NCBI GenBank assembly: GCA_905234985.1
Contig: CAJOJQ010000008.1
Location: forward strand, 1-64,000
DNA from: an uncultured Christensenellaceae bacterium
GTDB taxonomy: Bacteria; Bacillota; Clostridia; Christensenellales; Aristaeellaceae
Length of the DNA: 64,000 nt
Direction: 5' to 3'
The notes under the pieces are model-generated. The model did no database searches and was not told where the DNA came from. It saw only the letters and a program-made list of their open reading frames with translations. Positions 1 through 64,000 of this stretch are shown here, piece by piece. Position 1 is the first letter of the stretch. Each line of letters begins with the position of its first letter. A program made the translations under genes and the position numbers.

Positions 1-100
1 AGACCTACACCAGGATTATAGCAAACAAACTTATAAAGCGAAACGGCCTCCGGGTTTCATAACCCCATCGGTGCCTTTCGCAGAAAGGCGGAACATAAAT

Positions 101-3100
101 ATGAAGTACATGCATTCGGAATGGAGAAGCCGGGTGGATCACTGGATCGAAGCGCTGAAGGAGGATTTGTATTTGCCCCTGGGGCGCATTGATTTGGCCG
201 CCTTTTTTACCGCGGATCACCTGCCGCCGAAGGAAGCGGCGAAGGGCGATTTTTCGCCCCTCCTCCCCGGCGAAAAGTGGGGCGAAGCCTGGGCATACTG
301 CTGGATGCGCGGCAAAATCACATTGCCGGAAAAAGCGGCGGGCAAGCGAATCGTGATGGATTTGCAGACCGGCTGGGAATCCACCGTATTTGTCAACGGT
401 CTCGCCTTCGGCACCCGCCGGGCGGAATGGGTAAATGTGCCCCATCACTATATCGTGGACAACGTGCTGACGGAAAGCGGCGTGCCGGGCGAAACCTACG
501 ATCTTTTGATCGAAGCCTACGGCGGCCACGATTTCCCGGAGCATAAGGGCTACGCCTGCGCCACCGGCCCGGTGCTGCCGGGGAGCTACGAAGGGCTGAA
601 CGGCCCCGGCCCCCGGAATACCTTAGGGGACGTGACCTTCGGGGTATGGAACGAGGACGCTTACCAGCTTTATATGGATATGATGACCTTGAAGCTGCTG
701 GCGGAGCAGGCCGACCCGGAAAGCCTGCGGGCGGACAATATCTGCACCGCTTTGGAGCAGGCCACCCTGATCGTCGATTTTGAACAGCCGCTGGAAAACC
801 GGATCGAAAGCTACAAGGCCGCCCGGGAAGCCCTGCGGCCCGCGCTCCAGGCCGTGAACGGCACCACCGCCCCGGTGTTCTACGCCGTGGGCAACGCCCA
901 CCTGGACTTGGCCTGGCTGTGGCCCATGGCGGAAACCCACCGGAAAACCTGCCGCACCTTCGCCCAGCAGCTGCGGCTGATTGCCCAGTACCCCGAATAC
1001 AAATACCTGCAAAGCCAGCCCGCCGCCTATGAAATGTGCCGGGAATACTATCCCGAGCTGTTTGACCGCATCGTGAAAGCGGCCAAAACGGGCCAATGGA
1101 TCGCCGAGGGGGCCATGTGGGTGGAGCCGGACACCAACATGACCTCCGGCGAATCGCTGATCCGCCAGGTGCTCCACGGCAAGCGCTATTATAAGGAAGT
1201 ATTCGGCGTCGATTCCGTGGTGCTGTGGCTGCCGGACACCTTCGGCTATTCCGCCGCCCTGCCCCAGATTTTGAAGGGCACGGGGGTCAAATACTTGGTG
1301 ACCCAGAAAATTTTCTGGAGCTACAACGAGGGCGACCGCTTCCCCTACCACTATTTCACCTGGGAGGGGGCGGACGGCTCGAAGATCGACACCTTCCTGC
1401 CCACCAGCTACACCTATCAGACCGACCCCAAAGAAATCTGCCAGACCTGGAAGGGCCGGGTGCAGAAGCGGGGCCTCGATTCCTTCCTGTTGCCCTTCGG
1501 CTACGGCGACGGCGGCGGCGGCCCCGCCCGGGATTACATCGAATACCTGCTGCGGGAAAAGGATTTGGAGGGCATGCCCCGGGTCAAAATGGAAGGCCCC
1601 GTGCAGTTCTTTGAGGATATGGAAGCAAAGGGCGGGCCGAAAAACACATATGTGGGCGAATTGTATTTCTCCGCCCACCGGGGCGTATACACCTCCCAAG
1701 CCGCCATCAAAAAAGGCAACCGCAAGGCGGAATTGGCCCTGCGGGAAGCCGAAATGTGGGGCGCGCTGGCGGCGGCGGCCCGTCGCTTTGCCTATCCCCT
1801 CCCCCGCATGGACGCGGCCTGGAAAAAGCTGCTGCTGAACCAGTTCCACGATATCCTGCCCGGCTCCTCCATCGCTAAGGTGTACGAGGACGCCCGCCGG
1901 GATCACCGATGGATCATCGGCGAAGCGGAAGCCGTAAAGAACGACGCGCTGAACGCCCTGAGCGACGGAGAGGGCTTTACCGTGTTCAATTCTCTTTCCT
2001 TCCCCCGGGCGGGACTGGTGAAGCTGCCGGAGCGCTTCGCAAAGGGCGCGGTCACATCGGAAGGCGAACCCGTTCCCGTACAGCCCACGGCGGAGGGCTT
2101 GATGGGCCTGGTCACCGTGCCACCCTGCGGCGCGGTGTGCCTGATTCCCTGCGATTCTGCCTCCGAAAGCGAGCATACCGCCCGCGCCTGCCTCACGGAA
2201 ACCGGCGCGGTGATCGAGAACGATTTTGTGAAGGCCGTGCTGAACAGCTTGGGCGAGGTCATTTCCTTTACGGACCAAACCGGTCGGGAATACGCCGCCG
2301 GACCGATGAACCGCCTGCTGGCCTACAAGGACGTGCCCCGCGTTTTCGACGCCTGGGATATTGATTCCAATTACATCGACCAGCCGGTGGCGCTGGAAGA
2401 AAGGGCGGAGCTGACCATCAAGGAGGAAAGCGGCCTGCGGGCAATTCTGCATGTGTCCCGCAAGGTCATGAATTCTGCCTGGGAGCAGGATATCGTTTTA
2501 ACAGCTTCCAGCGAACGTCTGGATTTCGTCACCACCGTGGACTGGCGCGAGCTGCACAGGCTTTTAAAGGTGGAATTCCCCGTGAACGTCACCGCCGCCG
2601 AGGGCTTCAATGAAATTCAGTTCGGCTACATGGCCCGGCCCAACCATCGCTCCCGCCTGTACGATAAGGACCGGTTCGAGGTCTGCAACCAGCGGTACAG
2701 CGCCCTGTGCGACCAGAGCCACGGCGCGGCGGTGCTGAACGACTGCAAGTACGGCCTCAGCATGAACGGAAACGCCCTGCAATTGTCCCTGCTGCGGGCC
2801 GCCGCCTCCCCCGAAATGCGAGCGGACAACGGGCTGCACACCTTCACCTACGCCTTTACCGGCTGGAACGGCTCTTTCCTGGACAGCCCCGTGGTGCGGG
2901 AAGCCTACGACCTGAACGTACCCCTGCAAACAACGGAAGGCGGCTGCGCGCCCTTCAGCGCGTTCAGCGTGGACGCGCTCAACGTGTTCATCGACACGGT
3001 GAAACCTGCCGAGGACGGCAGCGGCGACGTGATTCTGCGCCTGTACGAAGCCAAGCGGGGCGACACCGCCTGCAATCTCAGCGTGAGCATCTCCGTTCAG

Positions 3101-3226
3101 GCCGCATTCCTTTGCGACATGCTGGAAAACAGGCTGGAAACCCTGCCCGTCGCGGACGGCAAAATCGCCCTGCGTTTCCATCCCTTTGAGGTGAAAACCA
3201 TCCGGCTCTCGCCTGCCGCTCTTTGA
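101..3226 (+). CDS. GH38 family alpha-mannosidase
   Basis: Retaining alpha-mannosidase that releases mannose from alpha-mannosides, probably in the cytosol because no signal peptide is visible. The GH38 zinc and catalytic segments are present: GNAHLDLAWLWP, the nucleophile segment LWLPDTFGYS (Asp ~379) and NQFHDILPGSS. The C-terminal half is the beta-sandwich region of the family. At 1041 residues it is full length. I chose the ATG at 101, behind an AAAGGCGG ribosome site, over a GTG at 71 in the same frame. It is a single-gene unit closed by a terminator, and it faces the converging EngB gene. Confidence 0.93.
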   Translation: MKYMHSEWRSRVDHWIEALKEDLYLPLGRIDLAAFFTADHLPPKEAAKGDFSPLLPGEKWGEAWAYCWMRGKITLPEKAAGKRIVMDLQTGWESTVFVNGLAFGTRRAEWVNVPHHYIVDNVLTESGVPGETYDLLIEAYGGHDFPEHKGYACATGPVLPGSYEGLNGPGPRNTLGDVTFGVWNEDAYQLYMDMMTLKLLAEQADPESLRADNICTALEQATLIVDFEQPLENRIESYKAAREALRPALQAVNGTTAPVFYAVGNAHLDLAWLWPMAETHRKTCRTFAQQLRLIAQYPEYKYLQSQPAAYEMCREYYPELFDRIVKAAKTGQWIAEGAMWVEPDTNMTSGESLIRQVLHGKRYYKEVFGVDSVVLWLPDTFGYSAALPQILKGTGVKYLVTQKIFWSYNEGDRFPYHYFTWEGADGSKIDTFLPTSYTYQTDPKEICQTWKGRVQKRGLDSFLLPFGYGDGGGGPARDYIEYLLREKDLEGMPRVKMEGPVQFFEDMEAKGGPKNTYVGELYFSAHRGVYTSQAAIKKGNRKAELALREAEMWGALAAAARRFAYPLPRMDAAWKKLLLNQFHDILPGSSIAKVYEDARRDHRWIIGEAEAVKNDALNALSDGEGFTVFNSLSFPRAGLVKLPERFAKGAVTSEGEPVPVQPTAEGLMGLVTVPPCGAVCLIPCDSASESEHTARACLTETGAVIENDFVKAVLNSLGEVISFTDQTGREYAAGPMNRLLAYKDVPRVFDAWDIDSNYIDQPVALEERAELTIKEESGLRAILHVSRKVMNSAWEQDIVLTASSERLDFVTTVDWRELHRLLKVEFPVNVTAAEGFNEIQFGYMARPNHRSRLYDKDRFEVCNQRYSALCDQSHGAAVLNDCKYGLSMNGNALQLSLLRAAASPEMRADNGLHTFTYAFTGWNGSFLDSPVVREAYDLNVPLQTTEGGCAPFSAFSVDALNVFIDTVKPAEDGSGDVILRLYEAKRGDTACNLSVSISVQAAFLCDMLENRLETLPVADGKIALRFHPFEVKTIRLSPAAL

Positions 3227-3243
3227 TCGTCGCCATAAGAAAT

Positions 3244-3279
3244 ATACCGCCGGTTCGCGTGTCCGGCGGTATGTTTTTT
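3244..3279 (+). terminator. Intrinsic terminator after the mannosidase gene
   Basis: A perfect 10-bp stem (ATACCGCCGG at 3244-3253 with CCGGCGGTAT at 3263-3272) is followed by GTTTTTT. It reaches the last bases of the converging engB gene. Confidence 0.85.
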
Positions 3280-3880
3280 ATTCTTCTGCTGTTTCTTCCG
3301 GCCCGGCCAGGGCCTTTTCGATGGCCTCCAGCAGGGCGTCCCGGCCGTCCCCCGTTTCGGAGGAATAGCAAATTACCTGCCAGGGCTGCACCTGGAGCGC
3401 CCGGCAGACGGGGGCTAAATTTTTCATCCGCGCGCCCCGGGAGATTTTGTCCGCCTTGGTGGCGACCACCAGGAAGGGCTGGCCCGTGGCCCGCAGGAAG
3501 GCGTTCATCTGCACGTCGTCCTGGGTGGGGTCATGGCGGATATCCACCAAATGCAGGGTCAGGCGCAGTTCCCTGGTTTCCCGGAAATATTTTTCCATCA
3601 TGCCGCCCCAGCGCTGCTTTTCCTGCTTGTCCACCTTGGCGAAGCCGTAACCCGGCAGGTCCACCAAATGAAAGCTGCCGTTCAGTAAAAACAGGTTGAT
3701 GAGCCGGGTCTTGCCGGGGGTGGCGCTGGTCTTTGCCAGGGCCTTGCGGCGGCACAGGCTGTTGATCAGGCTGGATTTGCCCACGTTGCTTTTCCCCGCC
3801 ACGGCGATTTGGGGCAGGGCGGGGTCAGGCGCGGCGTATACGCTCATGCTGGTGACAAATTCCGCTGTTTTGATTTCCAT
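3278..3880 (-). CDS. engB: Ribosome biogenesis GTPase EngB/YsxC
   Basis: Small GTPase needed for late assembly of the large ribosomal subunit. The P-loop GKSNVGKSS lies at residues 29-37, the G3 motif is DLPGYGFAK and the G4 motif is TKAD, in a 200-residue protein of normal family length. Its ATG shares one base with the TAA of the upstream serine hydrolase gene (TAATG), so the two are probably translationally coupled. This single-copy housekeeping gene indicates chromosomal DNA. Confidence 0.95.
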   Translation of the reverse strand: MEIKTAEFVTSMSVYAAPDPALPQIAVAGKSNVGKSSLINSLCRRKALAKTSATPGKTRLINLFLLNGSFHLVDLPGYGFAKVDKQEKQRWGGMMEKYFRETRELRLTLHLVDIRHDPTQDDVQMNAFLRATGQPFLVVATKADKISRGARMKNLAPVCRALQVQPWQVICYSSETGDGRDALLEAIEKALAGPEETAEE

Positions 3881-5289
3881 TATGCTTTATACCCCACCAC
3901 TTCAGATTCCGTATTGTCAAAGCCCACGTTGCGGCGGCAATGAACGCGGACGCCGTGGGCGGTGAAGGTCAGCTTCAGCACAGCCTCAAAGGGCGTGTTC
4001 ACAAAGCAGGCGTGCAGAATCAGCGCGTCCTTCCGCCGGGCGGCCCGGACAGCGGCGCGTTCCATCACGCGGATGACGGCTTGCTCCAGGGGGCGTTCGT
4101 TTTCCTTTGCTTTCCAGGCGAAGGGCTGCCACTTGTCCAGGCAGAGGGGCATTTCGCAGCCGTCCAGCAGCACCCTGTCCTTTTGGATTTCGAGGATTTC
4201 GGCCAGCCCGTTGCCGGGCTGCAAAACGTATTTGCCCAGCCACCCGTCCTCCGGCACGGGGACGGACACTTCCTTGCCCATGTCCTCCCACCGGGCGGCG
4301 GTGACGAAGACGGAAGGCAGGACGATTTTTACAGCGCTGGCGCCGCCGGGGGCGTCCACAGCGGGCAGAATATTATCCCAAATGGATTTCATCACCGCGC
4401 CCATGTCCTCCACGCCGCTGTTGATGGCGATGACCATATCCTGATCCGGCAGGATGATGCAGTACTGGCCGAAAGCGCCGTCGCCCCGGAACACATGCTT
4501 GGGCGTACACATCCAGAACTGGTATCCGTAGCCCCGGCCCCAGTCCGAATCGCCCCCGGTGGGGGAATTGTCCGACCAGGCGGTCTGGGCGTCCATGATC
4601 CACTGCTCATTGAGCAGCTGCTTTCCTTCCCATTTGCCCCGCTGCAAATAGAACTGGCCTAACTTGGCGATGTCCTCCACCCGCACGTTCATGCCGTAGC
4701 CGCCGGTGGCGACGCCGGAGGGGGATTCCTCCGTCCAGATATCCGGACTCATGCCCAGGGGATCCATGAGCTTTTCCCGCATGTACTGGAGCAGCTTTTT
4801 GCCCGTCACCTTCTGCACGATGGCGGAAAGCATGAAGGTGCCGAAGGTGTTGTACAGGAAATGGGTGCCCGGCTCAAACTCCACATAGCTGCGCAGGAAC
4901 GCTTTCTCCCAGCATTCGTCGCTGTGATTCGGCTCCACGCCGTGGCCGGTGTTCATGGTGAGCAGGTGCTTCACCGTGATCTTTTGCATGTTTTCGCAGG
5001 GCGCGGCGGGCAGATGCTCCGGAAAAAAGTCCACCAGCCTGTCCGTCAGGGACAAAAGCCCCTCCTGCACCGCAAAGCCCACCGCCGTGGAGGTGAAGCT
5101 CTTGCTCAGGGAAAACAGCATATGCAGGTTGTCCCGATTCCAGGGGGCAAAGGACGCTTCATAAAACACCTTGCCGTGCCGCAGCAGCATCATGGCGTGC
5201 ATGTGCAGATGTTTTTCCTTCATTTCGTCCAAAAAACGCAGAATCCCCTCCCGGCGAACGCCCGCTTCCTCCGGCGTGATCCGAACCAT
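3880..5289 (-). CDS. Serine hydrolase, class C beta-lactamase/esterase fold
   Basis: Member of the beta-lactamase-like serine hydrolase family (AmpC, EstB and 6-aminohexanoate dimer hydrolase relatives). The SxxK catalytic motif is S60-L-S-K63 and the second motif is Y146-N-T. The N-terminal domain covers about 360 residues, followed by about 100 residues of beta-rich C-terminal domain. No signal peptide is seen, so the enzyme is probably cytosolic and not a periplasmic lactamase. The start at 5289 has a GGAGGTG ribosome site. The substrate cannot be told from sequence. It is divergent from the AraC gene. Confidence 0.85.
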   Translation of the reverse strand: MVRITPEEAGVRREGILRFLDEMKEKHLHMHAMMLLRHGKVFYEASFAPWNRDNLHMLFSLSKSFTSTAVGFAVQEGLLSLTDRLVDFFPEHLPAAPCENMQKITVKHLLTMNTGHGVEPNHSDECWEKAFLRSYVEFEPGTHFLYNTFGTFMLSAIVQKVTGKKLLQYMREKLMDPLGMSPDIWTEESPSGVATGGYGMNVRVEDIAKLGQFYLQRGKWEGKQLLNEQWIMDAQTAWSDNSPTGGDSDWGRGYGYQFWMCTPKHVFRGDGAFGQYCIILPDQDMVIAINSGVEDMGAVMKSIWDNILPAVDAPGGASAVKIVLPSVFVTAARWEDMGKEVSVPVPEDGWLGKYVLQPGNGLAEILEIQKDRVLLDGCEMPLCLDKWQPFAWKAKENERPLEQAVIRVMERAAVRAARRKDALILHACFVNTPFEAVLKLTFTAHGVRVHCRRNVGFDNTESEVVGYKA

Positions 5290-5379
5290 CTTAAAGCCAC
5301 CTCCAGCCCTTGATTGCGTTTGATGATTGCGTTTATTATATAATATGCGGAAAGGAAAGGCAATGCCTGTTTTTTCATC

Positions 5380-5407
5380 TTGACAATCATCCTGTGACAG
5401 ATATAAT
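5380..5407 (+). promoter_or_regulatory. Sigma-A promoter of the AraC-family gene
   Basis: TTGACA (5380-5385), 16-bp spacer, TATAAT (5402-5407), about 75 bp before the AraC start. An AT-rich palindromic stretch (ATTATATAAT, near 5335-5344) between the divergent genes may hold the opposing promoter. Confidence 0.75.
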
Positions 5408-5480
5408 GGAATCAGCAACAGGATGGCCTACCGATGGGCATGCTGGAAGAAAAATATCACAGGAGAAAAGGGATCCTTCC

Positions 5481-6395
5481 ATGGAAAAAGCGTTTGCGAG
5501 CATGCGGCAGCTGGATCATCACGACCGGTCCCCGATCCGCATTTATTCCAATAACGAGGCGGACGATTATCCGGCTCACTGGCACCGGCAGTGTGAGATC
5601 ATCATGCCGGTGGTGGAAGGCTATTCGGCGGTGGTGGATGACGTGACCTACGATATCCTGCCCGGCGAAGTTTTCCTGATCCCGCCCGGCGTGGTGCATG
5701 AGCTGTTTGCCCCGGAAACGGGACAGCGGTATATTTTCATGCTGGATCAGGAAGCCTTGTACGCCATCGAGGGCATCGACCATATCCAGCACTGCTTCTA
5801 TCCCTGCCTGCATCTTCGGGTGGATCGGGAAGCGGACCTGCTGGAATCCGCCAAAGAATGTCTGGGGCAGGCCGTCCGAGAGTACGAAAGCCATGATTTG
5901 ATGGCCCAAGCCGCCGTCATTGCCTGGATACACTTGTTTTTGATCCGCCTGGGGCGGTGGCTTCTTCTGCGCAAGGACGAAAATCAGGGAGAACATCGCC
6001 ATCAGATGAACGAAGCGTTCCTGGACGTGTACGCCTATATCGCCGCCCATTGCAGCGAGAAAATCACCCTGGAGGACATGGCCGCGTATTCCGGCTACAG
6101 CAAATACCATTTCGTCCGCATATTCAAGGAATATTCCGGCATGAGCTTCTATGAGTTCTATATGCAGCAGCGCATGATGCTCTGCCGTCAATTGCTGGCG
6201 GAAATGGACGTTCCGGTGACGGAAGTGGCGCTCCGTTCCGGCTTCGGCTCCATCGCCACCTTCAACCGGGTGTTCAAGCAGCATGAAGGAATCACGCCCA
6301 CTCAATACCGCAAGCTGAAGCAACGCGCCCGGAAAGCCCGGATTTATCCGCCGCAGGACGCCCAGCAGGAAAAGGAGCGGGAGGAAGTACGCTGA
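5481..6395 (+). CDS. AraC-family regulator with cupin sensor domain
   Basis: Transcription factor with an N-terminal cupin sugar-sensing domain (residues ~15-160, with HWHRQCEI and PPGVVHEL) and two C-terminal AraC helix-turn-helix motifs (residues ~190-290; ITLEDMAAYSGYSKYHFVRIF, then VTEVALRSGFGS). Its 304 residues are typical. The ATG at 5481 is chosen because the cupin domain starts soon after it. The sugar ABC operon begins 280 bp downstream, so it very likely controls uptake of that operon's ligand. This is inferred from position. Confidence 0.88.
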   Translation: MEKAFASMRQLDHHDRSPIRIYSNNEADDYPAHWHRQCEIIMPVVEGYSAVVDDVTYDILPGEVFLIPPGVVHELFAPETGQRYIFMLDQEALYAIEGIDHIQHCFYPCLHLRVDREADLLESAKECLGQAVREYESHDLMAQAAVIAWIHLFLIRLGRWLLLRKDENQGEHRHQMNEAFLDVYAYIAAHCSEKITLEDMAAYSGYSKYHFVRIFKEYSGMSFYEFYMQQRMMLCRQLLAEMDVPVTEVALRSGFGSIATFNRVFKQHEGITPTQYRKLKQRARKARIYPPQDAQQEKEREEVR

Positions 6396-6548
6396 GCCTT
6401 TCAAAAATTGTTCTTTTTCCGCTTCCTTTTCCGGCATTTCCCCCGAAAGACGGCGGATTACCGCCCACTTCTGTGGAAATCCCCCTGAATGATCGCCTAT
6501 GCGCCCGAGAGAAACCGCAATATTTGAGAATCGTTTACACATATTCGA

Positions 6549-6632
6549 TTAGCGCGTTTTTGCTTTCCCTGATACACTGCAAGTAACCTGTACGCACATG
6601 CAGATGAAAGCATCCGTTATCCGTTTCATCTG
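6549..6632 (+). promoter_or_regulatory. Leader of the first sugar ABC operon
   Basis: The 282-bp gap between the AraC gene and the permease holds a possible weak promoter (TTAGCG at 6549-6554, 18 bp, TACACT at 6573-6578) and a perfect 9-bp inverted repeat (CAGATGAAA 6601-6609 with TTTCATCTG 6624-6632). A poor -35 element would fit an activator-dependent promoter. The repeat could be an operator or an RNA stem in the leader. Assignment is tentative. Confidence 0.4.
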
Positions 6633-6677
6633 TCCATGGGCGGTTTGACCGAATTCCCAGAAACGGAGGGGTCTGCG

Positions 6678-7649
6678 ATGAAAAGCGCGGGAACGGTTTC
6701 CCTGCAAAGGAAATCCACGCACGGCTTTTCCTGGAAAACCTACTTGAAACGGTATTGGACGCTGTACCTGCTGCTGCTGCTTCCAATTGTGTTTTTTGTG
6801 ATATTCCGTTATATTCCCATGGCCTATATCCTGATGGCGTTTAAGAAAAACAACATCATCAAGCCCCCGTGGCAGGTCGCCTGGGCGAAAGACAACGGTT
6901 TTGAATGGTTCATCAAGGCGTTCAAGGATCAGCTGTTTATTCGCGCGCTCGGGAATACGATCAAGCTGAACCTGCTGGATCTGGTGTGCGGCTTCCCGGC
7001 TCCGATCCTGATGGCGCTGGTTCTGAACGAGCTGGCCTTCAAACGGTTCAAGCGGATTACGCAAACGGTACTCTACCTGCCCCACTTTTTGAGCTGGATC
7101 ATCATTTCTTCTCTGGCCCTGCGTCTGCTGGCCGATAACGACGGTCTGATCAATATCCTGTACAAACAGATGACCGGCAATAAAGACGCGGTGATTCCTT
7201 TCCTGAGTAAGCCCGACTGGTGGGTGGGCACTTACATCGGCATGGGGATCTGGAAAGAAGCGGGCTGGGGCACCATCATTTACCTGGCGGCCCTGACCAG
7301 CATCAGCCCCGAACTGTACGAAGCCGCCGCGGTGGACGGCGCGGGGCGCTTCCGCCGGATATGGCACGTGACGCTGCCCGGCCTTCGGCCAACGATCATT
7401 ACGCTGTTAATCATGCGCCTGGGGTATATCCTGGGCAGTGAATTCGACCGGCCGCTGGCGATGAGCAACAAGCTGGTCACGGACGTGTCCACGGTGCTTT
7501 CCATTTATGTTTACCAGAAAGGTATCAACGGCGGCGGCCAGTTCAGCCTGACCACGGCCGTGGGCCTGTTCCAGTCCGTGGTGGGCGTGCTGTTCCTGTT
7601 CGGGGCCAACTTCCTGGCCAAGCGCTTCGGCGAACGCGGCATCATGTAA
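6678..7649 (+). CDS. Sugar ABC transporter permease, LplB/YtcP type
   Basis: Integral membrane permease with six or so transmembrane helices and the EAA loop for contact with the ATPase (YEAAAVDGAGRFRRIWHVTLPGL). The long N-terminal tail before helix 1 is typical of the LplB group that handles large oligosaccharides. The start at 6678 follows GGAGGGG; the in-frame ATG at 6636 has no ribosome site. First gene of a permease, permease, binding-protein operon. No ATPase gene is nearby, so a shared MsmX-type ATPase elsewhere must energise it (inference from how such systems usually work). Confidence 0.9.
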   Translation: MKSAGTVSLQRKSTHGFSWKTYLKRYWTLYLLLLLPIVFFVIFRYIPMAYILMAFKKNNIIKPPWQVAWAKDNGFEWFIKAFKDQLFIRALGNTIKLNLLDLVCGFPAPILMALVLNELAFKRFKRITQTVLYLPHFLSWIIISSLALRLLADNDGLINILYKQMTGNKDAVIPFLSKPDWWVGTYIGMGIWKEAGWGTIIYLAALTSISPELYEAAAVDGAGRFRRIWHVTLPGLRPTIITLLIMRLGYILGSEFDRPLAMSNKLVTDVSTVLSIYVYQKGINGGGQFSLTTAVGLFQSVVGVLFLFGANFLAKRFGERGIM

Positions 7650-7664
7650 GGGAGGCGGAAGAGC

Positions 7665-8537
7665 ATGATCAAATCAAAATCCACCAAGCTCGGCGATATC
7701 ATCGTCGTGGTGATCTGCCTCATCCTGATCTTCATCTGCCTGCTGCCCATGCTCAACGTGCTGGCCCGTTCCCTGTCGGACACCAAGTATCTGATCCGCA
7801 ACGAAGTCATGCTGATCCCCAAGGGACTGAACATCGAGGCGTACAAGACGGTGCTTGGCCGCAGCGAGTACATCCATTCCCTGTGGTTCACCGCGCTGCT
7901 GACTGTGGGCTGCACGGTGCTGAGCCTGCTGATGACCATCCTGTGCGCCTATCCCCTGACCTATGACAACCTCAAGGGCAGGAAATTCCTGAACATTTTT
8001 ATCCTCTTCACCATGTATTTCAGCGCCGGCATGATCCCCCATTACGTAATGCTGAAACAGTTGGGCATGCTGGAAACGGTTTGGGTGCTGGTGATTCCAA
8101 GCTGCCTGAGCGTGTATAACATGATTATTCTGCGCTCCAGCTTCTACGCCATCCCGGATTCCCTGCGGGAGGCCGCGGAAATCGACGGCGCGGGTCCCGT
8201 CCGCATCCTGGTGCAGATTTACCTGCCGCTGAGCAAGCCCACGCTGGCCACGCTGTGCCTGTTCTACGCCGTGGGGCGCTGGAACGGCTTTTCCGACGCC
8301 CTGCTGTACATCAAGACCAACAGAGACCTGTATCCCATCCAGCTGTACCTGTATAACATCCTGCAGAACAGCGGCGGCGGCGAGGGCGCCGCACAGGAAG
8401 GCTTCGCCATGCCGGGCCTGAGCGAAACGCTGAAAATGGCGTCCGTCATGTTTGCCACCGTACCCATCCTGCTGGTGTATCCCTGGCTGCAGCGCTACTT
8501 CGTCAGCGGCGTCACCATCGGCGCCGTAAAGGGATAA
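7665..8537 (+). CDS. Sugar ABC transporter permease, LplC/YtcP type
   Basis: Second permease of the operon, 290 residues with six predicted helices and an EAA loop at LREAAEIDGAGPVRILVQIYLP. It starts 15 bp after the first permease and the two should form the heterodimeric channel. It ends in a typical family C-terminus (VSGVTIGAVKG). The binding-protein gene follows after a stem-loop. Confidence 0.9.
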   Translation: MIKSKSTKLGDIIVVVICLILIFICLLPMLNVLARSLSDTKYLIRNEVMLIPKGLNIEAYKTVLGRSEYIHSLWFTALLTVGCTVLSLLMTILCAYPLTYDNLKGRKFLNIFILFTMYFSAGMIPHYVMLKQLGMLETVWVLVIPSCLSVYNMIILRSSFYAIPDSLREAAEIDGAGPVRILVQIYLPLSKPTLATLCLFYAVGRWNGFSDALLYIKTNRDLYPIQLYLYNILQNSGGGEGAAQEGFAMPGLSETLKMASVMFATVPILLVYPWLQRYFVSGVTIGAVKG

Positions 8538-8548
8538 GAAAGCGTATC

Positions 8549-8568
8549 TTAAGAGCGGAGGCTCTTAA
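8549..8568 (+). promoter_or_regulatory. Intercistronic stem-loop before the binding-protein gene
   Basis: TTAAGAGC (8549-8556) and GCTCTTAA (8561-8568) form a perfect 8-bp stem with a GGAG loop in the 53-bp gap. The A-rich sequence after it is not a U-tract, so this is not a terminator. It probably protects the 5' end of a processed message encoding the binding protein, which is needed in excess over the permeases. Confidence 0.5.
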
Positions 8569-8590
8569 AAAATAAAGGAGGAAATGGAAA

Positions 8591-10198
8591 ATGAAACGTA
8601 TCCTGGCTCTGGTTCTGGCACTGATCATGCTCTGCGCGATGGCTGTGACCGCCAACGCGGCAGATGAACTGGTCGACGGCAAGTTTGCCGAGACCCGCCA
8701 CATCACCGTCCGCCTCTTCCAGCGCGGCGACAACGTGCCCGAGGCCTCTCCCTTTGCCGACTACATCCGCAAGGGCATGCTGGAAAAGTACAACGTGGAA
8801 GTGGAATTCGCCGTAGGCGGCCGCTGGACTGAACCCGATGATCTGGGCAACCTGCTGGCTGCCGGCACCGCCCCCGACATCATCTACACCTACTCCTATC
8901 CCACGATCCTGAACTATGCCGACATGGACGGCATCATCGACCTGGCTCCCTACATCGAGCAGTACAAGGATCTGCTGCCCAACCTGTTCAACCTGCTGGG
9001 CGAAGAAAACGTCTACTGGGACAAGGATCCCGACACTGGCAAGCTGTGGGCGCTGGAAACCCGCCTGGTGAACAATGCCCGCATCAACACCTTCATCCGC
9101 AAGGATTGGCTGGATAAGCTGGGCCTCGCCCTGCCTACCACCAAAGCCGATTTTGAAAAGTGCCTGATCGCCTTCCGCGACAACGCCGAGCTGCTGCTGG
9201 GCGAAGACGCCGATAAGATGGTGCCCTACTCCACCAGCCAGGATATCGGCTGGCGCAACAACATCCTGACCGTGTCCTTCGTGCCCGACGACATCACCGA
9301 CGAAGAACTCTACATCCGCGGCTACGACGATCGTCAGCAGTTCCTGCCCGGCGCTAAGGAAGCCATGCGCCTGCTGAACAAGTGGTACAACGAAGGCCTG
9401 GTCTGGAAAGACTTTGCCCTGTACGGCAGCGGCGACACCACCGAAGACGACAACCTGAAGGCCGGCTTCGTTGGCGCTTTCCAGCACAACTATGACTATC
9501 CCTACCGCAACGGCGAAGATTCCATCTCTGCCAACCTGAAGCGCAACGTGGGTCCCGATGCCGAATTCGTGGCCGTGGACTGCTTCGAGAATGACGCCGG
9601 TATCTACCGCAAGTACCTGGGCAGCACCGTGGACCGCAAGGTTTGCTTCCCCTCCACCAACGACGAAGTGCTGGCCAGCCTGCTGTATCTGGACTTCATC
9701 TCCTCTCCTGAAACCATTCTGGCTCTGCAGACCGGTACCGAAGGCATCAACCATGACCGCGCTGATAACGGCGCTTACATGATGAAGGCTGTGGATTCCG
9801 CCGATCCCAACTACCAGGCCAGCCTGAACAACATCGACTTCACCATGACCTGCAATGGCCAGTACCTGGGCGAATACACCGAAATCAGCTTCGCCTACGG
9901 CTATGCGCCCGTTGATCCCGAAGTCGTTGCCAACGCTTATGCCGTTGCTATGAACGGCGGCCGCGTGCCCGGCCACTTCACCCTGCCCGCCATCGAAGCG
10001 GAAGTCGGCATCGGCACCACGCTGAGTACCGAACGCGACACCTTCCTGAACAAGGCTGTCACCGCTTCCGTTGAGGACTTCGATGCGGTTTATGACGCCG
10101 GCGTTGCCAACTACATGGCCATCGGCGGCGAAGCCATCATGAATGAGCGCGCTGAAAAGCTCGAAGCCGCCACTGGCTACCATTTCAGCGCTGAATAA
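8591..10198 (+). CDS. Extracellular oligosaccharide-binding protein (LplA type)
   Basis: Large solute-binding protein of 535 residues, in the size range of LplA-type proteins that bind large glycans. It has an N-terminal signal peptide ending near TANAADE. No lipobox cysteine follows the hydrophobic core, so as written it would be cut by signal peptidase I and not lipid-anchored. A strong AAAGGAGG ribosome site and a GCC/AAC/CTG-biased codon set unlike nearby genes suggest very high expression. Last gene of the operon, followed by a strong terminator. Confidence 0.88.
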   Translation: MKRILALVLALIMLCAMAVTANAADELVDGKFAETRHITVRLFQRGDNVPEASPFADYIRKGMLEKYNVEVEFAVGGRWTEPDDLGNLLAAGTAPDIIYTYSYPTILNYADMDGIIDLAPYIEQYKDLLPNLFNLLGEENVYWDKDPDTGKLWALETRLVNNARINTFIRKDWLDKLGLALPTTKADFEKCLIAFRDNAELLLGEDADKMVPYSTSQDIGWRNNILTVSFVPDDITDEELYIRGYDDRQQFLPGAKEAMRLLNKWYNEGLVWKDFALYGSGDTTEDDNLKAGFVGAFQHNYDYPYRNGEDSISANLKRNVGPDAEFVAVDCFENDAGIYRKYLGSTVDRKVCFPSTNDEVLASLLYLDFISSPETILALQTGTEGINHDRADNGAYMMKAVDSADPNYQASLNNIDFTMTCNGQYLGEYTEISFAYGYAPVDPEVVANAYAVAMNGGRVPGHFTLPAIEAEVGIGTTLSTERDTFLNKAVTASVEDFDAVYDAGVANYMAIGGEAIMNERAEKLEAATGYHFSAE

Positions 10199-10277
10199 TG
10201 ATGATCCCTCCCAGTACGCCAAGTAATACCTGAATAATAAGCCTTGAGAGAACGCCGCCAACGCGTTTTCCCGGGCA

Positions 10278-10320
10278 AGGGGGGCTTCCGCCGCTTTCGG
10301 CGGTAAGCCCTCCTTTTTCT
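10278..10320 (+). terminator. Terminator of the first sugar ABC operon
   Basis: A long stem pairs AGGGGGGCTTCCGCCG (from 10278) with CGGCGG-TAAGCCCTCCT around a CTTT loop, followed by a run of T ending near 10320. Confidence 0.85.
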
Positions 10321-10470
10321 TTTGCGATGAATATTATTTGGCATACTGCATAATTTATCATCCGATGCAGAAAAAACGCCCCTCCTGCGGGAAACCCTCT
10401 CATTTCCCCCTGCATAATGCCCAATTTAACATAAAATTACATTTATTTTAGAAAGGTATTGGATGTTTCA

Positions 10471-10505
10471 GCCGAAAGCCCCACGGCGGATTCGGCCTTT
10501 TTTTT
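10471..10505 (+). terminator. Second hairpin plus T-run upstream of the next promoter
   Basis: GCCGAA (10471-10476) and TTCGGC (10491-10496) flank a 14-nt loop, followed by a run of T to 10505. It stands 150 bp after the operon terminator and just before the next promoter, so it may end a short unannotated transcript from 10321-10470 or act as back-up insulation. I see no gene in that stretch. Confidence 0.45.
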
Positions 10506-10527
10506 GCCAATTTACCATACTTTGCGC

Positions 10528-10556
10528 TTGACAGCAGCCCCGGGGCGCTGTATAAT
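10528..10556 (+). promoter_or_regulatory. Consensus sigma-A promoter of the second sugar ABC operon
   Basis: TTGACA (10528-10533), exactly 17 bp, TATAAT (10551-10556), both perfect hexamers. The binding-protein start codon follows after about 30 bp. One of the strongest-looking promoters in the window. Confidence 0.9.
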
Positions 10557-10585
10557 GAATGTAACATCATAAAGGAGGTTCGTTC

Positions 10586-11920
10586 ATGAAAAAGCTGTTG
10601 TCTGTATTGCTGGCGGCCATGATGCTGCTGACGGTGGTCTCCGCTTACGCCGAATTGAAGGTCGGCACCTACGATCCCGCTTCCGCCGGAAACGTGGAAC
10701 TGCGTTTCGGCTGGTGGGGCAACCAGACGCGTGACGCCGTAACCAAGGATGCTTTCGACTTCTTCACTGAAAACTACCCCAACGTCACCTTCAATCCCAA
10801 TGCCCAGACCTGGGGCAACTACTGGACACTGATGACGACTGCTTCTGCCAATGATGACCTGCCCGACATCATGCAGCAGGACTACGCTTACCTGCAGCAG
10901 TGGGTGGAAGCGGGCGATCTGCTGGATCTGACCCCCTATGTGGAAAGCGGCGCGCTGGATGTGAGCGGCCTTTCCGACAGCATCCTCAAGAGCGGCATGG
11001 TGGGCGACGGTCTGTACGCCCTGTGCGCCGGCGTGAACGCTCCCTCCCTGCTGTATAACAAGACCCTCACCGACTCCCTGGGCATCACCGTGCCCGACAA
11101 CATGACCTGGGACGAATTTGAAGAAATCTCCCGCACCATCTATGCCGCCCGCGGCATCGGCGTGGCCTACGGCGAGGGCAGCTCCGAAAATCCCCTGACC
11201 TATTACGCCCGCGGCCTGGGCTACAACGCCCTGTGGGACGCCAACGGCGTCATCCCCACCGCCGAGGAAATGGCCGGTTATTATGCCCGTCTGGTGAAGT
11301 GCGTGGCCGAGGGCTGGATGTTTGACACCGACGAACAGGCCAACGTGCAGACCACCGGCGACCTGAACATGCATCCCCTCGTATTCGGCGCTACCGACGA
11401 CGTGCGTACCTGGTGCGCTTTCGCTTTCTCCAACCAGCTGAAAGCCATGCAGGCTGCCGCCACCGCTGATGGCATTGAATTAGGCATCACCGCCTGGCCC
11501 AGCGCCAATCCCCAGGCTTCCAACTACATGAAGCCCGGCCAGTTCTTCTCCGTCACCACCGACACCAAGAACCCCGATCTGGCCGTCGCTTTCCTGAACT
11601 ACCTGATCAATGATCCCCAGGGCAACATCCTGCTGCAGGCCGAGCGCGGCATTCCCGCCAACAGCGCCATGGCCGTGGAAATCGCGGATGAACTGAACAA
11701 GCTGGACGCCACCTACGGCACCGCCGCCGCCTATCTGGCCATCGTGGCGGAAAACAGCTCCCCCATCTTCCCGCCGCTTCCCGCCTATGCCGGCACCGCC
11801 AATGACGATGTGATCAAGTATCTGAGCGACGAAATGCTGGCCCCCAATCCCGGCATGACCCCCGAAGAAGCCGGCGCCTATTTCGTGGAGACCGTGAACG
11901 ATCTGGCGGCGAACTTCTGA
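10586..11920 (+). CDS. Sugar ABC transporter solute-binding protein
   Basis: Family 1 extracellular solute-binding protein of 444 residues. The signal peptide (MKKLLSVLLAAMMLLTVVSAYA) is followed by the mature N-terminus, again with no lipobox cysteine. Central segments such as NDDLPDIMQQD and the C-terminal NYLINDPQGN are typical of maltose/raffinose-type binders. It starts behind AAAGGAGG right after a consensus promoter. It is first in its operon, before the two permeases, with an attenuator-like hairpin between. Ligand unknown. Confidence 0.9.
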   Translation: MKKLLSVLLAAMMLLTVVSAYAELKVGTYDPASAGNVELRFGWWGNQTRDAVTKDAFDFFTENYPNVTFNPNAQTWGNYWTLMTTASANDDLPDIMQQDYAYLQQWVEAGDLLDLTPYVESGALDVSGLSDSILKSGMVGDGLYALCAGVNAPSLLYNKTLTDSLGITVPDNMTWDEFEEISRTIYAARGIGVAYGEGSSENPLTYYARGLGYNALWDANGVIPTAEEMAGYYARLVKCVAEGWMFDTDEQANVQTTGDLNMHPLVFGATDDVRTWCAFAFSNQLKAMQAAATADGIELGITAWPSANPQASNYMKPGQFFSVTTDTKNPDLAVAFLNYLINDPQGNILLQAERGIPANSAMAVEIADELNKLDATYGTAAAYLAIVAENSSPIFPPLPAYAGTANDDVIKYLSDEMLAPNPGMTPEEAGAYFVETVNDLAANF

Positions 11921-11965
11921 TCTATCCTCCCGGTTTGAATTCCAGGGCTTGAACGGCCCGTAAAG

Positions 11966-11995
11966 GAGGGCGCCCTCTGGACGCCCTCTTTTCTT
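11966..11995 (+). terminator. Attenuating terminator between binding protein and permeases
   Basis: GAGGGCG (11966-11972) pairs with CGCCCTC (11982-11988), followed by TTTTCTT. It lies inside the operon, so it likely lets only part of the transcripts continue into the permeases, setting binding protein above permease. Confidence 0.65.
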
Positions 11996-12023
11996 CAATC
12001 TGAATAAAGGAGGGGGATTCCCC

Positions 12024-12950
12024 TTGTCTACCAAGGCCATCAAGCGGGAAAGGGCGTCCTTTCAGGCATGGCTGCAAAAGGAATCCACGGCCGGGCTGGT
12101 GTTCAGCCTGCCCTTCATTATCGGCTTCCTGATGTTCATGGCCATCCCTATGGGTCTTTCCCTGTACTATTCCTTCTGCAAATATGATATCCAGAACGCG
12201 CCGCAATGGATCGGCCTGGATAATTACGTGAAGATTTTCACCAACGACAAAATCTTCTCCAAAGCCCTGGGCGTCACCTGCTACTTCGCCCTGGTTGGTA
12301 CGCCGCTGAAGGTCATCTTCGCGTTGATTATCGCGCTGATCCTGAATCACAAATCCAAAGCCATCGGCCTGTATCGGGCGGTGTACTACCTGCCCTCCAT
12401 CATCGGCGGCTCCGTGGCCGTAGCCATCCTGTGGCGCAGGATCTTTGAATCCAACGGCACCCTGAACGCCATCCTGTCCACCGTGTTCCCCGGCATGGCG
12501 GGTTACAACTGGTTCAGCGAAGGCCCCGCTATTTGGGTGCTGATCATCCTGACGGTGTGGCAGTTCGGTTCCTCCATGCTGATCTTCCTGTCCTCCTTAA
12601 AGCAGATCCCCCGGGAACTGTACGAGGCGGCGGACGTGGACGGCGCCACCAAATTCCATCAGTTCTGGACCGTGACCCTGCCCCTGCTCACCCCCACCAT
12701 CTTCTTCAATCTGGTGCAGCAGACGATCAACTCCTTCTTAGCTTTCACCCAGTCCAAGCTGATCACCAACGGCGCGCCCCGGAACTCCACCCTGTTCTAC
12801 ACGGTGTACCAGTACAACAAGGCGTTCCCCGCTTCCGGCAAGAGCCAGATGGGCTATGCTTCCGCCCTGGCCTGGATCATGCTGCTGATCGTTTCCCTCG
12901 TTACCGTGCTGCTCTTCTGGACCCGGAAAAAATGGGTCTATGACGGCTGA
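12024..12950 (+). CDS. Sugar ABC transporter permease, MalF/UgpA type
   Basis: Permease of 308 residues with an N-terminal helix pair and the EAA loop LYEAADVDGATKFHQFWTVTLP. The start is TTG at 12024, chosen because AAGGAGGGGG lies at the right distance and no ATG fits. Cotranscribed with the binding protein upstream and the MalG-type permease 17 bp downstream. Confidence 0.9.
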   Translation: MSTKAIKRERASFQAWLQKESTAGLVFSLPFIIGFLMFMAIPMGLSLYYSFCKYDIQNAPQWIGLDNYVKIFTNDKIFSKALGVTCYFALVGTPLKVIFALIIALILNHKSKAIGLYRAVYYLPSIIGGSVAVAILWRRIFESNGTLNAILSTVFPGMAGYNWFSEGPAIWVLIILTVWQFGSSMLIFLSSLKQIPRELYEAADVDGATKFHQFWTVTLPLLTPTIFFNLVQQTINSFLAFTQSKLITNGAPRNSTLFYTVYQYNKAFPASGKSQMGYASALAWIMLLIVSLVTVLLFWTRKKWVYDG

Positions 12951-12967
12951 GGAAGGGGATGAGCGGA

Positions 12968-13810
12968 ATGACGAGCAAGAAAATCAAAACCATCGTTTTC
13001 CATGTGCTGGTGGCCTTTGGCGGCCTCATCATGGTCTATCCCCTGCTGTGGATGGCCCTCAGTTCCTTTAAGCCCACCGAGCTGGTGCTGCCCACTTCCG
13101 GCCAGTTGATCCCGACCCAGTGGACGCTGGATAACTACGTCAACGGCTGGAAGGGCTTTATGGGTTACACCTTCTCCACCTTCTTCCTGAACTCCTTCTT
13201 CATTTCCTTTACCGCCACCTTCGGCACCCTGATTTCCTCCGCGTTCGTGGCTTTCGCCCTCCAGCGGCTGAATTTCAAGGGCAAAAAGCTGCTGTTCACC
13301 CTGGTGCTGTCCACCATGATGCTGCCCGCCCAGATTTTGATGATCCCGCAGTTCATGTGGTACCGCCATCTGAACTGGGTAGGCACCTACTATCCCATGA
13401 TCCTGCCCTATTTCTTCGCCATCCAGGGCTTCTTCGTGTACCTGATCATGAACTTCATCGGCGGCATCCCCAAGGATCTGGATGAATCGGCCAAGATCGA
13501 CGGCTGCTCCTACTACGGCACGTTCTTCCGCATCATCCTGCCCCTGATCGTGCCCGCCCTGGTCACCTCCGCCATCTTCTCCTTCATCTGGCGCTGGGAC
13601 GATTACCTCTCCGCCCTGCTGTACGTGAACCGCGCCAACATGCGCCCCGTGGCCCTGGCGCTGCAATTGTTCAGCGACCCGTCCTCCGGTTCGGACATCG
13701 GTTCCACCCTGGCCATGTCCACCCTGTCCATCGTGCCCGCCACCATCATCTTCCTGATCTTCCAGAAATCCCTGGTGGAAGGCATCGCCACCACCGGCAT
13801 CAAGGGGTAA
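12968..13810 (+). CDS. Sugar ABC transporter permease, MalG/UgpE type
   Basis: Second permease of the system, about 280 residues, six helices, with the EAA-type loop DLDESAKIDGCSYYGTFFRIILP. Two in-frame ATGs exist (12959 and 12968); the second is preferred because GGAAGGGG sits at a workable distance from it but abuts the first. No ATPase gene follows, so the system depends on an ATPase encoded elsewhere. Confidence 0.9.
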   Translation: MTSKKIKTIVFHVLVAFGGLIMVYPLLWMALSSFKPTELVLPTSGQLIPTQWTLDNYVNGWKGFMGYTFSTFFLNSFFISFTATFGTLISSAFVAFALQRLNFKGKKLLFTLVLSTMMLPAQILMIPQFMWYRHLNWVGTYYPMILPYFFAIQGFFVYLIMNFIGGIPKDLDESAKIDGCSYYGTFFRIILPLIVPALVTSAIFSFIWRWDDYLSALLYVNRANMRPVALALQLFSDPSSGSDIGSTLAMSTLSIVPATIIFLIFQKSLVEGIATTGIKG

Positions 13811-13867
13811 TGACGCTTTCGGGGGCTGCGGTTCGCAGTCCCTTCTTTCGTTGGTTTGTATTTAAAC

Positions 13868-13978
13868 AGGTAGGAGGTAGGAAGTAGGAGGCAGGAGGTT
13901 TTATCAACAATCAACAAAACGCTTGCTTTCGTTGCTTGTCGGACTATATATACTTCCTACCTCCTACCTCCTACCTGA
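13868..13978. repeat. Long hairpin repeat with GTAGGAG-heptamer arms (copy 1)
   Basis: The left arm (13868-13899) and right arm (13953-13978) are inverted repeats, each built of tandem 7-nt units of the GGTAGGA/GTAGGAG type with single-base variants. The ~53-nt centre contains CGCTTGCTTTC (13921-13931) and ends in ACTATATAT. The copy at 62.8 kb shares the arms and parts of this centre, including the 11-mer. No protein is encoded. It fills the gap between the ABC operon and an esterase. Confidence 0.8.
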
Positions 13979-14015
13979 TTCAGCATCCTTCAAATAAACC
14001 AAGAGGAGGAATCCC

Positions 14016-14849
14016 ATGGCTTTTCTCACCTGCTGCCTGTACAGCCACACGCTGTACAGCAACATCACCATCAACGTGTGCCTGCCCACCCCCACCAGCG
14101 GGGATCAGGTGAATTTCGACACCCTGAAACGGGATTACGGCTATGAACAGGGCCTGCCGGTGGTGTACCTGCTCCACGGCATGTACGGCGACGGCAATTC
14201 CTGGACGCGCTTTTCCAGCGTGGATCGCTATGCCCAGGATCGGAAAATCGCCGTGGTCACCTGCTCCGCCGGGAATAACTTCTATCAGGACATGCCCGGC
14301 GGCCAGCAATGGGCAACCTTCTTTACCAAGGAGCTGCCCGCCTACATCTGTTCCCTGTTTCCAGTCTCTCCCCGGCGGGAGGACACCTTCATCGCGGGCT
14401 TTTCCATGGGCGGCTACGGAGCCTGGCATTTAGCCCTCACCGCCCCCGAACGCTACGCCAAGGCGGCCAGCATGTCCGGCGCGGTGGACATTGAAGCGAT
14501 TTACAAAACCTTCAAGGATACTTCGATTTCCAATCCCTTCAACTGGAAAGCCATGTTCGGCGACCCCGAGGCCATTGCGGGCAGCGGCAGCGACCTCTTT
14601 GCCCAGTATCAGGCCTGCGCCGCCAAGGGCTGCGTGCCCAAGCTCTACCAGGCCTGCGGCACAGAGGATTTCCTCTACCAGCTGAACCTTGCCGCTCGGG
14701 ACCGGATGCGGGCACTGGGCGCTGATCTCACCTACGCCGAAGGCCCCGGCGCCCATGACTGGACCTTCTGGGACGCCCACATTCAGAAGGTGCTGGACTG
14801 GCTGCTCCAGGATCGGGAAAAGGCGGACAGCGCCGTGATCATGGGGTAA
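14016..14849 (+). CDS. Alpha/beta-hydrolase fold esterase (CE1/esterase D type)
   Basis: Putative carbohydrate esterase of 277 residues. The nucleophile elbow is GFSMGGYGAW, the oxyanion region is YLLHGMYGDGNSW and the catalytic His is in GAHDWTFW. This group includes feruloyl and acetyl-xylan esterases and S-formylglutathione hydrolases; the gene neighbourhood favours deacylation of plant polysaccharide fragments. There is no signal peptide, so it acts inside the cell. An AGAGGAGG ribosome site fixes the start. Confidence 0.85.
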   Translation: MAFLTCCLYSHTLYSNITINVCLPTPTSGDQVNFDTLKRDYGYEQGLPVVYLLHGMYGDGNSWTRFSSVDRYAQDRKIAVVTCSAGNNFYQDMPGGQQWATFFTKELPAYICSLFPVSPRREDTFIAGFSMGGYGAWHLALTAPERYAKAASMSGAVDIEAIYKTFKDTSISNPFNWKAMFGDPEAIAGSGSDLFAQYQACAAKGCVPKLYQACGTEDFLYQLNLAARDRMRALGADLTYAEGPGAHDWTFWDAHIQKVLDWLLQDREKADSAVIMG

Positions 14850-14880
14850 AGTTTGACCGCGCCGCCGTCCGAAAAAACGC

Positions 14881-14909
14881 TTGTCAAAATCGGTCAAATG
14901 TAATACTAT
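14881..14909 (+). promoter_or_regulatory. Sigma-A-type promoter of glgA
   Basis: TTGTCA (14881-14886), 17-bp spacer, TACTAT (14904-14909), 70 bp ahead of the glgA start. Confidence 0.65.
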
Positions 14910-14979
14910 AAATGCAGGAAAGCAAACGAGGTTTCTGCACGGATTCAAGCATATCATCTTTGAAACGGAGGAAAAAGTC

Positions 14980-16437
14980 ATGGCGAAGAAACGCAAAATC
15001 GCTTTCGTCGGTTCGGAATGCTATCCTTTTGTGAAAACGGGCGGCCTGGGAGACGTGATGTACGCGCTGCCCCGCGCCCTGGTGGGCGAGGACTGCGAAG
15101 TGCGGGTCATCCTCCCGCTGTACGCCTGCATCCCGCAGAAATACAAGGACAAAATGGAACACAAGGGTTCCTTCATGATGGATCTTACCCTGGAAGGCCG
15201 CACCTTCTTCGTGGGCATCATGGAGCTGGAAATGGACGGCGTCGTCTACGACTTTGTGGAGAACCGGGAGTTCTTTGACTGGGGCAATCCCTATACGGGC
15301 CTGTGGGAGGACATTCCGAAGTACTGCTACTTCTCCAAGGCCTCCCTGGCGATCATGAACTTCATGAACTGGACGCCGGACATCATCCACTGCCACGACT
15401 GGCAGGCGGCCCTGGTGCCGCTGTACAAGCGGACCAAATTCTGGGATACGCCTGTGGGCGCGGCAAAGACGGTGCTGACGATCCACAACCTCCGTTTCCA
15501 GGGCATCTGCAGTATTCCGCATATGAAGTACTGGTCCGGCCTGCGGGACGACCTGTTCGACTATCCGGTGCTGAAGTGGAACGAGGGCGAAGCCAACATG
15601 TTCAAGGGCGGCATCGCCTTTGCGGATCGCATCACCACCGTCAGCGAGACCTATGCCCAGGAGATTCAGACCGGCGCCTACGGCGAAGGGTTGGACGCCC
15701 ACCTGCGTTATCACAGTCCCCGGTTGAGCGGCATCGTGAATGGCATCGACGTGGGCCAGTGGGACCCGGCGGCGGATCCGCTGCTGGCGGCGAAGTATGC
15801 CGTGGAAAACGCCGTGGAGAACAAGAAGATCAACAAAAAAGCCCTCCAGGAGAAATTGGGGCTGGATCAGGACGAGAACAAAATGGTCCTGGGCCTCGTT
15901 TCCCGCCTGACAGACCAGAAGGGCTTGGATCTGGTGAACGCGGTCTTCCCGCAGATGATGGACAGCGACACCCAGTTCGTGGTTCTCGGCACGGGCGACA
16001 AGCGGTATGAGAACGCTTTCCGGTATTATGAGGGAGAATACAAGGGCAGCGTCTGCGCCTATATCTCTTACGATGAGAAGCTCGCCCACCTGATCTATGC
16101 CGGGGCGGACGCTTTCCTGGTGCCCAGCCTTTTCGAGCCCTGCGGCCTGACCCAGTTGATCGCCATGCGCTACGGCACCGCGCCCATCGTCCGGGAGACC
16201 GGGGGCCTGAAGGATACCGTGCTGCCCTTCAACGGCGAAAAGGGCGAGGGCAACGGCTTCACCTTCGACCGGTATGACGCGGGTCTCCTGCTGAACGCGG
16301 TGAACGACGCCAAGAACGTGTATTTCACCGACCGGGGCGCCTGGGACGAGATAGTGAAGCGCAATATGCGCAAGGATGTTTCCTGGGTCAGCAGCGCGGA
16401 CAAATACCTGAAGCTGTATGACGAACTCATGCAATGA
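14980..16437 (+). CDS. glgA: Glycogen synthase (ADP-glucose type)
   Basis: GT5 glycosyltransferase that extends alpha-1,4-glucan from ADP-glucose. It has the N-terminal KTGGLGDV substrate loop (residues 19-26) and the C-terminal GT-B acceptor region with LVPSLFEPCGLTQLIAMRYGT. At 485 residues it is full length. The ATG at 14980 (GGAGG ahead) matches the family N-terminus; an in-frame extension back to 14881 covers the promoter and is not coding. A stand-alone gene with its own promoter and terminator; the rest of the glycogen pathway is not in the window. Confidence 0.95.
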   Translation: MAKKRKIAFVGSECYPFVKTGGLGDVMYALPRALVGEDCEVRVILPLYACIPQKYKDKMEHKGSFMMDLTLEGRTFFVGIMELEMDGVVYDFVENREFFDWGNPYTGLWEDIPKYCYFSKASLAIMNFMNWTPDIIHCHDWQAALVPLYKRTKFWDTPVGAAKTVLTIHNLRFQGICSIPHMKYWSGLRDDLFDYPVLKWNEGEANMFKGGIAFADRITTVSETYAQEIQTGAYGEGLDAHLRYHSPRLSGIVNGIDVGQWDPAADPLLAAKYAVENAVENKKINKKALQEKLGLDQDENKMVLGLVSRLTDQKGLDLVNAVFPQMMDSDTQFVVLGTGDKRYENAFRYYEGEYKGSVCAYISYDEKLAHLIYAGADAFLVPSLFEPCGLTQLIAMRYGTAPIVRETGGLKDTVLPFNGEKGEGNGFTFDRYDAGLLLNAVNDAKNVYFTDRGAWDEIVKRNMRKDVSWVSSADKYLKLYDELMQ

Positions 16438-16461
16438 TGCTTTCATAAACACGGCAGAATA

Positions 16462-16512
16462 AAAAAGCAGGGCATTCGGCTGCGAGGAGCAGCGAAATGT
16501 CCTGCTTTTTCT
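16462..16512 (+). terminator. Terminator of glgA
   Basis: A long imperfect stem runs from AAAAAGCAGG to CCTGCTTTTT, with GCATTCGGCTGC paired to GCAGCGAAATGT around a GAGGA loop. The run of T ends near 16510. Confidence 0.85.
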
Positions 16513-16660
16513 TCCGTGACAAAATCAATTCATTACAGCAAAGAAAACGTGGCATGTCTGCAAAAAAAATTCGGCGCGGCCGCCGGTCGGAAGGAAAACG
16601 GCGGCCCGCGGCGTATCATTACCACGAACGCCTGAAAAACAGAAGGGAGAAGATGTACCC

Positions 16661-17737
16661 ATGAAAAATGCTTGGCCCCTGGATACCGCCGTATCCTTTG
16701 ATCCTTATTACGGCGAACCCAACCGCGACGGAGATCAGGGTTATGAAATCCTGCCGGACGGCCGCGTGACCGTGCGGATCAAAGCCCCCGGCGCGAAGGA
16801 AGTGGCGCTGGATCAGTTTGGCCGGATGCATCCCCTGGCCGCGAAGGAAGACGGCATGTGGGAGGGCACGGTGGATTTGGGCCGGGGCTTTCAGTATTTC
16901 TTCCTGAAAATCGACGGCAGCGACGTGCTGAATCCCTATCTGCCCATCGGCTACGGCTGCTGCCGCCCCATGAATTTTCTGGATATTCCGGTGCCCGGCG
17001 AGGAAGAATGGGCCGCCCTGGACGGTATTCCCCACGGCGCGGTGACCCGGCATTATTTCCCCTCCGCCGTAACGGGCAAGCACGAAATCTGCCTGGTGTA
17101 CACCCCCGCCTCCTTCGACCCCGCGAAAAAATATCCTGTGCTGTACTTGCAGCACGGCTACGGGGAAAACGAAACGGGCTGGGTATATCAGGGCCACGTG
17201 GGCCGCATCGCGGATCGGCTGCTGCACGAGGGGCGGATGAAAGAAATGATCATCGTCATGGGCAACGGCATGCCCCAAGGCGACGATATCCACCAGGGCC
17301 GCATGCGCTTCCCCCATGTGCTGCTGAACGACCTGATCCCCTTCATTGAAGCGCATTATCCCGTGTTCACCGATAAAGAACACCGGGCCATGGCGGGCCT
17401 GAGCATGGGCAGCTTCCAGACCAGCCTGGTCACCCTGACCCACCCCGAGCTGTTCGCCTACGCCGGGCTGTTCAGCGGCTTCCTGCGCGCCATCCGGGAG
17501 GGGAACAACGACCATCTGGCCCTGCTGGACGACAAAGAAAAGTTCCAGAAATCTTTCCGTGTGTTCTATCGCGCCATGGGCACGGAGGATCAATTCTTCA
17601 ATATCTTCCTGGCGGAGGACGAGCTGGTAAGGGAAAAGGGCGTTGCCATGCTTCGCCGCGCCTTCCCCGGCGGCCACGACTGGGGCGTGTGGCGGCGGTG
17701 CATCCATGATTTCCTGCCCATGCTGTTTCAGGAATAA
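16661..17737 (+). CDS. Two-domain carbohydrate esterase (CE1-like with N-terminal E-set domain)
   Basis: The N-terminal ~110 residues form an immunoglobulin-like/CBM48-type domain (RVTVRIKAPGAKEVAL to FQYFFLKIDG), as in GH-associated feruloyl/acetyl-xylan esterases. The C-terminal alpha/beta hydrolase has YLQHGYGENETGW, nucleophile elbow AGLSMGSFQT and catalytic His in GGHDWGVW. No signal peptide is seen. It lies 6 bp before the xylanase gene, pointing to acetyl or feruloyl removal from xylan fragments. Confidence 0.85.
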   Translation: MKNAWPLDTAVSFDPYYGEPNRDGDQGYEILPDGRVTVRIKAPGAKEVALDQFGRMHPLAAKEDGMWEGTVDLGRGFQYFFLKIDGSDVLNPYLPIGYGCCRPMNFLDIPVPGEEEWAALDGIPHGAVTRHYFPSAVTGKHEICLVYTPASFDPAKKYPVLYLQHGYGENETGWVYQGHVGRIADRLLHEGRMKEMIIVMGNGMPQGDDIHQGRMRFPHVLLNDLIPFIEAHYPVFTDKEHRAMAGLSMGSFQTSLVTLTHPELFAYAGLFSGFLRAIREGNNDHLALLDDKEKFQKSFRVFYRAMGTEDQFFNIFLAEDELVREKGVAMLRRAFPGGHDWGVWRRCIHDFLPMLFQE

Positions 17738-17743
17738 AGAAAA

Positions 17744-20389
17744 ATGAATACGAAACGATTCAGACGGGCGCTGCTGCTGGCCATGACCGTACTGCTGGGC
17801 GGCATGAGCGCCGTCCGCGGAGAAGAAAACGGGACTGCCCTTGAAGCATATTTTGCGGGCGGGGAAGCGCCCAGCCTGGCAAAGCGGTATGAAGGGATTT
17901 TCACTGTGGGGGTGGCCGCGTCTCCCAAATTGCTCCAGGACGAGCAGGCCGCCGCGCTGATTGCCGCGCAATTCAATTCTCTCACCTGCGAAAACCAGAT
18001 GAAGGCCGAGGCGGTGCTGGACCGGTCGGCCTCCATCCGCAGCAAGGACAACACCCGGGCCAAGCTGAGTTTTTCCGAACCCGGCCCCGTGCTTTCCTTC
18101 GCCCAGGCCCACGGCATGGGCGTGCGCGCCCACACTTTGGTGTGGCACAATCAAACGCCCCGGTGGTTCTTTGCCGAAAACTGGTCCAGCCTGCCCAGCG
18201 CGCCCCTGGTGGACCGGGACACCATGCTGCTCCGCCTGGAAAACTATATCCGGGACGAAATGGCGTATGTGAACGGCAAATATCCCGGCGTGGTGTACGC
18301 CTGGGACGTGGTGAACGAGGCCGTTGATCCCGCCATGGGTCATCCCGCCGGCCTCCGCACGGAAGGGAACCTGTGGTATGAGGTCATCGGCGAGGACTAC
18401 GTGGAATGGGCCTTCACCTTTGCCCGGAAGTACGCCGAACCGAATCAAAAGCTGTTTTACAACGATTACGGCTGCGCCCAGCCGGAAAAGATCGAGCCGC
18501 TTTACGCCCTGCTCAAAAACCTGCGGGATAAGGGGCTGGTGGACGGCCTTGGCATGCAGAGCCATGTGGGGCTGAACTCCCCCACGCTTTCGGAATACGA
18601 AAACGCCCTCCGGCGGTACGCAAGCCTGGGCCTCACCGTCCACGTGACGGAGCTGGATATCGCCGCCGCCGACAGCGCGGCCCTGGGCCAGCTTCGCCTG
18701 GCCTGCCGCTATCGGGACCTGTTTGCCCTGCTGGAGCGCCTGAAAACGGAGGGCGGGTGCGATATCGGCAATGTGACGGTGTGGGGCCTCCGGGACGATC
18801 AATCCTGGCTGAACAAGCCCGGCGAAAAGAAATACCCCCTGCTGTTCGATGAAAAATCCCGCTGCAAGCCCGCCTTCTTCGGCGCGCTGCAGGACGCTTC
18901 CATTCCCCTTTCAGCCAACGAAGCCGACCTCCGGGCCGCCGTGGAAAGGTTAGGCCTGGATGAGCTTTACGATCAGGAGGAAACCGCCGTGAACGTATAC
19001 AAAACCCTGAACCAGCACAACCCCGTCATGGTGCAGCGCTTCGGCGCGGATCCCTGGGCCATGGTCTACGGGGATCGGGTGTATCTTTACATGACCGGGG
19101 ACGAACCCATGACCGACAAGGACGGCAAGATCCGCACCAACGATTACAGCAACATCACCACATTGCGGGTGCTGTCCTCCGACGATCTGGTGAACTGGCA
19201 GGATCACGGCGATGTGGCCGCCGCGGGCAGGAACGGCGCGGCCAAATGGGCCAATAATTCCTGGGCGCCCTGCGCCGCCTGGAAAACCATCGACGGGCAG
19301 GACAAATTTTTCCTGTATTTCGCCAACAGCGGCGGCGGCATCGGCGTGCTGGTGGCGGACGACCCCGCCGGACCCTTCACCGATCCCCTGGGCCACGCTC
19401 TGGTGAGCCGAGATACCCCCACCTGCGCTTCGGTCACCTGGCTCTTTGACCCCGCCGTGCTGGTGGACGACGACGGCAGCGCCTACCTCTATTTCGGCGG
19501 CGGCGTGCCCGACGGCAAGGCCGACGACCCCGGCACCGCCCGGGTGGCGAAGTTAGGGGACGATATGATCAGCTTGGACGGCGATCCGGTGGCCATCAAT
19601 CCCCCGTGGCTGTTCGAGGATTCCGGCGTCAACAAGTTCGGCAGCACCTACGTGTACTCCTACTGCTCCAATTTCAACGTGCCTGCCTCCGGCAGCGCCC
19701 AGGGCTTCCAGAGCGGCGAAATCGTGTACATGACCTCCGATTCTCCCATGGGTCCCTTCGCGTTCGGCGGGCGGGTGCTGCAAAACCCCGGCGTGCTCTT
19801 CGGCGCGGGCGGCAACAACCACCACTGCATGTTTGCGTTCAAGGGCCAAACCTATATCGCCTACCACGCCGCCACCGTGGATAAGGCCATGGGCTGGGGC
19901 GCGGGCTACCGCAGCACCTTCATCGACGTGCTGAACCTGAACGAACAGGGCCTGCCCGCCCTGTCCAAGGGCACCTATGAAGGCGCTGCGCAGATAAAGC
20001 CCTTCGATCCCTTCCAGCCCGTTCCCGCCGCCACCCTGGCCTCCCTGGCGGGGGCGGAAACCGTGCCGGGCGCGGGCGGCATGCTTGTCAAAAGCACATC
20101 CGCGGGCGGCTGGATCGGCGTCGCGGGCGCGGATTTCGGCGCGGAGGGCGCGGGGAGCGTGAAGCTCGCCTGGACGGCCCCGGAAGACGCGAAAATCGAA
20201 ATCCTGCTGGACAGCCTGAACAGTAAACCCGTTGCGGTGATCAGCCTGCCCGCCGCCACAGAAGCACGGAACGAACTATTCTCCCTGCCGGAAACCATCA
20301 CGGGCGAACATGACCTGTATTTCCGCTTCACCCGGGCCAACGTGCAGCTGCTTTCCTGGCAGTTCTTTTCCCCCCTCCAGGGCCAGTAA
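17744..20389 (+). CDS. Secreted GH10 xylanase - GH43 - CBM6 multidomain enzyme
   Basis: Signal peptide at residues 1-26, then a GH10 endo-xylanase (residues ~40-385) with acid/base E192 in WDVVNEAVD and nucleophile E303 in HVTELDIA. A GH43 five-blade propeller follows (residues ~420-755) with the base Asp in GADPWAMVYG and a DPAVLVDDDG segment. A CBM6-like sandwich closes the protein, ending at LLSWQFF. The two catalytic domains together would cut arabinoxylan and trim its side chains or xylo-oligomers. The ribosome site is weak, so translation may be coupled to the esterase 6 bp upstream. The frame ends just after a C6 run and a further GH43 domain continues in the next frame. Confidence 0.9.
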   Translation: MNTKRFRRALLLAMTVLLGGMSAVRGEENGTALEAYFAGGEAPSLAKRYEGIFTVGVAASPKLLQDEQAAALIAAQFNSLTCENQMKAEAVLDRSASIRSKDNTRAKLSFSEPGPVLSFAQAHGMGVRAHTLVWHNQTPRWFFAENWSSLPSAPLVDRDTMLLRLENYIRDEMAYVNGKYPGVVYAWDVVNEAVDPAMGHPAGLRTEGNLWYEVIGEDYVEWAFTFARKYAEPNQKLFYNDYGCAQPEKIEPLYALLKNLRDKGLVDGLGMQSHVGLNSPTLSEYENALRRYASLGLTVHVTELDIAAADSAALGQLRLACRYRDLFALLERLKTEGGCDIGNVTVWGLRDDQSWLNKPGEKKYPLLFDEKSRCKPAFFGALQDASIPLSANEADLRAAVERLGLDELYDQEETAVNVYKTLNQHNPVMVQRFGADPWAMVYGDRVYLYMTGDEPMTDKDGKIRTNDYSNITTLRVLSSDDLVNWQDHGDVAAAGRNGAAKWANNSWAPCAAWKTIDGQDKFFLYFANSGGGIGVLVADDPAGPFTDPLGHALVSRDTPTCASVTWLFDPAVLVDDDGSAYLYFGGGVPDGKADDPGTARVAKLGDDMISLDGDPVAINPPWLFEDSGVNKFGSTYVYSYCSNFNVPASGSAQGFQSGEIVYMTSDSPMGPFAFGGRVLQNPGVLFGAGGNNHHCMFAFKGQTYIAYHAATVDKAMGWGAGYRSTFIDVLNLNEQGLPALSKGTYEGAAQIKPFDPFQPVPAATLASLAGAETVPGAGGMLVKSTSAGGWIGVAGADFGAEGAGSVKLAWTAPEDAKIEILLDSLNSKPVAVISLPAATEARNELFSLPETITGEHDLYFRFTRANVQLLSWQFFSPLQGQ

Positions 20390-21875
20390 GGGATCAAGCC
20401 TGCTCACCGGCAGCGATTTCCCCGACCCCGACGTGATCCGGGTGGGCGATACTTACTACCTGGTCAGCACCACCATGCACTTCTCCCCCGGCTGCGCCAT
20501 CCTGCGAAGCTATGATCTCATCCACTGGGAATGGTGCGGCCACCTGTATGCGGCCCTGGACGAAACGGACGCCCGCACGCTGACGAACGGCCAGAATTGC
20601 TACGGCAAGGGCATGTGGGCGCCCTCCCTGCGCTGGCAGGACGGCGTGTTTTATGTGTGCTTCGCGGTGGTGGACAAGGGCGAAACCCACATTTACCGCA
20701 CGAAGGATATTGAAAACGGCCCCTGGACCTTGAGCGTCCTCCCCGGCCTGTACCACGATCCTTCCCTGTTCTTTGACGGCGGAAAAGCCTATATCGTTTA
20801 CGGCAACAGCACCATCCATTTGACGGAAATGAACGAGACCCTCACCAGCCCCCAGCCCGGCGGCCTGGACCGGGTGCTGGTGACCATGGAAAAAACCAAA
20901 ACGCTGGGCTACGAAGGCTCCCACTTCTACAAGATCGACGGCAGATACTATTTGTTCACCATCCATTCCCTGCCGGATCGCTGGCGGCGGGTGGAAAGCT
21001 GCTTCGCATCAGGCAGCCTGACGGGGAAATTCACCGGCGGCGTCGTGTTCAACGACGATCATGGCTATCACGGCCAGGGTGTGGCTCAGGGCGGCGTGGT
21101 CGATACGCCCGACGGGCGCTGGTACGCGTTTTTCTTCCAGGATCGCGGCGCGGTGGGCCGCACCCCTGTGCTGATTCCCATGCACTGGGAACAAGGCATG
21201 CCGGTGATCGGGGACGGCGGGAAAGCGCCCAAAGAGGCGGTGAACCTCACCGCCCGCCCCGGCTACGCCTGCGCGCCTCTGGCGGAAGACGATTCCTTTG
21301 ACGCCCCCGCCCTGAAAGCCATGTGGGAATGGAATCACGTGCCGGACGACAGCCTGTGGCAGAGCGGCGACGGCTTCCTATACCTCGCCGCCGGACGGAT
21401 CGACGGCGAACTGACCGACGCCCGCAATACCCTTACCGTCCGCTGCACCTACCCCGTTACGGAGGTTACGGTGCAATTGGACGGCTCCCGGCTGGCAAGC
21501 GGAGGCCGGGCGGGCCTGTGCGCCCTGCAATACGCATGGAGCGCCGCCGCCCTGCGCCGCACGGAAGAGGGCTTTGTGCTGTCCTTGCTGACGAAACCTT
21601 TGGACGGCCAACCCGGCGAAACCGTGGCGGCGGAAACGCCCTGTTCGGAAACCGTCGTTCTGAAAGTCCTGTTCGATTTCACCGACATGAAGGACACCGT
21701 TTCCTTTTCCTATCTGGAAAACGGCGCTTGGCTGCCCCTGGGCGCGCCCCAGAAAATGGCCTTCGATCTAAAGCACTTCGCGGGCGTTCGCGCCGGACTG
21801 TTCCACTACAACGCGGAAGCGGCGGAGGGAGACGCCCGGTTCAGCGCCTTCACCTACCGCGTCGTCGCGCCGTAA
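20310..21875 (+). CDS. GH43 beta-xylosidase/arabinofuranosidase, probably fused to the upstream enzyme
   Basis: GH43 glycosidase with base Asp in DFPDPDVIRVGDTYYLVS, second Asp in YHDPSLFF and acid Glu in YEGSHFYKIDGRYYLF. A C-terminal beta-sandwich (residues ~330-520) of the kind found in xylosidases follows. No good start exists: the only in-frame ATG, at 20310, lies inside the previous gene with no ribosome site and gives a non-conserved N-terminus. If one C is dropped from the C6 run at 20370-20375, the frames join through a Ser/Pro-rich linker (SPSRASKGSS), giving one ~1,375-residue enzyme. Sequencing error, mutation, phase variation and programmed frameshift are all possible. Confidence 0.82.
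   Translation: MTCISASPGPTCSCFPGSSFPPSRASKGSSLLTGSDFPDPDVIRVGDTYYLVSTTMHFSPGCAILRSYDLIHWEWCGHLYAALDETDARTLTNGQNCYGKGMWAPSLRWQDGVFYVCFAVVDKGETHIYRTKDIENGPWTLSVLPGLYHDPSLFFDGGKAYIVYGNSTIHLTEMNETLTSPQPGGLDRVLVTMEKTKTLGYEGSHFYKIDGRYYLFTIHSLPDRWRRVESCFASGSLTGKFTGGVVFNDDHGYHGQGVAQGGVVDTPDGRWYAFFFQDRGAVGRTPVLIPMHWEQGMPVIGDGGKAPKEAVNLTARPGYACAPLAEDDSFDAPALKAMWEWNHVPDDSLWQSGDGFLYLAAGRIDGELTDARNTLTVRCTYPVTEVTVQLDGSRLASGGRAGLCALQYAWSAAALRRTEEGFVLSLLTKPLDGQPGETVAAETPCSETVVLKVLFDFTDMKDTVSFSYLENGAWLPLGAPQKMAFDLKHFAGVRAGLFHYNAEAAEGDARFSAFTYRVVAP
20370..20375 (+). other. C6 run at the frame change between two glycosidase modules
   Basis: Six C after TTTT. The CBM6-like domain of the upstream frame finishes here and the next frame continues into a complete GH43 domain. 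Removing one base makes a single reading frame. Confidence 0.7.
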
Positions 21876-21890
21876 AACAGCGCAGCTCCC

Positions 21891-21929
21891 CAGCCGCAGG
21901 TTCACCGCCTGCGGCTGTTTTCTTTTTTT
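21891..21929 (+). terminator. Terminator of the xylan-degrading gene group
   Basis: CAGCCGCAGG (21891-21900) pairs with CCTGCGGCTG (21908-21917), followed by TTTTCTTTTTTT. Confidence 0.9.
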
Positions 21930-21958
21930 CATCTTTGCTCTTTTTTGATGTTTTTCTA

Positions 21959-21987
21959 TTGTAAATCCTGTCCGGATCATATATAAT
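21959..21987 (+). promoter_or_regulatory. Promoter of nagA
   Basis: TTGTAA (21959-21964), 17 bp, TATAAT (21982-21987), about 53 bp before the nagA start. Confidence 0.7.
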
Positions 21988-22039
21988 AATACCAGAAACA
22001 ACAGCATGACCACCGCATAAAAAAGGAGCGTGACTGCCC

Positions 22040-23191
22040 ATGAAAGCCATTCTCAATGGCCGGGTGCTGCTGCCCGACAGCGAAGTGAAGGGAAAAGCCC
22101 TTCTTTACGATGAACGGATCGTCTGCCTCACCGACCCGGACAAGGCCAAGGCCCAGGCGGATGAAATCATCGACGCCCAGGGCGCTTACGTGGCCCCGGG
22201 CCTTGTGGACGTACACATTCACGGCTACCAGAATGTGGACGTGTCCGACAACGACCCCGAGGATATCCGCAAAATGGCCCATGGCCTGCTGGAAAACGGC
22301 GTCACCTCCTTCCTGCCCACCACCCTGACCGTGGCATGGAGTACGCTGGAGAGCGTGTGCCGCCACATCCGGGGCCTGATGGAAGAAAGCCTCTCCCCCG
22401 ATTTTGACGGGGCGCAGATCGCGGGCATGCACATGGAAGGCCCCTTCATCAATCCCGGAAAGAAGGGCGCGCAGAACGAAGCCTACATTCTGGCCCCGGA
22501 CGCGGACAAGGTGCTGCCCTTCAAGGACGTCATCAAGGTGATCACCTTCGCCCCGGAAATGCCCGGCGGCCTGGAATTTACCCGCCGCCTGCGGCAGGAA
22601 TCGAATATCGCCCTGTCCATCGGCCACACCAGCGCCAATTTTGACCAGGCCATGGAAGCCATTCACGCTGGCGTGACGCGCAGCACCCACACCTTCAACG
22701 CCATGACGCCCCTCATGCACCGGGATCCCGGCGTGGTGGGCGCGGCGCTGAATACCGATATTTACACCGAGCTGATCCCCGACACCTTCCACGTGAACAA
22801 GGGCATTTTCCCCATGATGGCGCGGCTCAAGGGCAACAAGCTGGTGCTGATCACCGACGCCCTGCGTTCCGCGGGCATGCCGGATGGGGAATACGAAAAC
22901 GGCGGCCAGGTGTTCGTACTCAAGGGCATCGAATGCCGCCTGAAGGACGGCACCATCGCGGGCAGCGTGTTAAAGCTCAATCAGGGCGTGCGCAACCTGC
23001 GGGATTACGGGTATATTCCCCTGTACGCCGCCGTGCGCGCCGCGTCCCTGAACGCCGCCGAATCGGCTCATTTGGACGATCGAAAGGGTTCCCTCACCCC
23101 CGGCAAGGACGCCGATATCATCCTCATGGACGAAGACTGCAACGTGCTGAAAACCATCGTGCGGGGCGTTTGCAAGTTTCAAAAAGCGTGA
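22040..23191 (+). CDS. nagA: N-acetylglucosamine-6-phosphate deacetylase
   Basis: Amidohydrolase that converts GlcNAc-6-P to GlcN-6-P in amino-sugar catabolism and cell-wall recycling. Metal and catalytic segments are visible: DVHIHGYQNVDV, the Glu of GMHMEGPFINPGKKGAQ, HTSANFDQ, THTFNAM and the catalytic Asp of ITDALRSAGMPDG. The length of 383 residues is normal. A ribosome site (AAGGAG) lies 12 bp upstream. It is followed after 20 bp by a ROK-family gene, probably a partner in amino-sugar use. No nagB is in the window. Confidence 0.94.
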   Translation: MKAILNGRVLLPDSEVKGKALLYDERIVCLTDPDKAKAQADEIIDAQGAYVAPGLVDVHIHGYQNVDVSDNDPEDIRKMAHGLLENGVTSFLPTTLTVAWSTLESVCRHIRGLMEESLSPDFDGAQIAGMHMEGPFINPGKKGAQNEAYILAPDADKVLPFKDVIKVITFAPEMPGGLEFTRRLRQESNIALSIGHTSANFDQAMEAIHAGVTRSTHTFNAMTPLMHRDPGVVGAALNTDIYTELIPDTFHVNKGIFPMMARLKGNKLVLITDALRSAGMPDGEYENGGQVFVLKGIECRLKDGTIAGSVLKLNQGVRNLRDYGYIPLYAAVRAASLNAAESAHLDDRKGSLTPGKDADIILMDEDCNVLKTIVRGVCKFQKA

Positions 23192-23211
23192 AAGATAAGG
23201 AGGTCATTTGC

Positions 23212-24585
23212 ATGGCATTAAAGGTTGCCGCCCCCCTGGATCCCGGCTTTCGCCCCTTGGAAATCGAAGCCCGCGCTTATGAAAAAGATGTAGCCGCCAG
23301 CTGCAAGGGCGTGCCCTTCGGCGTGCTGATCGTGCGCAATCAGGGCTACTGCGACCATTATCAAATGAACATTTTCCCCGACGGCCAGGACGCCCGCACC
23401 GTGCCCCTGCTGGATCGGATCATCAAAACCCTGCTGTGGGCCAGGGGCGGCTACCGCATCGTCACCTTCGGCTCCAAAGAAGTGTATGAACACCTGCTCG
23501 CCGCTTACCAGGCGGGGGGCGAACGCGCCTTCGACGCGGATTTCATGGCTACCGTGTACGAGCGCCCCTTTGAAGTGGCCCAGGCCGAAAAAATGGAGGA
23601 CGTGCTGGTGACCCGTTCCTCCGCGGGCAGCGTGGGCCGCCATTTGGAGGGCTGCCGCATCGGCTTCGACGCGGGCGGCAGCGACCGCAAAGTGTCCGCC
23701 GTGATCGACGGGGAGGCGGTTTATTCCGAAGAAGTGGTGTGGTTCCCCAAGACCACTTCCGATCCCCAATACCACTACGACGGCATCCTGTCCGCCATGA
23801 AAGCCGCCGCCAGCCATATGCCCCGGGTGGACGCCATCGGCGTTTCCAGCGCGGGCGTGTACATCGACAACAAGGTGATGGTGGCCTCCCTGTTCCTGAA
23901 GCTGAGCAAAGAGGACTTCCAGAAGCGGGCCAAGACCATGTACATCGACGTGGCCAAGGAAATCGGCGCGCCCCTGGAAGTGGCCAACGACGGCGACGTG
24001 ACGGCCTTAGCCGGGGCCATGGAATTGGGCGTGGGCAACGTGTTAGGCGTCGCCATGGGCACCAGCGAAGCGGGCGGCTACGTGGACAAGGACATGAACA
24101 TCACCGGCTGGCTGAACGAATTGGCCTTCGCCCCCGTGGACTTCAACCGGGACGCCATGGTGGACGAGTGGAGCGGCGATTGGGGCTGCGGCGTCAAGTA
24201 TTTCAGCCAGGACGGCGTGATCAAGCTGGCGCCCGCCGCGGGCATCGCCCTGGATGAAAGCCTCTCCCCCGCCGAAAAGCTCAAGGTCGTGCAGAAGGAA
24301 ATGGCCGCGGGCAACCCCGAAGCCGCCAAGATCTATGAATCCATCGGCGTGTATTTCGGCTACACCCTGGCCTGGTACAGCCGCTTCTATACCATCGACC
24401 ACGTGCTCATCATGGGCCGGGTCACCTCCGGCGAAGGCGGCCCTATCCTGCTGAAAAAGGCCCAGGAAGTGCTGGACACCGAATTCCCCGAGCTGGCCCA
24501 GCGTATGAAGCTGCATATCCCCGACGAGGCCAGCCGCCGCGTGGGCCAGAGCGTGGCCGCCGCCAGCCTGCCGTGCATCGGATGA
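23212..24585 (+). CDS. ROK-family sugar kinase-like protein with N-terminal extension
   Basis: The C-terminal ~300 residues have the sugar-kinase/hsp70/actin fold of ROK proteins, with IGFDAGGSDRKVSAVIDGE as the phosphate-1 loop, SSAGVY and EVANDGDVTALAGA. An unusual ~150-residue N-terminal extension precedes them. The usual ROK zinc-binding CxCGxxGC motif is not obvious. Pairing with nagA suggests an amino-sugar or glucose kinase, but the extension makes the substrate uncertain. The start at 23212 has AAGGAGG; a longer in-frame reading overlaps nagA and is rejected. Confidence 0.78.
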   Translation: MALKVAAPLDPGFRPLEIEARAYEKDVAASCKGVPFGVLIVRNQGYCDHYQMNIFPDGQDARTVPLLDRIIKTLLWARGGYRIVTFGSKEVYEHLLAAYQAGGERAFDADFMATVYERPFEVAQAEKMEDVLVTRSSAGSVGRHLEGCRIGFDAGGSDRKVSAVIDGEAVYSEEVVWFPKTTSDPQYHYDGILSAMKAAASHMPRVDAIGVSSAGVYIDNKVMVASLFLKLSKEDFQKRAKTMYIDVAKEIGAPLEVANDGDVTALAGAMELGVGNVLGVAMGTSEAGGYVDKDMNITGWLNELAFAPVDFNRDAMVDEWSGDWGCGVKYFSQDGVIKLAPAAGIALDESLSPAEKLKVVQKEMAAGNPEAAKIYESIGVYFGYTLAWYSRFYTIDHVLIMGRVTSGEGGPILLKKAQEVLDTEFPELAQRMKLHIPDEASRRVGQSVAAASLPCIG

Positions 24586-24637
24586 CGTTTGGCTGACAAT
24601 TGTTCTGTTGATTCCTAAAGGACGCTTTAGAACAGAA

Positions 24638-24732
24638 AGAGTTGAGAGCGGAGAGTTGAGAGTTATATAGTCAATCAATAGGATTCTCTATATGTTAAAC
24701 ACTATTTATCTCAACTCTTAACTCTCAACTCT
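24638..24732. repeat. Long hairpin repeat with GAGTTGA-heptamer arms (copy 2)
   Basis: The left arm (24638-24664) and right arm (24709-24732) are inverted and made of tandem 7-nt GAGTTGA/AGAGTTG units. The ~44-nt centre begins with TATATAGTC, the same nonamer that occurs next to an arm in copy 1 when that is read on the other strand. The heptamer differs from copies 1 and 3, but the plan is the same. Located between the ROK gene and ybaK. Confidence 0.75.
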
Positions 24733-24773
24733 GACATAACAAACGCATCTTGAGCAGCGCGAGGAACATAATT

Positions 24774-25247
24774 GTGAAACAGGAAAAGACGAATGTAATG
24801 CGCACCTTAGAGCGCCTGAAAATCCCCTATCGGGAGCATTATTACGGCGACACCGGGGCCATCAGCGGGGTGGACGTGGCCGCCGTCTTGGGAGAGGACC
24901 CTAAGCGCGCCTTTAAAACTCTGGTGACGGTGGGCAAAAGCCGCAATCATTACGTATTCATGATCCCCGTGGCGGAGGAGCTGGATTTGAAAAAAGCCGC
25001 CGCGGCGGTGGGCGAAAAGGCCCTGGAAATGCTGAAAAGCAAGGAGCTTTTGCCCCTCACCGGCTACGTTCACGGCGGCTGCTCCCCCATCGGCATGAAA
25101 AAGCAGTTCCGCACGGTCATCCATGAAACGGCGGCGGATTTTGACACCATCATGTTCAGCGCGGGCAAGATCGGCTGCCAGGTGGAATGCTCGCTGACAG
25201 ACCTGCGAAAAGCCCTGCCCGTGGAGCAGGCCGACGTGATCGTTTGA
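24774..25247 (+). CDS. ybaK: Cys-tRNA(Pro)/aminoacyl-tRNA deacylase YbaK/EbsC
   Basis: Editing-domain protein of 157 residues that hydrolyses mis-charged Cys-tRNA(Pro) or related species. It shows the YbaK signatures FKTLVTVGKS, YVFMIPVAEELDLKKAA and GYVHGGCSPIGMKK. The GTG at 24774 is preferred over the in-frame TTG at 24750 because GAGGAA lies at the right distance. A small housekeeping gene converging on the alpha-glucosidase gene. Confidence 0.9.
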   Translation: MKQEKTNVMRTLERLKIPYREHYYGDTGAISGVDVAAVLGEDPKRAFKTLVTVGKSRNHYVFMIPVAEELDLKKAAAAVGEKALEMLKSKELLPLTGYVHGGCSPIGMKKQFRTVIHETAADFDTIMFSAGKIGCQVECSLTDLRKALPVEQADVIV

Positions 25248-25261
25248 CGCGCATACAGAAA

Positions 25262-25295
25262 GCGGCCCCGACAGGCAAAACTCTGTCGGGGCCGC
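25262..25295. terminator. Hairpin between two converging genes
   Basis: A perfect 13-bp stem (GCGGCCCCGACAG 25262-25274 with CTGTCGGGGCCGC 25283-25295) sits in the 60-bp gap between converging stops. It lacks a clear U-tract on either strand, so it is a plausible but not classic bidirectional terminator. Confidence 0.65.
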
Positions 25296-25308
25296 GTGAT
25301 GCTTGAGA

Positions 25309-26976
25309 TTATTTCAGCATCACCCTGGCTTCGTAGGGATACAGGAAGCCTTCTTTGTGTTCCGGATAATTGGAAATCAGCTCTTCACCCATTTCGTCGG
25401 AGGACAGGGCGCAGGGCACGGTTTTATCCGTCCAGTTGCACAGCACGGTCAGTTCCTTCCCGTCCAGCGCCCGGCGGTAGGCGTAGACGCTCGGATCGTT
25501 TTCCAGCAGCGGGATGAATTCGCCGTACACGATGATATCGTGGATGTGGCGCAGGGCGATGAGCTTTTTGTAGTAATGGAACACGCTGTCCGGGTCCTTC
25601 AAAGCCTTTTCCGCGTTGATTTCCAGGTAATTGTTGTTGACGGGCAGCCAGGGCGTGCCGGTGGTGAAGCCCGCGTTGGGCTGGCTGTTCCACTGCATGG
25701 GAGTGCGGGCGTTGTCCCGGGCGATTTTGGCGAACCACCTGAGCATATCCGTGGCGCTGACCCGACCGGACAGCACCCACTGCTTCCAGGCGTTATGCAC
25801 CTCCACGTCCTGGTACTGGTCAATGGATTTAAAATAGATATTGGTCATGCCCAATTCTTCGCCCTGGTACACGTAGGGCGTGCCGCGCATCATGTGGATC
25901 AGGGTGCCCAACATCTTGGCGCTCTTTTCCCGCCACAGGGGGCTGTCGTTGCCGAAGCGGCTCACCTGCCGGGGCTGATCGTGGTTGGTCAGGTACACGC
26001 TGTTCCAGGCTTTCCCCTGCAAGGCCAGCTGCCAGCGGTTCAGCACCTCCCGCACCTCGTCCAGCGGGCCGCCGTGATCGCTCCACTTGCCCATTTCGGT
26101 ATGGTCGCAGATGCCGTCGGTATGCTCGAAGCAGAAGGACATGTTCAGCTCGCTGCCGTCGTCGTTGGCATAGCGAATGGCGTCCGCCGGGGTGCCGCCG
26201 CACTCGCCCACGGTGAGCAGGTCGAACTTGTCCAGCACCCGTTCCCGCATTTCCTTTAAATACCGATGGGTGGTTTCCGTATGCTGGCAGGACGGTACGA
26301 AATCGCCGTACAGCGCGCCGGGATACACGGGGCCGTCGTTGTAATTCTCCTTGCCGATCATGCCGATCACGTCCATGCGGAAGCCGTCGATGCCCTTTTT
26401 GCACCACCAGGTCATCATGTCAAAGATTTCGTCCCGCACCTTGGGGTTGGCCCAGTTGAGGTCCGGCTGCTGCTTGGTGAACAGATGCAGATAATACTGG
26501 CCCGTCGTTTCGTCCAGCTGCCAGGCGGAGCCGGAAAAACAGCTGCCCCAGTTGTTGGGCTCGCCGCCGTCCACGCCGTCCCGCCAGATATAGTAATCCC
26601 GGTAAGGATTGTCCCGGCTCTTGCGGCTTTCCACAAACCAGACGTGTTCCTCGGAGGAATGGTTCACCACCAGATCCATCACCAGCTTCATGCCGCGGGC
26701 ATGGATGCCGGAGAGCATCCGGTCAAAATCCTCCATGGTGCCAAATTCCTTCATGATGGCGCGGTAATCGGAAATATCGTAGCCGTTGTCATAGTTGGGG
26801 GAGGCAAAAAAGGGACTGCACCAGATCACGTCCACCCCTAATTCCTTCAAATAATCCAGGTGTTCGGTCACGCCGTTCAGATCGCCGATGCCGTCGCCGT
26901 TGGAGTCCGCGAAGGAACGGGGATAAATCTGGTACACCACCGCTTCCTTCCACCAAGCCCGCTTGTCCGCTTTCAT
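25309..26976 (-). CDS. malL: Alpha-glucosidase / oligo-1,6-glucosidase (GH13)
   Basis: Cytosolic GH13 enzyme of 555 residues that cleaves alpha-glucosidic bonds in short malto- or isomalto-oligosaccharides. GH13 regions are clear: GDGIGDLNG, DLVVNHSSEEH, GFRMDVIGMI (nucleophile Asp), TVGECGG (acid Glu) and LTNHDQPRQVSRFG. The C-terminal beta domain is complete. It fits the alpha-glucan and glycogen theme of the window. An AAAGGAGG ribosome site and its own promoter precede it. Confidence 0.92.
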   Translation of the reverse strand: MKADKRAWWKEAVVYQIYPRSFADSNGDGIGDLNGVTEHLDYLKELGVDVIWCSPFFASPNYDNGYDISDYRAIMKEFGTMEDFDRMLSGIHARGMKLVMDLVVNHSSEEHVWFVESRKSRDNPYRDYYIWRDGVDGGEPNNWGSCFSGSAWQLDETTGQYYLHLFTKQQPDLNWANPKVRDEIFDMMTWWCKKGIDGFRMDVIGMIGKENYNDGPVYPGALYGDFVPSCQHTETTHRYLKEMRERVLDKFDLLTVGECGGTPADAIRYANDDGSELNMSFCFEHTDGICDHTEMGKWSDHGGPLDEVREVLNRWQLALQGKAWNSVYLTNHDQPRQVSRFGNDSPLWREKSAKMLGTLIHMMRGTPYVYQGEELGMTNIYFKSIDQYQDVEVHNAWKQWVLSGRVSATDMLRWFAKIARDNARTPMQWNSQPNAGFTTGTPWLPVNNNYLEINAEKALKDPDSVFHYYKKLIALRHIHDIIVYGEFIPLLENDPSVYAYRRALDGKELTVLCNWTDKTVPCALSSDEMGEELISNYPEHKEGFLYPYEARVMLK

Positions 26977-27026
26977 GGGAAACCTCCTTTAAATGTTTTC
27001 AGTTCAAAAATCCCACATACGCTTTC

Positions 27027-27055
27027 ATTTTACAGGATAAACAGGGAGAAAACAA
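27027..27055 (-). promoter_or_regulatory. Promoter of the alpha-glucosidase gene
   Basis: Read on the minus strand: TTGTTT (27050-27055), 17 bp, TAAAAT (27027-27032) preceded by TG. Confidence 0.6.
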
Positions 27056-27084
27056 GCCTAAAAATACATAAAATGCAAAAGAAC

Positions 27085-27113
27085 TTGAAAAATCATCCAA
27101 ATTCCGGTATAGT
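27085..27113 (+). promoter_or_regulatory. Promoter of the DUF3237/GNAT gene pair
   Basis: TTGAAA (27085-27090), 17 bp, TATAGT (27108-27113), 45 bp before the first start codon. Confidence 0.65.
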
Positions 27114-27158
27114 AAGCGCAAACGGCGTTTTATCTTCATTACGAAAGGACGGACGGCC

Positions 27159-27560
27159 ATGAACGGCGAAATGCTTCTTGAGATCCAGGTGAAGCTCCTT
27201 CCCTCCCTGCGGGTGAACGGAAGCACCCGCGATATCCTGATGATCCCCTTTACCGGCACGGCGGGCGGCCCCTGGTTCACGGGCCAGGTGATCGGCCCCG
27301 GCGTGGACACCCAGAACATCAGCAAGGACGGGAAAGCTGCCCTCTCCGCCCGCTATATGCTGGAGGGCACGGACAAAAACGGCCAAAGCTGCCGCATCTT
27401 CATCGAAAACCAGGGCAGCTTCTGCAGCGGCTTCAAGCCCGCGGTCGTCACCGACAGCGCCCTGCTTTCCGATTGGGAAACGGCCGAGCTGTGCGCCACG
27501 GTGGACGTGGTGCCCGGCGGCGTGGTGGTGCGCGTTTTCCGGGAAGGCGCGCGGGCATGA
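27159..27560 (+). CDS. DUF3237 family protein
   Basis: A 133-residue soluble protein resembling the DUF3237 (UPF0311) beta-barrel family, with an N-terminal hydrophobic strand, a GTAGGPWFTGQVIGPGVD loop, ARYMLEGTD and a final FREG. The function of the family is not settled. It shares an ATGA overlap with the downstream GNAT gene, so the two are translated together. Confidence 0.72.
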   Translation: MNGEMLLEIQVKLLPSLRVNGSTRDILMIPFTGTAGGPWFTGQVIGPGVDTQNISKDGKAALSARYMLEGTDKNGQSCRIFIENQGSFCSGFKPAVVTDSALLSDWETAELCATVDVVPGGVVVRVFREGARA

Positions 27561-28087
27561 ACGGCATCATTCTTGAAACGGAACGGCTGATCCTGCGGGA
27601 ATACGAGCAAGCCGATTTTGACGCGCTGTATCCCATCCTGTCCGACCCGGAAACCATGCGATATTATCCCAAGCCCTACGACGAAAAGGGCGTGCAGCGC
27701 TGGCTGGATTGGAGCATGGACAACTACCGCCGGTACGGCTTCGGCCTCTGGGCGGCCATCTTAAAGGAAACCGGGGAATTTGTGGGCGACTGCGGCCTGA
27801 CCATGCAGCAGATCGACGGGGAACATCTGCCCGAGGTGGGCTACCACATCCGCAAGGAACGCTGGCGGCAGGGCCTGGGCAAGGAAGCCGCCCGCGCCGT
27901 GCGGGACTGGGCCTTTGCCCACACGGATTTTCAATGCCTGTATTCCTACATGAACGCCGCCAACCTCCCCTCCCGCGCTACCGCCGCCGCCAACGGCATG
28001 CGGTTCGTCAAGGAGTTTGACGATACCCAATGGGGCCACAAAACCGCCGTGTACGCTATTTCCCGGGAGGAGTGGGAGGAACGATAG
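27557..28087 (+). CDS. GNAT-family N-acetyltransferase (RimJ/RimL type)
   Basis: A 176-residue acetyltransferase of the Acetyltransf_3 group: TERLILREYEQADFDAL at the N-terminus, acetyl-CoA loop RKERWRQGLGKEAA, and the Asn-containing MNAANLPSRATAAANGM near the end. The acceptor (protein N-terminus, antibiotic or small amine) cannot be assigned. The start overlaps the upstream stop (ATGA). It ends in TAG, one of only two clear TAG terminators I found in intact genes here. Confidence 0.85.
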   Translation: MNGIILETERLILREYEQADFDALYPILSDPETMRYYPKPYDEKGVQRWLDWSMDNYRRYGFGLWAAILKETGEFVGDCGLTMQQIDGEHLPEVGYHIRKERWRQGLGKEAARAVRDWAFAHTDFQCLYSYMNAANLPSRATAAANGMRFVKEFDDTQWGHKTAVYAISREEWEER

Positions 28088-28090
28088 TTT

Positions 28091-28500
28091 ACAGGGGGCT
28101 TCTTCAGCCCCCTGTACCCCTGAACCAGGAGATTTCATCTCCTGGACCTCTATTGCGGATGCTGCTTGATTGGGCAATCCAGATTGGTTCCCGAAGTTGT
28201 GCAAAGATATGAAAGCATATCTCCGTTGCGCTTCTGGCCTGGCGGCATAGCCGCCAAGCCGGATGCAGCGCATCCGGAGAAAGCCGAAGAAAAATCCTCT
28301 GGAGAAAGCGAGCTTTCCACCAGAGGATTTTCTTGGCTTTCTTTGGGCCAGAAGCCCACAAAACCGTTGTCGCCTTACCGTCACAGGCGGAAGTTGCTGA
28401 TTTATTCCAATAACGTATCATCGCACGTTGTGGGTCCAGGGTGGTCACCACCCTGGTGCGGGTCTGGGGCGCATAGCCCCAGCTTTTTCTTTTTTATCGG
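28091..28500. repeat. Gene-free field of short hairpins
   Basis: About 410 bp with no convincing gene but at least six tight palindromes in a row: GGGGGCTTC-TTCAGCCCCC, CCAGGAGAT-TTCATCTCCTGG, GGCGGCATAGCCGCC, GGATGCAGCGCATCC, AATCCTCTGG...CCAGAGGATT and CAGGGTGGTCACCACCCTG. It ends with CTGGGGCGCATAGCCCCAG before a T-run at about 28490. It looks like a composite of small dispersed palindromic elements, the last of which can terminate transcription. A structured RNA cannot be excluded. Confidence 0.55.
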
Positions 28501-28510
28501 CTTTTCGCCA

Positions 28511-29479
28511 TCACAGCTTCCGCACCGGGCGGACGTATTTCCAGAACCGTTTCGCGTCGTGATAGAAGTAGAACACCCGGCCTTGGGCGGTATCCAGCTG
28601 ATAGCCGTATTTTCCGTAATCCATGGCTTTCATGGCCGCTTCCATCTTTTCTTCCACGGCGCGGTTTTCCGTTTCAAAATCGAAGGGGCCATGCTCGAAC
28701 ACCACGTATTCCCCTTCCGGCACGTCCATCAATTGCATCTGGCTGGGCACCGGCCCCTCGTAATCGGCGGGCAGCCGCACGCCGTAGGCTTCCGCCAGGG
28801 GGATGCCCCAGGAGCAGATGCGGCCCGCCGGTTCGTTGATCCAAGCCATGAGCTGGCCGCTGGATGCGTCCTCCGCCCCGCCGCCCGCGTCGTCCAGCTT
28901 GCCGGGAATGCTGTCCAGCAGGCCGCAGATGGTGCCGCAGTCGCAGCCGGGGATCATCGCTTCTTTCTGCCAGAAATCCCAGTACCCGATGCTTTCATAG
29001 TTCCGGATGTGCAGGAACTTGTGGGCCGGGATGTTCACAAAGTACGTTTTTACATCCTGTTTGCTTTCTTCCATGCCGTTTGCATCTCCTTCCAGCAGAT
29101 AACAGTCAAAAGGCCGCAGGATGGTTTGCAGCACCACCGGTACGGGGTTTTTTCGGTATTCGGCGGGGGTGATCCCATAGGCCGCCTTGAACGCGCGGGT
29201 GAACGCCTCCTGGGAGGAAAACCCGTACTTCACCGCGATGTTCAAAATCCCGTCCCTGCCGTCCCGCAGTTCCTTGAGCGCGAAGGCCAGCCGCCGAAGC
29301 CGCAGATAGTCCCGGAACTGCATGCCGGAGATTTCCGAAAACCGCCGGGACATATGGTATTCCGAATATCCCATGCGCTCAGCCAGCGCTTTCAGCGCCA
29401 GGGCTTCGTCGTTCTCGTTTTTGATTGCGGCGTCCACCTCGTCGATGATTTCCTGAACGGTTCTGTGCCACGCTGTCAT
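28511..29479 (-). CDS. AraC-family regulator with GyrI-like effector domain
   Basis: The N-terminal AraC DNA-binding domain (residues ~10-110; MGYSEYHMSRRFSEISG and YGFSSQEAFTRAFK) is followed by a GyrI/Rob-like small-molecule binding domain (residues ~120-320; ending PEGEYVVFEHGPFDFE). This layout (322 residues) is that of multidrug or stress-sensing activators such as Rob and BmrR relatives. No obvious target is adjacent, so it may be autoregulatory or act at a distance. The start follows an AGGAG site. Confidence 0.88.
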   Translation of the reverse strand: MTAWHRTVQEIIDEVDAAIKNENDEALALKALAERMGYSEYHMSRRFSEISGMQFRDYLRLRRLAFALKELRDGRDGILNIAVKYGFSSQEAFTRAFKAAYGITPAEYRKNPVPVVLQTILRPFDCYLLEGDANGMEESKQDVKTYFVNIPAHKFLHIRNYESIGYWDFWQKEAMIPGCDCGTICGLLDSIPGKLDDAGGGAEDASSGQLMAWINEPAGRICSWGIPLAEAYGVRLPADYEGPVPSQMQLMDVPEGEYVVFEHGPFDFETENRAVEEKMEAAMKAMDYGKYGYQLDTAQGRVFYFYHDAKRFWKYVRPVRKL

Positions 29480-29570
29480 TTTTCCCCGCTCCTTTCGTCT
29501 GCTTCGGCCTTATGATACAGCGGAAATGGGCCGCTTTTTTGATTTGAATTGCGGTATTCCTGAAATAATC

Positions 29571-29602
29571 AAAACGCCCTGCAAATCGTCGATTCGCAGG
29601 GC
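29571..29602 (-). terminator. Terminator of the DUF3791/DUF3990 cassette
   Basis: Minus-strand stem GCCCTGC (29596-29602) with GCAGGGC (29576-29582), imperfectly extended inward, then GTTTTGATT. Confidence 0.7.
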
Positions 29603-29630
29603 AAAAATACATGTGTATCCTCCGATCTGA

Positions 29631-29861
29631 TCAGATTTCATTCTGAACGATCCGCCCATTTACCTGTTCATCCCGGAAAAGTCTGTATACAGAAATCGGT
29701 GCATCCAAATACAATCCTGTATCCGGATCATTCAGCTTGCCGAACGTCTCCGAAGTATAAAACCTGCGAAGTGCTTCCTCCATGGTTAAACGTTCCTCAT
29801 CCATCAGCCAGGCCACAATATCCTGCGTGATATACTCCATCAGCATCTCCGCCTTGCTCAT
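29631..29861 (-). CDS. Small protein, third gene of the DUF3990 cassette
   Basis: A 76-residue acidic, mostly helical protein (AWLMDEERLTMEEALRRFY, TGLYLDAPISVYRLFRDE). I do not recognise a named family with certainty; its style resembles the DUF3791-like small partners that accompany DUF3990 genes. Its ATG overlaps the DUF3990 stop by 4 bp (ATGA). Base composition is clearly more AT-rich than the flanking genes, suggesting acquisition. It could be an antitoxin or immunity partner; this is inference. Confidence 0.7.
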   Translation of the reverse strand: MSKAEMLMEYITQDIVAWLMDEERLTMEEALRRFYTSETFGKLNDPDTGLYLDAPISVYRLFRDEQVNGRIVQNEI

Positions 29862-30364
29862 CTGATTACACCTTCTTTCTTCAGCAGAGCAACCGCACGC
29901 TGTGTATGGAACGAGTACTGATTCGTCAATTTCTTATAAGTCATCTCCCGCGTGAGAATTTTGATATCAATAAATCCTTCCTCAAATTGCCGGAACAGAA
30001 GCGCCATATCATCATTCGCAACAGGACCCACGACGATATCATACTGGTTAAGCAGATTACACTCCGGAGAATCCTTATCAATTTTCTTCCCGGAACGATT
30101 GTTCATAACAAACGTTGCCCATTGTATATCAGGCCGGTCAAACTTTCGGATCGACAGACCGCTGTTCATCAATTTATCCAAATCTGCTTCATAGCGCGTC
30201 ACGATCGGATTCCCGCCGTAAATCAACGAAACCCGCTTGGCCATCCTCATCGCCTGTTCGGGAATATCGGTCAGGTAAAACCCTTTCCCAAAATCTTTGT
30301 TCGGGCGGCATTTATTCAGATCAATAACGTCTATCTCCAGATTGGAACCGTGATAGAGAATCAT
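29858..30364 (-). CDS. DUF3990 protein, ADP-ribosyltransferase-like fold
   Basis: A 168-residue protein matching DUF3990: YHGS near the N-terminus, FGKGFYLTDIPEQA, and DIVVGPVANDDM late in the domain. The H / G-x-GFY-T / acidic pattern is that of the H-Y-E ADP-ribosyltransferase fold, so NAD-dependent modification of a target is plausible. The start at 30364 is fixed by a 4-bp overlap (ATGA) with the upstream DUF3791 gene. Sandwiched between two small proteins in an AT-rich cassette, it is a toxin candidate. Confidence 0.75.
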   Translation of the reverse strand: MILYHGSNLEIDVIDLNKCRPNKDFGKGFYLTDIPEQAMRMAKRVSLIYGGNPIVTRYEADLDKLMNSGLSIRKFDRPDIQWATFVMNNRSGKKIDKDSPECNLLNQYDIVVGPVANDDMALLFRQFEEGFIDIKILTREMTYKKLTNQYSFHTQRAVALLKKEGVIR

Positions 30365-30585
30365 GACAGCGTCCCTCCGTTGTTCCGGCATATTGTTTCA
30401 AGATCACTCAGTGCGTCTTCCATTGACAGCGTATGTTCTATTTCATAATGATCTGACAAAAAGGATATCCCTTTGTGCTGATCCAGATATTGGAACGCCG
30501 CCTGTTTCGTCAGTTGCTTCTTCCGGGCAAATTCATGAATACACGCAATTGTATAATTCAATTGCTTCCGAATAGTTTCAGACAT
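30361..30585 (-). CDS. DUF3791 family small protein
   Basis: A 74-residue protein with the DUF3791 pattern: a helical start, then AFQYLDQHKGISFLSDHYEIEH and SMEDALSDLETIC. Function unknown. First gene of a tightly overlapping three-gene operon with the ART-like DUF3990 protein, so a candidate antitoxin or accessory factor. The start has an AGGAGG ribosome site. Confidence 0.75.
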   Translation of the reverse strand: MSETIRKQLNYTIACIHEFARKKQLTKQAAFQYLDQHKGISFLSDHYEIEHTLSMEDALSDLETICRNNGGTLS

Positions 30586-30727
30586 GATTTAGCCTCCTCT
30601 TAAATCGGATATCATCTCGAGCGGAAAACTACGGAAGTGGATTTTTCGAGGTGAAAATCGGCGCCTTGCCAGCGTGCTGCACCCCGGAAAGCTGCAACGA
30701 GAAAAAATCACCATTGCCAGGAAAACG

Positions 30728-30763
30728 AAAAAACCGGAAGCCATTGAAAATCAACGCTTCCGG
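30728..30763 (-). terminator. Terminator of the tRNA pair
   Basis: Minus-strand stem CCGGAAGC (30756-30763) with GCTTCCGG (30734-30741), then TTTTTTCG, directly after tRNA-Pro. Confidence 0.85.
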
Positions 30764-30766
30764 GAG

Positions 30767-30840
30767 TCGAAGTGGTGGGATTCGAACCCACGGCCTTTTG
30801 GTCCCGAACCAAACGCGCTACCAGACTGCGCTACACCTCG
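30767..30840 (-). tRNA. tRNA-Pro (anticodon CGG)
   Basis: A 74-nt cloverleaf with acceptor stem CGAGGTG/CACTTCG, anticodon stem TTTGG/CCAAA with loop TTCGGGA, and T-arm GTGGGTTCGAATCCCAC. The anticodon CGG reads CCG. The 3' CCA is not encoded. Confidence 0.93.
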
Positions 30841-30847
30841 AAAAAAA

Positions 30848-30923
30848 TGGAGCCGATAAAGGGACTCGAACCCTTGACCTGATGATTACGAATCAGCCGC
30901 TCTACCAACTGAGCTATATCGGC
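30848..30923 (-). tRNA. tRNA-Thr (anticodon CGT)
   Basis: Acceptor stem GCCGATA/TATCGGC, D-arm GCTCAGTTGGTAGAGC, anticodon loop TTCGTAA and T-arm AGGGTTCGAGTCCCT; CCA is encoded (30848-30850). The anticodon stem GCTGA/TCATC has a C-U mismatch at the second pair. Ten bases separate it from tRNA-Pro, so both come from one transcript. Confidence 0.9.
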
Positions 30924-31102
30924 ACACTGGCCTTTCCGCCAGCAACGGATATTATACCAGAGACGACGTGGATTGTCAATCCATTTCTTTTGTAAATATT
31001 TGGAATATTTTGGTAATTTTGTTGAGGCTCCCGCCCCAAAATGAACGCATCCCCGCCTTCTTCCGAAAGCGGGGATTTGTCGGCGGGCTGAACGGACGCC
31101 GT

Positions 31103-31912
31103 TCACTCGATCGTCACTTCTTCTTCGGCCATTACCACGTACTTGGCGTCGAACGTATAGAATTCCACGCTGACGACGCCCCGCCCCTTGAGCAGGGAAT
31201 AGATTTCCGAATCGAAGTTAAAGCCGGAGAAGGTTTTGAGCCAGATGTTTTCTATATGCTTCATGCCCAGCCTTGTGCCGTCGTTCGCCACCAAGACCAT
31301 GGCGTTGACCTCCACCCCGCTCAGCACCTCTTCCACGCCCTCCACGCTCAGGCACACCTGGGCGAAAGGATCGGAAATCAGGCTGACCGTGCCGTCGAGC
31401 ATGACGGTAGGCCCCTCCATGGGGCCGAAGCTGCTGTCCCATCCCAGGCGCTTGAACACCGCCGGAGCCTCGCTCAGCCGGTAATAGGAGAAGGGATAGG
31501 ACTGGAACAGCGCGTTCTTGCCTTTGAAGGTGGTGGTTGTTATCTTGCCCTTGTCGTTCACGGTGACGTCAACGGAGGAATCGTCGGTGATTTCCTCGCC
31601 GCCGTACAGGGCGAGCATTTCCTCGCTTTCCGCGTACACGGGGAAAATCACGCCGGTGATCTCCCGCCCGTCGGGCATGTAATGGAACGAACCGCCCGCG
31701 TAAACCATCATCAGGGGCTTCACGCGGGTGGCGGAGGACACGGAATCGTAATGACCCGCCGTGGTCTCCGCCTCATAGAACAGCTCGTACGGGATGGTCA
31801 TCAGGGCAAACACGCCGTCGTACGCCTCGGCCCCCTCAGGTTCTTCGGCGGCTGCGCCAAAGCAGCAAACCAGCGCGGCCAGGGTAAGCAGCAGCGCAAG
31901 CATCCTTTTCAT
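31103..31912 (-). CDS. Secreted protein of unknown function
   Basis: About 269 residues, beginning with a signal peptide (MKRMLALLLTLAALVCCFGAAAEE). The mature part is beta-rich with SVDVTVNDKGKITTTTF, FSYYRLSEAPAVFKRLGW and a C-terminal SVEFYTFDAKYVV strand. I do not recognise the family. Some features recall the Tp47-type lipoprotein domain C, but this is weak. The start may be the GTG at 31918 or the ATG at 31912, both behind AAAGGGG. It lies 80 bp after the PfkB kinase gene and may be cotranscribed with it. Confidence 0.7.
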   Translation of the reverse strand: MKRMLALLLTLAALVCCFGAAAEEPEGAEAYDGVFALMTIPYELFYEAETTAGHYDSVSSATRVKPLMMVYAGGSFHYMPDGREITGVIFPVYAESEEMLALYGGEEITDDSSVDVTVNDKGKITTTTFKGKNALFQSYPFSYYRLSEAPAVFKRLGWDSSFGPMEGPTVMLDGTVSLISDPFAQVCLSVEGVEEVLSGVEVNAMVLVANDGTRLGMKHIENIWLKTFSGFNFDSEIYSLLKGRGVVSVEFYTFDAKYVVMAEEEVTIE

Positions 31913-31994
31913 CAGCACGTTTCCCCTTTCTGTGTGCGGCTTCTTCTCCGCTCCGCCCGTGACGCCGGGAAAGCCCCCGCCGGGGGAGACTTCA

Positions 31995-33095
31995 TTAACG
32001 CTTCACCCGGGCGCTGCCGTTCTTCATGATGGATTCCACTTCTTCCTTGCTGGCCATGGAAGTATCGCCGGGGGTGGTCATGGCGAGCGCGCCGTGGGCC
32101 GCGCCGTAGTTCACGGCCAATTCGGGGTCGCCGGTGGTGATGAGGCCGTACACCAGACCGGAAGCAAAGGAGTCGCCTCCGCCCACGCGGTCCAGGATTT
32201 CCAGCCCATTGTATTCCTTGGACATATGCACCTTGCCGTCCGCCCAGCAGATGGCTTTCCAGTCGTTGATGGTGGCGGTTTTCACAGTGCGCAGGGTGGT
32301 GGCGATGGCCTTAAAGTTGGGATATTGCCGGGCGGCTTCCTCGATCATCTTGTAGTAGCCGTCCAGGTTCAGTTCCTTCAGATTTTCGTCGTTGCCTTCT
32401 ACCTGCAGGCCTAAGCAGGCGGTGAAATCTTCCTCGTTGCCGATCATCACGTCCACATACTGGGCCACTTCTTTGTTCACCTGGCGGGCTTTTTCCAGGC
32501 CGCCGATGGCAGACCACATGGAGGGGCGGTAGTTCAGGTCGTAGGAAATCATGGTACCGTATTTCTTGGCGATCTTGCAGGCTTCGATGACGGTTTCGCA
32601 GCTCTGTTCGGACAGGGCCGCGTAGATGCCGCCGGTGTGCAGCCAGCGCACGCCCAGCGTGCCGAAGACATATTCAAAATCGAAGTCCTCGGGCTTGGCC
32701 TGGGAAATGGCGGTGTTGGCGCGGTCGGAGCAGCCCACGGCGCCCCGGATGCCGAAGCCCCGCTCGGTGAAGTTCAGGCCGTTGCGGCACAGGCGACCGA
32801 TGCCGTCCGTCTTTTTCCAGCAGATCAGGCTGGTATCCACGCCGCCCTGCTCGATCAGGTCCTTGAGCAGCTTGCCCACTTCGTTGTCGGCAAAGGCGGT
32901 CAGCACGCCCGTGCGCATGCCGAAGCACTTGTGCAGGCCGCGCACCACGTTGTATTCGCCGCCGCCCTCCCAGGCTTTGAATTCCCGGGCGGTGCGGATG
33001 CGGCCCTCGCCGGGGTCTAAGCGCAGCATGATTTCGCCCAGTGATACGGCGTCCCAGCGGCATTCGTTGGCGGGTTTTACGTTCAGATTCAGCAT
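31995..33095 (-). CDS. PfkB-family sugar kinase, 2-keto-3-deoxygluconate kinase-like
   Basis: A 366-residue ribokinase-fold kinase. The N-terminal substrate region is SLGEIMLRLDPGEGRI with WEGGGEYNVVRGL, and the C-terminal catalytic loop is DRVGGGDSFASGL, with the base Asp at the end. The layout is that of KdgK, which phosphorylates KDG from hexuronate breakdown. This fits the beta-glucuronidase remnant just upstream. Operon partner of the GH3 gene (23 bp apart). Confidence 0.82.
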   Translation of the reverse strand: MLNLNVKPANECRWDAVSLGEIMLRLDPGEGRIRTAREFKAWEGGGEYNVVRGLHKCFGMRTGVLTAFADNEVGKLLKDLIEQGGVDTSLICWKKTDGIGRLCRNGLNFTERGFGIRGAVGCSDRANTAISQAKPEDFDFEYVFGTLGVRWLHTGGIYAALSEQSCETVIEACKIAKKYGTMISYDLNYRPSMWSAIGGLEKARQVNKEVAQYVDVMIGNEEDFTACLGLQVEGNDENLKELNLDGYYKMIEEAARQYPNFKAIATTLRTVKTATINDWKAICWADGKVHMSKEYNGLEILDRVGGGDSFASGLVYGLITTGDPELAVNYGAAHGALAMTTPGDTSMASKEEVESIMKNGSARVKR

Positions 33096-33118
33096 GATTC
33101 GTCCCTCCTGATTGTTTT

Positions 33119-35374
33119 TTATGCTTTGTTCATTTGGTCTACCAACTGTTCAATATCCCGAAGCGCGACGCCGTTGAAGGAGGCGAAAGCGCGCAGGGGC
33201 ATATACCGCATCATGGCCATGGCCATTTCCGCGCTGACGGCGGCGTCCTCCCCCGCTTCTTCCCCGCTGGGCAGGGCTGCCTTCATGCTCTCCTGGAAGA
33301 CGCCCATGGCCTTTTCATCCAGATCCATCACGATAGTATCGGCGTCGTAATGCCGGGGCAGCGCTTTGGTGCCGGTCACCTTTAGATTGGCGGCAAGCTC
33401 CACTTCCTCTGCGTTACGGCAGATTTCAATATCGTAATCGCCGCTGACCACGTGCCAGTCGTGAAGCGCCGTGTTCCAGTAGGCGAAGGAGCGTTCATCC
33501 AGGGCGAAGGACACGGTTTTGGTTTCGCCGGGCTGGAGTTCCACCTTTTCAAAGCCCTTCAGCTCCCGAACGGGGCGAATCAGGTCGGTTTTGGGCGGGG
33601 CCACGTACAGCTGCACCACTTCCTTGCCGGGCAGCGCGCCCACGTTGGTCACGTCTACCTGCACGGTCACAGTATCAGTATCCTTTACGCTGTCCGAAGA
33701 CAGGCGCAGGTTGGCGTACTTAAACTGGGTGTAGCTCAGGCCGTAGCCGAAGGGGAACAGCACGGGCTGCAGCTTGCTGGTATACCAGCGATAGCCCACG
33801 AAAACCCCTTCCGTGTATTCCGCCCGGTTGCCCTCGCCGCCATAGGTCAGGTAGCAGGGGGTGTCCTCCAAATGCTCCGGCAGGGTTTCGGGCAGCCGAC
33901 CGCAGGGGTTCACATCGCCGTACAGCACGGCGCGGCTGGCAAAGCCCACGTTCTGGCCGCCCAAATACCCCTCGATCACGCCCTTCGCGCAGTCGATCCA
34001 GGGCATTTCCACCGGGGAACCGTTGTACAGCAGTACCACTGTGTTGGGGTTGGCCTTCGCCACCGCTTCGATCAGGGCAATCTGGTTTTCCGGCATGTGC
34101 ATATGGGTGCGGTCATAGCCCTCACTTTCAAAGCTGTCGGGCAGCCCCGCCACCACTACGGCCTTGTCCGCCGCTTTGGCCGCTTCGATGGCTTGCGCGA
34201 GCAGGACGTCGTCAGTGGTTTCGGCTTTGATCATGTAGCCCTGGGCGTAAGTGATATTCTGTTCGCCCGCTAAAGCGTCCAAAAGGGACGTGACCTTGAA
34301 GCTGTTGATGTGGGAGCTTCCGCCGCCCTGATAACGGGGCTTTGCGGCAAATTCGCCGATGACGGCCACCTTTTCTTCTTTCTTTAAGGGCAGAATATTG
34401 TCCTCGTTTTTCAGCAGCACCATGCACTCGGCAGCAGCCCGGCCCGCCAATGCGTGGTCGGCTTCCTTGTCCCAGGGCGTTTCGGGCTTGGCGTGGTTCA
34501 GATACCGCAGGTTCACGTCGAGAATGCGTTCCACGGCCTGATCCACATACTTTTCATCCAGACGGCCTTCCTGAACGGCTTTCATCACGGCCCTGTCCCG
34601 TTCCCCGTTGCTGGACGGCATTTCCAGATCGAGGCCCGCTTCCACGCCCTTCACCCGGTCGCTCACCGCGCCCCAGTCGCTCATAACGTAGCCGTCAAAG
34701 CCCCATTCCTTGCGCAGAAGGTCGGTGAGCAGCCACTTATGCTGACTGGCGTATTCGCCGTTCAGCTTGTTGTAGGAACACATGAAGGTCCAGGCGTGGC
34801 CCCGTTTGGCTGCCGCTTCAAAGGCGGGCAGGTAGATTTCCCGCAGGGTTCTTTCGTCCACCACGCTGTCGCTGGACATGCGGCGGTGTTCCTGATTGTT
34901 AGCGGCGAAGTGCTTCACGCTGACGCCCACGTTTTTGCTCTGCACGCCCTGGATCAGGCTGACGGCCAGTTCGCCCGCCAGGTAGGGGTCTTCACTCATG
35001 TATTCAAAGTTCCGCCCGCACAGAGGGGAGCGCTTGATGTTGATAGCGGGACCCAGGTTCACGCCCACCTGCTCGTGCTGGCACTGGTCGCCCATGGCTT
35101 CGCCCACCCGGCGCAGCAGGGCGCGGTCAAAGCTGGCCGCCATGGCGCAGGCGGCGGGGAAGCACACGGCGGGGATGCTTTCGTTCAGGCCCAAATGGTC
35201 GGCCTTTTCCGCCTGCTTGCGCAATCCGTGAGGGCCGTCAGACACCATCACGGCTTCGATGCCTAAGCGCGGGATAGGCTGGGTATGCCAGAAATCCAGG
35301 CCGGACAGCATGGAGCATTTTTCTTCCAATGTCATTTGCTGAACAAGTTCTTTCGCGGTTTTCTTTTCACTCAT
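33119..35374 (-). CDS. GH3 beta-glucosidase
   Basis: A 751-residue GH3 enzyme: N-terminal TIM-barrel with nucleophile D233 in GYVMSDWGAV, alpha/beta sandwich with the KHFAANNQE segment, then a C-terminal fibronectin III-like domain (RPVRELKGFEKVELQPGET). It removes terminal beta-glucose (or xylose) from oligosaccharides. No signal peptide, so cytosolic. Its ATG lies 2 bp from the stop of a truncated GH2 gene, showing it was formerly downstream in a GH2-GH3-kinase operon. Confidence 0.93.
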   Translation of the reverse strand: MSEKKTAKELVQQMTLEEKCSMLSGLDFWHTQPIPRLGIEAVMVSDGPHGLRKQAEKADHLGLNESIPAVCFPAACAMAASFDRALLRRVGEAMGDQCQHEQVGVNLGPAINIKRSPLCGRNFEYMSEDPYLAGELAVSLIQGVQSKNVGVSVKHFAANNQEHRRMSSDSVVDERTLREIYLPAFEAAAKRGHAWTFMCSYNKLNGEYASQHKWLLTDLLRKEWGFDGYVMSDWGAVSDRVKGVEAGLDLEMPSSNGERDRAVMKAVQEGRLDEKYVDQAVERILDVNLRYLNHAKPETPWDKEADHALAGRAAAECMVLLKNEDNILPLKKEEKVAVIGEFAAKPRYQGGGSSHINSFKVTSLLDALAGEQNITYAQGYMIKAETTDDVLLAQAIEAAKAADKAVVVAGLPDSFESEGYDRTHMHMPENQIALIEAVAKANPNTVVLLYNGSPVEMPWIDCAKGVIEGYLGGQNVGFASRAVLYGDVNPCGRLPETLPEHLEDTPCYLTYGGEGNRAEYTEGVFVGYRWYTSKLQPVLFPFGYGLSYTQFKYANLRLSSDSVKDTDTVTVQVDVTNVGALPGKEVVQLYVAPPKTDLIRPVRELKGFEKVELQPGETKTVSFALDERSFAYWNTALHDWHVVSGDYDIEICRNAEEVELAANLKVTGTKALPRHYDADTIVMDLDEKAMGVFQESMKAALPSGEEAGEDAAVSAEMAMAMMRYMPLRAFASFNGVALRDIEQLVDQMNKA

Positions 35375-35375
35375 T

Positions 35376-35489
35376 TCATTTTCCCTCCCAGCGTTTTTTC
35401 ATGGTGTAGGCGGCGTCCTTGGGCTGGCGGGCGCGAGTGAACAGGCCCTTTTTGTTGCCGCTGATGCTCCAGCCTAAGGCGGAGGGATC
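35376..35489 (-). pseudogene. C-terminal remnant of a GH2 beta-glucuronidase
   Basis: Read on the minus strand, about 37 codons before a TGA encode SGNKKGLFTRARQPKDAAY followed by TMKKRWEGK. This is the typical end of GH2 beta-glucuronidases (NKKGxFTRDRxPKxAAxxxxxRW). The rest of the gene is missing from this frame. It abuts the GH3 start, and a KDG-type kinase follows, so the original operon probably handled glucuronides. Confidence 0.72.
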
Positions 35490-35614
35490 GTGACGTGTGC
35501 GGAAGCAACGAGCGTGCCATCCCAATTTCTTAATTCGACACAAACGCTATAATCTCCTTCGGCGTCCACAGAATAATTGACGAAAGCGCGGTTTTCTTCC
35601 AAGCGGTAGGTCAT
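35474..35614 (-). pseudogene. Protein fragment overlapping the GH2 remnant
   Basis: A 46-residue fragment (MTYRLEENRAFVNYSVDAEG then DYSVCVELRNWDGTLVASAH) with a beta-strand pattern like an Ig-type domain of GH2 enzymes. It overlaps the GUS tail in another frame and has no ribosome site. It may be a second piece of the same GH2 gene after internal deletion; this is uncertain. Confidence 0.4.
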
Positions 35615-35632
35615 GGAACAGCCATACACAAA

Positions 35633-36111
35633 ATGATAGAAGAAGCCCACTCGCTTCCGCCGACAATCAACCTGAAAGAGATGGCAAAGACTTTTTCCTA
35701 TCTGTGGGAACACGGCCTGTTGGATCGGGCCGAGCTTGACCGCCGTGCAGACGAGGCCAGTGGAAAAACCGAAGAAAAGATGAAGCGGATTCGGGAAATC
35801 GAGGATCGCCAGCGGGAAATCAGCTAAATAAAAACGCATATCATCCAGTATTCCAGAACACGGGAGATATACGCGCAATATAAGAACTCCAACTGGTCGC
35901 CCAAATTCGCCGCCCAGCACGAACAGGAAATCGCCATGCACCGGGCGGCAAAAAAAGCCTTTGACGCCATGAGCGTAAAAAAAACTGCCGAAAGTGGGAG
36001 ACCTCAATGCGGAATACCAAAACCTGCAATCGGAAAAGAACGCGCTCTATACCGATTACAAACGGGATCGGGCTGAAATGCGCCAACATTTCAACCAACC
36101 CAATCGTTGAT
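35633..36111 (+). pseudogene. Decayed relaxase C-terminus (MobA/MobL type, ICE remnant)
   Basis: The C-terminal part of a mobilisation relaxase can be read across two lesions. INLKEMAKTFSYLWEHGLLD is followed by an in-frame TAA at about 35825-35827. The next part, YSRTREIYAQYKNSNWSPKF and HRAAKKAFDAM, shifts frame in an A-run near 35970-35980 and continues LPKVGDLNAEYQNLQSEKN to a stop at 36111. The N-terminal catalytic part is absent. It marks a past integration of a conjugative element, probably the event that destroyed the GH2 gene. Confidence 0.75.
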
Positions 36112-36170
36112 GCTTTTTGTGTTCAAGAATGGGAGATTTGTTTTCCAATCCGAGAGATTCCGCATAAAGA

Positions 36171-37787
36171 TCATTGAGCTTTTACACATAATTCATACAG
36201 CTTCTGCGTATCTGTAAATTTTCCGTAGTAGCTGCTGTTCATCACGATGCAGAGGTAGCGCTCCCCCCCGACGGTGAATACAGAAACGAGGCAGTTGCCT
36301 GCCTTGGAGGTTGTTCCGGTTTTCACGCCTTCCACATCCTCGTTATAGTACCCGCTTCCCGCGAGAAGCATTTTGTTCGTATTCTTGAGGGAAATGGTCT
36401 TGCCGTTTTCGCTGGTGATCTTTGCTGTGGGCAGGCTGCAAATCTCTGAAAGGACCGGATTGTCCAGAAAGGCTTTGGCAAGGATCAGGATGTCCTCGGC
36501 GGTGGTCTGCTGCTTCTTATCATCCAACCCCACCACATTGACGGCGGTGGTATGCGCCGCGCCGATGTCCGCCGCTTTTTGGTTCATGGCCGCGATGAAG
36601 GCTTTCACGGCGTCCAGCATGTCCGTTTGATCGTTTCCTTTTAATTTCCGCCCGCAGTAGACGCCCAAGGCATAGGCCGCGTCCGCGCCGGAGGGCAGAA
36701 GCAAACCTTTCAGCAGATCCCGGACGGAGAGCTTCATCCCGTATTCTAAACTGGCGCGGGAGGCGTCCATCGGTGGAACATAGATTTCAAGGCCCACTTC
36801 AACCATTTCATCCGGCTGCGCAATATCCAGGACGGTCAGGGCGGTGAGCATTTTCAGGGTGGAGGCCGGATAGATGGACTTTTCGCTGTTCACGGCATAG
36901 ATCGTCTGCTCGCTTGAAGCATCGTCCGCCAGCCGCACAAGGAGGACATTCCGCGCCTCCAGCGCCAAATTCTCGGTATCGTAGACGCGCGGGGTGGGCG
37001 ACGGGGCGGCGGTCACGGCTGCGGCAGTCCATTCCGGTTCAGGGGTAGATGCTGGCGATGTTTCCGGCTCCGCTGTGGCGGCAGGCAGCGCCATAGCAGC
37101 CTGCGCGGCGGTGTTTTCCCGGACCTGGGGCTTGGGAATGGTGAGAATATAGTTGGCTGCGAAAAGAATCACTTCCATGCTGACAACGAGAATGATACAA
37201 AAGCGGTTCAGAAGCCCATGATGCCGCCAGGATCGCGGAATGCTGGGCAGGAGTACGCGGCCAATCCGCGTCCGATCAAAACCGATCCGCTGCAAAAGCA
37301 TACACAGGAGCGCACCCAGCACGCCGCCGACGGTATTCAGGATGACGTCATCCACATCGGGCACCCGGTAGTTGAAGCACTGGGCAAACTCGATAAAGAG
37401 TGAAAGAACGAATGCGGTTGCAGCCGAAAAGAGCAACTGCCATTTCCGGGAACGATCCGGATGCAGCAGCACCTCGAAAAAACCGATGGGCATGAAAAAC
37501 AGCACACTGCCGAAGAAGTTGATCGGATTGGCGAGCCATTCTTTCAAGGCCCGGAAGGGCACGAGGTTCATCCGCTCCGTGGAAAAAGCAAAGCGGCGGA
37601 AAAAGTACGTCGGACTCAGAAAGACATAGAACAAATGCGCCAAATACATGGCCAGCATGACGAGCAGAATTTTCAGCCAGACATTTTTTCTTTCTTCCAG
37701 CATGGGCTTGCGAAAAACAAAGGCGAGCAAAACCACCGCGTAAGCCTCTGTCAGCGCGAAGCGTATCCAGGAATCAATATTCAGCAC
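36171..37787 (-). CDS. VanZ domain fused to D,D-carboxypeptidase (S11-type)
   Basis: A 538-residue membrane protein. Residues ~1-200 form a VanZ-like four- to five-helix domain (LSLFIEFAQCFNYRVPDVDDVILNTVGG, the VanZ signature), then another helix and a Pro/Thr/Ala-rich linker (~220-270). An extracellular penicillin-binding domain follows, with S309-T-L-K312, SGAD and VKTGTTSKAG as the three active-site motifs. It should trim peptidoglycan pentapeptides. The VanZ fusion could link it to glycopeptide tolerance. GTG start with GAGGGGG ahead; 34 bp after oppF. Confidence 0.85.
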   Translation of the reverse strand: MLNIDSWIRFALTEAYAVVLLAFVFRKPMLEERKNVWLKILLVMLAMYLAHLFYVFLSPTYFFRRFAFSTERMNLVPFRALKEWLANPINFFGSVLFFMPIGFFEVLLHPDRSRKWQLLFSAATAFVLSLFIEFAQCFNYRVPDVDDVILNTVGGVLGALLCMLLQRIGFDRTRIGRVLLPSIPRSWRHHGLLNRFCIILVVSMEVILFAANYILTIPKPQVRENTAAQAAMALPAATAEPETSPASTPEPEWTAAAVTAAPSPTPRVYDTENLALEARNVLLVRLADDASSEQTIYAVNSEKSIYPASTLKMLTALTVLDIAQPDEMVEVGLEIYVPPMDASRASLEYGMKLSVRDLLKGLLLPSGADAAYALGVYCGRKLKGNDQTDMLDAVKAFIAAMNQKAADIGAAHTTAVNVVGLDDKKQQTTAEDILILAKAFLDNPVLSEICSLPTAKITSENGKTISLKNTNKMLLAGSGYYNEDVEGVKTGTTSKAGNCLVSVFTVGGERYLCIVMNSSYYGKFTDTQKLYELCVKAQ

Positions 37788-37821
37788 AGCGTTTTCCCCC
37801 TCGCAATGCGGTAGCTTTGGA

Positions 37822-38790
37822 TTATAAACCTTTCAATTCTTCCGTGAAGTGGCAGGCCGTTTGCACGCCGTCCGTTTCCCGCAGGGCAGGTTCCTCCGCG
37901 GCGCAGCGTTCCTGAGCGTAGGGGCACCGGGTACGGAAGCGGCAGCCGGAGGGAGGATTGGCCGGGCTGGGCGGATCGCCGCGCAGCAGGCGGATTTCTT
38001 TTCCCTTCAGGCTTGGGTCAGGCAGCGGCACCGCGTCCAGCAGAAAGCGGGTATAGGGATGCCGGGGATGATTGTATACTTCCTCCGTGGAGCCGATTTC
38101 GCATACCTTGCCTAAGAACATCACGCACACCCGGTCGGACAGATAGCGCACCACGGACAAATCATGACTGATAAACAGATAGGTCAGCTTCCGGGAGGTT
38201 TTCAGTTCCTTAAGCAGATTCAATATCTGGTTCTGCACGGATACGTCCAGGGCAGACACCGGCTCGTCGCACACGATGAAGGAAGGCTCGGCGGCAATGG
38301 CCCGGGCGATGCCGATGCGTTGCCGCTGGCCGCCCGAAAACTGGTGCGGATAGCGGTATAAAAATTCCTCCGGCACGCCTACCGCATGCAGCAGCTCACG
38401 CACCCGCCCGGTCACGGCCTGCCGATTTTCGCACAGACGCCAGGTTTCAATGGGTTCCGCGATCAGATCCCGCACCGTCATGCGGGGATCCAAAGAGGCG
38501 TAAGGGTCCTGGAACACCAGCTGCATTTCCCGCCGGAAGGGGTAAAACTCCTTTTCCCCCATGTCTGTAATGTTTTTCCCGCGAAACAGCACATCCCCCG
38601 CTGTGGGCCGGAGCAGGCGGATCATGAGGCGGCCTAAGGTGCTTTTCCCGCAGCCGGATTCGCCGACCAGGCCCAGGGTCTCCCCTTCCCGAATGCCCAG
38701 GGAAACGCCGGAGACGGCCTGTACGGTCTTTTTCCCGGCAGCCGGGAACACGCGGGACAGGTTTCGGGCTTCCAGCAGGTATTCGTTCAT
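37822..38790 (-). CDS. oppF: Oligopeptide ABC transporter ATPase OppF
   Basis: ATPase of a peptide/nickel-type importer, 322 residues: Walker [10 protein letters not shown], signature SGGQRQRIGIARA, Walker B FIVCDEP. The C-terminal oligopeptide-transport domain has the cysteine cluster (CRFRTRCPYAQERC) typical of OppF/DppF, which may hold an Fe-S centre. It overlaps oppD by 4 bp. Confidence 0.93.
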   Translation of the reverse strand: MNEYLLEARNLSRVFPAAGKKTVQAVSGVSLGIREGETLGLVGESGCGKSTLGRLMIRLLRPTAGDVLFRGKNITDMGEKEFYPFRREMQLVFQDPYASLDPRMTVRDLIAEPIETWRLCENRQAVTGRVRELLHAVGVPEEFLYRYPHQFSGGQRQRIGIARAIAAEPSFIVCDEPVSALDVSVQNQILNLLKELKTSRKLTYLFISHDLSVVRYLSDRVCVMFLGKVCEIGSTEEVYNHPRHPYTRFLLDAVPLPDPSLKGKEIRLLRGDPPSPANPPSGCRFRTRCPYAQERCAAEEPALRETDGVQTACHFTEELKGL

Positions 38791-39764
38791 TCCTTGCCCT
38801 CCTTTTCCGCCAGGAAACAGCGCGCAAAATGACCGGGCGCGATTTGACGAAGCTCCGGAACTTTCTCTTCACAGTCCGCCCCGCATTTCTCGCAGCGCAG
38901 GGAAAAGCTGCACCCCTTGGGCAAATGCAGCAGATTTGGCACCACGCCGGGAATGGTTTGCAGCGTTTCGCCGCCCGCCCGCAGGGAGGCCACGGAACGA
39001 AGCAGGCCCCGGGTGTAGGGATGCAGGGGCTTTTCAAAAAGCGCCGCCGTTTCCCCATGCTCCACGATCCTGCCCGCGTACATCACGGAAACCTCATCGC
39101 AGGTGCGGGCGATCACGCCTAAATTGTGGCTGATGAGCAGCACGCTGGTGCCCGCGTCCCGCAGCTTTTCCAGCAGCTTCAAAATCTGCGCTTCCACGGT
39201 CACGTCCAGGGCCGTGGTGGGTTCGTCGGCAATCAGCAGCCGGGGACGGCATATCATGGCCATGGCAATCATGACCCGCTGCCGCAGGCCCCCGGACAGT
39301 TGGTGAGGATAGCAATTATATCGGGCTTCCGGTTCGGGGATTTCCACCTCCCGGAACATGTTCAGGGTTTTCTGCTTCGCTTCCGCACGGGTGCAGGGCG
39401 TATGCAGACGCACGGCCTCGTCCACCTGTTTTCCCACCTTCACCACCGGGTTCAGGCTGGTCATGGGTTCCTGGAAAATCATGGAGATTTCAGAACCACG
39501 AAGCCGCCTGCGTTCCTTTTCGGGAAGCTGTGTGATTTCCTTGCCGCATAAAAAGATTTTTCCCCCGGTCACCTTGCCGGGATACTTGACAAGGCCCATG
39601 ATCGCCCGGGCCGTCATACTTTTCCCGCAGCCCGATTCCCCCACGACGCCTACGATTTTCCCCGCGGGCACAGTAAGCGTCACGCCGTTCACGGGCAGGA
39701 TGACGCCCTTTTCCGTATGAAAGCTGACGGTGAGGTTTTTTACCTCCAGCACAGTCTGTTCCAC
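38787..39764 (-). CDS. oppD: Oligopeptide ABC transporter ATPase OppD
   Basis: Partner ATPase, 325 residues: Walker [10 protein letters not shown], signature [13 protein letters not shown], Walker B LLIADEP and the C-terminal cysteine region ([14 protein letters not shown]). Its gene overlaps oppF and lies 13 bp after oppC in an A-B-C-D-F order. Confidence 0.93.
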
Positions 39765-39777
39765 GGCCGCGTCCCCC

Positions 39778-40692
39778 CTACTGTTTTTTCTGCCGGGGGT
39801 CCAGCACGTCCAGCAGGCCGTTGCCCAGGAAATTGAAAGCTAAAACGATCAGCATGATCGCCGCGCCGGGGACAAAGCACAGCCAGGGCGCGTTGTACAG
39901 ATATTGCCGCCCCGTGTTGATCATCAGTCCCCAGGAGGCGTTGGGCGGCTGAATGCCCAAACCCAAAAAGCTCAGGCTACTTTCGGTGAGGATGGAGGCC
40001 GGGATATTCAGCGTGAACAGCACCAGCAGGGAGGGCAGGCAGTTGGGCAGGATGTGCCGCTGCATGATCTTTCTTCCGGGTACGCCAATGGCACGGGCGG
40101 CTTCCGCAAACTCGCTGTTTTTGAGCCGCAGGGTATGGGCGCGCACCACCCTGGCCACGTTGGCCCAGTTGACCAGGGTCAGGGTCAGGAACACGTTCAT
40201 GATGCCGCCGCCTAAAGAATACATGATGACCATCGCCAGCAGCATGGAAGGGAAAGCCAAGGTCACGTCGGCGATGCGCATGATCACCGCGTCGGTCAGC
40301 CCGCCCTTATACCCGGCCAGCACGCCCAGCACCGCGCCCAGCAGCAGGCTCAGCAGCGCGGGCACCACGCCGATGAGCAGGGAAACCCGCGTCCCAAAGA
40401 GCAGGCGGGTCAGCACGTCCCTGCCGCCCTCGTCGGTGCCCAGCAGGTGCTTGGCAGACGGGGCCGCCAGGCGGTTCATCAAATCCATTTGCTTTTCGGT
40501 GTAGGGGGTGAGCAGCGGCGCAAAAACCGCCGCTAAGGTCATAAGCACGATCACGGCAAAGGAAAGAAGGGCGGTTTTGTTTTCCCGCGCCATGCGGCGC
40601 ATCAAATCCCAAAAACGCTCTTCTTCGCCGATCTGGCTTTCCAGCCGGATATCGGCAACTTTTTTCATTTGTTCCCGTTTGTCGCGCGGCAT
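39778..40692 (-). CDS. oppC: Oligopeptide ABC transporter permease OppC
   Basis: Permease of 304 residues with an N-terminal helix and the EAA-type loop EFAEAARAIGVPGRKIMQRHILPN. The start at 40692 follows AAGGAGGG. The gene ends in TAG, which acts as a true stop here because oppD begins directly after. Confidence 0.92.
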   Translation of the reverse strand: MPRDKREQMKKVADIRLESQIGEEERFWDLMRRMARENKTALLSFAVIVLMTLAAVFAPLLTPYTEKQMDLMNRLAAPSAKHLLGTDEGGRDVLTRLLFGTRVSLLIGVVPALLSLLLGAVLGVLAGYKGGLTDAVIMRIADVTLAFPSMLLAMVIMYSLGGGIMNVFLTLTLVNWANVARVVRAHTLRLKNSEFAEAARAIGVPGRKIMQRHILPNCLPSLLVLFTLNIPASILTESSLSFLGLGIQPPNASWGLMINTGRQYLYNAPWLCFVPGAAIMLIVLAFNFLGNGLLDVLDPRQKKQ

Positions 40693-40695
40693 GGC

Positions 40696-41619
40696 TCAGC
40701 CCTCCTTTCGGATGCGGGGATCAAGCACCGCGTACAGGCAGTCCGCAAGCAGGCTGCCGATGATCACCACGGCGGTGGCCAGCAGGGAGGTGCCCTGCAA
40801 AAGCGGGATATCCCGGCCCGAAATGGCCTGTACCATGAGCCTGCCCACGCCGTTGATGGAGAACACCGTTTCGGTGATCACCGCGCCGGACAGCAGGCCG
40901 GAAAGCTGAATGGTCATCATGGTCATCACCGGCAGCATGGCGTTGCGCAGGGCGTGCAGCACCACCACGCCCGCCGGGCCTCTGCCCTTGGCCCTGGCGG
41001 TGTCGATGTATTCCTCCTGCATGGTTTCCAGCAGAGAGGTGCGCGTCATCTGGGCCACCTGCCCGGCGGAATTCCAGCCTAAGGCAATGGCGGGCAGGAT
41101 GAAGCCCTTCCAGCTGTCCACGCCGGAAATGGGGACCCAGTGTAGCCGGAAGGCGAACACATATTGCAGCAGCATGGCCGCCATGAACACCGGCAGAGAG
41201 ATGCCCAGCAGGGAAAAACCCATAAACAGCCGGTCTGACAGATGATTTTTCCGGAGCGCGGAAAAAATGCCGCAGCCGATGCCCACGATCCAGGCGAACA
41301 GCGCGGCAAACAGCGCCAGCGTCAAAGTATTGGCGAAGGCGCTGTTCAGCAATTGCTTCACCGGCTTTCCGAGGGAGTAGCTGGTGCCGAAATCTCCCCG
41401 GAAAGCGGAAGCAACGTATTTGAAGAATTGTACGTGCAGCGGCTGATCCAGCCCCATTTCGGCGGTCATGCGCTGGATGGTTTCAACGTTGGCATGCTCG
41501 CCCATCATGGTTTCGATGGGATTGCCGGGCACGATGCGCAGCATCACGAAGGTGAGCAGCGCCACGCCGGTCAGGACGATGACGGCCTGAATCAGCCGCT
41601 GCAAAAGCGTATGTTTCAT
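40696..41619 (-). CDS. oppB: Oligopeptide ABC transporter permease OppB
   Basis: Permease of 307 residues with the family N-terminus (QRLIQAVIVLTGVALLTFVM) and EAA loop EEYIDTARAKGRGPAGVVVLHALRN (shown in part). It starts 1 bp after the binding-protein stop, so translation is likely coupled. Confidence 0.92.
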   Translation of the reverse strand: MKHTLLQRLIQAVIVLTGVALLTFVMLRIVPGNPIETMMGEHANVETIQRMTAEMGLDQPLHVQFFKYVASAFRGDFGTSYSLGKPVKQLLNSAFANTLTLALFAALFAWIVGIGCGIFSALRKNHLSDRLFMGFSLLGISLPVFMAAMLLQYVFAFRLHWVPISGVDSWKGFILPAIALGWNSAGQVAQMTRTSLLETMQEEYIDTARAKGRGPAGVVVLHALRNAMLPVMTMMTIQLSGLLSGAVITETVFSINGVGRLMVQAISGRDIPLLQGTSLLATAVVIIGSLLADCLYAVLDPRIRKEG

Positions 41620-41620
41620 C

Positions 41621-43204
41621 TTATTTCAGAACAAAGTCCGCGGCGTAGAAATCCGAGAATCCCGCCCAGTGAGGCGTGAAGGAGGCAACCCTTTCCCCGA
41701 TGGCGTACAGGTGCAGCTCTGTGAACATGGGGATCCAGGCCGCGTCTTCCTGAATCAGCTTCTTTTCAAGGGCCTGATACTCTTTTTCGCGCTCCGCGTC
41801 ATCCACGATGGCCCGCGCCGCCGAGACCCGCGCCATCACTTCCTCGTCCGCGTAATTGAGGCTGCGGCCCTTGGCCACGTTCGCGTTGCCGAAGAAGGTA
41901 TACATGATGTTGGCCGGGTCGTTGTAGTCCATGCCCCAGCGGGCCACGAAGGAATCCATTTCGCCGGAGGAACGCAGGGCCAGCCAGGCGGAATGTTCGT
42001 GGCTCTTGATTTCGGCCCGGATGCCCACGGCTTCCAGCTGCTCGCTGATAAAGGCGTAAACCAGCTGGGTGCTGGTGTTGGCGGTGGAGTCCAGGGCAAG
42101 CTCGAAGTGCACTTCGCCTTCCTTGTATCCGGCTTCTTTCAGCATGGCCCTGGCCCCGTCGGGATCGTAGGGGAAGCCCTCCAGCGCGTCGTTATGGCCC
42201 CAAACGCCGGTGGGGATAATGCCGTTTTCCCGCGTGGCGTCGCCCATGAAAATGCCCTGGATGATCGCGTCCACGTCGATGGCCATGCCGATGGCCTTGC
42301 GCACGCGAACATCCTTCAAATATTCGTTGTTTTCGTTCAAGATCAGGTACGTCATGCCCACCTTGCGGGTGCTGACGATCTTGTCCGCGTACTGGGTCTT
42401 ATAGGTGGAGGCAACGATGGCGCTGTCCAGGCTCGCCAGGTCGATCATGTCCAGCTCGCCGTTGAGGAACAGTTCGTTCTGGGTGGAGGGTTCGGGAATC
42501 ACCCACACGATCACCTTTTTCGCGCTGGGTTCTTCGCCCCAGTATTTTTCATTGTAAACCAGGGTGTAATGATCGTTCGCCACCCACTCGGTGACGATAT
42601 AGGGGCCGGAGCCGATGGTGTCCGCCGGTTCCTGACCGAACTTGGGGGCGTTCGCCATGGTTTCCGCGTCCACGATGGACATGGCGGGTGAGGAAAGCTC
42701 CGCCAGGAAGCCCGCGTTGGGCGCGCTGAGGGTCACGGTGAAATGGGTATCGTCGATCACGCTGAAGCCCGCCAGCGTGTCCGCTTCCCCGTTCATCACC
42801 TGTTCAGCGCCCGCCACTTCCAGGGCGATTTCCGTGTTCTGCTTCGCCATTTTCAGCAGCCGCTCAAAGCTAAACTGCACGTCGGAGGCGGTGAGGGGGC
42901 TGCCGTTGGAGAACACCACGCCCTCCCGTAGGGTGAAGGAGTAGGTCAGGCCGTCGGCGGAAACGGAATAATCCGTCGCCAAGCTCTTGACCACGCCGTC
43001 CACGGGCCGGGTCTCGAACAGCCGGTCAAACACGTTCATGGGAATCAGGTAATTGTCCGTGGTCTGGGCCACGTCCATGGTGGAAATGTCATACGTCACA
43101 GCGGTCCGCAAAAGCCCCGGCTCCACGTCCTCCGCCAGGGCGATGCCGCCCAGCGCGGACGTCATCATGCACAGAGCCAAAAGCAGCGCGAAAATCTTCT
43201 TCAT
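41621..43204 (-). CDS. oppA: Oligopeptide-binding protein of the Opp system
   Basis: Family 5 solute-binding protein of 527 residues: signal peptide MKKIFALLLALCMMTSALGG, then the family 5 opening (LLRTAVTYDISTMDVAQTTDN) and later DARGYSVSADGLTYSFTLREGV-type segments. Peptides are the likely ligand, though dipeptide versus other cannot be told. As with the sugar binders, the signal peptide ends in an Ala motif with no lipobox cysteine. First gene of the oppABCDF operon. Confidence 0.92.
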   Translation of the reverse strand: MKKIFALLLALCMMTSALGGIALAEDVEPGLLRTAVTYDISTMDVAQTTDNYLIPMNVFDRLFETRPVDGVVKSLATDYSVSADGLTYSFTLREGVVFSNGSPLTASDVQFSFERLLKMAKQNTEIALEVAGAEQVMNGEADTLAGFSVIDDTHFTVTLSAPNAGFLAELSSPAMSIVDAETMANAPKFGQEPADTIGSGPYIVTEWVANDHYTLVYNEKYWGEEPSAKKVIVWVIPEPSTQNELFLNGELDMIDLASLDSAIVASTYKTQYADKIVSTRKVGMTYLILNENNEYLKDVRVRKAIGMAIDVDAIIQGIFMGDATRENGIIPTGVWGHNDALEGFPYDPDGARAMLKEAGYKEGEVHFELALDSTANTSTQLVYAFISEQLEAVGIRAEIKSHEHSAWLALRSSGEMDSFVARWGMDYNDPANIMYTFFGNANVAKGRSLNYADEEVMARVSAARAIVDDAEREKEYQALEKKLIQEDAAWIPMFTELHLYAIGERVASFTPHWAGFSDFYAADFVLK

Positions 43205-43252
43205 ATGCTCGACCTTCCTCTCCGAACCATAGAATGAATTCAGATATAGATT

Positions 43253-43281
43253 ATTATATCGGGTTTTCTTTTCACTGGCAA
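43253..43281 (-). promoter_or_regulatory. Promoter of the opp operon
   Basis: Minus strand: TTGCCA (43276-43281), 17 bp, TATAAT (43253-43258), about 50 bp ahead of the oppA start. Confidence 0.8.
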
Positions 43282-43589
43282 CAAGAAAAAACGGAAAACA
43301 GGGGCAGCCGTTTTTTTCCTCTCCCGTCGCTTTCTCCTTCCGCGAACCTCCCGGGACGCGCCGGGAACCGACGAAGCCCGCCGTTCATTCAGGACGGGAG
43401 AAATGAAAAAAGAACGGGGGGAAGGAAAACGGGAAGCAGAATGCTTTGCTTTGCGAAGATTGCCTGATTATCTTCGGCAAATAAATACCCTTCCGCTTCC
43501 CGCTTCCGATCCTCCCTTCCGCCTCTATTTCTCAACGCCTGTTCACACAAACGGGCGCGATGCTTTTACGCGCAGCGCGTATTGGGCGT
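43282..43589. other. Gap with no gene seen
   Basis: About 300 bp beyond the opp promoter. Short frames on the plus strand lack ribosome sites and protein-like composition. A small palindrome (TACGCGC-TGCGCGT region near 43570) follows the stop of the next minus-strand gene and may be a weak terminator. I see nothing else. Confidence 0.5.
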
Positions 43590-44135
43590 TTATTCGACCG
43601 CCACAAATTCCAGATTGGTCAGGAATTCGACGGCCATCTGAATCTGTGCGTCTGTCAGGGCTTCCCCTTCCTCTCCGGGAACCAGAACGATTTCAAATTC
43701 GTAGCCTTCATAGATCGTGTAAACGTCGAAGAATACGCCGTTTACTTCTTTGGCGACCAGCAGCTTGGTGCCAAAGCCGGTTTCGGTGTAGGAGATTTCC
43801 ACCTCAAATTCGTCGGTGTAGGTGGATTCAAGGAAAGCGAGCTGTTCATCGTCCAGGTCGTTCAGCTTTTTGACGTCGGCGTACATATCATCGAACATGA
43901 TGGAAAGCACGATGCCGGGCTTTGTCTTGTCTTCGCTGGTAATGACGCTTGCCAGCCCGCCGTTGTCCAGGTGCATGGAGGTCATGGTATAGCCATCCGG
44001 CAGCACGCAGCGGGCTTCATATTCGCCGAAGATCGAAATGGTGCCGATATTGGTATATTCTTTGGCTTCAGCCAGGGCGGCGGCGCAGCCCAGCAGCATA
44101 GCCAGGCACAGCATCATGGCAATGATTTTTTTCAT
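43590..44135 (-). CDS. Small exported protein of unknown function
   Basis: A 181-residue protein with a signal peptide (MKKIIAMMLCLAMLLGCAAALAEA); LLGC could be a lipobox, otherwise cleavage is after an Ala motif. The mature part is acidic and alternates strands and helices (VLPDGYTMTSMHLDNGG; LTDAQIQMAVEFLTNLEF). It resembles the many small secreted stress- or surface-associated proteins of this group, but I cannot name a family. The start at 44135 follows AAGGAGG; it lies 42 bp after the SH3 gene, so it may be cotranscribed. Confidence 0.75.
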   Translation of the reverse strand: MKKIIAMMLCLAMLLGCAAALAEAKEYTNIGTISIFGEYEARCVLPDGYTMTSMHLDNGGLASVITSEDKTKPGIVLSIMFDDMYADVKKLNDLDDEQLAFLESTYTDEFEVEISYTETGFGTKLLVAKEVNGVFFDVYTIYEGYEFEIVLVPGEEGEALTDAQIQMAVEFLTNLEFVAVE

Positions 44136-44177
44136 ATGTTTTTCCTCCTTCTTATTCTGTCTTGACGCTTTGGACAA

Positions 44178-44792
44178 TTACTTCCTGGTCACATACTTGC
44201 TGCTGATGAAGCCGATCATGCCGGTGTCCGGGTCTTCCACCTGATACCAGCTTTTCAGTTCGGCGATCACGGTCAATTCCTTACCCTGGGGGCAGGTGGT
44301 GATGAGTTCCGCCTCGGTGGCGGGGGCCCAGCGCAGGTTCACCCAGCCGGAAGCACGGGAGGGACGGGCCACCACGGTATAGGGGGGCACCTGCTTGGCG
44401 GCTTTGAATTCCGCGTTGATCCCTGCAATACCGGCCTTACTGCCAGAGGAGCTTGAGGAAGTGGAGGTGGTTTTGGTACTGGTGGTCTTAGAAGTGGACT
44501 TGGGAGCGGGCTTGTAGTTTACCAGGAAGCGGCTCTGCACATAGGCCACATAATTGTCCGCGTGAACCCAGTCGATGACGGCCCAGCCGTTGGCCATCGT
44601 CATCCGGACGGATACGGATTCGCCGTATTTCAGCGAGCCAATGACGTTGTTGCCCTTCGCGGGTTCGCTGCGCACGTTCAGGGATTTTCCGTCGTCCGTG
44701 TACACATACCAGCTGTCGGCAGAGGCGACGGAAGGAATGAACATTGCCAGCATCATGGCAATGAGCGCCAGAGAAAGAAGTTTCTTGGTCAT
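44178..44792 (-). CDS. Secreted protein with two SH3b domains
   Basis: A 204-residue exported protein: signal peptide to about residue 25, a first bacterial SH3 domain (residues ~27-95; SLNVRSEPAKGNNVIGSLKYG), a long Ser/Thr/Lys linker (~96-125), and a second SH3-like domain (~140-204; SGWVNLRWAPATEAELI). Such pairs bind peptidoglycan or stem peptides. Downstream of the two-component genes and possibly read from the same promoter; a TATAAT in the 47-bp gap could give it its own. Confidence 0.82.
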   Translation of the reverse strand: MTKKLLSLALIAMMLAMFIPSVASADSWYVYTDDGKSLNVRSEPAKGNNVIGSLKYGESVSVRMTMANGWAVIDWVHADNYVAYVQSRFLVNYKPAPKSTSKTTSTKTTSTSSSSSGSKAGIAGINAEFKAAKQVPPYTVVARPSRASGWVNLRWAPATEAELITTCPQGKELTVIAELKSWYQVEDPDTGMIGFISSKYVTRK

Positions 44793-44839
44793 AGGAATGC
44801 CTCCTTCATATATTATAAAATCACGTATGCAACGCAATT

Positions 44840-46114
44840 TTATTTCGATGTATCCGGGATGCGCAGGGTCGCCGCCGCGCCGCCGCCCGCCCGGGGCGTG
44901 ATGCTCAGCGTGCCCCCGCACATGCGTTCCAGGCGAAGCCGGGTGCTGGCCAGCCCCACGCCTTCCTCCATGTCGTCCGGGGGAAGAAAATCAGCGCCGT
45001 CGTTTTCCACGGTGATTTCGCTGCCGCCTTCCACCCTGCGGGTGCGGACGGTGATGGTCAGGCACTCGATTTCGGGGTCCATGCCGTGCTTCACGGCGTT
45101 TTCCACAATGGGTTGCAGGGTCAGCGGCGGCAGGAGGAAATCGGTGTGGGGCGTATCGAAGACCACGTTCAGCTTGTCCTCGAACCGGGCCTGCTCCACA
45201 GCTAAGTAAGCGCGGGTATGCTCCAATTCTTCCTCAAAGGGAATCGGCTCCCGCTTGATGACGGAACTGAACACCTTGCGCAGGTAGACGGAGAAATCCA
45301 GAATCACCTTCAGGCCCTGCTTCGGGTTCGCCTGGGTGATGTAGTAGATGCTCGCCAGGGCGTTGTAGATGAAATGCGGGCGCATTTGCAGGATACGGAT
45401 GTCAAATTCCTTGCGGGCGTTTTCCTCCGTCTGGCGGACGAAGATTTCCTGCTGGTCGCTCAGCAGGAACAGGAACATAAACAGGGCGGACGCCACCGTG
45501 CCGATGGCGATGGTGAGCAGGCCGTAGAAAAGCATCTGGATCAGGGTACAGAGCAGCGGCACCACCAGATACACCAGCAGCGCGATCCGCTGCTTTTTGT
45601 CCAGCTTGTTCCGCCTGCGGAACAGTCCCCAAAGGTTCATCGCCAGAATCAGGGCGGGCGGCACGAGAAGGATGGGATACCAGGGACCTCGTTCATAGAC
45701 GCCCGCGCTGTCGATGGTGTAAATCGCGGAAGAAAACTGGGTGTACACCAGCAGCGCAAGGTAAACGATCCATAGCCCCGCGATGGCGTCAAACAGGAAA
45801 CTGTTCCTCCATTTTTCGCCGCTCAGATGCAGCAGGTAGGCGGTCAGCAGGGGCATCAGCATGGACGACGAAAGAGATTCCAGAAATATGCTCCCCCGCA
45901 TGACCATGCCGGGGTTTTCCAAATAATCAACGATCTGACCGACGAAGATCGACCCGGTATACACGATCAGCAGCGAAAAGAAAAGGATGAAATACTGCCG
46001 CATCACCCGATCGACGGGCCGGTAAATCAGCGTCACCAGCAGCCCCAGCGCCATCATGGTCAGTCCCGCGATGCCCACTGCCAGGTTAATGAAATCCATC
46101 CAGCCGATGTTCAC
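44840..46114 (-). CDS. LytS-type membrane sensor histidine kinase
   Basis: A 424-residue kinase. Residues ~1-215 form seven or so membrane helices; then a short coiled segment, the His_kinase domain with phospho-acceptor H247 in QMRPHFIYNAL, and a HATPase domain (PIVENAVKHG N-box, GVGLASTRLRLERMCGG). It should autophosphorylate and pass phosphate to the regulator encoded directly upstream with a 4-bp overlap. Its membrane domain is clearly related to that of the SpoIIE-type phosphatase at 51 kb. Confidence 0.9.
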   Translation of the reverse strand: MNIGWMDFINLAVGIAGLTMMALGLLVTLIYRPVDRVMRQYFILFFSLLIVYTGSIFVGQIVDYLENPGMVMRGSIFLESLSSSMLMPLLTAYLLHLSGEKWRNSFLFDAIAGLWIVYLALLVYTQFSSAIYTIDSAGVYERGPWYPILLVPPALILAMNLWGLFRRRNKLDKKQRIALLVYLVVPLLCTLIQMLFYGLLTIAIGTVASALFMFLFLLSDQQEIFVRQTEENARKEFDIRILQMRPHFIYNALASIYYITQANPKQGLKVILDFSVYLRKVFSSVIKREPIPFEEELEHTRAYLAVEQARFEDKLNVVFDTPHTDFLLPPLTLQPIVENAVKHGMDPEIECLTITVRTRRVEGGSEITVENDGADFLPPDDMEEGVGLASTRLRLERMCGGTLSITPRAGGGAAATLRIPDTSK

Positions 46115-46728
46115 TTATTCGTCACCCCCCCCAATTGGAAAATACTGTCTGGGAGAGGATACTTGAGCTTGGGCAGGATCGCCATCACGTCGGCGGGCAG
46201 CAGGGGCTTGACCAGAAAGCCGCAGGCGTCCGTTTTCCAGGCTTCCAGGGCGTGTTCCGGCCAGGCGGTCAGGAACACCACGTTGGTTTCGGGATGGAGG
46301 GCAATCAGCTTTTCGCACAGCTCAAACCCATTGCTCCTGCCCAGTTCAATGTCCAGAATTGCCAAATTGATCGGGTTTTTCTTTGCGAACATCAGCGCTT
46401 CGGAGGGGCGAAGGAAGCCTGTGATTTCCGCGCCGGGCAGCGTTTCGCACAGCTCGCGCAAGCCCCCGGCCAGGTTCGGCTTTTCATCGTCCACCAGAAT
46501 GACCCGGGGAATGACAGGCTCTGTGCTGTCATCGGCCAGCAGGTCGGAAACATCCACGCCCAAGCACTCCGACAGACGGGGCATCAGCGTGATGTCCGGG
46601 CTGCGGGTGCCGTTTTCCCAGCGGGCGATGCTGGAACGGTCCACCATCATTTTCACCGCAAGCTGCTGCTGGGACAGGCCTTTCTCCGTACGAAACTGCC
46701 GCAGTCTTTCCGCGAAGTTGACAGTCAT
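46111..46728 (-). CDS. Response regulator with XRE-HTH first, receiver second
   Basis: A 205-residue regulator with reversed domain order. An XRE/Cro-type helix-turn-helix fills residues ~5-60 (QQQLAVKMMVDRSSIARWENG). A receiver domain fills ~74-190, with acidic pocket D80-D81-E82, phospho-acceptor D126 in LAILDIEL, T/S in FLTAWPE and K174 in FLVKP. LytS-type kinases usually pair with receiver-LytTR proteins, so this is atypical. The gene is first in its operon, under a promoter with a conserved upstream box that it may bind. Confidence 0.88.
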   Translation of the reverse strand: MTVNFAERLRQFRTEKGLSQQQLAVKMMVDRSSIARWENGTRSPDITLMPRLSECLGVDVSDLLADDSTEPVIPRVILVDDEKPNLAGGLRELCETLPGAEITGFLRPSEALMFAKKNPINLAILDIELGRSNGFELCEKLIALHPETNVVFLTAWPEHALEAWKTDACGFLVKPLLPADVMAILPKLKYPLPDSIFQLGGVTNK

Positions 46729-46781
46729 AAAACAACGTCACTCCCGATTCTGTTCATCCTGGTTTTGTCCGTTTCATCTTT

Positions 46782-46850
46782 ATCTTAGCGAATATGACGC
46801 CCGGATTCAAGGGCTTTCAGCCAAAAAAGCGTGACTTTCTGGAACGGGGG
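46782..46850 (-). promoter_or_regulatory. Promoter with conserved upstream box (copy 1), two-component operon
   Basis: Minus strand: -10 TAAGAT (46782-46787), 17 bp, -35 TTGAAT (46805-46810), 9 bp, then the box at 46820-46846, which reads GCCAAAAAAGCGTGAC and TTTCTGGAACG on the plus strand. It matches the copies at 49.3 and 58.7 kb at 24 of 27 positions and stands at the same distance from the -35. Confidence 0.8.
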
Positions 46851-46863
46851 GGCAGCGTGAACT

Positions 46864-48015
46864 TCAATCATTCCGTTTCACCAGTTTCAGCACGTTTTCC
46901 CGGCAGACCTTCCGCACCACGTCGGGAGACAGCTTATCCAGCAGCTTGTAATACTTGACCACCTCCGCCGGGTAGGTGGCCCAATGGCCCACTTTGTCTG
47001 TGCCAATCAGTACCCGATCCTAGTATTTATCCATAAAGGCGGCCCAATCATCCAGGGAATCGCCGTCCATGTAATTGTTGGGAAACCGATCCAGAAAATA
47101 GTAGTCAAACACCAGCCACGAAATATCCACATACAGGTTGGGGTGGGTATCCAGCAGCTCGGAAGCAATAGTAACCAGATTTTGAATCTCCACACGCCGG
47201 GAAATGCCGATGTGCGCCCAAATGATATTGCAGTTTCGGTTATGGGCCAAGGCTTCTTCCAATTCCTTGCGGTACAGCACCCTTTCCTCGCTCTGGGCGG
47301 TGATATTGTGGTGTACCAGCACGGGCAGACCCTCTTCCGCCGCTAAATCGAATACGTCCAGGAACGCGGGGCTGTTCACGTGGGGCGCTTCGCCGTAGGT
47401 GAGGGCGGTCAGGTCGTCGTGGCGGCTCATGATCTCGCCGATGCCGCACCAGAAATTGGGGTACAGTCGGAGCAATTGCCGGATATGATCGGCGGCGAAG
47501 CGGTCGTTGCCATTGATGCCGCAGCAGAAGGGGAAGAAGCGCTTCCTGATTTCCAAGGGCTGGGCCAGCAGTTCTTCTGCCAGAATAAAGTCCGTGCCGG
47601 AATAGTAGTAGCACCGGCTGTCGTTGCTCAGATAGTAGGACGGGGCCGTTTCCATGGTGGCGTCCCACTGTTTAGCGATGGGCATCCCAAAAATCACGGC
47701 CTGGGACACGCCAGATGCGTCCATTGCCCGACACAAAGCCGGAAAACCGTCCGTATCCTCCAGGAAGTCTGTAAAATGCAGATGGCTGTCGATGAGGTCA
47801 TACCGGATTTTTTCATCCGGCTGCTCGATTTCGATTTGCCTGTCCGTGGCAAAAGCGATGCTGGACGGCGTGGCGAACGTCGCCGCGTCCGTTTTTTCGC
47901 TCAAGGCGACGCCCGGCAGGGACAGGGCGGCGGAAGCGGCTGCCGTGCCCGCGGCCATGGTTTTCAGGAAGCTCCTGCGGGTGAGCTTCAGTTGCTTGTC
48001 AAGTTTTTGTTCCAT
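46864..48015 (-). CDS. Tat-exported amidohydrolase interrupted by an in-frame TAG
   Basis: Metal-dependent hydrolase of the amidohydrolase_2 type with a twin-arginine signal (LTRRSFLKTMAAGTAAASAA). Catalytic-site segments include IDSHLHFTDF, GEIMSRHDD, PVLVHHN and IIWAHIGISRR. After 331 codons a TAG (47020-47022) follows DKY, but the frame then continues for 51 codons through DRVLIGTDKVGHW, which carries the conserved Asp metal ligand, to the family C-terminus and a TGA. A protein ending at the TAG would lack the ligand. Read-through, a pseudogene and a sequence error are the options. Cotranscribed with the pyrophosphatase. Confidence 0.75.
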
Positions 48016-48087
48016 ACAAACCTCCTTGAAGGAAAAATGAGCATATTCGTTCAGTCGTACAAGCAGCTTCAAAAATGGATATTCTCT

Positions 48088-49212
48088 TCACTCCTCCGGA
48101 TGCGCTTTCAGATAATCCGTGATTGCCGGAACCATGACCGTTTTCCGGCTTACGCTGGGCGTTATCACATAGGAGGTTCCGTCAAAAACGGCCGTTTCGC
48201 CAAAGGCGGCTTCAAGCACTTCGGCGGCGGCGTCATCCGAGGGAACAAGATACGCGATGGAAAGATCGTCGTGGGAAATGCTGACCTTCACGAACGCCAT
48301 CTCCATTCCGGTGGACGCCAGCACGGGCGGGAATAACGCTTTCATGCGCTCCGCCAAATCCTTCGCGCTTTCCTCGTCATAGACTTTCATGCAGGCAATG
48401 CCATATTTTCTGCCTTCGGTTTCATATTCTTTGTAATCGCTGAAGTAGATTTCCTCATCCGTCATTCCTTCATAGGAAAGCAGTGCCTTGTACATTTCAT
48501 TGTAAAAAGCGTCTGTATCGGAAATCCCCGCGATGCCGCTCAGTTCCCGAAGGGCCTCCCTGTCCGCGAAGGTCGTTTTTTCGGCTTGAAGATTCTTTGT
48601 GTCCGAAAGGATCGCACCCATCATGACAAGCGCGGTCTGCTGATCCGGCGAAAGCCCCGCATCCCGATACCGAAGCCAAATGATCGTCGCCGTGGCTCCT
48701 AAGGGCCTCGCGTCATAAATCAGCTGATTGCCGGTCTGCACGGTGCCGTCCCCGTGGTGATCAATGATGCTGATGATATGCGCGTCCTGTAAGCCGTCCG
48801 CCGATTGCAGGTATTCGCTGTGATCCACCAGCGCCATGTTGCGGCCGGAAGCGTCTTCAAGCAAAGGAGGCGCGTCCAGTTTGGCCGCGTCAAGGATATA
48901 TTGCGTTTCGTGATTGACGCTTCCAAGCACAACCGGCTGCGCGTCGTATCCCAGCGCCCGCAGAAGCGCCGCGTAAGCGATGGCGGAACCCACCGTATCG
49001 GAATCCGGGCTTTTATGCCCCGTCACATAGATCGGCCCTTCGATTTCGCCCAGGCCGTCCCACGCGCTGCGGTTGAGCAGGATATCCTTTCCCCGCTGGG
49101 CCTGATAACGCGAAGACGCTATGTTTTCGCCCACAAAATATCCGCCGACGCTCACCGCGATAAGGACAATGACCAGTACCGGTATGATCCGCCAATTTCT
49201 TTTTCCTTTCAT
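48088..49212 (-). CDS. Membrane-anchored family II (DHH) pyrophosphatase-like protein
   Basis: A 374-residue protein. After one N-terminal membrane helix (residues ~9-28), the fold of manganese-dependent inorganic pyrophosphatase begins: H66...D70-x-D72 in GHKSPDSDTVGSAIAYA, DHSEY at 130, D151-H-H in IIDHHGDG, then RPLGATATIIWL and ILSDTKNL, with a DHHA2-like end. All metal ligands of PpaC appear kept. Positive charges before the helix predict that the enzyme domain faces outward, unlike the cytosolic family members. Its promoter carries the conserved box. Confidence 0.85.
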   Translation of the reverse strand: MKGKRNWRIIPVLVIVLIAVSVGGYFVGENIASSRYQAQRGKDILLNRSAWDGLGEIEGPIYVTGHKSPDSDTVGSAIAYAALLRALGYDAQPVVLGSVNHETQYILDAAKLDAPPLLEDASGRNMALVDHSEYLQSADGLQDAHIISIIDHHGDGTVQTGNQLIYDARPLGATATIIWLRYRDAGLSPDQQTALVMMGAILSDTKNLQAEKTTFADREALRELSGIAGISDTDAFYNEMYKALLSYEGMTDEEIYFSDYKEYETEGRKYGIACMKVYDEESAKDLAERMKALFPPVLASTGMEMAFVKVSISHDDLSIAYLVPSDDAAAEVLEAAFGETAVFDGTSYVITPSVSRKTVMVPAITDYLKAHPEE

Positions 49213-49286
49213 CTTGAGAACACTCTCCTTTAGGCCGAAGGGACAATTCTGTCTGAATTTGTATGCACATTCTGCCGCTCATTATC

Positions 49287-49388
49287 ATTGTATAAAATTT
49301 ATCATCCATATTTCAAGCGGTTTTCGCCAAAAAGCCGTGACATTCTGGAACGTCCCCCCTTTTCCTTTGATGCAAAAAAGGCTATAAT
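49287..49388. promoter_or_regulatory. Divergent promoter region with conserved box (copy 2)
   Basis: Minus strand: TTGAAA (49311-49316), 18 bp, TACAAT (49287-49292), for the pyrophosphatase-amidohydrolase operon; the box lies at 49326-49352, 9 bp upstream of the -35. Plus strand: TATAAT (49383-49388) with only a poor -35 (TTTTCC near 49360) right beside the box, for the HD-kinase gene. One box may serve both directions. Confidence 0.78.
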
Positions 49389-49487
49389 TCCTTTGTGAAA
49401 CGAGAATAAAAAAGGAAAAACAGCTTTGAACACAGAATTACAATCCAATGAATTATCGGCCAATACGGTCAGGAAGGTTATCACTTT

Positions 49488-50969
49488 ATGATGAATATAC
49501 TGGAAGAAGCCATCATCTACGCCACCGTCATGCACTAGGGAAAGGTGCGCAAATTCGGGAACCGGCCCTTTATCCTGCATCCTTTGGAGGTGGCGCAGAT
49601 TTTGTCCACCATGACGGACGATGTGGAAATCATCACCGCCGGTATTCTCCACGACATCGTGGAGGATACGGACGGCACATTGGAAGAGATCGAAAAGCGC
49701 TTTGGGCAAAGGGTGGCGCTGATCGTGGCCTCCGAATCGGAGACGGATTATCCGGGAGAAGAGAAAAGCGCCACCTGGAAGCGGCGCAAAGAAGAATCCC
49801 TGAAGGTTTTGCGAAACAGCACGGATATTGGGGTGAAAATGCTGTGGCTTGCGGATAAATTGGCGAATATCCGCTCCCTGTCGGGCATGTATTCCGAACA
49901 GGGAGAAAAGATGTGGGAGCGGTTTCATCAGAGCGACCCGGAAATGCAGCGCTGGTACTACCGAGGCATCGCCGAGAACGTGGAGCTTTCCCTCAACAGG
50001 ACCGGCGCGTTCAAGGAACTGATCAAGCACCTCAACTTTATCTGGCCCGGCACCTTCGATTCGGAGAAAGCCCGGTACAGAAAGTATAAGGAGGTCAGCA
50101 TCGACGGCTGCAAGCTCCTGGGGCGCGGGGCCAAAGGGGACGTATACCGCTACGACGACGAATTGGTCATCAAAGTGTTCAATCAGAACAACACCTATCA
50201 CGATGTGGAACGGGAAATCGCTATCAGCCGCAAAGCGTTTATCTTAGGGATGCCCACGGCCATTTCCTTCGGTATCGTGTCCGTGGGAGACCGTTACGGG
50301 GCCATGTACGAGCTGGTGGATTCGGAAACCATCTCAAGCTGCATCGTCAGGTCTCCGGGACAGGTGGACGTTTACGCCCAGGGCATGGCCGATTTAGCGC
50401 GGCTGATCCACAGCGTCACGGCTGAGGAATGCGACGGTTTCCCGGACGCGAAGGAAAGAGTGCGGGATTATATCAGCGGCGGGATCGCGTGTGAAAACGA
50501 AGCCCTGGCCGAAAAGTGCATGAAGCTGATCGACGCGCTTCCAGAGACCTCCACCCTGATCCACGGCGATTTCCACACGGGCAACGTGTTCCTGCAAAAG
50601 GGAGAACCGCTTTTGATCGACATGGACAGGGTATCCCGGGGCCATCCCATCATTGAAATCAGCGATCTATACTACTTCTATGTGGTTTTGGGTGAGGACG
50701 ATCCCGCTGTGATCGAAAAGTTCATGGGCTTTTCGTATGAAACGGCGAAGCGGTTTTTCCGCGCTTTCCTTAAGCGCTATTTGGAAACGGAGGATGAAAA
50801 CAGGCTCCGGGAAGTAACGGAAAAAGCGTCGGTCGTCGCCTATACCCGGCTGATCCGCAAGCTCCGGAAGCATGGAACAGTATCCGAAGCCAACAAAATA
50901 ATCATTGACCGCTGTATCAACACCATCGCCGGACTGACAGAGAAGCTGGACACACTTGCTTTTTCGTAA
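49488..50969 (+). CDS. HD-domain / aminoglycoside-phosphotransferase-like kinase fusion, with in-frame TAG at codon 17
   Basis: Residues ~1-165 are an HD domain of the SpoT/ppGpp-hydrolase kind (FILHPLEVAQIL, AGILHDIVEDT, VKMLWLADKLANIRS). Residues ~205-430 are an APH-like kinase (LLGRGAKGDVYRYDDELVIKVF, LIHGDFHTGNVFL, LLIDMDRVSRGHP). The ATG at 49488 has AGGAAGG at the right spacing, but codon 17 is TAG (49536-49538) inside the conserved start of the HD domain, where relatives read MHxGQxRK. Without read-through, translation would need a poor restart such as the GTG at 49545. Substrates of both domains are unknown. Confidence 0.75.
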
Positions 50970-50987
50970 AAAATTGGAGGGATCCAC

Positions 50988-52451
50988 ATGATTTTCAGCG
51001 TCACCCCAGTGAATCTCATCAATATGCTGTTCATCGCGGCGGGCGTCGGCATTTGCGGCCTGTGCTTTTTGCAGATCACGGCCTCCGTCCATCTGCGGAA
51101 GGAGGTGCGGCGGTATTTCCAAATCTTCCTCCTGCTGCTCCTGCTTTACATCTCCACCCACCTGGCCCGGCAGCTCATGGACGGCCTGCCGGGGGCGGGA
51201 GTGCGCGCGGCGCTGTATATCGTCACGTTTATCGAAGTGCTGGCGGCGGGCTTCATGGCCCACATGATGTCCATGCTGGTGCTGTCCGTCTCCAGGGTCA
51301 AAGAAAAAAAGCCGCTGCTGATCGCCCTTGGGATCCTGCTGTTCGTTCACACGGCGCTTTTGATCGTGGGCCGGTGCTTCGACCTGATTTATACCTTTGA
51401 CGAAAGCAACATATACCACCGCGCCCCGCTGTATGTGCTTTCCAACCTTTGCCCGCTGATCATGCTGGTGATCGACGCGGTGCTGCTGCTTCGCTTCTGC
51501 GGGGAGGTGGACCGCCGGGTCAAATCCGCGCTTTGGGTCTATTTGATCGCGCCTATCGCGGCCATCGTGGTCCAAAGCGCTTTCTACGGGGTTCAGCTCA
51601 TCATTTTCGCCACGGTGGGCGCGGCGGTCTATTTGTTCTCCGTCATTGTGCAGAACCAGAACGAAGCCTATGAAAAGCAGCAGAAGGAAAGCTCCCGCAT
51701 CGAAACCGAGCTGACCATGGCCTCCAGCATTCAGGCGGATATGCTGCCCAGCATCTATCCCGCGTTCCCGGAACGCCCGGAATTTGATATTTACGCCTCC
51801 ATGGACCCCGCCAAGGAAGTGGGCGGCGATTTTTACGATTTCTTCCTGGTGGACGAGGATCATTTGGGTTTTGTCATGGCGGACGTGTCCGGCAAAGGCG
51901 TGCCCGCCGCGCTGTTCATGATGGCCTCCAAGATCATTCTGGCGAACAACGCCATGTTAGGCAAATCCCCCGCCACGGTGCTGACGGACGCCAACAACGC
52001 CATCTGCGCCAATAACCGGGAGGAAATGTTCGTTACAGTCTGGCTCGGCATCCTGGATTTGCGCACCGGCAGGGTCGTGGCCGCCAACGCGGGCCATGAA
52101 CGCCCGGTTTGGATGCACGCGGGCGGCGATTGCGAATTGATGGACGATCCTCACGGCTTCGTGGTCGGCGGTATGGAAGGAATGAAATACAAGGAGTACG
52201 AAATTCAGCTGAACCCCGGCGACAAGCTGTTCCTGTACACCGACGGCGTTCCCGAAGCGACGGACGCCAATGAAAAGCTGTTCGGCAACGAACGGATGCT
52301 GAGCGCCCTGAACGGGGTCAGGGACGCCGCACCGGAAGGCGTACTCAAGGGCGTGCGCCGGGCGGTGGACGCTTTCGTGAAGGACGCGGAGCAGTTCGAC
52401 GACCTGACCATGCTGTGCCTGCAGTACAGAGGCGGCGGGAAAACCGCCTGA
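50988..52451 (+). CDS. Membrane SpoIIE/RsbU-type PP2C phosphatase
   Basis: A 487-residue protein: residues ~1-225 form a multi-helix membrane domain related to that of the LytS-type kinase at 45-46 kb, then a coiled linker with ETELTMASSIQADMLPSIYP, then a SpoIIE-type PP2C domain (EVGGDFYDFFLV, MADVSGKGVPAALFM, LYTDGVPEATD). It should dephosphorylate a STAS-domain anti-anti-sigma factor in response to a membrane signal; a STAS gene lies 2.5 kb away. GGAGGG ribosome site, 18 bp after the HD-kinase gene. Confidence 0.9.
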   Translation: MIFSVTPVNLINMLFIAAGVGICGLCFLQITASVHLRKEVRRYFQIFLLLLLLYISTHLARQLMDGLPGAGVRAALYIVTFIEVLAAGFMAHMMSMLVLSVSRVKEKKPLLIALGILLFVHTALLIVGRCFDLIYTFDESNIYHRAPLYVLSNLCPLIMLVIDAVLLLRFCGEVDRRVKSALWVYLIAPIAAIVVQSAFYGVQLIIFATVGAAVYLFSVIVQNQNEAYEKQQKESSRIETELTMASSIQADMLPSIYPAFPERPEFDIYASMDPAKEVGGDFYDFFLVDEDHLGFVMADVSGKGVPAALFMMASKIILANNAMLGKSPATVLTDANNAICANNREEMFVTVWLGILDLRTGRVVAANAGHERPVWMHAGGDCELMDDPHGFVVGGMEGMKYKEYEIQLNPGDKLFLYTDGVPEATDANEKLFGNERMLSALNGVRDAAPEGVLKGVRRAVDAFVKDAEQFDDLTMLCLQYRGGGKTA

Positions 52452-52460
52452 CCGCGACAG

Positions 52461-52507
52461 AAAAAAAGAAAGAGGGGACGGTGTGTGCTTCCGCACAGAC
52501 CGTCCCC
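52461..52507 (-). terminator. REP-like hairpin terminator between converging genes
   Basis: GGGGACGGT (52474-52482) pairs with ACCGTCCCC (52499-52507), extended by TGTGC/GCACA around a TTCC loop. On the minus strand it runs into a long U-tract (A-rich 52461-52470), so it ends the S41 peptidase transcript. The GGGGACG core recurs in the palindrome at 55.3 kb. Confidence 0.8.
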
Positions 52508-52521
52508 TGCGTATGCTCGGA

Positions 52522-54276
52522 TCAGTTGCCGTAGAATTCGTGCATCTTCACGCCGATGTCATCCAGATCGTACAGGCCGCTGTAATCCTTGTTCCCCTCC
52601 GCATCCTCCTGAACGAGGTAATAATCCGCGCCGGAGCCGCTGTCCGCGTCGGAGCCGTCGGCCCTGAAGATCTTTCTGGGCGAAGACAGCATGAAATAAT
52701 GGCAGCCTTCCGCGTAGCATCTGGACAAAGCGCATGAACCGCCGCCGCTGGTGTCGCCCAGCACCGCGATGCCGTTATCCCGCGCCAGGCACGGAAGCAG
52801 GTTCCCGCTTGAAAAAGCCAGCGGCGTGCTGAGGACCGCGAAGTTGAGGTCATACGCGAGGCCGCAGTCCTTTTCGTCAAAAACGCCGTCCAAATTCAGG
52901 TCGAGGGTGACTTTCTCGCAGATGATATTCCCCGTTGTTGTGAACAGCGTGCGCAGATCGAACACGTTGGAATGCGCTTTCCCGTTCATCATGATCGTAA
53001 AGATGTAAGCCGCCACGTCCGAGCTTCCGCCCCCGCTGCAGGTCAAATCGACGGCGAAATTTTTGATCCCGTTTTCCACTGCCCAGTCCAGCGACCACTT
53101 GAACGGCTCCACCACCTCGTCGACGAAGGAGTCGAACACAAACACGCCGGTATCCCCGCTGCGAATAAAGCGCGCGTCCTCGCCCCACGATTTTACGAAC
53201 TCATATTTTTCATACGCGGGGTCTCTCAGCGGCGTGATCATCCGATTCAGCGTCTCTCTCTCCTGCATGTTCATCATCGCTTTCATCATTGCCATCACGT
53301 AGTCGGGATGCTCCGCATACTTTTTTTCCATCGCTTCATACAGGGGCGACGACGTGTCCAATAAGACCAGGAACATTTCCAAGGTCAGGGACGTATGGCC
53401 GCCGTCGAAGAATACCTCGTCCAGATACATCAGCCCGATGAAGAAGTCCATCAAATCATTGGATTTGAGCAGCGCCTTGGCGGTCCGGGTGCCGTCGCTG
53501 TATTCGTCCAGCGCTTTGTCAAAGCCTTTTTCCCGAATGCTTTCGGCGATCTTGGCTTTTTCCGGCGCGCCGTAGAAGTGATCCATGCAAAAGCACAGCT
53601 CGCGGTAGGTGAAATCGGTGGCGGCGGGGTCCCGCTCCATGCTCTGGTACAGGGGGCTGCGGTCGAAATAGCCGTCCACGCTGGCGCTTTCATAGGTATA
53701 GACATAGTAAAGGTTTCCGTCTATATATTCGGCGGAATTATACGTGATGGAAACCAGATCGGAGAGCGTCGGGAGCGGAAGATAGACCCTGCCCTGGTAT
53801 TCGATCAGATCAATGCCATACGCGCCCAAATCAAGCGTCAGGCTTTTCGTTTCGCCCTCGATGACCGGCTTCGCCGTGATGGCATAATCGTTGGCCATGG
53901 CGGAACCTTTGTTGTCCACATTGCTGAGAACAAAAAACTCAAAGGCGTCAAAATACAGGGTATCCTTTTCGGTATCAGCCACCATGACGCCGTTTTCCGA
54001 GGTGATGGAATACGTGCCGTCGGCGTTCTTCAACGTGCTGAAATCCACCGTATAGATATGGTCAAAGAAATCCTCCGCGTCCAGGTACGGGATCGTGGGG
54101 AGCTGCTGTGTGAACAGGGCGTCCGTCGTCGCTGTGCGGTCCATACCGTACAGATACGTGGGCAGGCTCCTTACCTGAATATTCCCGCCGTCATTTTCCG
54201 CCAGAACCGGCAGCGCGGAAGAAAACGCCGACGCCAGGAGCAGCACCGCTAAGAACACGCTTACCCGTCGCTTCAT
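52522..54276 (-). CDS. Secreted S41-family peptidase
   Basis: A 584-residue exported protein: signal peptide (residues 1-26), an N-terminal region with a copper-amine-oxidase-N-like segment (VYLPLPTLSDLVSITYNSAEY), and a C-terminal S41 protease domain (residues ~390-550) with FAVDLTCSGGGSSDVA and the nucleophile region around S489/S490 in AFSSGNLLPCLARDNG. There is no PDZ domain, unlike CtpA. It may trim extracellular or surface proteins. Downstream of the STAS and putative anti-sigma genes. Confidence 0.82.
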   Translation of the reverse strand: MKRRVSVFLAVLLLASAFSSALPVLAENDGGNIQVRSLPTYLYGMDRTATTDALFTQQLPTIPYLDAEDFFDHIYTVDFSTLKNADGTYSITSENGVMVADTEKDTLYFDAFEFFVLSNVDNKGSAMANDYAITAKPVIEGETKSLTLDLGAYGIDLIEYQGRVYLPLPTLSDLVSITYNSAEYIDGNLYYVYTYESASVDGYFDRSPLYQSMERDPAATDFTYRELCFCMDHFYGAPEKAKIAESIREKGFDKALDEYSDGTRTAKALLKSNDLMDFFIGLMYLDEVFFDGGHTSLTLEMFLVLLDTSSPLYEAMEKKYAEHPDYVMAMMKAMMNMQERETLNRMITPLRDPAYEKYEFVKSWGEDARFIRSGDTGVFVFDSFVDEVVEPFKWSLDWAVENGIKNFAVDLTCSGGGSSDVAAYIFTIMMNGKAHSNVFDLRTLFTTTGNIICEKVTLDLNLDGVFDEKDCGLAYDLNFAVLSTPLAFSSGNLLPCLARDNGIAVLGDTSGGGSCALSRCYAEGCHYFMLSSPRKIFRADGSDADSGSGADYYLVQEDAEGNKDYSGLYDLDDIGVKMHEFYGN

Positions 54277-54295
54277 GTGAAAGCCTCCTTCATTG

Positions 54296-54326
54296 CACAG
54301 GGGGCGTTTCGAGACCCCTGTGTTTT
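54296..54326. repeat. REP-like palindrome CACAGGGG...CCCCTGTG (copy 1)
   Basis: CACAGGGG (54296-54303) and CCCCTGTG (54315-54322) flank an 11-nt loop, followed on the plus strand by TTTT. It lies in the 55-bp gap between two minus-strand genes, so its T-run is on the wrong strand to end their transcript. Confidence 0.65.
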
Positions 54327-54331
54327 GTGGA

Positions 54332-54937
54332 TCAATTCATCGTTTTCACGATAATCATTTCTACGGCGTCGCCGCTGATAGCCACCTTCACGTCGTCAGC
54401 AACCTTTGCCACAACAGATTTTTCCAGTTCGTCCCAGGCTTCCTTTGCCTGAGCGTCTTTTTTTCCTATACGGGAAGAAAGGACTGCCTGATACTGGGAC
54501 ATAGACCATTCCCAATTCAAATCAGCCGCCGCGGTATACTCATACATTTCGGGCAGCATCAGCGGAGAGGACAGCGCGCGAACGGCCGCGTCCGCCCCGG
54601 TATAGAAGAAGCCGCGTATCCGGTCCATCAGACCGCGTTTCGCTTCGTTTTTCCCGGACGTTGAAGCGGAAAGCAGTTCTTTCTTCATATCCGGGCTCAC
54701 GTTCGCTCTCACTTTCAGGTGTAATTCATAAGTATTGAAATGATCTTCGATCCAGAATCTTCCTTCCGTTTCCCCGGTGATGGATCGCATCATCCCCATG
54801 GTTTCTTCCGTCAGCAGACGCAGATGCAGCGCGTTCTTCCCGGAAAGCTCCTTGTAAGCGGAGACCTTTTCAGCCAGATGAAGCGCCGAGGCCATTTGAA
54901 CGCCTTGGCTGGAAACCGTAATCACATCCGTTTTCAT
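54332..54937 (-). CDS. Unrecognised protein next to a STAS gene; possible RsbW-like partner
   Basis: A 201-residue cytosolic protein. The first ~90 residues (KNALHLRLLTEETMGMMRSI, then FNTYELHLKVRANV) have the helix and strand order of the N-terminal half of RsbW/SpoIIAB-type ATPases, where LLxEE precedes the N-box, but I see no clear N or G box. The C-terminal part is helical (EYTAAADLNWEWSMSQYQAV). Its position 11 bp after a STAS gene, with a PP2C phosphatase nearby, makes a diverged anti-sigma role plausible but unproven. Confidence 0.65.
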   Translation of the reverse strand: MKTDVITVSSQGVQMASALHLAEKVSAYKELSGKNALHLRLLTEETMGMMRSITGETEGRFWIEDHFNTYELHLKVRANVSPDMKKELLSASTSGKNEAKRGLMDRIRGFFYTGADAAVRALSSPLMLPEMYEYTAAADLNWEWSMSQYQAVLSSRIGKKDAQAKEAWDELEKSVVAKVADDVKVAISGDAVEMIIVKTMN

Positions 54938-54948
54938 GCCGATTCACC

Positions 54949-55245
54949 TTATACAATGGTCAGAATATCAGAAAAGCCGGTCACATCAAACACTTCGTTC
55001 ACGATTTCATTGGCGTTCGTGATTTTCATTCCGCCCTTCCGGCTCATGATTTTATGGGCGGAGAGCAGCACCCGCAGTCCGGCGGAAGAAATGTAGTCCA
55101 GGCTGGCTAAGTCCAGCGTCAGGGCGTCCACAGCATCCAGGCTGGCGTTCAGTTCTTTTTCCAGCTCCGGGGCGGTCATGGTGTCCAGGCGGCCCTCCAG
55201 GGCGATTTCCAGGCCGGTTCCGTTCAGCTTCTTTGAGATCGTCAT
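54949..55245 (-). CDS. STAS-domain anti-sigma factor antagonist
   Basis: A 98-residue RsbV/SpoIIAA-type protein: GRLDTMTAPELEKEL, LDLASLDYISSAGLRVLL with the phospho-Ser in the ISSAG motif, and FDVTGFSDILTI at the end. It normally binds an anti-sigma factor when dephosphorylated by a PP2C phosphatase. The start at 55245 is set by GAAGGAGG. It precedes the unrecognised 201-residue protein and is the natural substrate candidate for the membrane phosphatase at 51 kb. Confidence 0.92.
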   Translation of the reverse strand: MTISKKLNGTGLEIALEGRLDTMTAPELEKELNASLDAVDALTLDLASLDYISSAGLRVLLSAHKIMSRKGGMKITNANEIVNEVFDVTGFSDILTIV

Positions 55246-55265
55246 TGTCTTTTCCTCCTTCAATT

Positions 55266-55308
55266 ACACAGGGGACGTCCCCTGTGTTTTGGGAATCTTC
55301 CCCTGTGC
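55266..55308. repeat. REP-like palindrome ACACAGGGGAC/GTCCCCTGTGT (copy 2) plus half copy
   Basis: A perfect 22-bp palindrome (55266-55287) is followed after 10 bp by another half (CTTCCCCTGTGC, about 55297-55308). It is in the gap between a VOC gene and the STAS gene. The same CACAGGGG/GGGGACG words occur at 54.3 and 52.5 kb. Confidence 0.7.
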
Positions 55309-55310
55309 TT

Positions 55311-55688
55311 TTACTTGTGGTTCTTGATATGCTCGCAAACGTCGAGAATGAACCCGGTGGGAGAAACGAGGTAGGCGTATTTGCTGCTGGCGGTGGTGCC
55401 GGGCGCGAAGCCCTTCGCTTCCCGGAAGCCATGAGCCATAAAGAAGTCGTAGGCTTCCTCGAAATTGTCCACGTTGATGCGGATAGCCGAATAGGTCTGG
55501 GGAATGACGGGCACCTCCACCACGTCCACGTGGAAGCCGCCCTCGTTCTTCATCCGATGGGCCGAAAACTCCACGTCCACGTTTTCCGCCTTGTTGTGGG
55601 TCTGCTGAAAGCCCAGGTCTTCAAAGAGCTTGATGGTGGATTCCCCGTCCTTGGTGATGATGGACGGGTTAAAGGTCGTGATTTTCAT
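55311..55688 (-). CDS. VOC-superfamily protein (paralogue 1)
   Basis: A 125-residue glyoxalase/dioxygenase-fold protein: MKITTFNPSIITKDGESTIK at the start, RINVDNFEEAYDFFMAHGF at the centre and SPTGFILDVCEHIK at the end. It is closely related to two more VOC genes at 56.4 and 57.0 kb. The classic metal ligands are not clear, so ligand binding may be more likely than catalysis. The ATG at 55688 behind AAAGGAG is used. Confidence 0.85.
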   Translation of the reverse strand: MKITTFNPSIITKDGESTIKLFEDLGFQQTHNKAENVDVEFSAHRMKNEGGFHVDVVEVPVIPQTYSAIRINVDNFEEAYDFFMAHGFREAKGFAPGTTASSKYAYLVSPTGFILDVCEHIKNHK

Positions 55689-55765
55689 GTTGTTTTCTCC
55701 TTTGCGTGACGTATTTTGACTGTGCCGCACAGCGCCGGGGCCGCGCGGCACAGCAAAAATCCGGT

Positions 55766-56341
55766 TTAGACCGCCGTTTTGGAAAGCTCCATCAAGCCTT
55801 TCAGCTGATTGGAAATGACCTCGTTGAGCTTTTGGGTGATGGCCTTGTTGATCTCCGTGGAGGGATACGGGCCCGCATACCCGGTCTTTTCGGAGAACTC
55901 CTTGAGGGAGGCCATGACGGCGGCGTTCAACTCCTGGCCGAACTTCCTGATCGCTTCGGCGGCGGGCGCGTCCGCCTTGTGCATGCACTCCGCGTACAGC
56001 TCTTTGTTCTCCCGGATCACCTTTATCATTTCCGGGGAAATGTCCAGGGGCTGCTTCATGCTGCCCTCCAGGGCGGCGAAGTTTTTCACGATCATCTCGT
56101 CCATCTGCAGGCAGATTTGCTTGCTGAGGGCGGAAAGGGACTTGGCGGTCTGCTCGTCGTCCGTCAGGGTCATGCCCTTGGAGGCGGCAAATTCCTTGAT
56201 GGAGCCCATGACCAGCTTGTTCAGCTGTTCGCTGACCTGCCGGGTGCCCTCCTTGACCTTGTCGTTCTTCGCGGTCAGAAACGCTTTGAACTCCGCCGCG
56301 AACTCCTTGTCACTGGTAAGACGCTTGATGAATTCCTTCAT
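55766..56341 (-). CDS. Helical cytosolic protein with an internal duplication
   Basis: A 191-residue, almost all-helical protein of no family I recognise, with no signal peptide. Two similar stretches can be aligned: SEQLNKLVMGSIKEFAASKG (~residues 37-56) and GQELNAAVMASLKEFSEKTG (~134-153), each followed by a helix with KQICLQMDEM or QKLNEVISNQ. It may have arisen by duplication of a ~95-residue unit. It lies between VOC paralogues 1 and 2 with a strong GAGGAGG site, so it likely belongs to the same transcript. Confidence 0.75.
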   Translation of the reverse strand: MKEFIKRLTSDKEFAAEFKAFLTAKNDKVKEGTRQVSEQLNKLVMGSIKEFAASKGMTLTDDEQTAKSLSALSKQICLQMDEMIVKNFAALEGSMKQPLDISPEMIKVIRENKELYAECMHKADAPAAEAIRKFGQELNAAVMASLKEFSEKTGYAGPYPSTEINKAITQKLNEVISNQLKGLMELSKTAV

Positions 56342-56386
56342 GATTGTTTCCTCCTCGTATTTTTTCCCCTCTTATGAGAAGGGTTT

Positions 56387-56773
56387 TTATTCGTGATCCC
56401 GGATGTGCTCGCCCACGTTGATGGCAAAGCCGGTGGGAGACACCATCATGGTGGCGATAGAAGAACCGGTATGGGTGATCTTCTCGCCCTGGGCGTTCTT
56501 GAAGCCCTTTTCTTCCAGCATTTTGTAGGCTTCGTCAAAGTCGCGCACGTTCATGCGGATGGCGGTGATGTCCTTGGGAACGGGGGCCTGGGTGATGTCC
56601 ACGTGGAAGACTTTGCCGTCCTCGCCGGTGTAGCGCATCCGCACACTGGTGATGTCCTCGTCGTTGATGCCGGTCTTGGTGTGGCGGCGTTCAAAGCCCA
56701 GGGCCTCGAACAGGGCGATGACGGATTCCGCGTCCTTGGTGATGATGCAGGGGTTGAAAGCGGTGATAGTCAT
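56387..56773 (-). CDS. VOC-superfamily protein (paralogue 2)
   Basis: A 128-residue VOC protein, a clear paralogue of its neighbours: MTITAFNPCIITKDAESVIA, FERRHTKTGIND, RMNVRDFDEAYKMLEEKGF and SPTGFAINVGEHIRDHE. It starts behind GGAGGAAA. The array points to local tandem duplication. Confidence 0.85.
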   Translation of the reverse strand: MTITAFNPCIITKDAESVIALFEALGFERRHTKTGINDEDITSVRMRYTGEDGKVFHVDITQAPVPKDITAIRMNVRDFDEAYKMLEEKGFKNAQGEKITHTGSSIATMMVSPTGFAINVGEHIRDHE

Positions 56774-56851
56774 GGTGGTTTCCTCCTTGTTTTTTGATTC
56801 TGTTTTGTAATGATTCAGTCCCGCAGGATTTGCGCGTACTGTCCAGGTTTT

Positions 56852-56956
56852 CGACCGTAGGGGCGGATATCATCCGCCCGAACCCATTATCCGCTTGAAA
56901 ACCCAACAAAAACAACATGTTGCGAGGGCGGGCGGATATTATCCGCCCCTACGACC
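56852..56956. repeat. Palindromic element with GGGCGGATATYATCCGCCC arms
   Basis: The left arm (56852-56879; CGACCGTAGGGGCGGATATC and on) and right arm (56930-56956; ends CCCCTACGACC) are inverted copies about 50 bp apart, and each arm is itself a near-perfect palindrome. This layout is like the small non-coding hairpin elements scattered in clostridial genomes. It sits in the 235-bp gap between VOC paralogues 2 and 3. Confidence 0.75.
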
Positions 56957-57008
56957 GATAAACCAAACAAATCGGGTAAAACCCACAGGACAGAATAAAT
57001 ACCTTCGT

Positions 57009-57386
57009 TTAGTCGTGTTCCTTGATGTGCTGGGACACCGCCAGGATGAACCCGGTGGCGGATACCATGATGCTGAACCTGGAAGAACCAGTATCCACGG
57101 TTTCATTGGCGGCGGCGTGGCGCGCTTTATGGAAGCCGCGTGCCTCCAGGAAGGCGATGGCTTCCTCTAAGTTGTCCACGTTCATGCGGATCATCATCCA
57201 TTCGCCGTCGCCCTGGGAAACGTCTAAATGGAAGCCGTTTGCGTCCTTCATGCGCACGTCGGTGACGCTGTCCTTGCCGATGCCCTCCTTGGTATGGCGT
57301 CGTTCAAAGCCTAATTCCTCGAACAGCTTGATGGCGGACGCAGGGTCCTTGGTGGCGATCAACGGGTTGAAGCTGGTGATTTTCAT
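57009..57386 (-). CDS. VOC-superfamily protein (paralogue 3)
   Basis: A 125-residue VOC protein: MKITSFNPLIATKDPASAIK, FERRHTKEGIGKD, RMNVDNLEEAIAFLEARGF and SATGFILAVSQHIKEHD. The FERRHTK segment is shared with paralogue 2, showing recent common origin. It is preceded by the stub of a fourth copy. Confidence 0.85.
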   Translation of the reverse strand: MKITSFNPLIATKDPASAIKLFEELGFERRHTKEGIGKDSVTDVRMKDANGFHLDVSQGDGEWMMIRMNVDNLEEAIAFLEARGFHKARHAAANETVDTGSSRFSIMVSATGFILAVSQHIKEHD

Positions 57387-57414
57387 GGTTGTTTTCCCCC
57401 TCGTTCGTTTTTGA

Positions 57415-57462
57415 CTATTTGATGTGTTTTACCACCGAGATGCAGAAGCCGGACGGGGCCTT
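57415..57462 (-). pseudogene. C-terminal stub of a fourth VOC paralogue
   Basis: Read on the minus strand directly after the binding-protein stop: K-APSGFCISVVKHIK then TAG. This matches the VOC C-termini SPTGFILDVCEHIK and SATGFILAVSQHIK. All upstream VOC sequence is gone, so a deletion joined the end of a VOC gene to the binding-protein gene. Confidence 0.72.
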
Positions 57463-58491
57463 TTATTTCAGCGTTACCGGAACCAGCAGATCGCTGTAAT
57501 AAGGCTGCGTGGCAATTGTCCCATCCGGGATGTCGATCTTCTGAAGCTTTTCATAATCAATGCCTGCACTGATGGCCAGCATGATTTCATTTGTTTTTTC
57601 GGGAGCGACTTTCTGACGGCTTACATGCTCTTCTTTTGAAAATCTTCCGCCTTTTGATCTCCCGTCCACTCCGTTTGTCCAGAATACAAAATCGACGTTT
57701 CCGGAGAAGAGGGCGAAGGTTCGGCCCGCGCTGGCTACCTGCACAAGTTTAAAGTTCTTGTTCAGCCTTCTGCCAAGCTCCGCCAGAATAGCGGTGTTGA
57801 AGCCCGCGGCGTTGCCGTGCTCGTCCACAAAGTCCATGGGCGGCAAATCGCCCGTCACGGCGACCCGCACGGTTTCCCCGTCCGTCTGGGTAAACGCCAC
57901 GGGTTGCGGATCGTCAGCCGTTGCATCCGTGATGTAGGCCTTGATCAGGGCGTCCAGCGTCCCATCCTCTTTCATTGCCGTGATTGCCTGGTCGAACTCA
58001 TCCCGGAGATCGGTTCTGTCCTCCATCATCAGGAACGAATAGCCGACGCCCAGTCGGTATGCGACCGCCTCTGTTAATGCTTCCGCCCCTTCCAGATCAA
58101 AGGAGCCTCTGACGGTCATATTGTCGATGCGGGCGCAAAGATAGTCGGCGGTGCATTGCGGAACTTCCGCGGATTCGATGTTCCCGGCGTTCAGCGCCAT
58201 GAGCATGGCGTCCAGCGTGTCGTAAAAGACGATCTTCGGCTCAACGGTCGAATCCAGAATACCCTCGCCTGGGGTATTGCTATGGAATGCGCCATGCTCC
58301 GTGAGGTACTGGAGCGCGATACTTTTGCCCTTTACCTTTGTGAGGTATTCTTCCTCCGTCATGTTCAGCAGGGTCAGCGTGCCCAGCACCATTTCCGGTG
58401 CGTCGGCGGGGGTTTCTTCGGCATTCGTCCCGCAGACGCACAGCGTCAGGGCCAGGATCAGCGCAAGGGTGAGTGCGATCAGTTTTTTCAT
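57463..58491 (-). CDS. Exported solute-binding (family 3) protein with apparently reordered lobes
   Basis: A 342-residue protein with a signal peptide (MKKLIALTLALILALTLCVC). Residues ~50-190 resemble the second half of a family 3 amino-acid binding domain (GKSIALQYLTEHGAFHSNT; LRDEFDQAITAMKEDGTLDA). Residues ~205-290 resemble the first half of such a domain (VRVAVTGDLPPMDFVDEHGNAAG). So it has a C-lobe-type part before an N-lobe-type part, from permutation or deletion between tandem domains. No transporter genes are adjacent, so it may be a receptor. It lies downstream of a boxed promoter. Confidence 0.75.
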   Translation of the reverse strand: MKKLIALTLALILALTLCVCGTNAEETPADAPEMVLGTLTLLNMTEEEYLTKVKGKSIALQYLTEHGAFHSNTPGEGILDSTVEPKIVFYDTLDAMLMALNAGNIESAEVPQCTADYLCARIDNMTVRGSFDLEGAEALTEAVAYRLGVGYSFLMMEDRTDLRDEFDQAITAMKEDGTLDALIKAYITDATADDPQPVAFTQTDGETVRVAVTGDLPPMDFVDEHGNAAGFNTAILAELGRRLNKNFKLVQVASAGRTFALFSGNVDFVFWTNGVDGRSKGGRFSKEEHVSRQKVAPEKTNEIMLAISAGIDYEKLQKIDIPDGTIATQPYYSDLLVPVTLK

Positions 58492-58543
58492 GGTGGTTTC
58501 CTCATTTGAAAAATGTATTTCTCGGCGCGCTCCCCTCGCGGGT

Positions 58544-58678
58544 TCAGCCCCGCGCGGCCGCCGGAAGAACGAAGTCGCTGATCTCGAAGTGTTCGGGATC
58601 GTCCACGGTGCATTGGATGCCGCATTCCGCTAAAATATCCACAAAGCGGTTCGTATACATCCGAATCCGTATGCGCAT
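58544..58678 (-). CDS. Possible 44-residue leader protein
   Basis: A short frame starting at 58678, just after the predicted transcription start, encoding YTNRFVDILAECGIQCTVDD and PEHFEISDFVLPAAARG before TGA. Composition and codon use look protein-like, but the ribosome site is weak (ATAGGATG). It could be a regulatory leader peptide, a small protein or the tail of a deleted gene. Confidence 0.4.
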   Translation of the reverse strand: MRIRIRMYTNRFVDILAECGIQCTVDDPEHFEISDFVLPAAARG

Positions 58679-58701
58679 TCATCTGACATCCTATCACAAA
58701 T

Positions 58702-58766
58702 ATTGTAAAAGAATCCCCCTACGTATTCAACCCATTTGCGCCAAAAAGCCGTGACATTCTGGAACG
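58702..58766 (-). promoter_or_regulatory. Promoter with conserved upstream box (copy 3)
   Basis: Minus strand: -10 TACAAT (58702-58707), 17 bp, -35 TTGAAT (58725-58730), 9 bp, box at 58740-58766. The box is identical to copy 2 over 27 bp, including the word GCCGTGACATTCTGGAACG. It would drive the small leader frame, the binding-protein gene and perhaps the VOC array. Confidence 0.82.
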
Positions 58767-58877
58767 CCCCCTTTTCCCCGTATTCAAAAGAAGCATGCTT
58801 TTGAAAAAGCCGCCGAACCGTTCCGTCCGGCTGAGCAAAAGAAAAAACCGTCGCAAATCCTTGATTTGCAACGGCTC

Positions 58878-58954
58878 TGGCGCGCCTGGCGCGATTCGAA
58901 CGCGCGGCGTTCCGCTTAGGAGGCGGACCCTCTATCCTGCTGAGGTACAGGCGC
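58878..58954 (-). tRNA. tRNA-Arg (anticodon CCT)
   Basis: A 77-nt gene with encoded CCA (58878-58880): acceptor GCGCCTG/CAGGCGC, anticodon stem TCCGC/GCGGA with loop CTCCTAA, and T-arm GCGCGTTCGAATCGCGC. CCT reads AGG. Confidence 0.94.
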
Positions 58955-59044
58955 AAGCTGCGTTTTAACCCTCGCCAGGGAGCGTTTGCTTTTACGCGAA
59001 AGATATTATAGCATATTATCCGGCCCGGCGCAAGGGCCGGATTC

Positions 59045-60091
59045 TTATGCTTCCGCTTTTCCCCCGTCGGTTTCCTCGGTTTCTTCATCCTCGGGATCGG
59101 CCTCCGGGGCGGGGGCAAAGCGAGGTACGCGATCCTCCTTCACCAGACGGCGAACCACCAGGAAGCCCACGCACAGCAGCGTGACGATCATGCCGGCGTA
59201 CACGGCCTCGTCCGGCCAATTGGTTTTATCCAGGGCAAATTCCGCGCCCACCAGGACGCCCACGCCCAGCAGCAGCAGAATGGTTTCCAGGATGATGGTT
59301 ATTGCGCCCAGGCCCCGTTTGCCGCCCCGGATCAGTCCGCCCACCAGCACGCCCAGCAGCAGCACGCCGTAGCCCATTTGAGACACCCGGGCGAAGGTGA
59401 ACAGGAACAGCGCGTCGTCATGCCGCAGACTGTCCGGCATGATCTGGGAAACGCACAGCAACGCCAGGGCGATACCGCCCAGCGTGCCCTTCTTCCGGCA
59501 AAAGCGGCCCGCGATGAGCAGCGCCAGGGCGATCAGCGCCGCCAGTACCGCTTCGATAAAGCAAACGGACAACAAATGGGTTCCCCAGCTGTTTTCGATG
59601 GCAAAGGGAACGCGGCAAAACGCCTCGTTGGTCAGCGTATCGCCAAAGCCGGTGCCGCCCAAGGGTTCCACCAGCCGCACCCAGGCGAAAAGCGCCAGAC
59701 CGGGCACAGCGGCGCTGTCCAGCAGGGCCAGGCTGCTTTTCCCGCAAACGGCTCCCACCAGCAGCGCGGCCAGCAGCACGCCGAGGATCGCCCCGATCAC
59801 GTTCAGGCTGCCCTGATTCAAATCGAGGAACGGGGAAAGCCCCAAAAAATCCCCCATAGGATCATAAAACAGGTCGTCAAAGCGCACGGCGCAGAAAACC
59901 GCCCGGCCCAGCAGCAGCCCCAGGGCGCCGGACAGCGCCGAAAAGAAGATGGCCCCGCCATCCCCCGCCCCAAACTTATGGGCGCGGTACACCGTCCATA
60001 CGCACGCCACCAGCGCGCCCAGCGTCACACAGAACGCGAAGAAGGAAATGCTTCCGCCCCAGGGAAGGCTTACCATGCTCATACCGTTCAT
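59045..60091 (-). CDS. Lgt-like multi-spanning membrane protein
   Basis: A 348-residue protein with about ten membrane helices and an acidic cytosolic tail. Its overall pattern recalls prolipoprotein diacylglyceryl transferase (short start, LNQGSLNVIGAILG in place of GGLSxHGG, then LTNEAFCRVPF in place of the GNFINxE region). The core Lgt signature residues are not clearly kept, so it may be a diverged paralogue with another function. Its ATG lies just after the stop of the NAGPA-type gene. Confidence 0.6.
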   Translation of the reverse strand: MNGMSMVSLPWGGSISFFAFCVTLGALVACVWTVYRAHKFGAGDGGAIFFSALSGALGLLLGRAVFCAVRFDDLFYDPMGDFLGLSPFLDLNQGSLNVIGAILGVLLAALLVGAVCGKSSLALLDSAAVPGLALFAWVRLVEPLGGTGFGDTLTNEAFCRVPFAIENSWGTHLLSVCFIEAVLAALIALALLIAGRFCRKKGTLGGIALALLCVSQIMPDSLRHDDALFLFTFARVSQMGYGVLLLGVLVGGLIRGGKRGLGAITIILETILLLLGVGVLVGAEFALDKTNWPDEAVYAGMIVTLLCVGFLVVRRLVKEDRVPRFAPAPEADPEDEETEETDGGKAEA

Positions 60092-60092
60092 C

Positions 60093-61094
60093 TCACTTTA
60101 CCAGCGTCGCAAAATAGATGATATCGCTCAGATCCCGTTCCGTGACGTCCGTGCTGTTCATCTTCATATATTTCAGGTTCCCGTTTTTATCCGGACCCTT
60201 AAAAATCAGCTCGGCGCTGTTCCCGCCGTCCATATTGTAGGCCAGGATGCAGCCGTTTTCGCTGAGCTGTTTTCCAAGCAGCTCGCATAAGGAGGCGAAA
60301 TCGAAAATGGTCAGGCCCACGTCCTCGCCCGACTGGGGGCCGCTGCAGGCGACCACCATGTATTCCAGGGGACCCAGCTGGGCGATGGCGGTGCGCTGGG
60401 TATGTTTATACGAGCCGATGTATTTGTTTAAATAGTCCGCCGGGATCACGCTTTCGCCGTTCTGCACCAGCACGGGGCCAAAGCAGAACACCTGATACAT
60501 TTCGTCCTGATGCGCCTGCAGGTACGCCTTATAATCGGCGGCGGTGAAGCCGGGCTGAACGGACCAGTTGCCCTGCCGATCGACCACATAGGAATCGGCG
60601 TCCCTGGCGCTTTCGGGCAGCACGGAAAAGTTGCCCTGTTTGTCGATCAGCAGCAGATCCTTGGTGCCGTTCGCCTTATTGCGTATCTGCTTGCATTGGC
60701 GCATGACCACCAGACATTGATCGGACTTGGTGTAATAATCCCCGTTGATCGCCACCACGGCGTTGACGTTCTCCGCAATGATGCTTCCCCGGAATTCGCT
60801 GTGAGAGTTATTCGCAAAATAGCCGTTGGCGGAGGCGGTGCGCAGCTGGGAAGGATCGGAAATCTTGATATGGGCGCATACATATTCCGTTTCTTCATAA
60901 TTTCCGTAATAGATCTTCACGGAAATGGACGCGTCCCGATACTCCGTATCGGAAATATACGCCGCGTCCTTGGGCGCGGGGCCGACGGCGTTGCTGTCCA
61001 TTTCCAGCGGCTCCAGCGTTTCCGCATAGGCGCCGGCTGCGCAGCAAACGCACGCCAGGGCGATGATCAGCATTCTTTTCCAGGCCATGAGCAT
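60093..61094 (-). CDS. Exported phosphodiester glycosidase family protein (NAGPA/DUF2233)
   Basis: A 333-residue protein: N-terminal signal segment (MLIIALACVCCAAGAYAE) and a NAGPA-like domain (residues ~80-330) with VVAINGDYYTKSD, FGPVLVQNGE, RTAIAQLG and the hallmark NMDGGNSAEL. Relatives uncover sugar-1-phosphodiesters or act on cell-surface glycans. The start is placed at 61094 behind AAGGAGAT; a longer frame runs through the promoter and is rejected. Confidence 0.85.
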   Translation of the reverse strand: MLMAWKRMLIIALACVCCAAGAYAETLEPLEMDSNAVGPAPKDAAYISDTEYRDASISVKIYYGNYEETEYVCAHIKISDPSQLRTASANGYFANNSHSEFRGSIIAENVNAVVAINGDYYTKSDQCLVVMRQCKQIRNKANGTKDLLLIDKQGNFSVLPESARDADSYVVDRQGNWSVQPGFTAADYKAYLQAHQDEMYQVFCFGPVLVQNGESVIPADYLNKYIGSYKHTQRTAIAQLGPLEYMVVACSGPQSGEDVGLTIFDFASLCELLGKQLSENGCILAYNMDGGNSAELIFKGPDKNGNLKYMKMNSTDVTERDLSDIIYFATLVK

Positions 61095-61134
61095 GAATGA
61101 AAATCTCCTTCTAATCAGCAGTACAGCAATGCTT

Positions 61135-61163
61135 AACATATCATATATATGCCAAAAAATCAA
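61135..61163 (-). promoter_or_regulatory. Promoter of the NAGPA-type gene
   Basis: Minus strand: TTGATT (61158-61163), 17 bp, TATGTT (61135-61140), 41 bp ahead of the start codon. Confidence 0.55.
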
Positions 61164-61269
61164 GCTGTTTGAAAAATGTTCATATTTCTCGAAAACGGTC
61201 GCTTTCCCAAATAAAGGATGCGAAAACTCATGGCGGCGTCTCCCGGCCTGTTTTTTTCCTGTTTTTCGC

Positions 61270-61297
61270 TTTACAAGCGGCGATTCCTGCGTATAAT
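61270..61297 (+). promoter_or_regulatory. Promoter of the synthase gene
   Basis: TTTACA (61270-61275), 16 bp, TATAAT (61292-61297), about 73 bp before the start codon at 61370. Confidence 0.6.
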
Positions 61298-61369
61298 TGT
61301 ATACACAAATTCAGATGGATTCGTATTCCGGCACACCTGTGCCGAATCACGCAGGAAGGAGCGCAACCC

Positions 61370-62746
61370 ATGCTGGAGATTTCCCAGAAAACCAACCTAT
61401 TGGAGCAGAAAAATTATCGCTACGCCCTGCAGGACGTGGCCGAACCCAACCTTTACCGGGATATTTATGATTATGAAAGCGTGCCCAAGGTGCCCTTCAA
61501 CCATCGGCGGGTGCCCATGGGCATGCCGGAGGAGATTTGGATTTCGGACACTTCCTTCCGGGACGGCCAGCAGTCCGTGGACCCCTATACCGTGGACCAG
61601 ATCGTGGACCTGTACAAGCTGATGAGCAGGCTGGGCGGCCCCTACGGCATCATCCGGCAGACCGAATTTTTCATTTACAGCAAAAAGGATCGGGAGGCCG
61701 TGGCGCGGTGCCAGGAGTTAGGGCTGAAATTCCCAGAGATCACCACCTGGATCCGGGCCACCAAGGAAGATTTCAAGCTGGTGAAGGACTTAGGCATCCG
61801 GGAAACGGGCATTCTGGTTTCGTGCAGCGACTACCACATCTTCAAGAAAATGAAGCTGACCCGCCGTCAGGCCATGGAAAAATACCTGGAGACGGTGGCC
61901 CTGGCCTTCGAGGCGGACGTGATGCCCCGGTGCCATTTGGAGGACATCACCCGGGCGGATTTTTACGGCTTCGTGGTGCCCTTCGTCAACGAGCTGATGA
62001 AGATGAGCCGGGACGCGGGCATTCCCGTGCGCATCCGGGCCTGCGACACTATGGGCTACGGCGTGCCCTACCCCGAAGTGGCCCTGCCCCGCAGCGTGCC
62101 GGGCATCGTGTACGGTCTGCAGCACTATTCCGACGTGGAAAGCAACTATTTGGAATGGCACGGCCACAACGATTTTTACAAGGCCGTGTCCAACGCCTCC
62201 ACCGCCTGGCTGTACGGCGCCAGCGCCGTGAACTGCTCGCTGCTGGGCATCGGGGAGCGCACGGGCAACATTCCCTTGGAGGCCATGGTGTTTGAATACG
62301 CCTCCCTGCGCGGCAGCATGGACGGCATGGACCCCACCGTGATCACCGAAATCGCCAATTACTTCAAGCGGGAAATCGGCTACAAAATCCCGCCCATGAC
62401 CCCCTTCGTGGGCCGCAATTTCAATGTGACCCGGGCGGGCATCCACGCCGACGGCCTGCTCAAGGACGAGGAAATTTACAACATTTTTAACACGAAAAAG
62501 CTGCTGAACCGTCCCGCTTCGGTGTTGATTTCCAAAACCTCCGGCCTTGCGGGCATCGCCTACTGGATCAACGAAAACTATCAGCTCACCGCCAGCGAGG
62601 CCGTATCCAAGCAGGACCCCATGGTGATCGCCCTGAAAGCCTGGATCGACGAGCAGTACGACGCGGGCCGTCAGGCCGCCATGTCCACCCACGAGCTGGA
62701 AACCAAGATCGAGGAGCTGAGCGGCGGGAAGCTGGCAAGGCTGTAA
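61370..62746 (+). CDS. Isopropylmalate/homocitrate synthase family enzyme, possibly Re-citrate synthase
   Basis: DRE-TIM acyl-CoA condensing enzyme of 458 residues: ISDTSFRDGQQSVDPYTVDQ (the DxTxRDGxQ motif), CHLEDITRADFYGFV, RACDTMGYGVPYP, HGHNDFYKAVSNA and GIGERTGNIPLEAM. It lacks the long regulatory domain of LeuA. The next genes are a GntR regulator and an isocitrate dehydrogenase-type gene, so Re-citrate synthase as described from Clostridium kluyveri is more likely than leucine synthesis. The start follows AGGAAGGAG; a longer frame from 61169 covers the promoter. Confidence 0.85.
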   Translation: MLEISQKTNLLEQKNYRYALQDVAEPNLYRDIYDYESVPKVPFNHRRVPMGMPEEIWISDTSFRDGQQSVDPYTVDQIVDLYKLMSRLGGPYGIIRQTEFFIYSKKDREAVARCQELGLKFPEITTWIRATKEDFKLVKDLGIRETGILVSCSDYHIFKKMKLTRRQAMEKYLETVALAFEADVMPRCHLEDITRADFYGFVVPFVNELMKMSRDAGIPVRIRACDTMGYGVPYPEVALPRSVPGIVYGLQHYSDVESNYLEWHGHNDFYKAVSNASTAWLYGASAVNCSLLGIGERTGNIPLEAMVFEYASLRGSMDGMDPTVITEIANYFKREIGYKIPPMTPFVGRNFNVTRAGIHADGLLKDEEIYNIFNTKKLLNRPASVLISKTSGLAGIAYWINENYQLTASEAVSKQDPMVIALKAWIDEQYDAGRQAAMSTHELETKIEELSGGKLARL

Positions 62747-62753
62747 ACCGTGG

Positions 62754-62869
62754 AAGGTAGGCGGTAGGAGGTAGAAGGTAGAAGGTTTTATTCAGCTAAT
62801 AACAGTCGCTTGCTTTCTCAATTGCAGTCTTTATAAACCTCCTACCTCCTACTTTCTACCTCCTACCTC
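62754..62869. repeat. Long hairpin repeat with GTAGGAG-heptamer arms (copy 3)
   Basis: The left arm (62754-62785) and right arm (62837-62869) are inverted and built of GGTAGGA/GGTAGAA heptamers. The ~50-nt centre starts with TTTTAT and contains CGCTTGCTTTC (62808-62818), the same 11-mer as in copy 1 at 13.9 kb and at a similar place. It fills the gap between the synthase and GntR genes. Confidence 0.82.
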
Positions 62870-62896
62870 GAATCATGAACATGAGGAGGCACGAAC

Positions 62897-63544
62897 GTGG
62901 AGCATAAAATGATATCCATCGCCGATCAGGTATTTGAGGAACTGGAACGGGATATCCTGTCCGGCGTGTACGAGCGGGACGAGATCATCACGGAAATCAA
63001 GCTCAGCGAAGCGCTGGGCGTCAGCCGCACCCCCATCCGGGAAGCCCTGCGCCGCCTGGAGCAGGAACACATCATCGAACCCACCAGCAAGGGCGCCCGG
63101 GTGATCGGCATTTCCCGGGACGATATCGCCGACATCTGCGAAATCCGGCTGCGGCTGGAAGGGCTGGCGGCCCGCTGGGCGGCGGAACGGGCGGATCAGG
63201 CGGGCGTGCAGACCTTAAAGGAAACCCTGGATTTGCAGGAGTTTTACACCCAGAAGCAGGACCCGGAAAGCATCAAAAATGCCGACAGCCGCTTTCACCA
63301 GACCCTGTACGCCCTGTGCGGCAGCCATTGCATGCAGGATACGCTGGAACCGCTGCACCGCAAGCTGCTCAAATACCGCCGGGTATCCGTTTCGGCCCAC
63401 AGCCGGGCGGAAAAATCCTTGGAGGAACACCGGGCCATTTATGAAGCCATCGCCGCCCACGACGGCCCCCGGGCGGAGGCGCTGACCATCTACCACGTGC
63501 AGAACGCCCGGGACAGCATTCTGCAAAGAGCCCTCCCAACCTGA
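62897..63544 (+). CDS. GntR/FadR-family transcriptional regulator
   Basis: A 215-residue regulator: GntR winged helix (residues ~5-70; LSEALGVSRTPIREALRRLEQ) and a C-terminal FCD ligand domain (residues ~75-210; DICEIRLRLEGLAARWAAER, then HQTLYALCGSHCM and EEHRAIYEAIAAHD). FCD proteins often sense carboxylic acids, which fits control of citrate or isocitrate genes on each side. GTG start with GAGGAGG 9 bp ahead. Confidence 0.9.
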   Translation: MEHKMISIADQVFEELERDILSGVYERDEIITEIKLSEALGVSRTPIREALRRLEQEHIIEPTSKGARVIGISRDDIADICEIRLRLEGLAARWAAERADQAGVQTLKETLDLQEFYTQKQDPESIKNADSRFHQTLYALCGSHCMQDTLEPLHRKLLKYRRVSVSAHSRAEKSLEEHRAIYEAIAAHDGPRAEALTIYHVQNARDSILQRALPT

Positions 63545-63604
63545 CCGACGCGATCATCCCCCACTTATGCGCAAACTGCCGAACAACATCAAGGAGGAAA
63601 AAAC

Positions 63605-64000
63605 ATGTACGAGGAAATGATCGAAAAATCCGTAGCCCATTATCGCGACCTGCTGGAATCTCAAATCAAGCGGGCGGAAAACCTGAACAACGTCCCTGCG
63701 CCGGAAAAAAAGGATAAGCTCGTCATCGGCGTGGTCGGCGGCGACGGCATCGGCCCCATTATTACGGCCCAGGCCCAGCGGGCGCTGGAGGCGGCGCTGA
63801 AGGACGAAATCGCGGCGGGCAAAATCGAGCTGCGCACCATCGACGGCCTGACCCTGGAAAACCGTCTGGCCGTGGGCAAAGCCGTGCCGGACGACGTGCT
63901 GGCCGAAATCAAGGCCTGCGACGTGCTGCTCAAAGGCCCCACCACCACCCCCTCCGGCGGCGCGATGATGGAAAGCGCCAATGTGGCCCTGCGCCGGGAA
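63605..64000 (+). CDS. Isocitrate/isopropylmalate dehydrogenase family enzyme (5' part)
   Basis: The first 132 residues of a beta-decarboxylating dehydrogenase; the window ends inside the gene. After a ~40-residue helical extension, LVIGVVGGDGIGPIITAQAQ and LLKGPTTTPSGGAMMESANV mark the family N-terminus, the latter with the substrate-binding Ser. Next to a possible Re-citrate synthase, isocitrate dehydrogenase for glutamate formation is the likely role. Starts at ATG 63605 with AAGGAGG. Confidence 0.88.
   Translation, partial: MYEEMIEKSVAHYRDLLESQIKRAENLNNVPAPEKKDKLVIGVVGGDGIGPIITAQAQRALEAALKDEIAAGKIELRTIDGLTLENRLAVGKAVPDDVLAEIKACDVLLKGPTTTPSGGAMMESANVALRRE

Follow-up and report, generated by a model that had tools for sequence, protein, structure and literature searches.

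Transcriptional regulators of the XRE family are often repressors. In the 434/C-protein-type XRE/Cro-CI repressors, an HTH_3 domain recognises a palindromic operator that lies over a promoter and whose half-sites are spaced by about one turn. In LytS/YesM-type two-component systems, a PF06580 kinase is found beside a receiver protein, the regulators being of the LytTR or AraC type, which use direct repeats. Class I activator sites such as those of CRP are located near -61.5. The system described here was found in the genome of a rumen bacterium, in a window of 64,000 nt (the whole stretch of DNA that was analysed). Its regulator, an XRE-receiver protein, resembles the 434/C-protein types by its HTH_3 domain, by the palindrome and half-site distance of its predicted operator and by covarying recognition-helix residues that align with those of a 434-type repressor, but it is fused to a C-terminal receiver, a histidine kinase gene is adjacent, and the site stands upstream of the -35s. 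The PF06580 kinase beside a receiver protein recalls the LytS/YesM systems, from which the locus differs by its XRE DNA-binding domain, placed before the receiver, and by a palindrome instead of direct repeats.

The XRE-receiver response regulator (205 aa; 46111-46728, minus strand) carries HTH_3 at residues 9-63 (Pfam, E 6.6e-16) and Response_reg at residues 76-184 (E 1.7e-15). Only HTH and receiver families matched it (five at E <=0.01), with no LytTR or AraC DNA-binding domain. In a structure model with a mean pLDDT of 88.8, the HTH region comprises five helices (3-16, 20-27, 31-39, 46-56 and 60-63). Across 20 aligned sequences, receiver residues D81, D126, T154 and K174 are invariant and D80 is nearly so. 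The acidic pair, the phospho-acceptor Asp, the Thr and the Lys, together with the adjacent kinase gene, are what is expected from the sequence of a response regulator. This putative partner histidine kinase (424 aa; 44840-46114, minus strand; PF06580 His_kinase and HATPase_c in Pfam) is encoded by a gene that shares 4 nt with the XRE-receiver gene, and a homolog of it adjoins the XRE-receiver gene in four other genomes (G003, G020, G025 and G028). Among the matches listed for the regulator in NCBIfam (25 of 36), no model reached its cut-off. Full-text searching gave no paper with XRE-receiver proteins as the subject of its title or of the start of its abstract, and the accessible part of PMC3532121 contains no description of the family. 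XRE-receiver proteins seem to be poorly described so far.

A sequence-only reading of the window had reported three near-identical 27-mers, two of them identical and the first differing at 3 of 27 positions, and a scan of the window allowing up to three mismatches confirmed them: box 1 at 46820-46846 (three mismatches), box 2 at 49326-49352 and box 3 at 58740-58766 (no mismatch each), all taken on the minus strand. No further copy was found elsewhere in the window at this threshold, and 100 dinucleotide shuffles of the window gave no match (mean 0, maximum 0). As a common core, the boxes contain an imperfect palindrome of 17 bp, which reads CGTTCC-N5-GTCACG on the minus strand and lies at 46830-46846 in box 1 (CGTTCCAGAAAGTCACG), 49336-49352 in box 2 and 58750-58766 in box 3. 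Within the 27-mer, family-wide conservation is limited to this palindrome, the remainder being a T-tract conserved mainly in the clade of the window. An RNA element at the boxes was also considered and dropped, because an Rfam search of the window matched two tRNAs only.

The promoters proposed along with the boxes were recovered as well. At all three boxes, 9 nt separate the end of the 27-mer from a minus-strand TTGAAW -35, namely TTGAAT (46805-46810) for box 1, TTGAAA (49311-49316) for box 2 and TTGAAT (58725-58730) for box 3, followed by the -10s TAAGAT (46782-46787, spacer 17), TACAAT (49287-49292, spacer 18) and TACAAT (58702-58707, spacer 17), respectively. The TAAGAT of the XRE-receiver promoter is present in all four orthologous promoters (G000, G003, G020 and G025). 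What had been missed is that box 2 also has a plus-strand promoter in divergent orientation, with TTTTCC (49360-49365) and TATAAT (49383-49388, spacer 17), an arrangement also seen in relatives. Box 1 is the predicted operator of the XRE-receiver/kinase operon. On the far side of box 2 stand the minus-strand genes of a DHH/DHHA2 pyrophosphatase-like protein (374 aa; 48088-49212), whose N-terminus was judged hydrophobic by eye, and, downstream, of an amidohydrolase (Amidohydro_2, TAT-like signal; 47020-48072). On its near side, the plus strand encodes a protein with a RelA/SpoT-like HD domain and an APH-type kinase (474 aa; 49545-50969), then a SpoIIE-type phosphatase (487 aa; 50988-52451). The first intact gene past box 3 encodes an SBP_bac_3 solute-binding protein (57463-58491, minus strand), and VOC genes follow.

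In the whole 3.57-Mb genome, a 19-nt part of the box searched with up to three mismatches retrieved the three window boxes and two weaker places (contigs C11 and C30), and a reversed-pattern control retrieved none. The idea of a local regulon holds for the window boxes, but with the weaker candidate on contig C30 the regulon may extend beyond this locality. Among 29 genomes of the genus, the 26-nt pattern without mismatch was found only in G000, G003, G020 and G025 (14 sites), which are exactly the genomes with an 83-100% identical XRE-receiver protein. The expected link between boxes and XRE-receiver gene was thus seen across the genus with one exception, G006, in which a one-mismatch box is found at the pyrophosphatase ortholog without a close XRE-receiver ortholog. 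Orthologs of box 1 lie upstream of the XRE-receiver gene in G003, G020 and G025, and those of box 2 at the corresponding gene in G025 and G006; the amidohydrolase ortholog of G003 is immediately preceded by a box. The ortholog of box 3 in G025 (L039) is followed by the orthologous operon. Among these 15 sites (the 14 exact ones and that of G006), a far -35 with TTG is retained in 14 and a near promoter is present in 12; the far side of G003:C24:15101 lacks the TTG. Random spacing to promoters, which the sequence-only reading had set against its own proposal, is not what the strong copies show.

To describe the site across the family, 91 non-redundant XRE-receiver genes were kept from 109 usable ones, 18 being dropped as more than 90% identical to a kept gene over their first 150 residues, position by position; a further match of the family, at the start of a contig (G326:C242), was left out. 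A de novo motif search in the 91 upstream regions reached a log-likelihood gain of 715, versus 145-154 in four shuffled sets (25 EM restarts for the real data, 10 for the shuffles). A site of at least 14 bits was present within about 250 nt upstream of 59 of the 91 genes, and 47 of 63 sites show a TTG at 35-38 nt from the box start and 47 of 63 a TAnnnT at 58-61, the counts of 59 and 63 not being held out as the matrix was trained on the same 91 sequences. In Markov-simulated DNA, only 2 scores of at least 14 bits were obtained in 661,734 bases, on both strands. Among the 32 genes without such a forward site in the 250 nt upstream, 11 have a site of at least 16 bits elsewhere in the examined stretch or on the other strand, and 21 have none on either strand of that stretch, 12 of which belong to a divergent group (35-44% identity). 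Four relatives from other families (three among 396 genomes in the order/class-level search and one among 391) had not been used to build the motif: L195 and L201 carry a site at the expected place (28 and 19 bits), L198 a weak one (11 bits), and in L197 no site was found. In the source genome, the second XRE-receiver gene (contig C21) is accompanied by a palindrome of a different sequence, and a 15-nt pattern of this palindrome is matched without mismatch only at that gene. A match to the C21-type pattern on contig C15 scores 10.0 bits. Paralogous boxes differ in their half-sites yet retain the layout.

This layout often includes two divergent promoters per box, with a near -35 located 4-7 nt away and a far -35 located 18-21 nt away. 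Among 153 sites, 78 have a near promoter, 74 a far one and 50 both, as for box 2 of the window. The swapped controls for the two layouts gave 2 and 2, and 3000 random positions gave 21 near, 11 far and 1 both. This set comprises sites whose 17-bp core reaches at least 13 bits in whichever orientation scores better; it takes in the training promoters and counts related species separately unless the 67-mer is identical. The geometry of the promoters first listed was right, and the picture of one promoter per box has to be extended, the operator often being common to two divergent promoters. With a box centre at about -62 to -66, sigma-70 type hexamers and a fixed spacing, the far promoter resembles those with class I sites; in contrast to these, the box frequently serves a divergent near promoter as well (centre about -48 to -51), the polarity being fixed. 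Proteins with a GGDEF domain face 16 of 59 boxes. In a Pfam scan of 20 proteins (19 divergent genes and the STAS protein of the window), four had no match (L097, L126, L055 and L098).

Judged from this geometry, the regulator probably activates rather than represses. A protein that binds the box and represses, or that has opposite effects on the two promoters (activation of one, repression of the other), is an unlikely alternative. The HTH resembles repressors and restriction-controller proteins (434, SinR, C.AhdI), and the effects on the two promoters could differ because their distances to the box differ. However, in the layouts that entered the near and far counts, the box lies upstream of the -35 without any overlap, which makes simple steric repression unlikely, and several near -35s in the clade of the window are weak (TTTTCC, TTTACT), as expected of activator-dependent promoters.

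We then compared the recognition helix with the letters of the box. The outer letter is G in all 37 proteins with Arg31 and in none of the 22 with another residue at this position, and residue 36 tracks the inner letters. Mean mutual information with the box did not single out the HTH (0.84 on average for HTH columns versus 0.88 for receiver columns, receiver residue 82 ranking first); for this reason, a single-residue split was also used (groups of at least 8), in which, over all protein positions, the outer letter is best predicted by Arg31 and the inner pair by Arg36. Both residues fall in helix 31-39 of the structure model, and their counterparts in the alignment with the 434-type repressor dh434 are residues 28 and 33, positions with base contacts. 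By eye, the residue-31 rule is followed by 8 of 9 further genes with a site elsewhere in the examined stretch or on the other strand (two L128 genes with one common site were excluded as ambiguous), and it is broken by the distant site of L132, which is 1.9 kb away from a gene of the NH type. The other half-site is looser, with a G in 10 of the 22 non-Arg31 proteins. On the receiver-domain tree, two changes suffice to explain residue 31 and two to explain the outer base, so that the phylogenetic independence of the helix-box link is weak (1-2 independent pairs of switches, sign test not significant).

Very probably, the 17-letter box is where the XRE-receiver regulator binds: orthologous promoters, diverged paralog boxes and the helix-to-base correlation give good support both to this protein as the binder, as first suggested, and to an autoregulatory site at its operon. 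Binding by another, unlinked regulator present in all these genomes, the XRE-receiver gene being merely a target, would fit the box of G006 and is otherwise improbable, as the box varies with the gene it precedes, paralogs of one genome differ in their box, its letters follow the recognition-helix residues, and exact boxes track the close XRE-receiver ortholog within the genus. We rejected as barely conceivable a passive or mobile repeat happening to carry a promoter, despite the identity of boxes 2 and 3 over 27 nt, since conservation mainly concerns the 17 bp and the promoter hexamers with a fixed spacing on both sides, box positions are orthologous across species, paralogous boxes diverge in half-sites with the layout kept, and the genome-wide search showed no copies at random places.

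The reading that we retain with good confidence is that the box is the dimer operator of the XRE-receiver regulator, acting on up to two back-to-back promoters. The boxes, their geometry and conservation and the helix-base correlation can be read directly in the sequences; from these we infer that the protein binds the box, dimerises, is controlled by phosphorylation and activates rather than represses. It would read DNA through its N-terminal phage-repressor-type helix-turn-helix, and would presumably be switched by the adjacent kinase phosphorylating the C-terminal receiver. A dimer would bind the 17-bp imperfect palindrome; in each half-site, the outer G would be read by residue 31 and the inner letters by residue 36. 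The far promoter would be activated from a class I activator position, and the near promoter on the opposite side would probably be activated as well. Box 1 would thereby control the regulator's own operon, box 2 the pyrophosphatase/amidohydrolase operon and the divergent HD-kinase/SpoIIE operon, and box 3 the solute-binding/VOC operon. It is plausible, with less assurance, that a single polar cassette (near promoter, palindrome, far promoter) drives two divergent operons simultaneously, each from its own distance, in a whole family of kinase-paired XRE-receiver regulators, and that a code at residues 31 and 36 insulates the paralogs. For the outer base, this code would pair Arg with G, Lys, His or Asn with T, and perhaps Gln with A and Ser with C; for the inner pair, Arg with TC/GA, Lys with GG and Ser with GT.

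For XRE-receiver proteins, the operator, the layout of the promoters and a probable recognition code were obtained directly from sequence. If the code is true, the targets of such a regulator would be readable from its protein sequence. The targets of XRE-receiver proteins become predictable, for example the GGDEF proteins facing boxes, and the family would provide a natural collection of two-component regulators that are insulated from one another and have bidirectional promoters.

The 27-mer that the sequence-only reading placed at three positions is present in the window (46820-46846, box 1, before the operon of a response regulator with an XRE-type helix-turn-helix (HTH), hereafter XRE-receiver; 49326-49352, box 2, before the pyrophosphatase/amidohydrolase genes; 58740-58766, box 3, before the binding-protein/VOC genes), with 3, 0 and 0 differences from the sequence of copies 2 and 3, and no match was found in 100 shuffles of the window. 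On the minus strand its core reads CGTTCC-N5-GTCACG, whose half-sites CGTTCC and CGTGAC form an imperfect palindrome. The fixed promoter geometry also holds: TTGAAW begins exactly 36 nt from the start of the box in all three cases, a T-tract separates the core from this -35, and TAAGAT, TACAAT and TACAAT follow after 17, 18 and 17 nt for boxes 1, 2 and 3, respectively. In the whole 3.57-Mb genome, a 19-nt part of the box (≤3 mismatches) matched only two weaker places besides the three boxes, and the reversed 19-nt pattern matched none under the same threshold.

The box 3 promoter runs into a 44-codon remnant (58491-58720, minus strand). Its leader is 93% identical over 168 nt to part of a related stretch (L039), where it matches the 3' end of a 438-aa gene (2182-3498) and the spacer after it; this gene sits behind the box orthologous to box 3. 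The window genome appears to have lost the first gene of the box 3 operon by deletion and retained the operon's promoter. A candidate fourth box, CGTTCCAAAATGTCACA, was seen in the window genome (L045 10152-10168, i.e. G000:C30:19151-19167) and in a genome of the same genus (L041 5796-5812, G025:C257). On the side where the -35 would be closest it carries TTGATT, with a -10 of TAAAAT in G025 and a weak one in the window genome, and downstream lies a conserved stretch, interrupted by stops in each of the three forward frames, that is possibly a small RNA or leader.

Among the 29 genomes of the genus, a 26-nt pattern of the box matched without mismatch at 14 sites in four genomes (G000, the window genome, and G003, G020 and G025), with one mismatch in G006, and with two or three mismatches at four more places in G002, G020 and G028, of which the G020 one (C176) looks promoter-like by eye. 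Besides the window genome, only G003, G020 and G025 possess a close XRE-receiver ortholog (83-88% identical). The link between box and regulator stands for exact boxes, found in precisely these four genomes, but not for G006, whose sole XRE-receiver match is a 52% paralog. Boxes precede the XRE-receiver orthologs (G003, G020, G025), the pyrophosphatase orthologs (G025, G006), the amidohydrolase ortholog (G003) and the VOC/binding-protein operon orthologs (G003, G025). The far-position TTG is kept in 14 of the 15 boxes with at most one mismatch (exception, G003:C24:15101).

XRE-receiver genes were detected in 61 of 308 genomes of the family, and 109 had usable upstream DNA (91 non-redundant). 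De novo search of these 91 regions returned the motif caAgggggtGTtCCAGA.TGtCAca; its log-likelihood gain was 715, and four shuffled sets reached 145-154. The box scores at least 8 bits in 63 regions and at least 14 bits in 59, while a Markov null gave two matches of at least 14 bits in 661,734 bases, both strands. Counted from the start of the box, TTG occurs at 35-38 nt in 47/63 and TAnnnT at 58-61 nt in 47/63. Between paralogs, the layout is constant and the half-sites vary: the second XRE-receiver gene of the window genome (contig C21) has its own box, TGTGGCAGAATGCCACA, whose 15-nt pattern matches exactly at that gene only, and once elsewhere with one mismatch. No forward site of at least 14 bits was found within 250 nt for 32 of the 91 genes; for 11 of them a site of at least 16 bits is present on the opposite strand or at another place in the stretch (one is shared by two L128 genes), and 21 have no such site, 12 of these belonging to a diverged group (35-44% identity). 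In stretches L175, L176 and L177, diverged XRE-receiver genes (~38-43% identical) are paired head to head; L175 and L177 were scanned, and no box of at least 16 bits was found there.

The opposite flank of the box carries a conserved CAAGGGG, which is a -35 in reverse orientation. On that strand, this near side has TTG starting at 4 or 5 nt in 42/59 and TAnnnT at 27-30 nt in 37/59. Selection by nothing but the 17-bp core gave 153 sites across all the DNA retrieved; 78 of them had the near promoter (offset 4-7), 74 the far one (18-21) and 50 both. Searching for each geometry on the wrong side yielded 2 and 2, and among 3000 random positions the counts were 21, 11 and 1. The polarity of the box is therefore strong, the near promoter lying on the GTTCC side and the far one on the GTGAC side. 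By the same near-promoter criterion, 12 of the 15 boxes of the window clade qualify. The near promoter of box 2 (TTTTCC-N17-TATAAT) points toward the HD-kinase/SpoIIE operon. The exceptions are box 3, with no near-side -10 and no divergent gene nearby, and box 1 and its G003 ortholog, which lie close to where the amidohydrolase gene ends. In the window this amidohydrolase frame stops ~174 nt before box 1 (46847-47020), and its G003 ortholog ~10 nt before its box; the window gene may have a frameshift or be misassembled near the 3' end. The XRE-receiver gene is on the near side instead in L101 and L135, and behind a near-side GGDEF gene in L073 and L044. In L037, two boxes stand back to back (8525, minus strand; 8714, plus strand) with ~170 nt between them, and both neighbouring operons (DegT aminotransferase; VOC/binding protein) possess a far promoter as well as a near one.

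Concerning targets, divergent frames were taken as the longest open frames starting ≤450 nt from the box. For the 59 boxes, 16 such frames form a single cluster with an invariant GGDEF motif (two checked against Pfam). Other divergent genes tested encode amidohydrolases, carboxylesterases, a DUF3089 protein, a RelA/SpoT-domain protein, a HAD hydrolase and an ABC protein; of 20 proteins scanned against Pfam, 4 matched nothing. Near-side genes of the window clade include MATE and ABC transporters, an aldo/keto reductase and a GGDEF protein, and a DegT aminotransferase is a far-side target. In the window (49545-52451), a fusion protein of a RelA/SpoT-type HD domain and an APH-type kinase is followed by a SpoIIE phosphatase, and a STAS protein gene lies at 54949-55263; this set looks like a partner-switching module.

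The variable half-sites follow two residues of the regulator. Residue 31 is Arg for 37 of 59 promoters, and all 37 carry G as the outer base of the promoter-proximal half-site; with His, Lys, Asn, Asp or Ser, this base is T or C in 22/22 (Fisher 1e-16, relatedness ignored). The other half-site is more loosely linked (G in 36/37 vs. 10/22). When all protein positions were split by one residue, Arg31 predicted the first base best (runner-up, receiver residue 88, 8e-12) and Arg36 the inner pair TC (37/44 vs. 0/15; 4e-9; runner-up, 3e-5). Both residues fall within helix 31-39 of a structure model, and they align opposite positions 28 and 33 of 434-type repressors, in the usual numbering. Positions 28 and 33 of 434 repressor contact bases. 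Nine genes have an unambiguous site on the opposite strand or at another place in the stretch; eight of them obey the residue-31 rule and L132 breaks it (by eye). Ser36 pairs with GTGTC half-sites in L147 and the class-level relative L201, and Gln31 (L198) with an outer A in a weak site (11 bits). On the receiver-domain tree, residue 31 and the outer base change only twice each, an independent-pairs test has one to two pairs, and mean mutual information ranks receiver residue 82 first and is not higher in the HTH (0.84) than in the receiver (0.88); relatedness thus accounts for part of the correlation. A residue-to-base recognition code of the XRE-receiver family is probable.

In literature searches covering few subscription journals, no listed paper described XRE-receiver regulators or their operator, nor did passages of PMC3532121. 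This is weak evidence of novelty.

The receiver retains its acidic residues, the phospho-acceptor Asp126, Thr154 and Lys174, and a PF06580 kinase gene directly follows the XRE-receiver gene (46111-46728, minus strand). In the simplest working model, this kinase would phosphorylate the receiver domain, and an XRE-receiver dimer would bind the box and recruit RNA polymerase to both promoters. Steric repression would be the alternative to the activator site first proposed; since the box does not overlap the -35s in the counted layouts, we infer that, given binding, activation is quite likely. As a whole, the box observation holds and its first interpretation is mostly correct; the box is very probably a family-wide operator, in many cases for two promoters.
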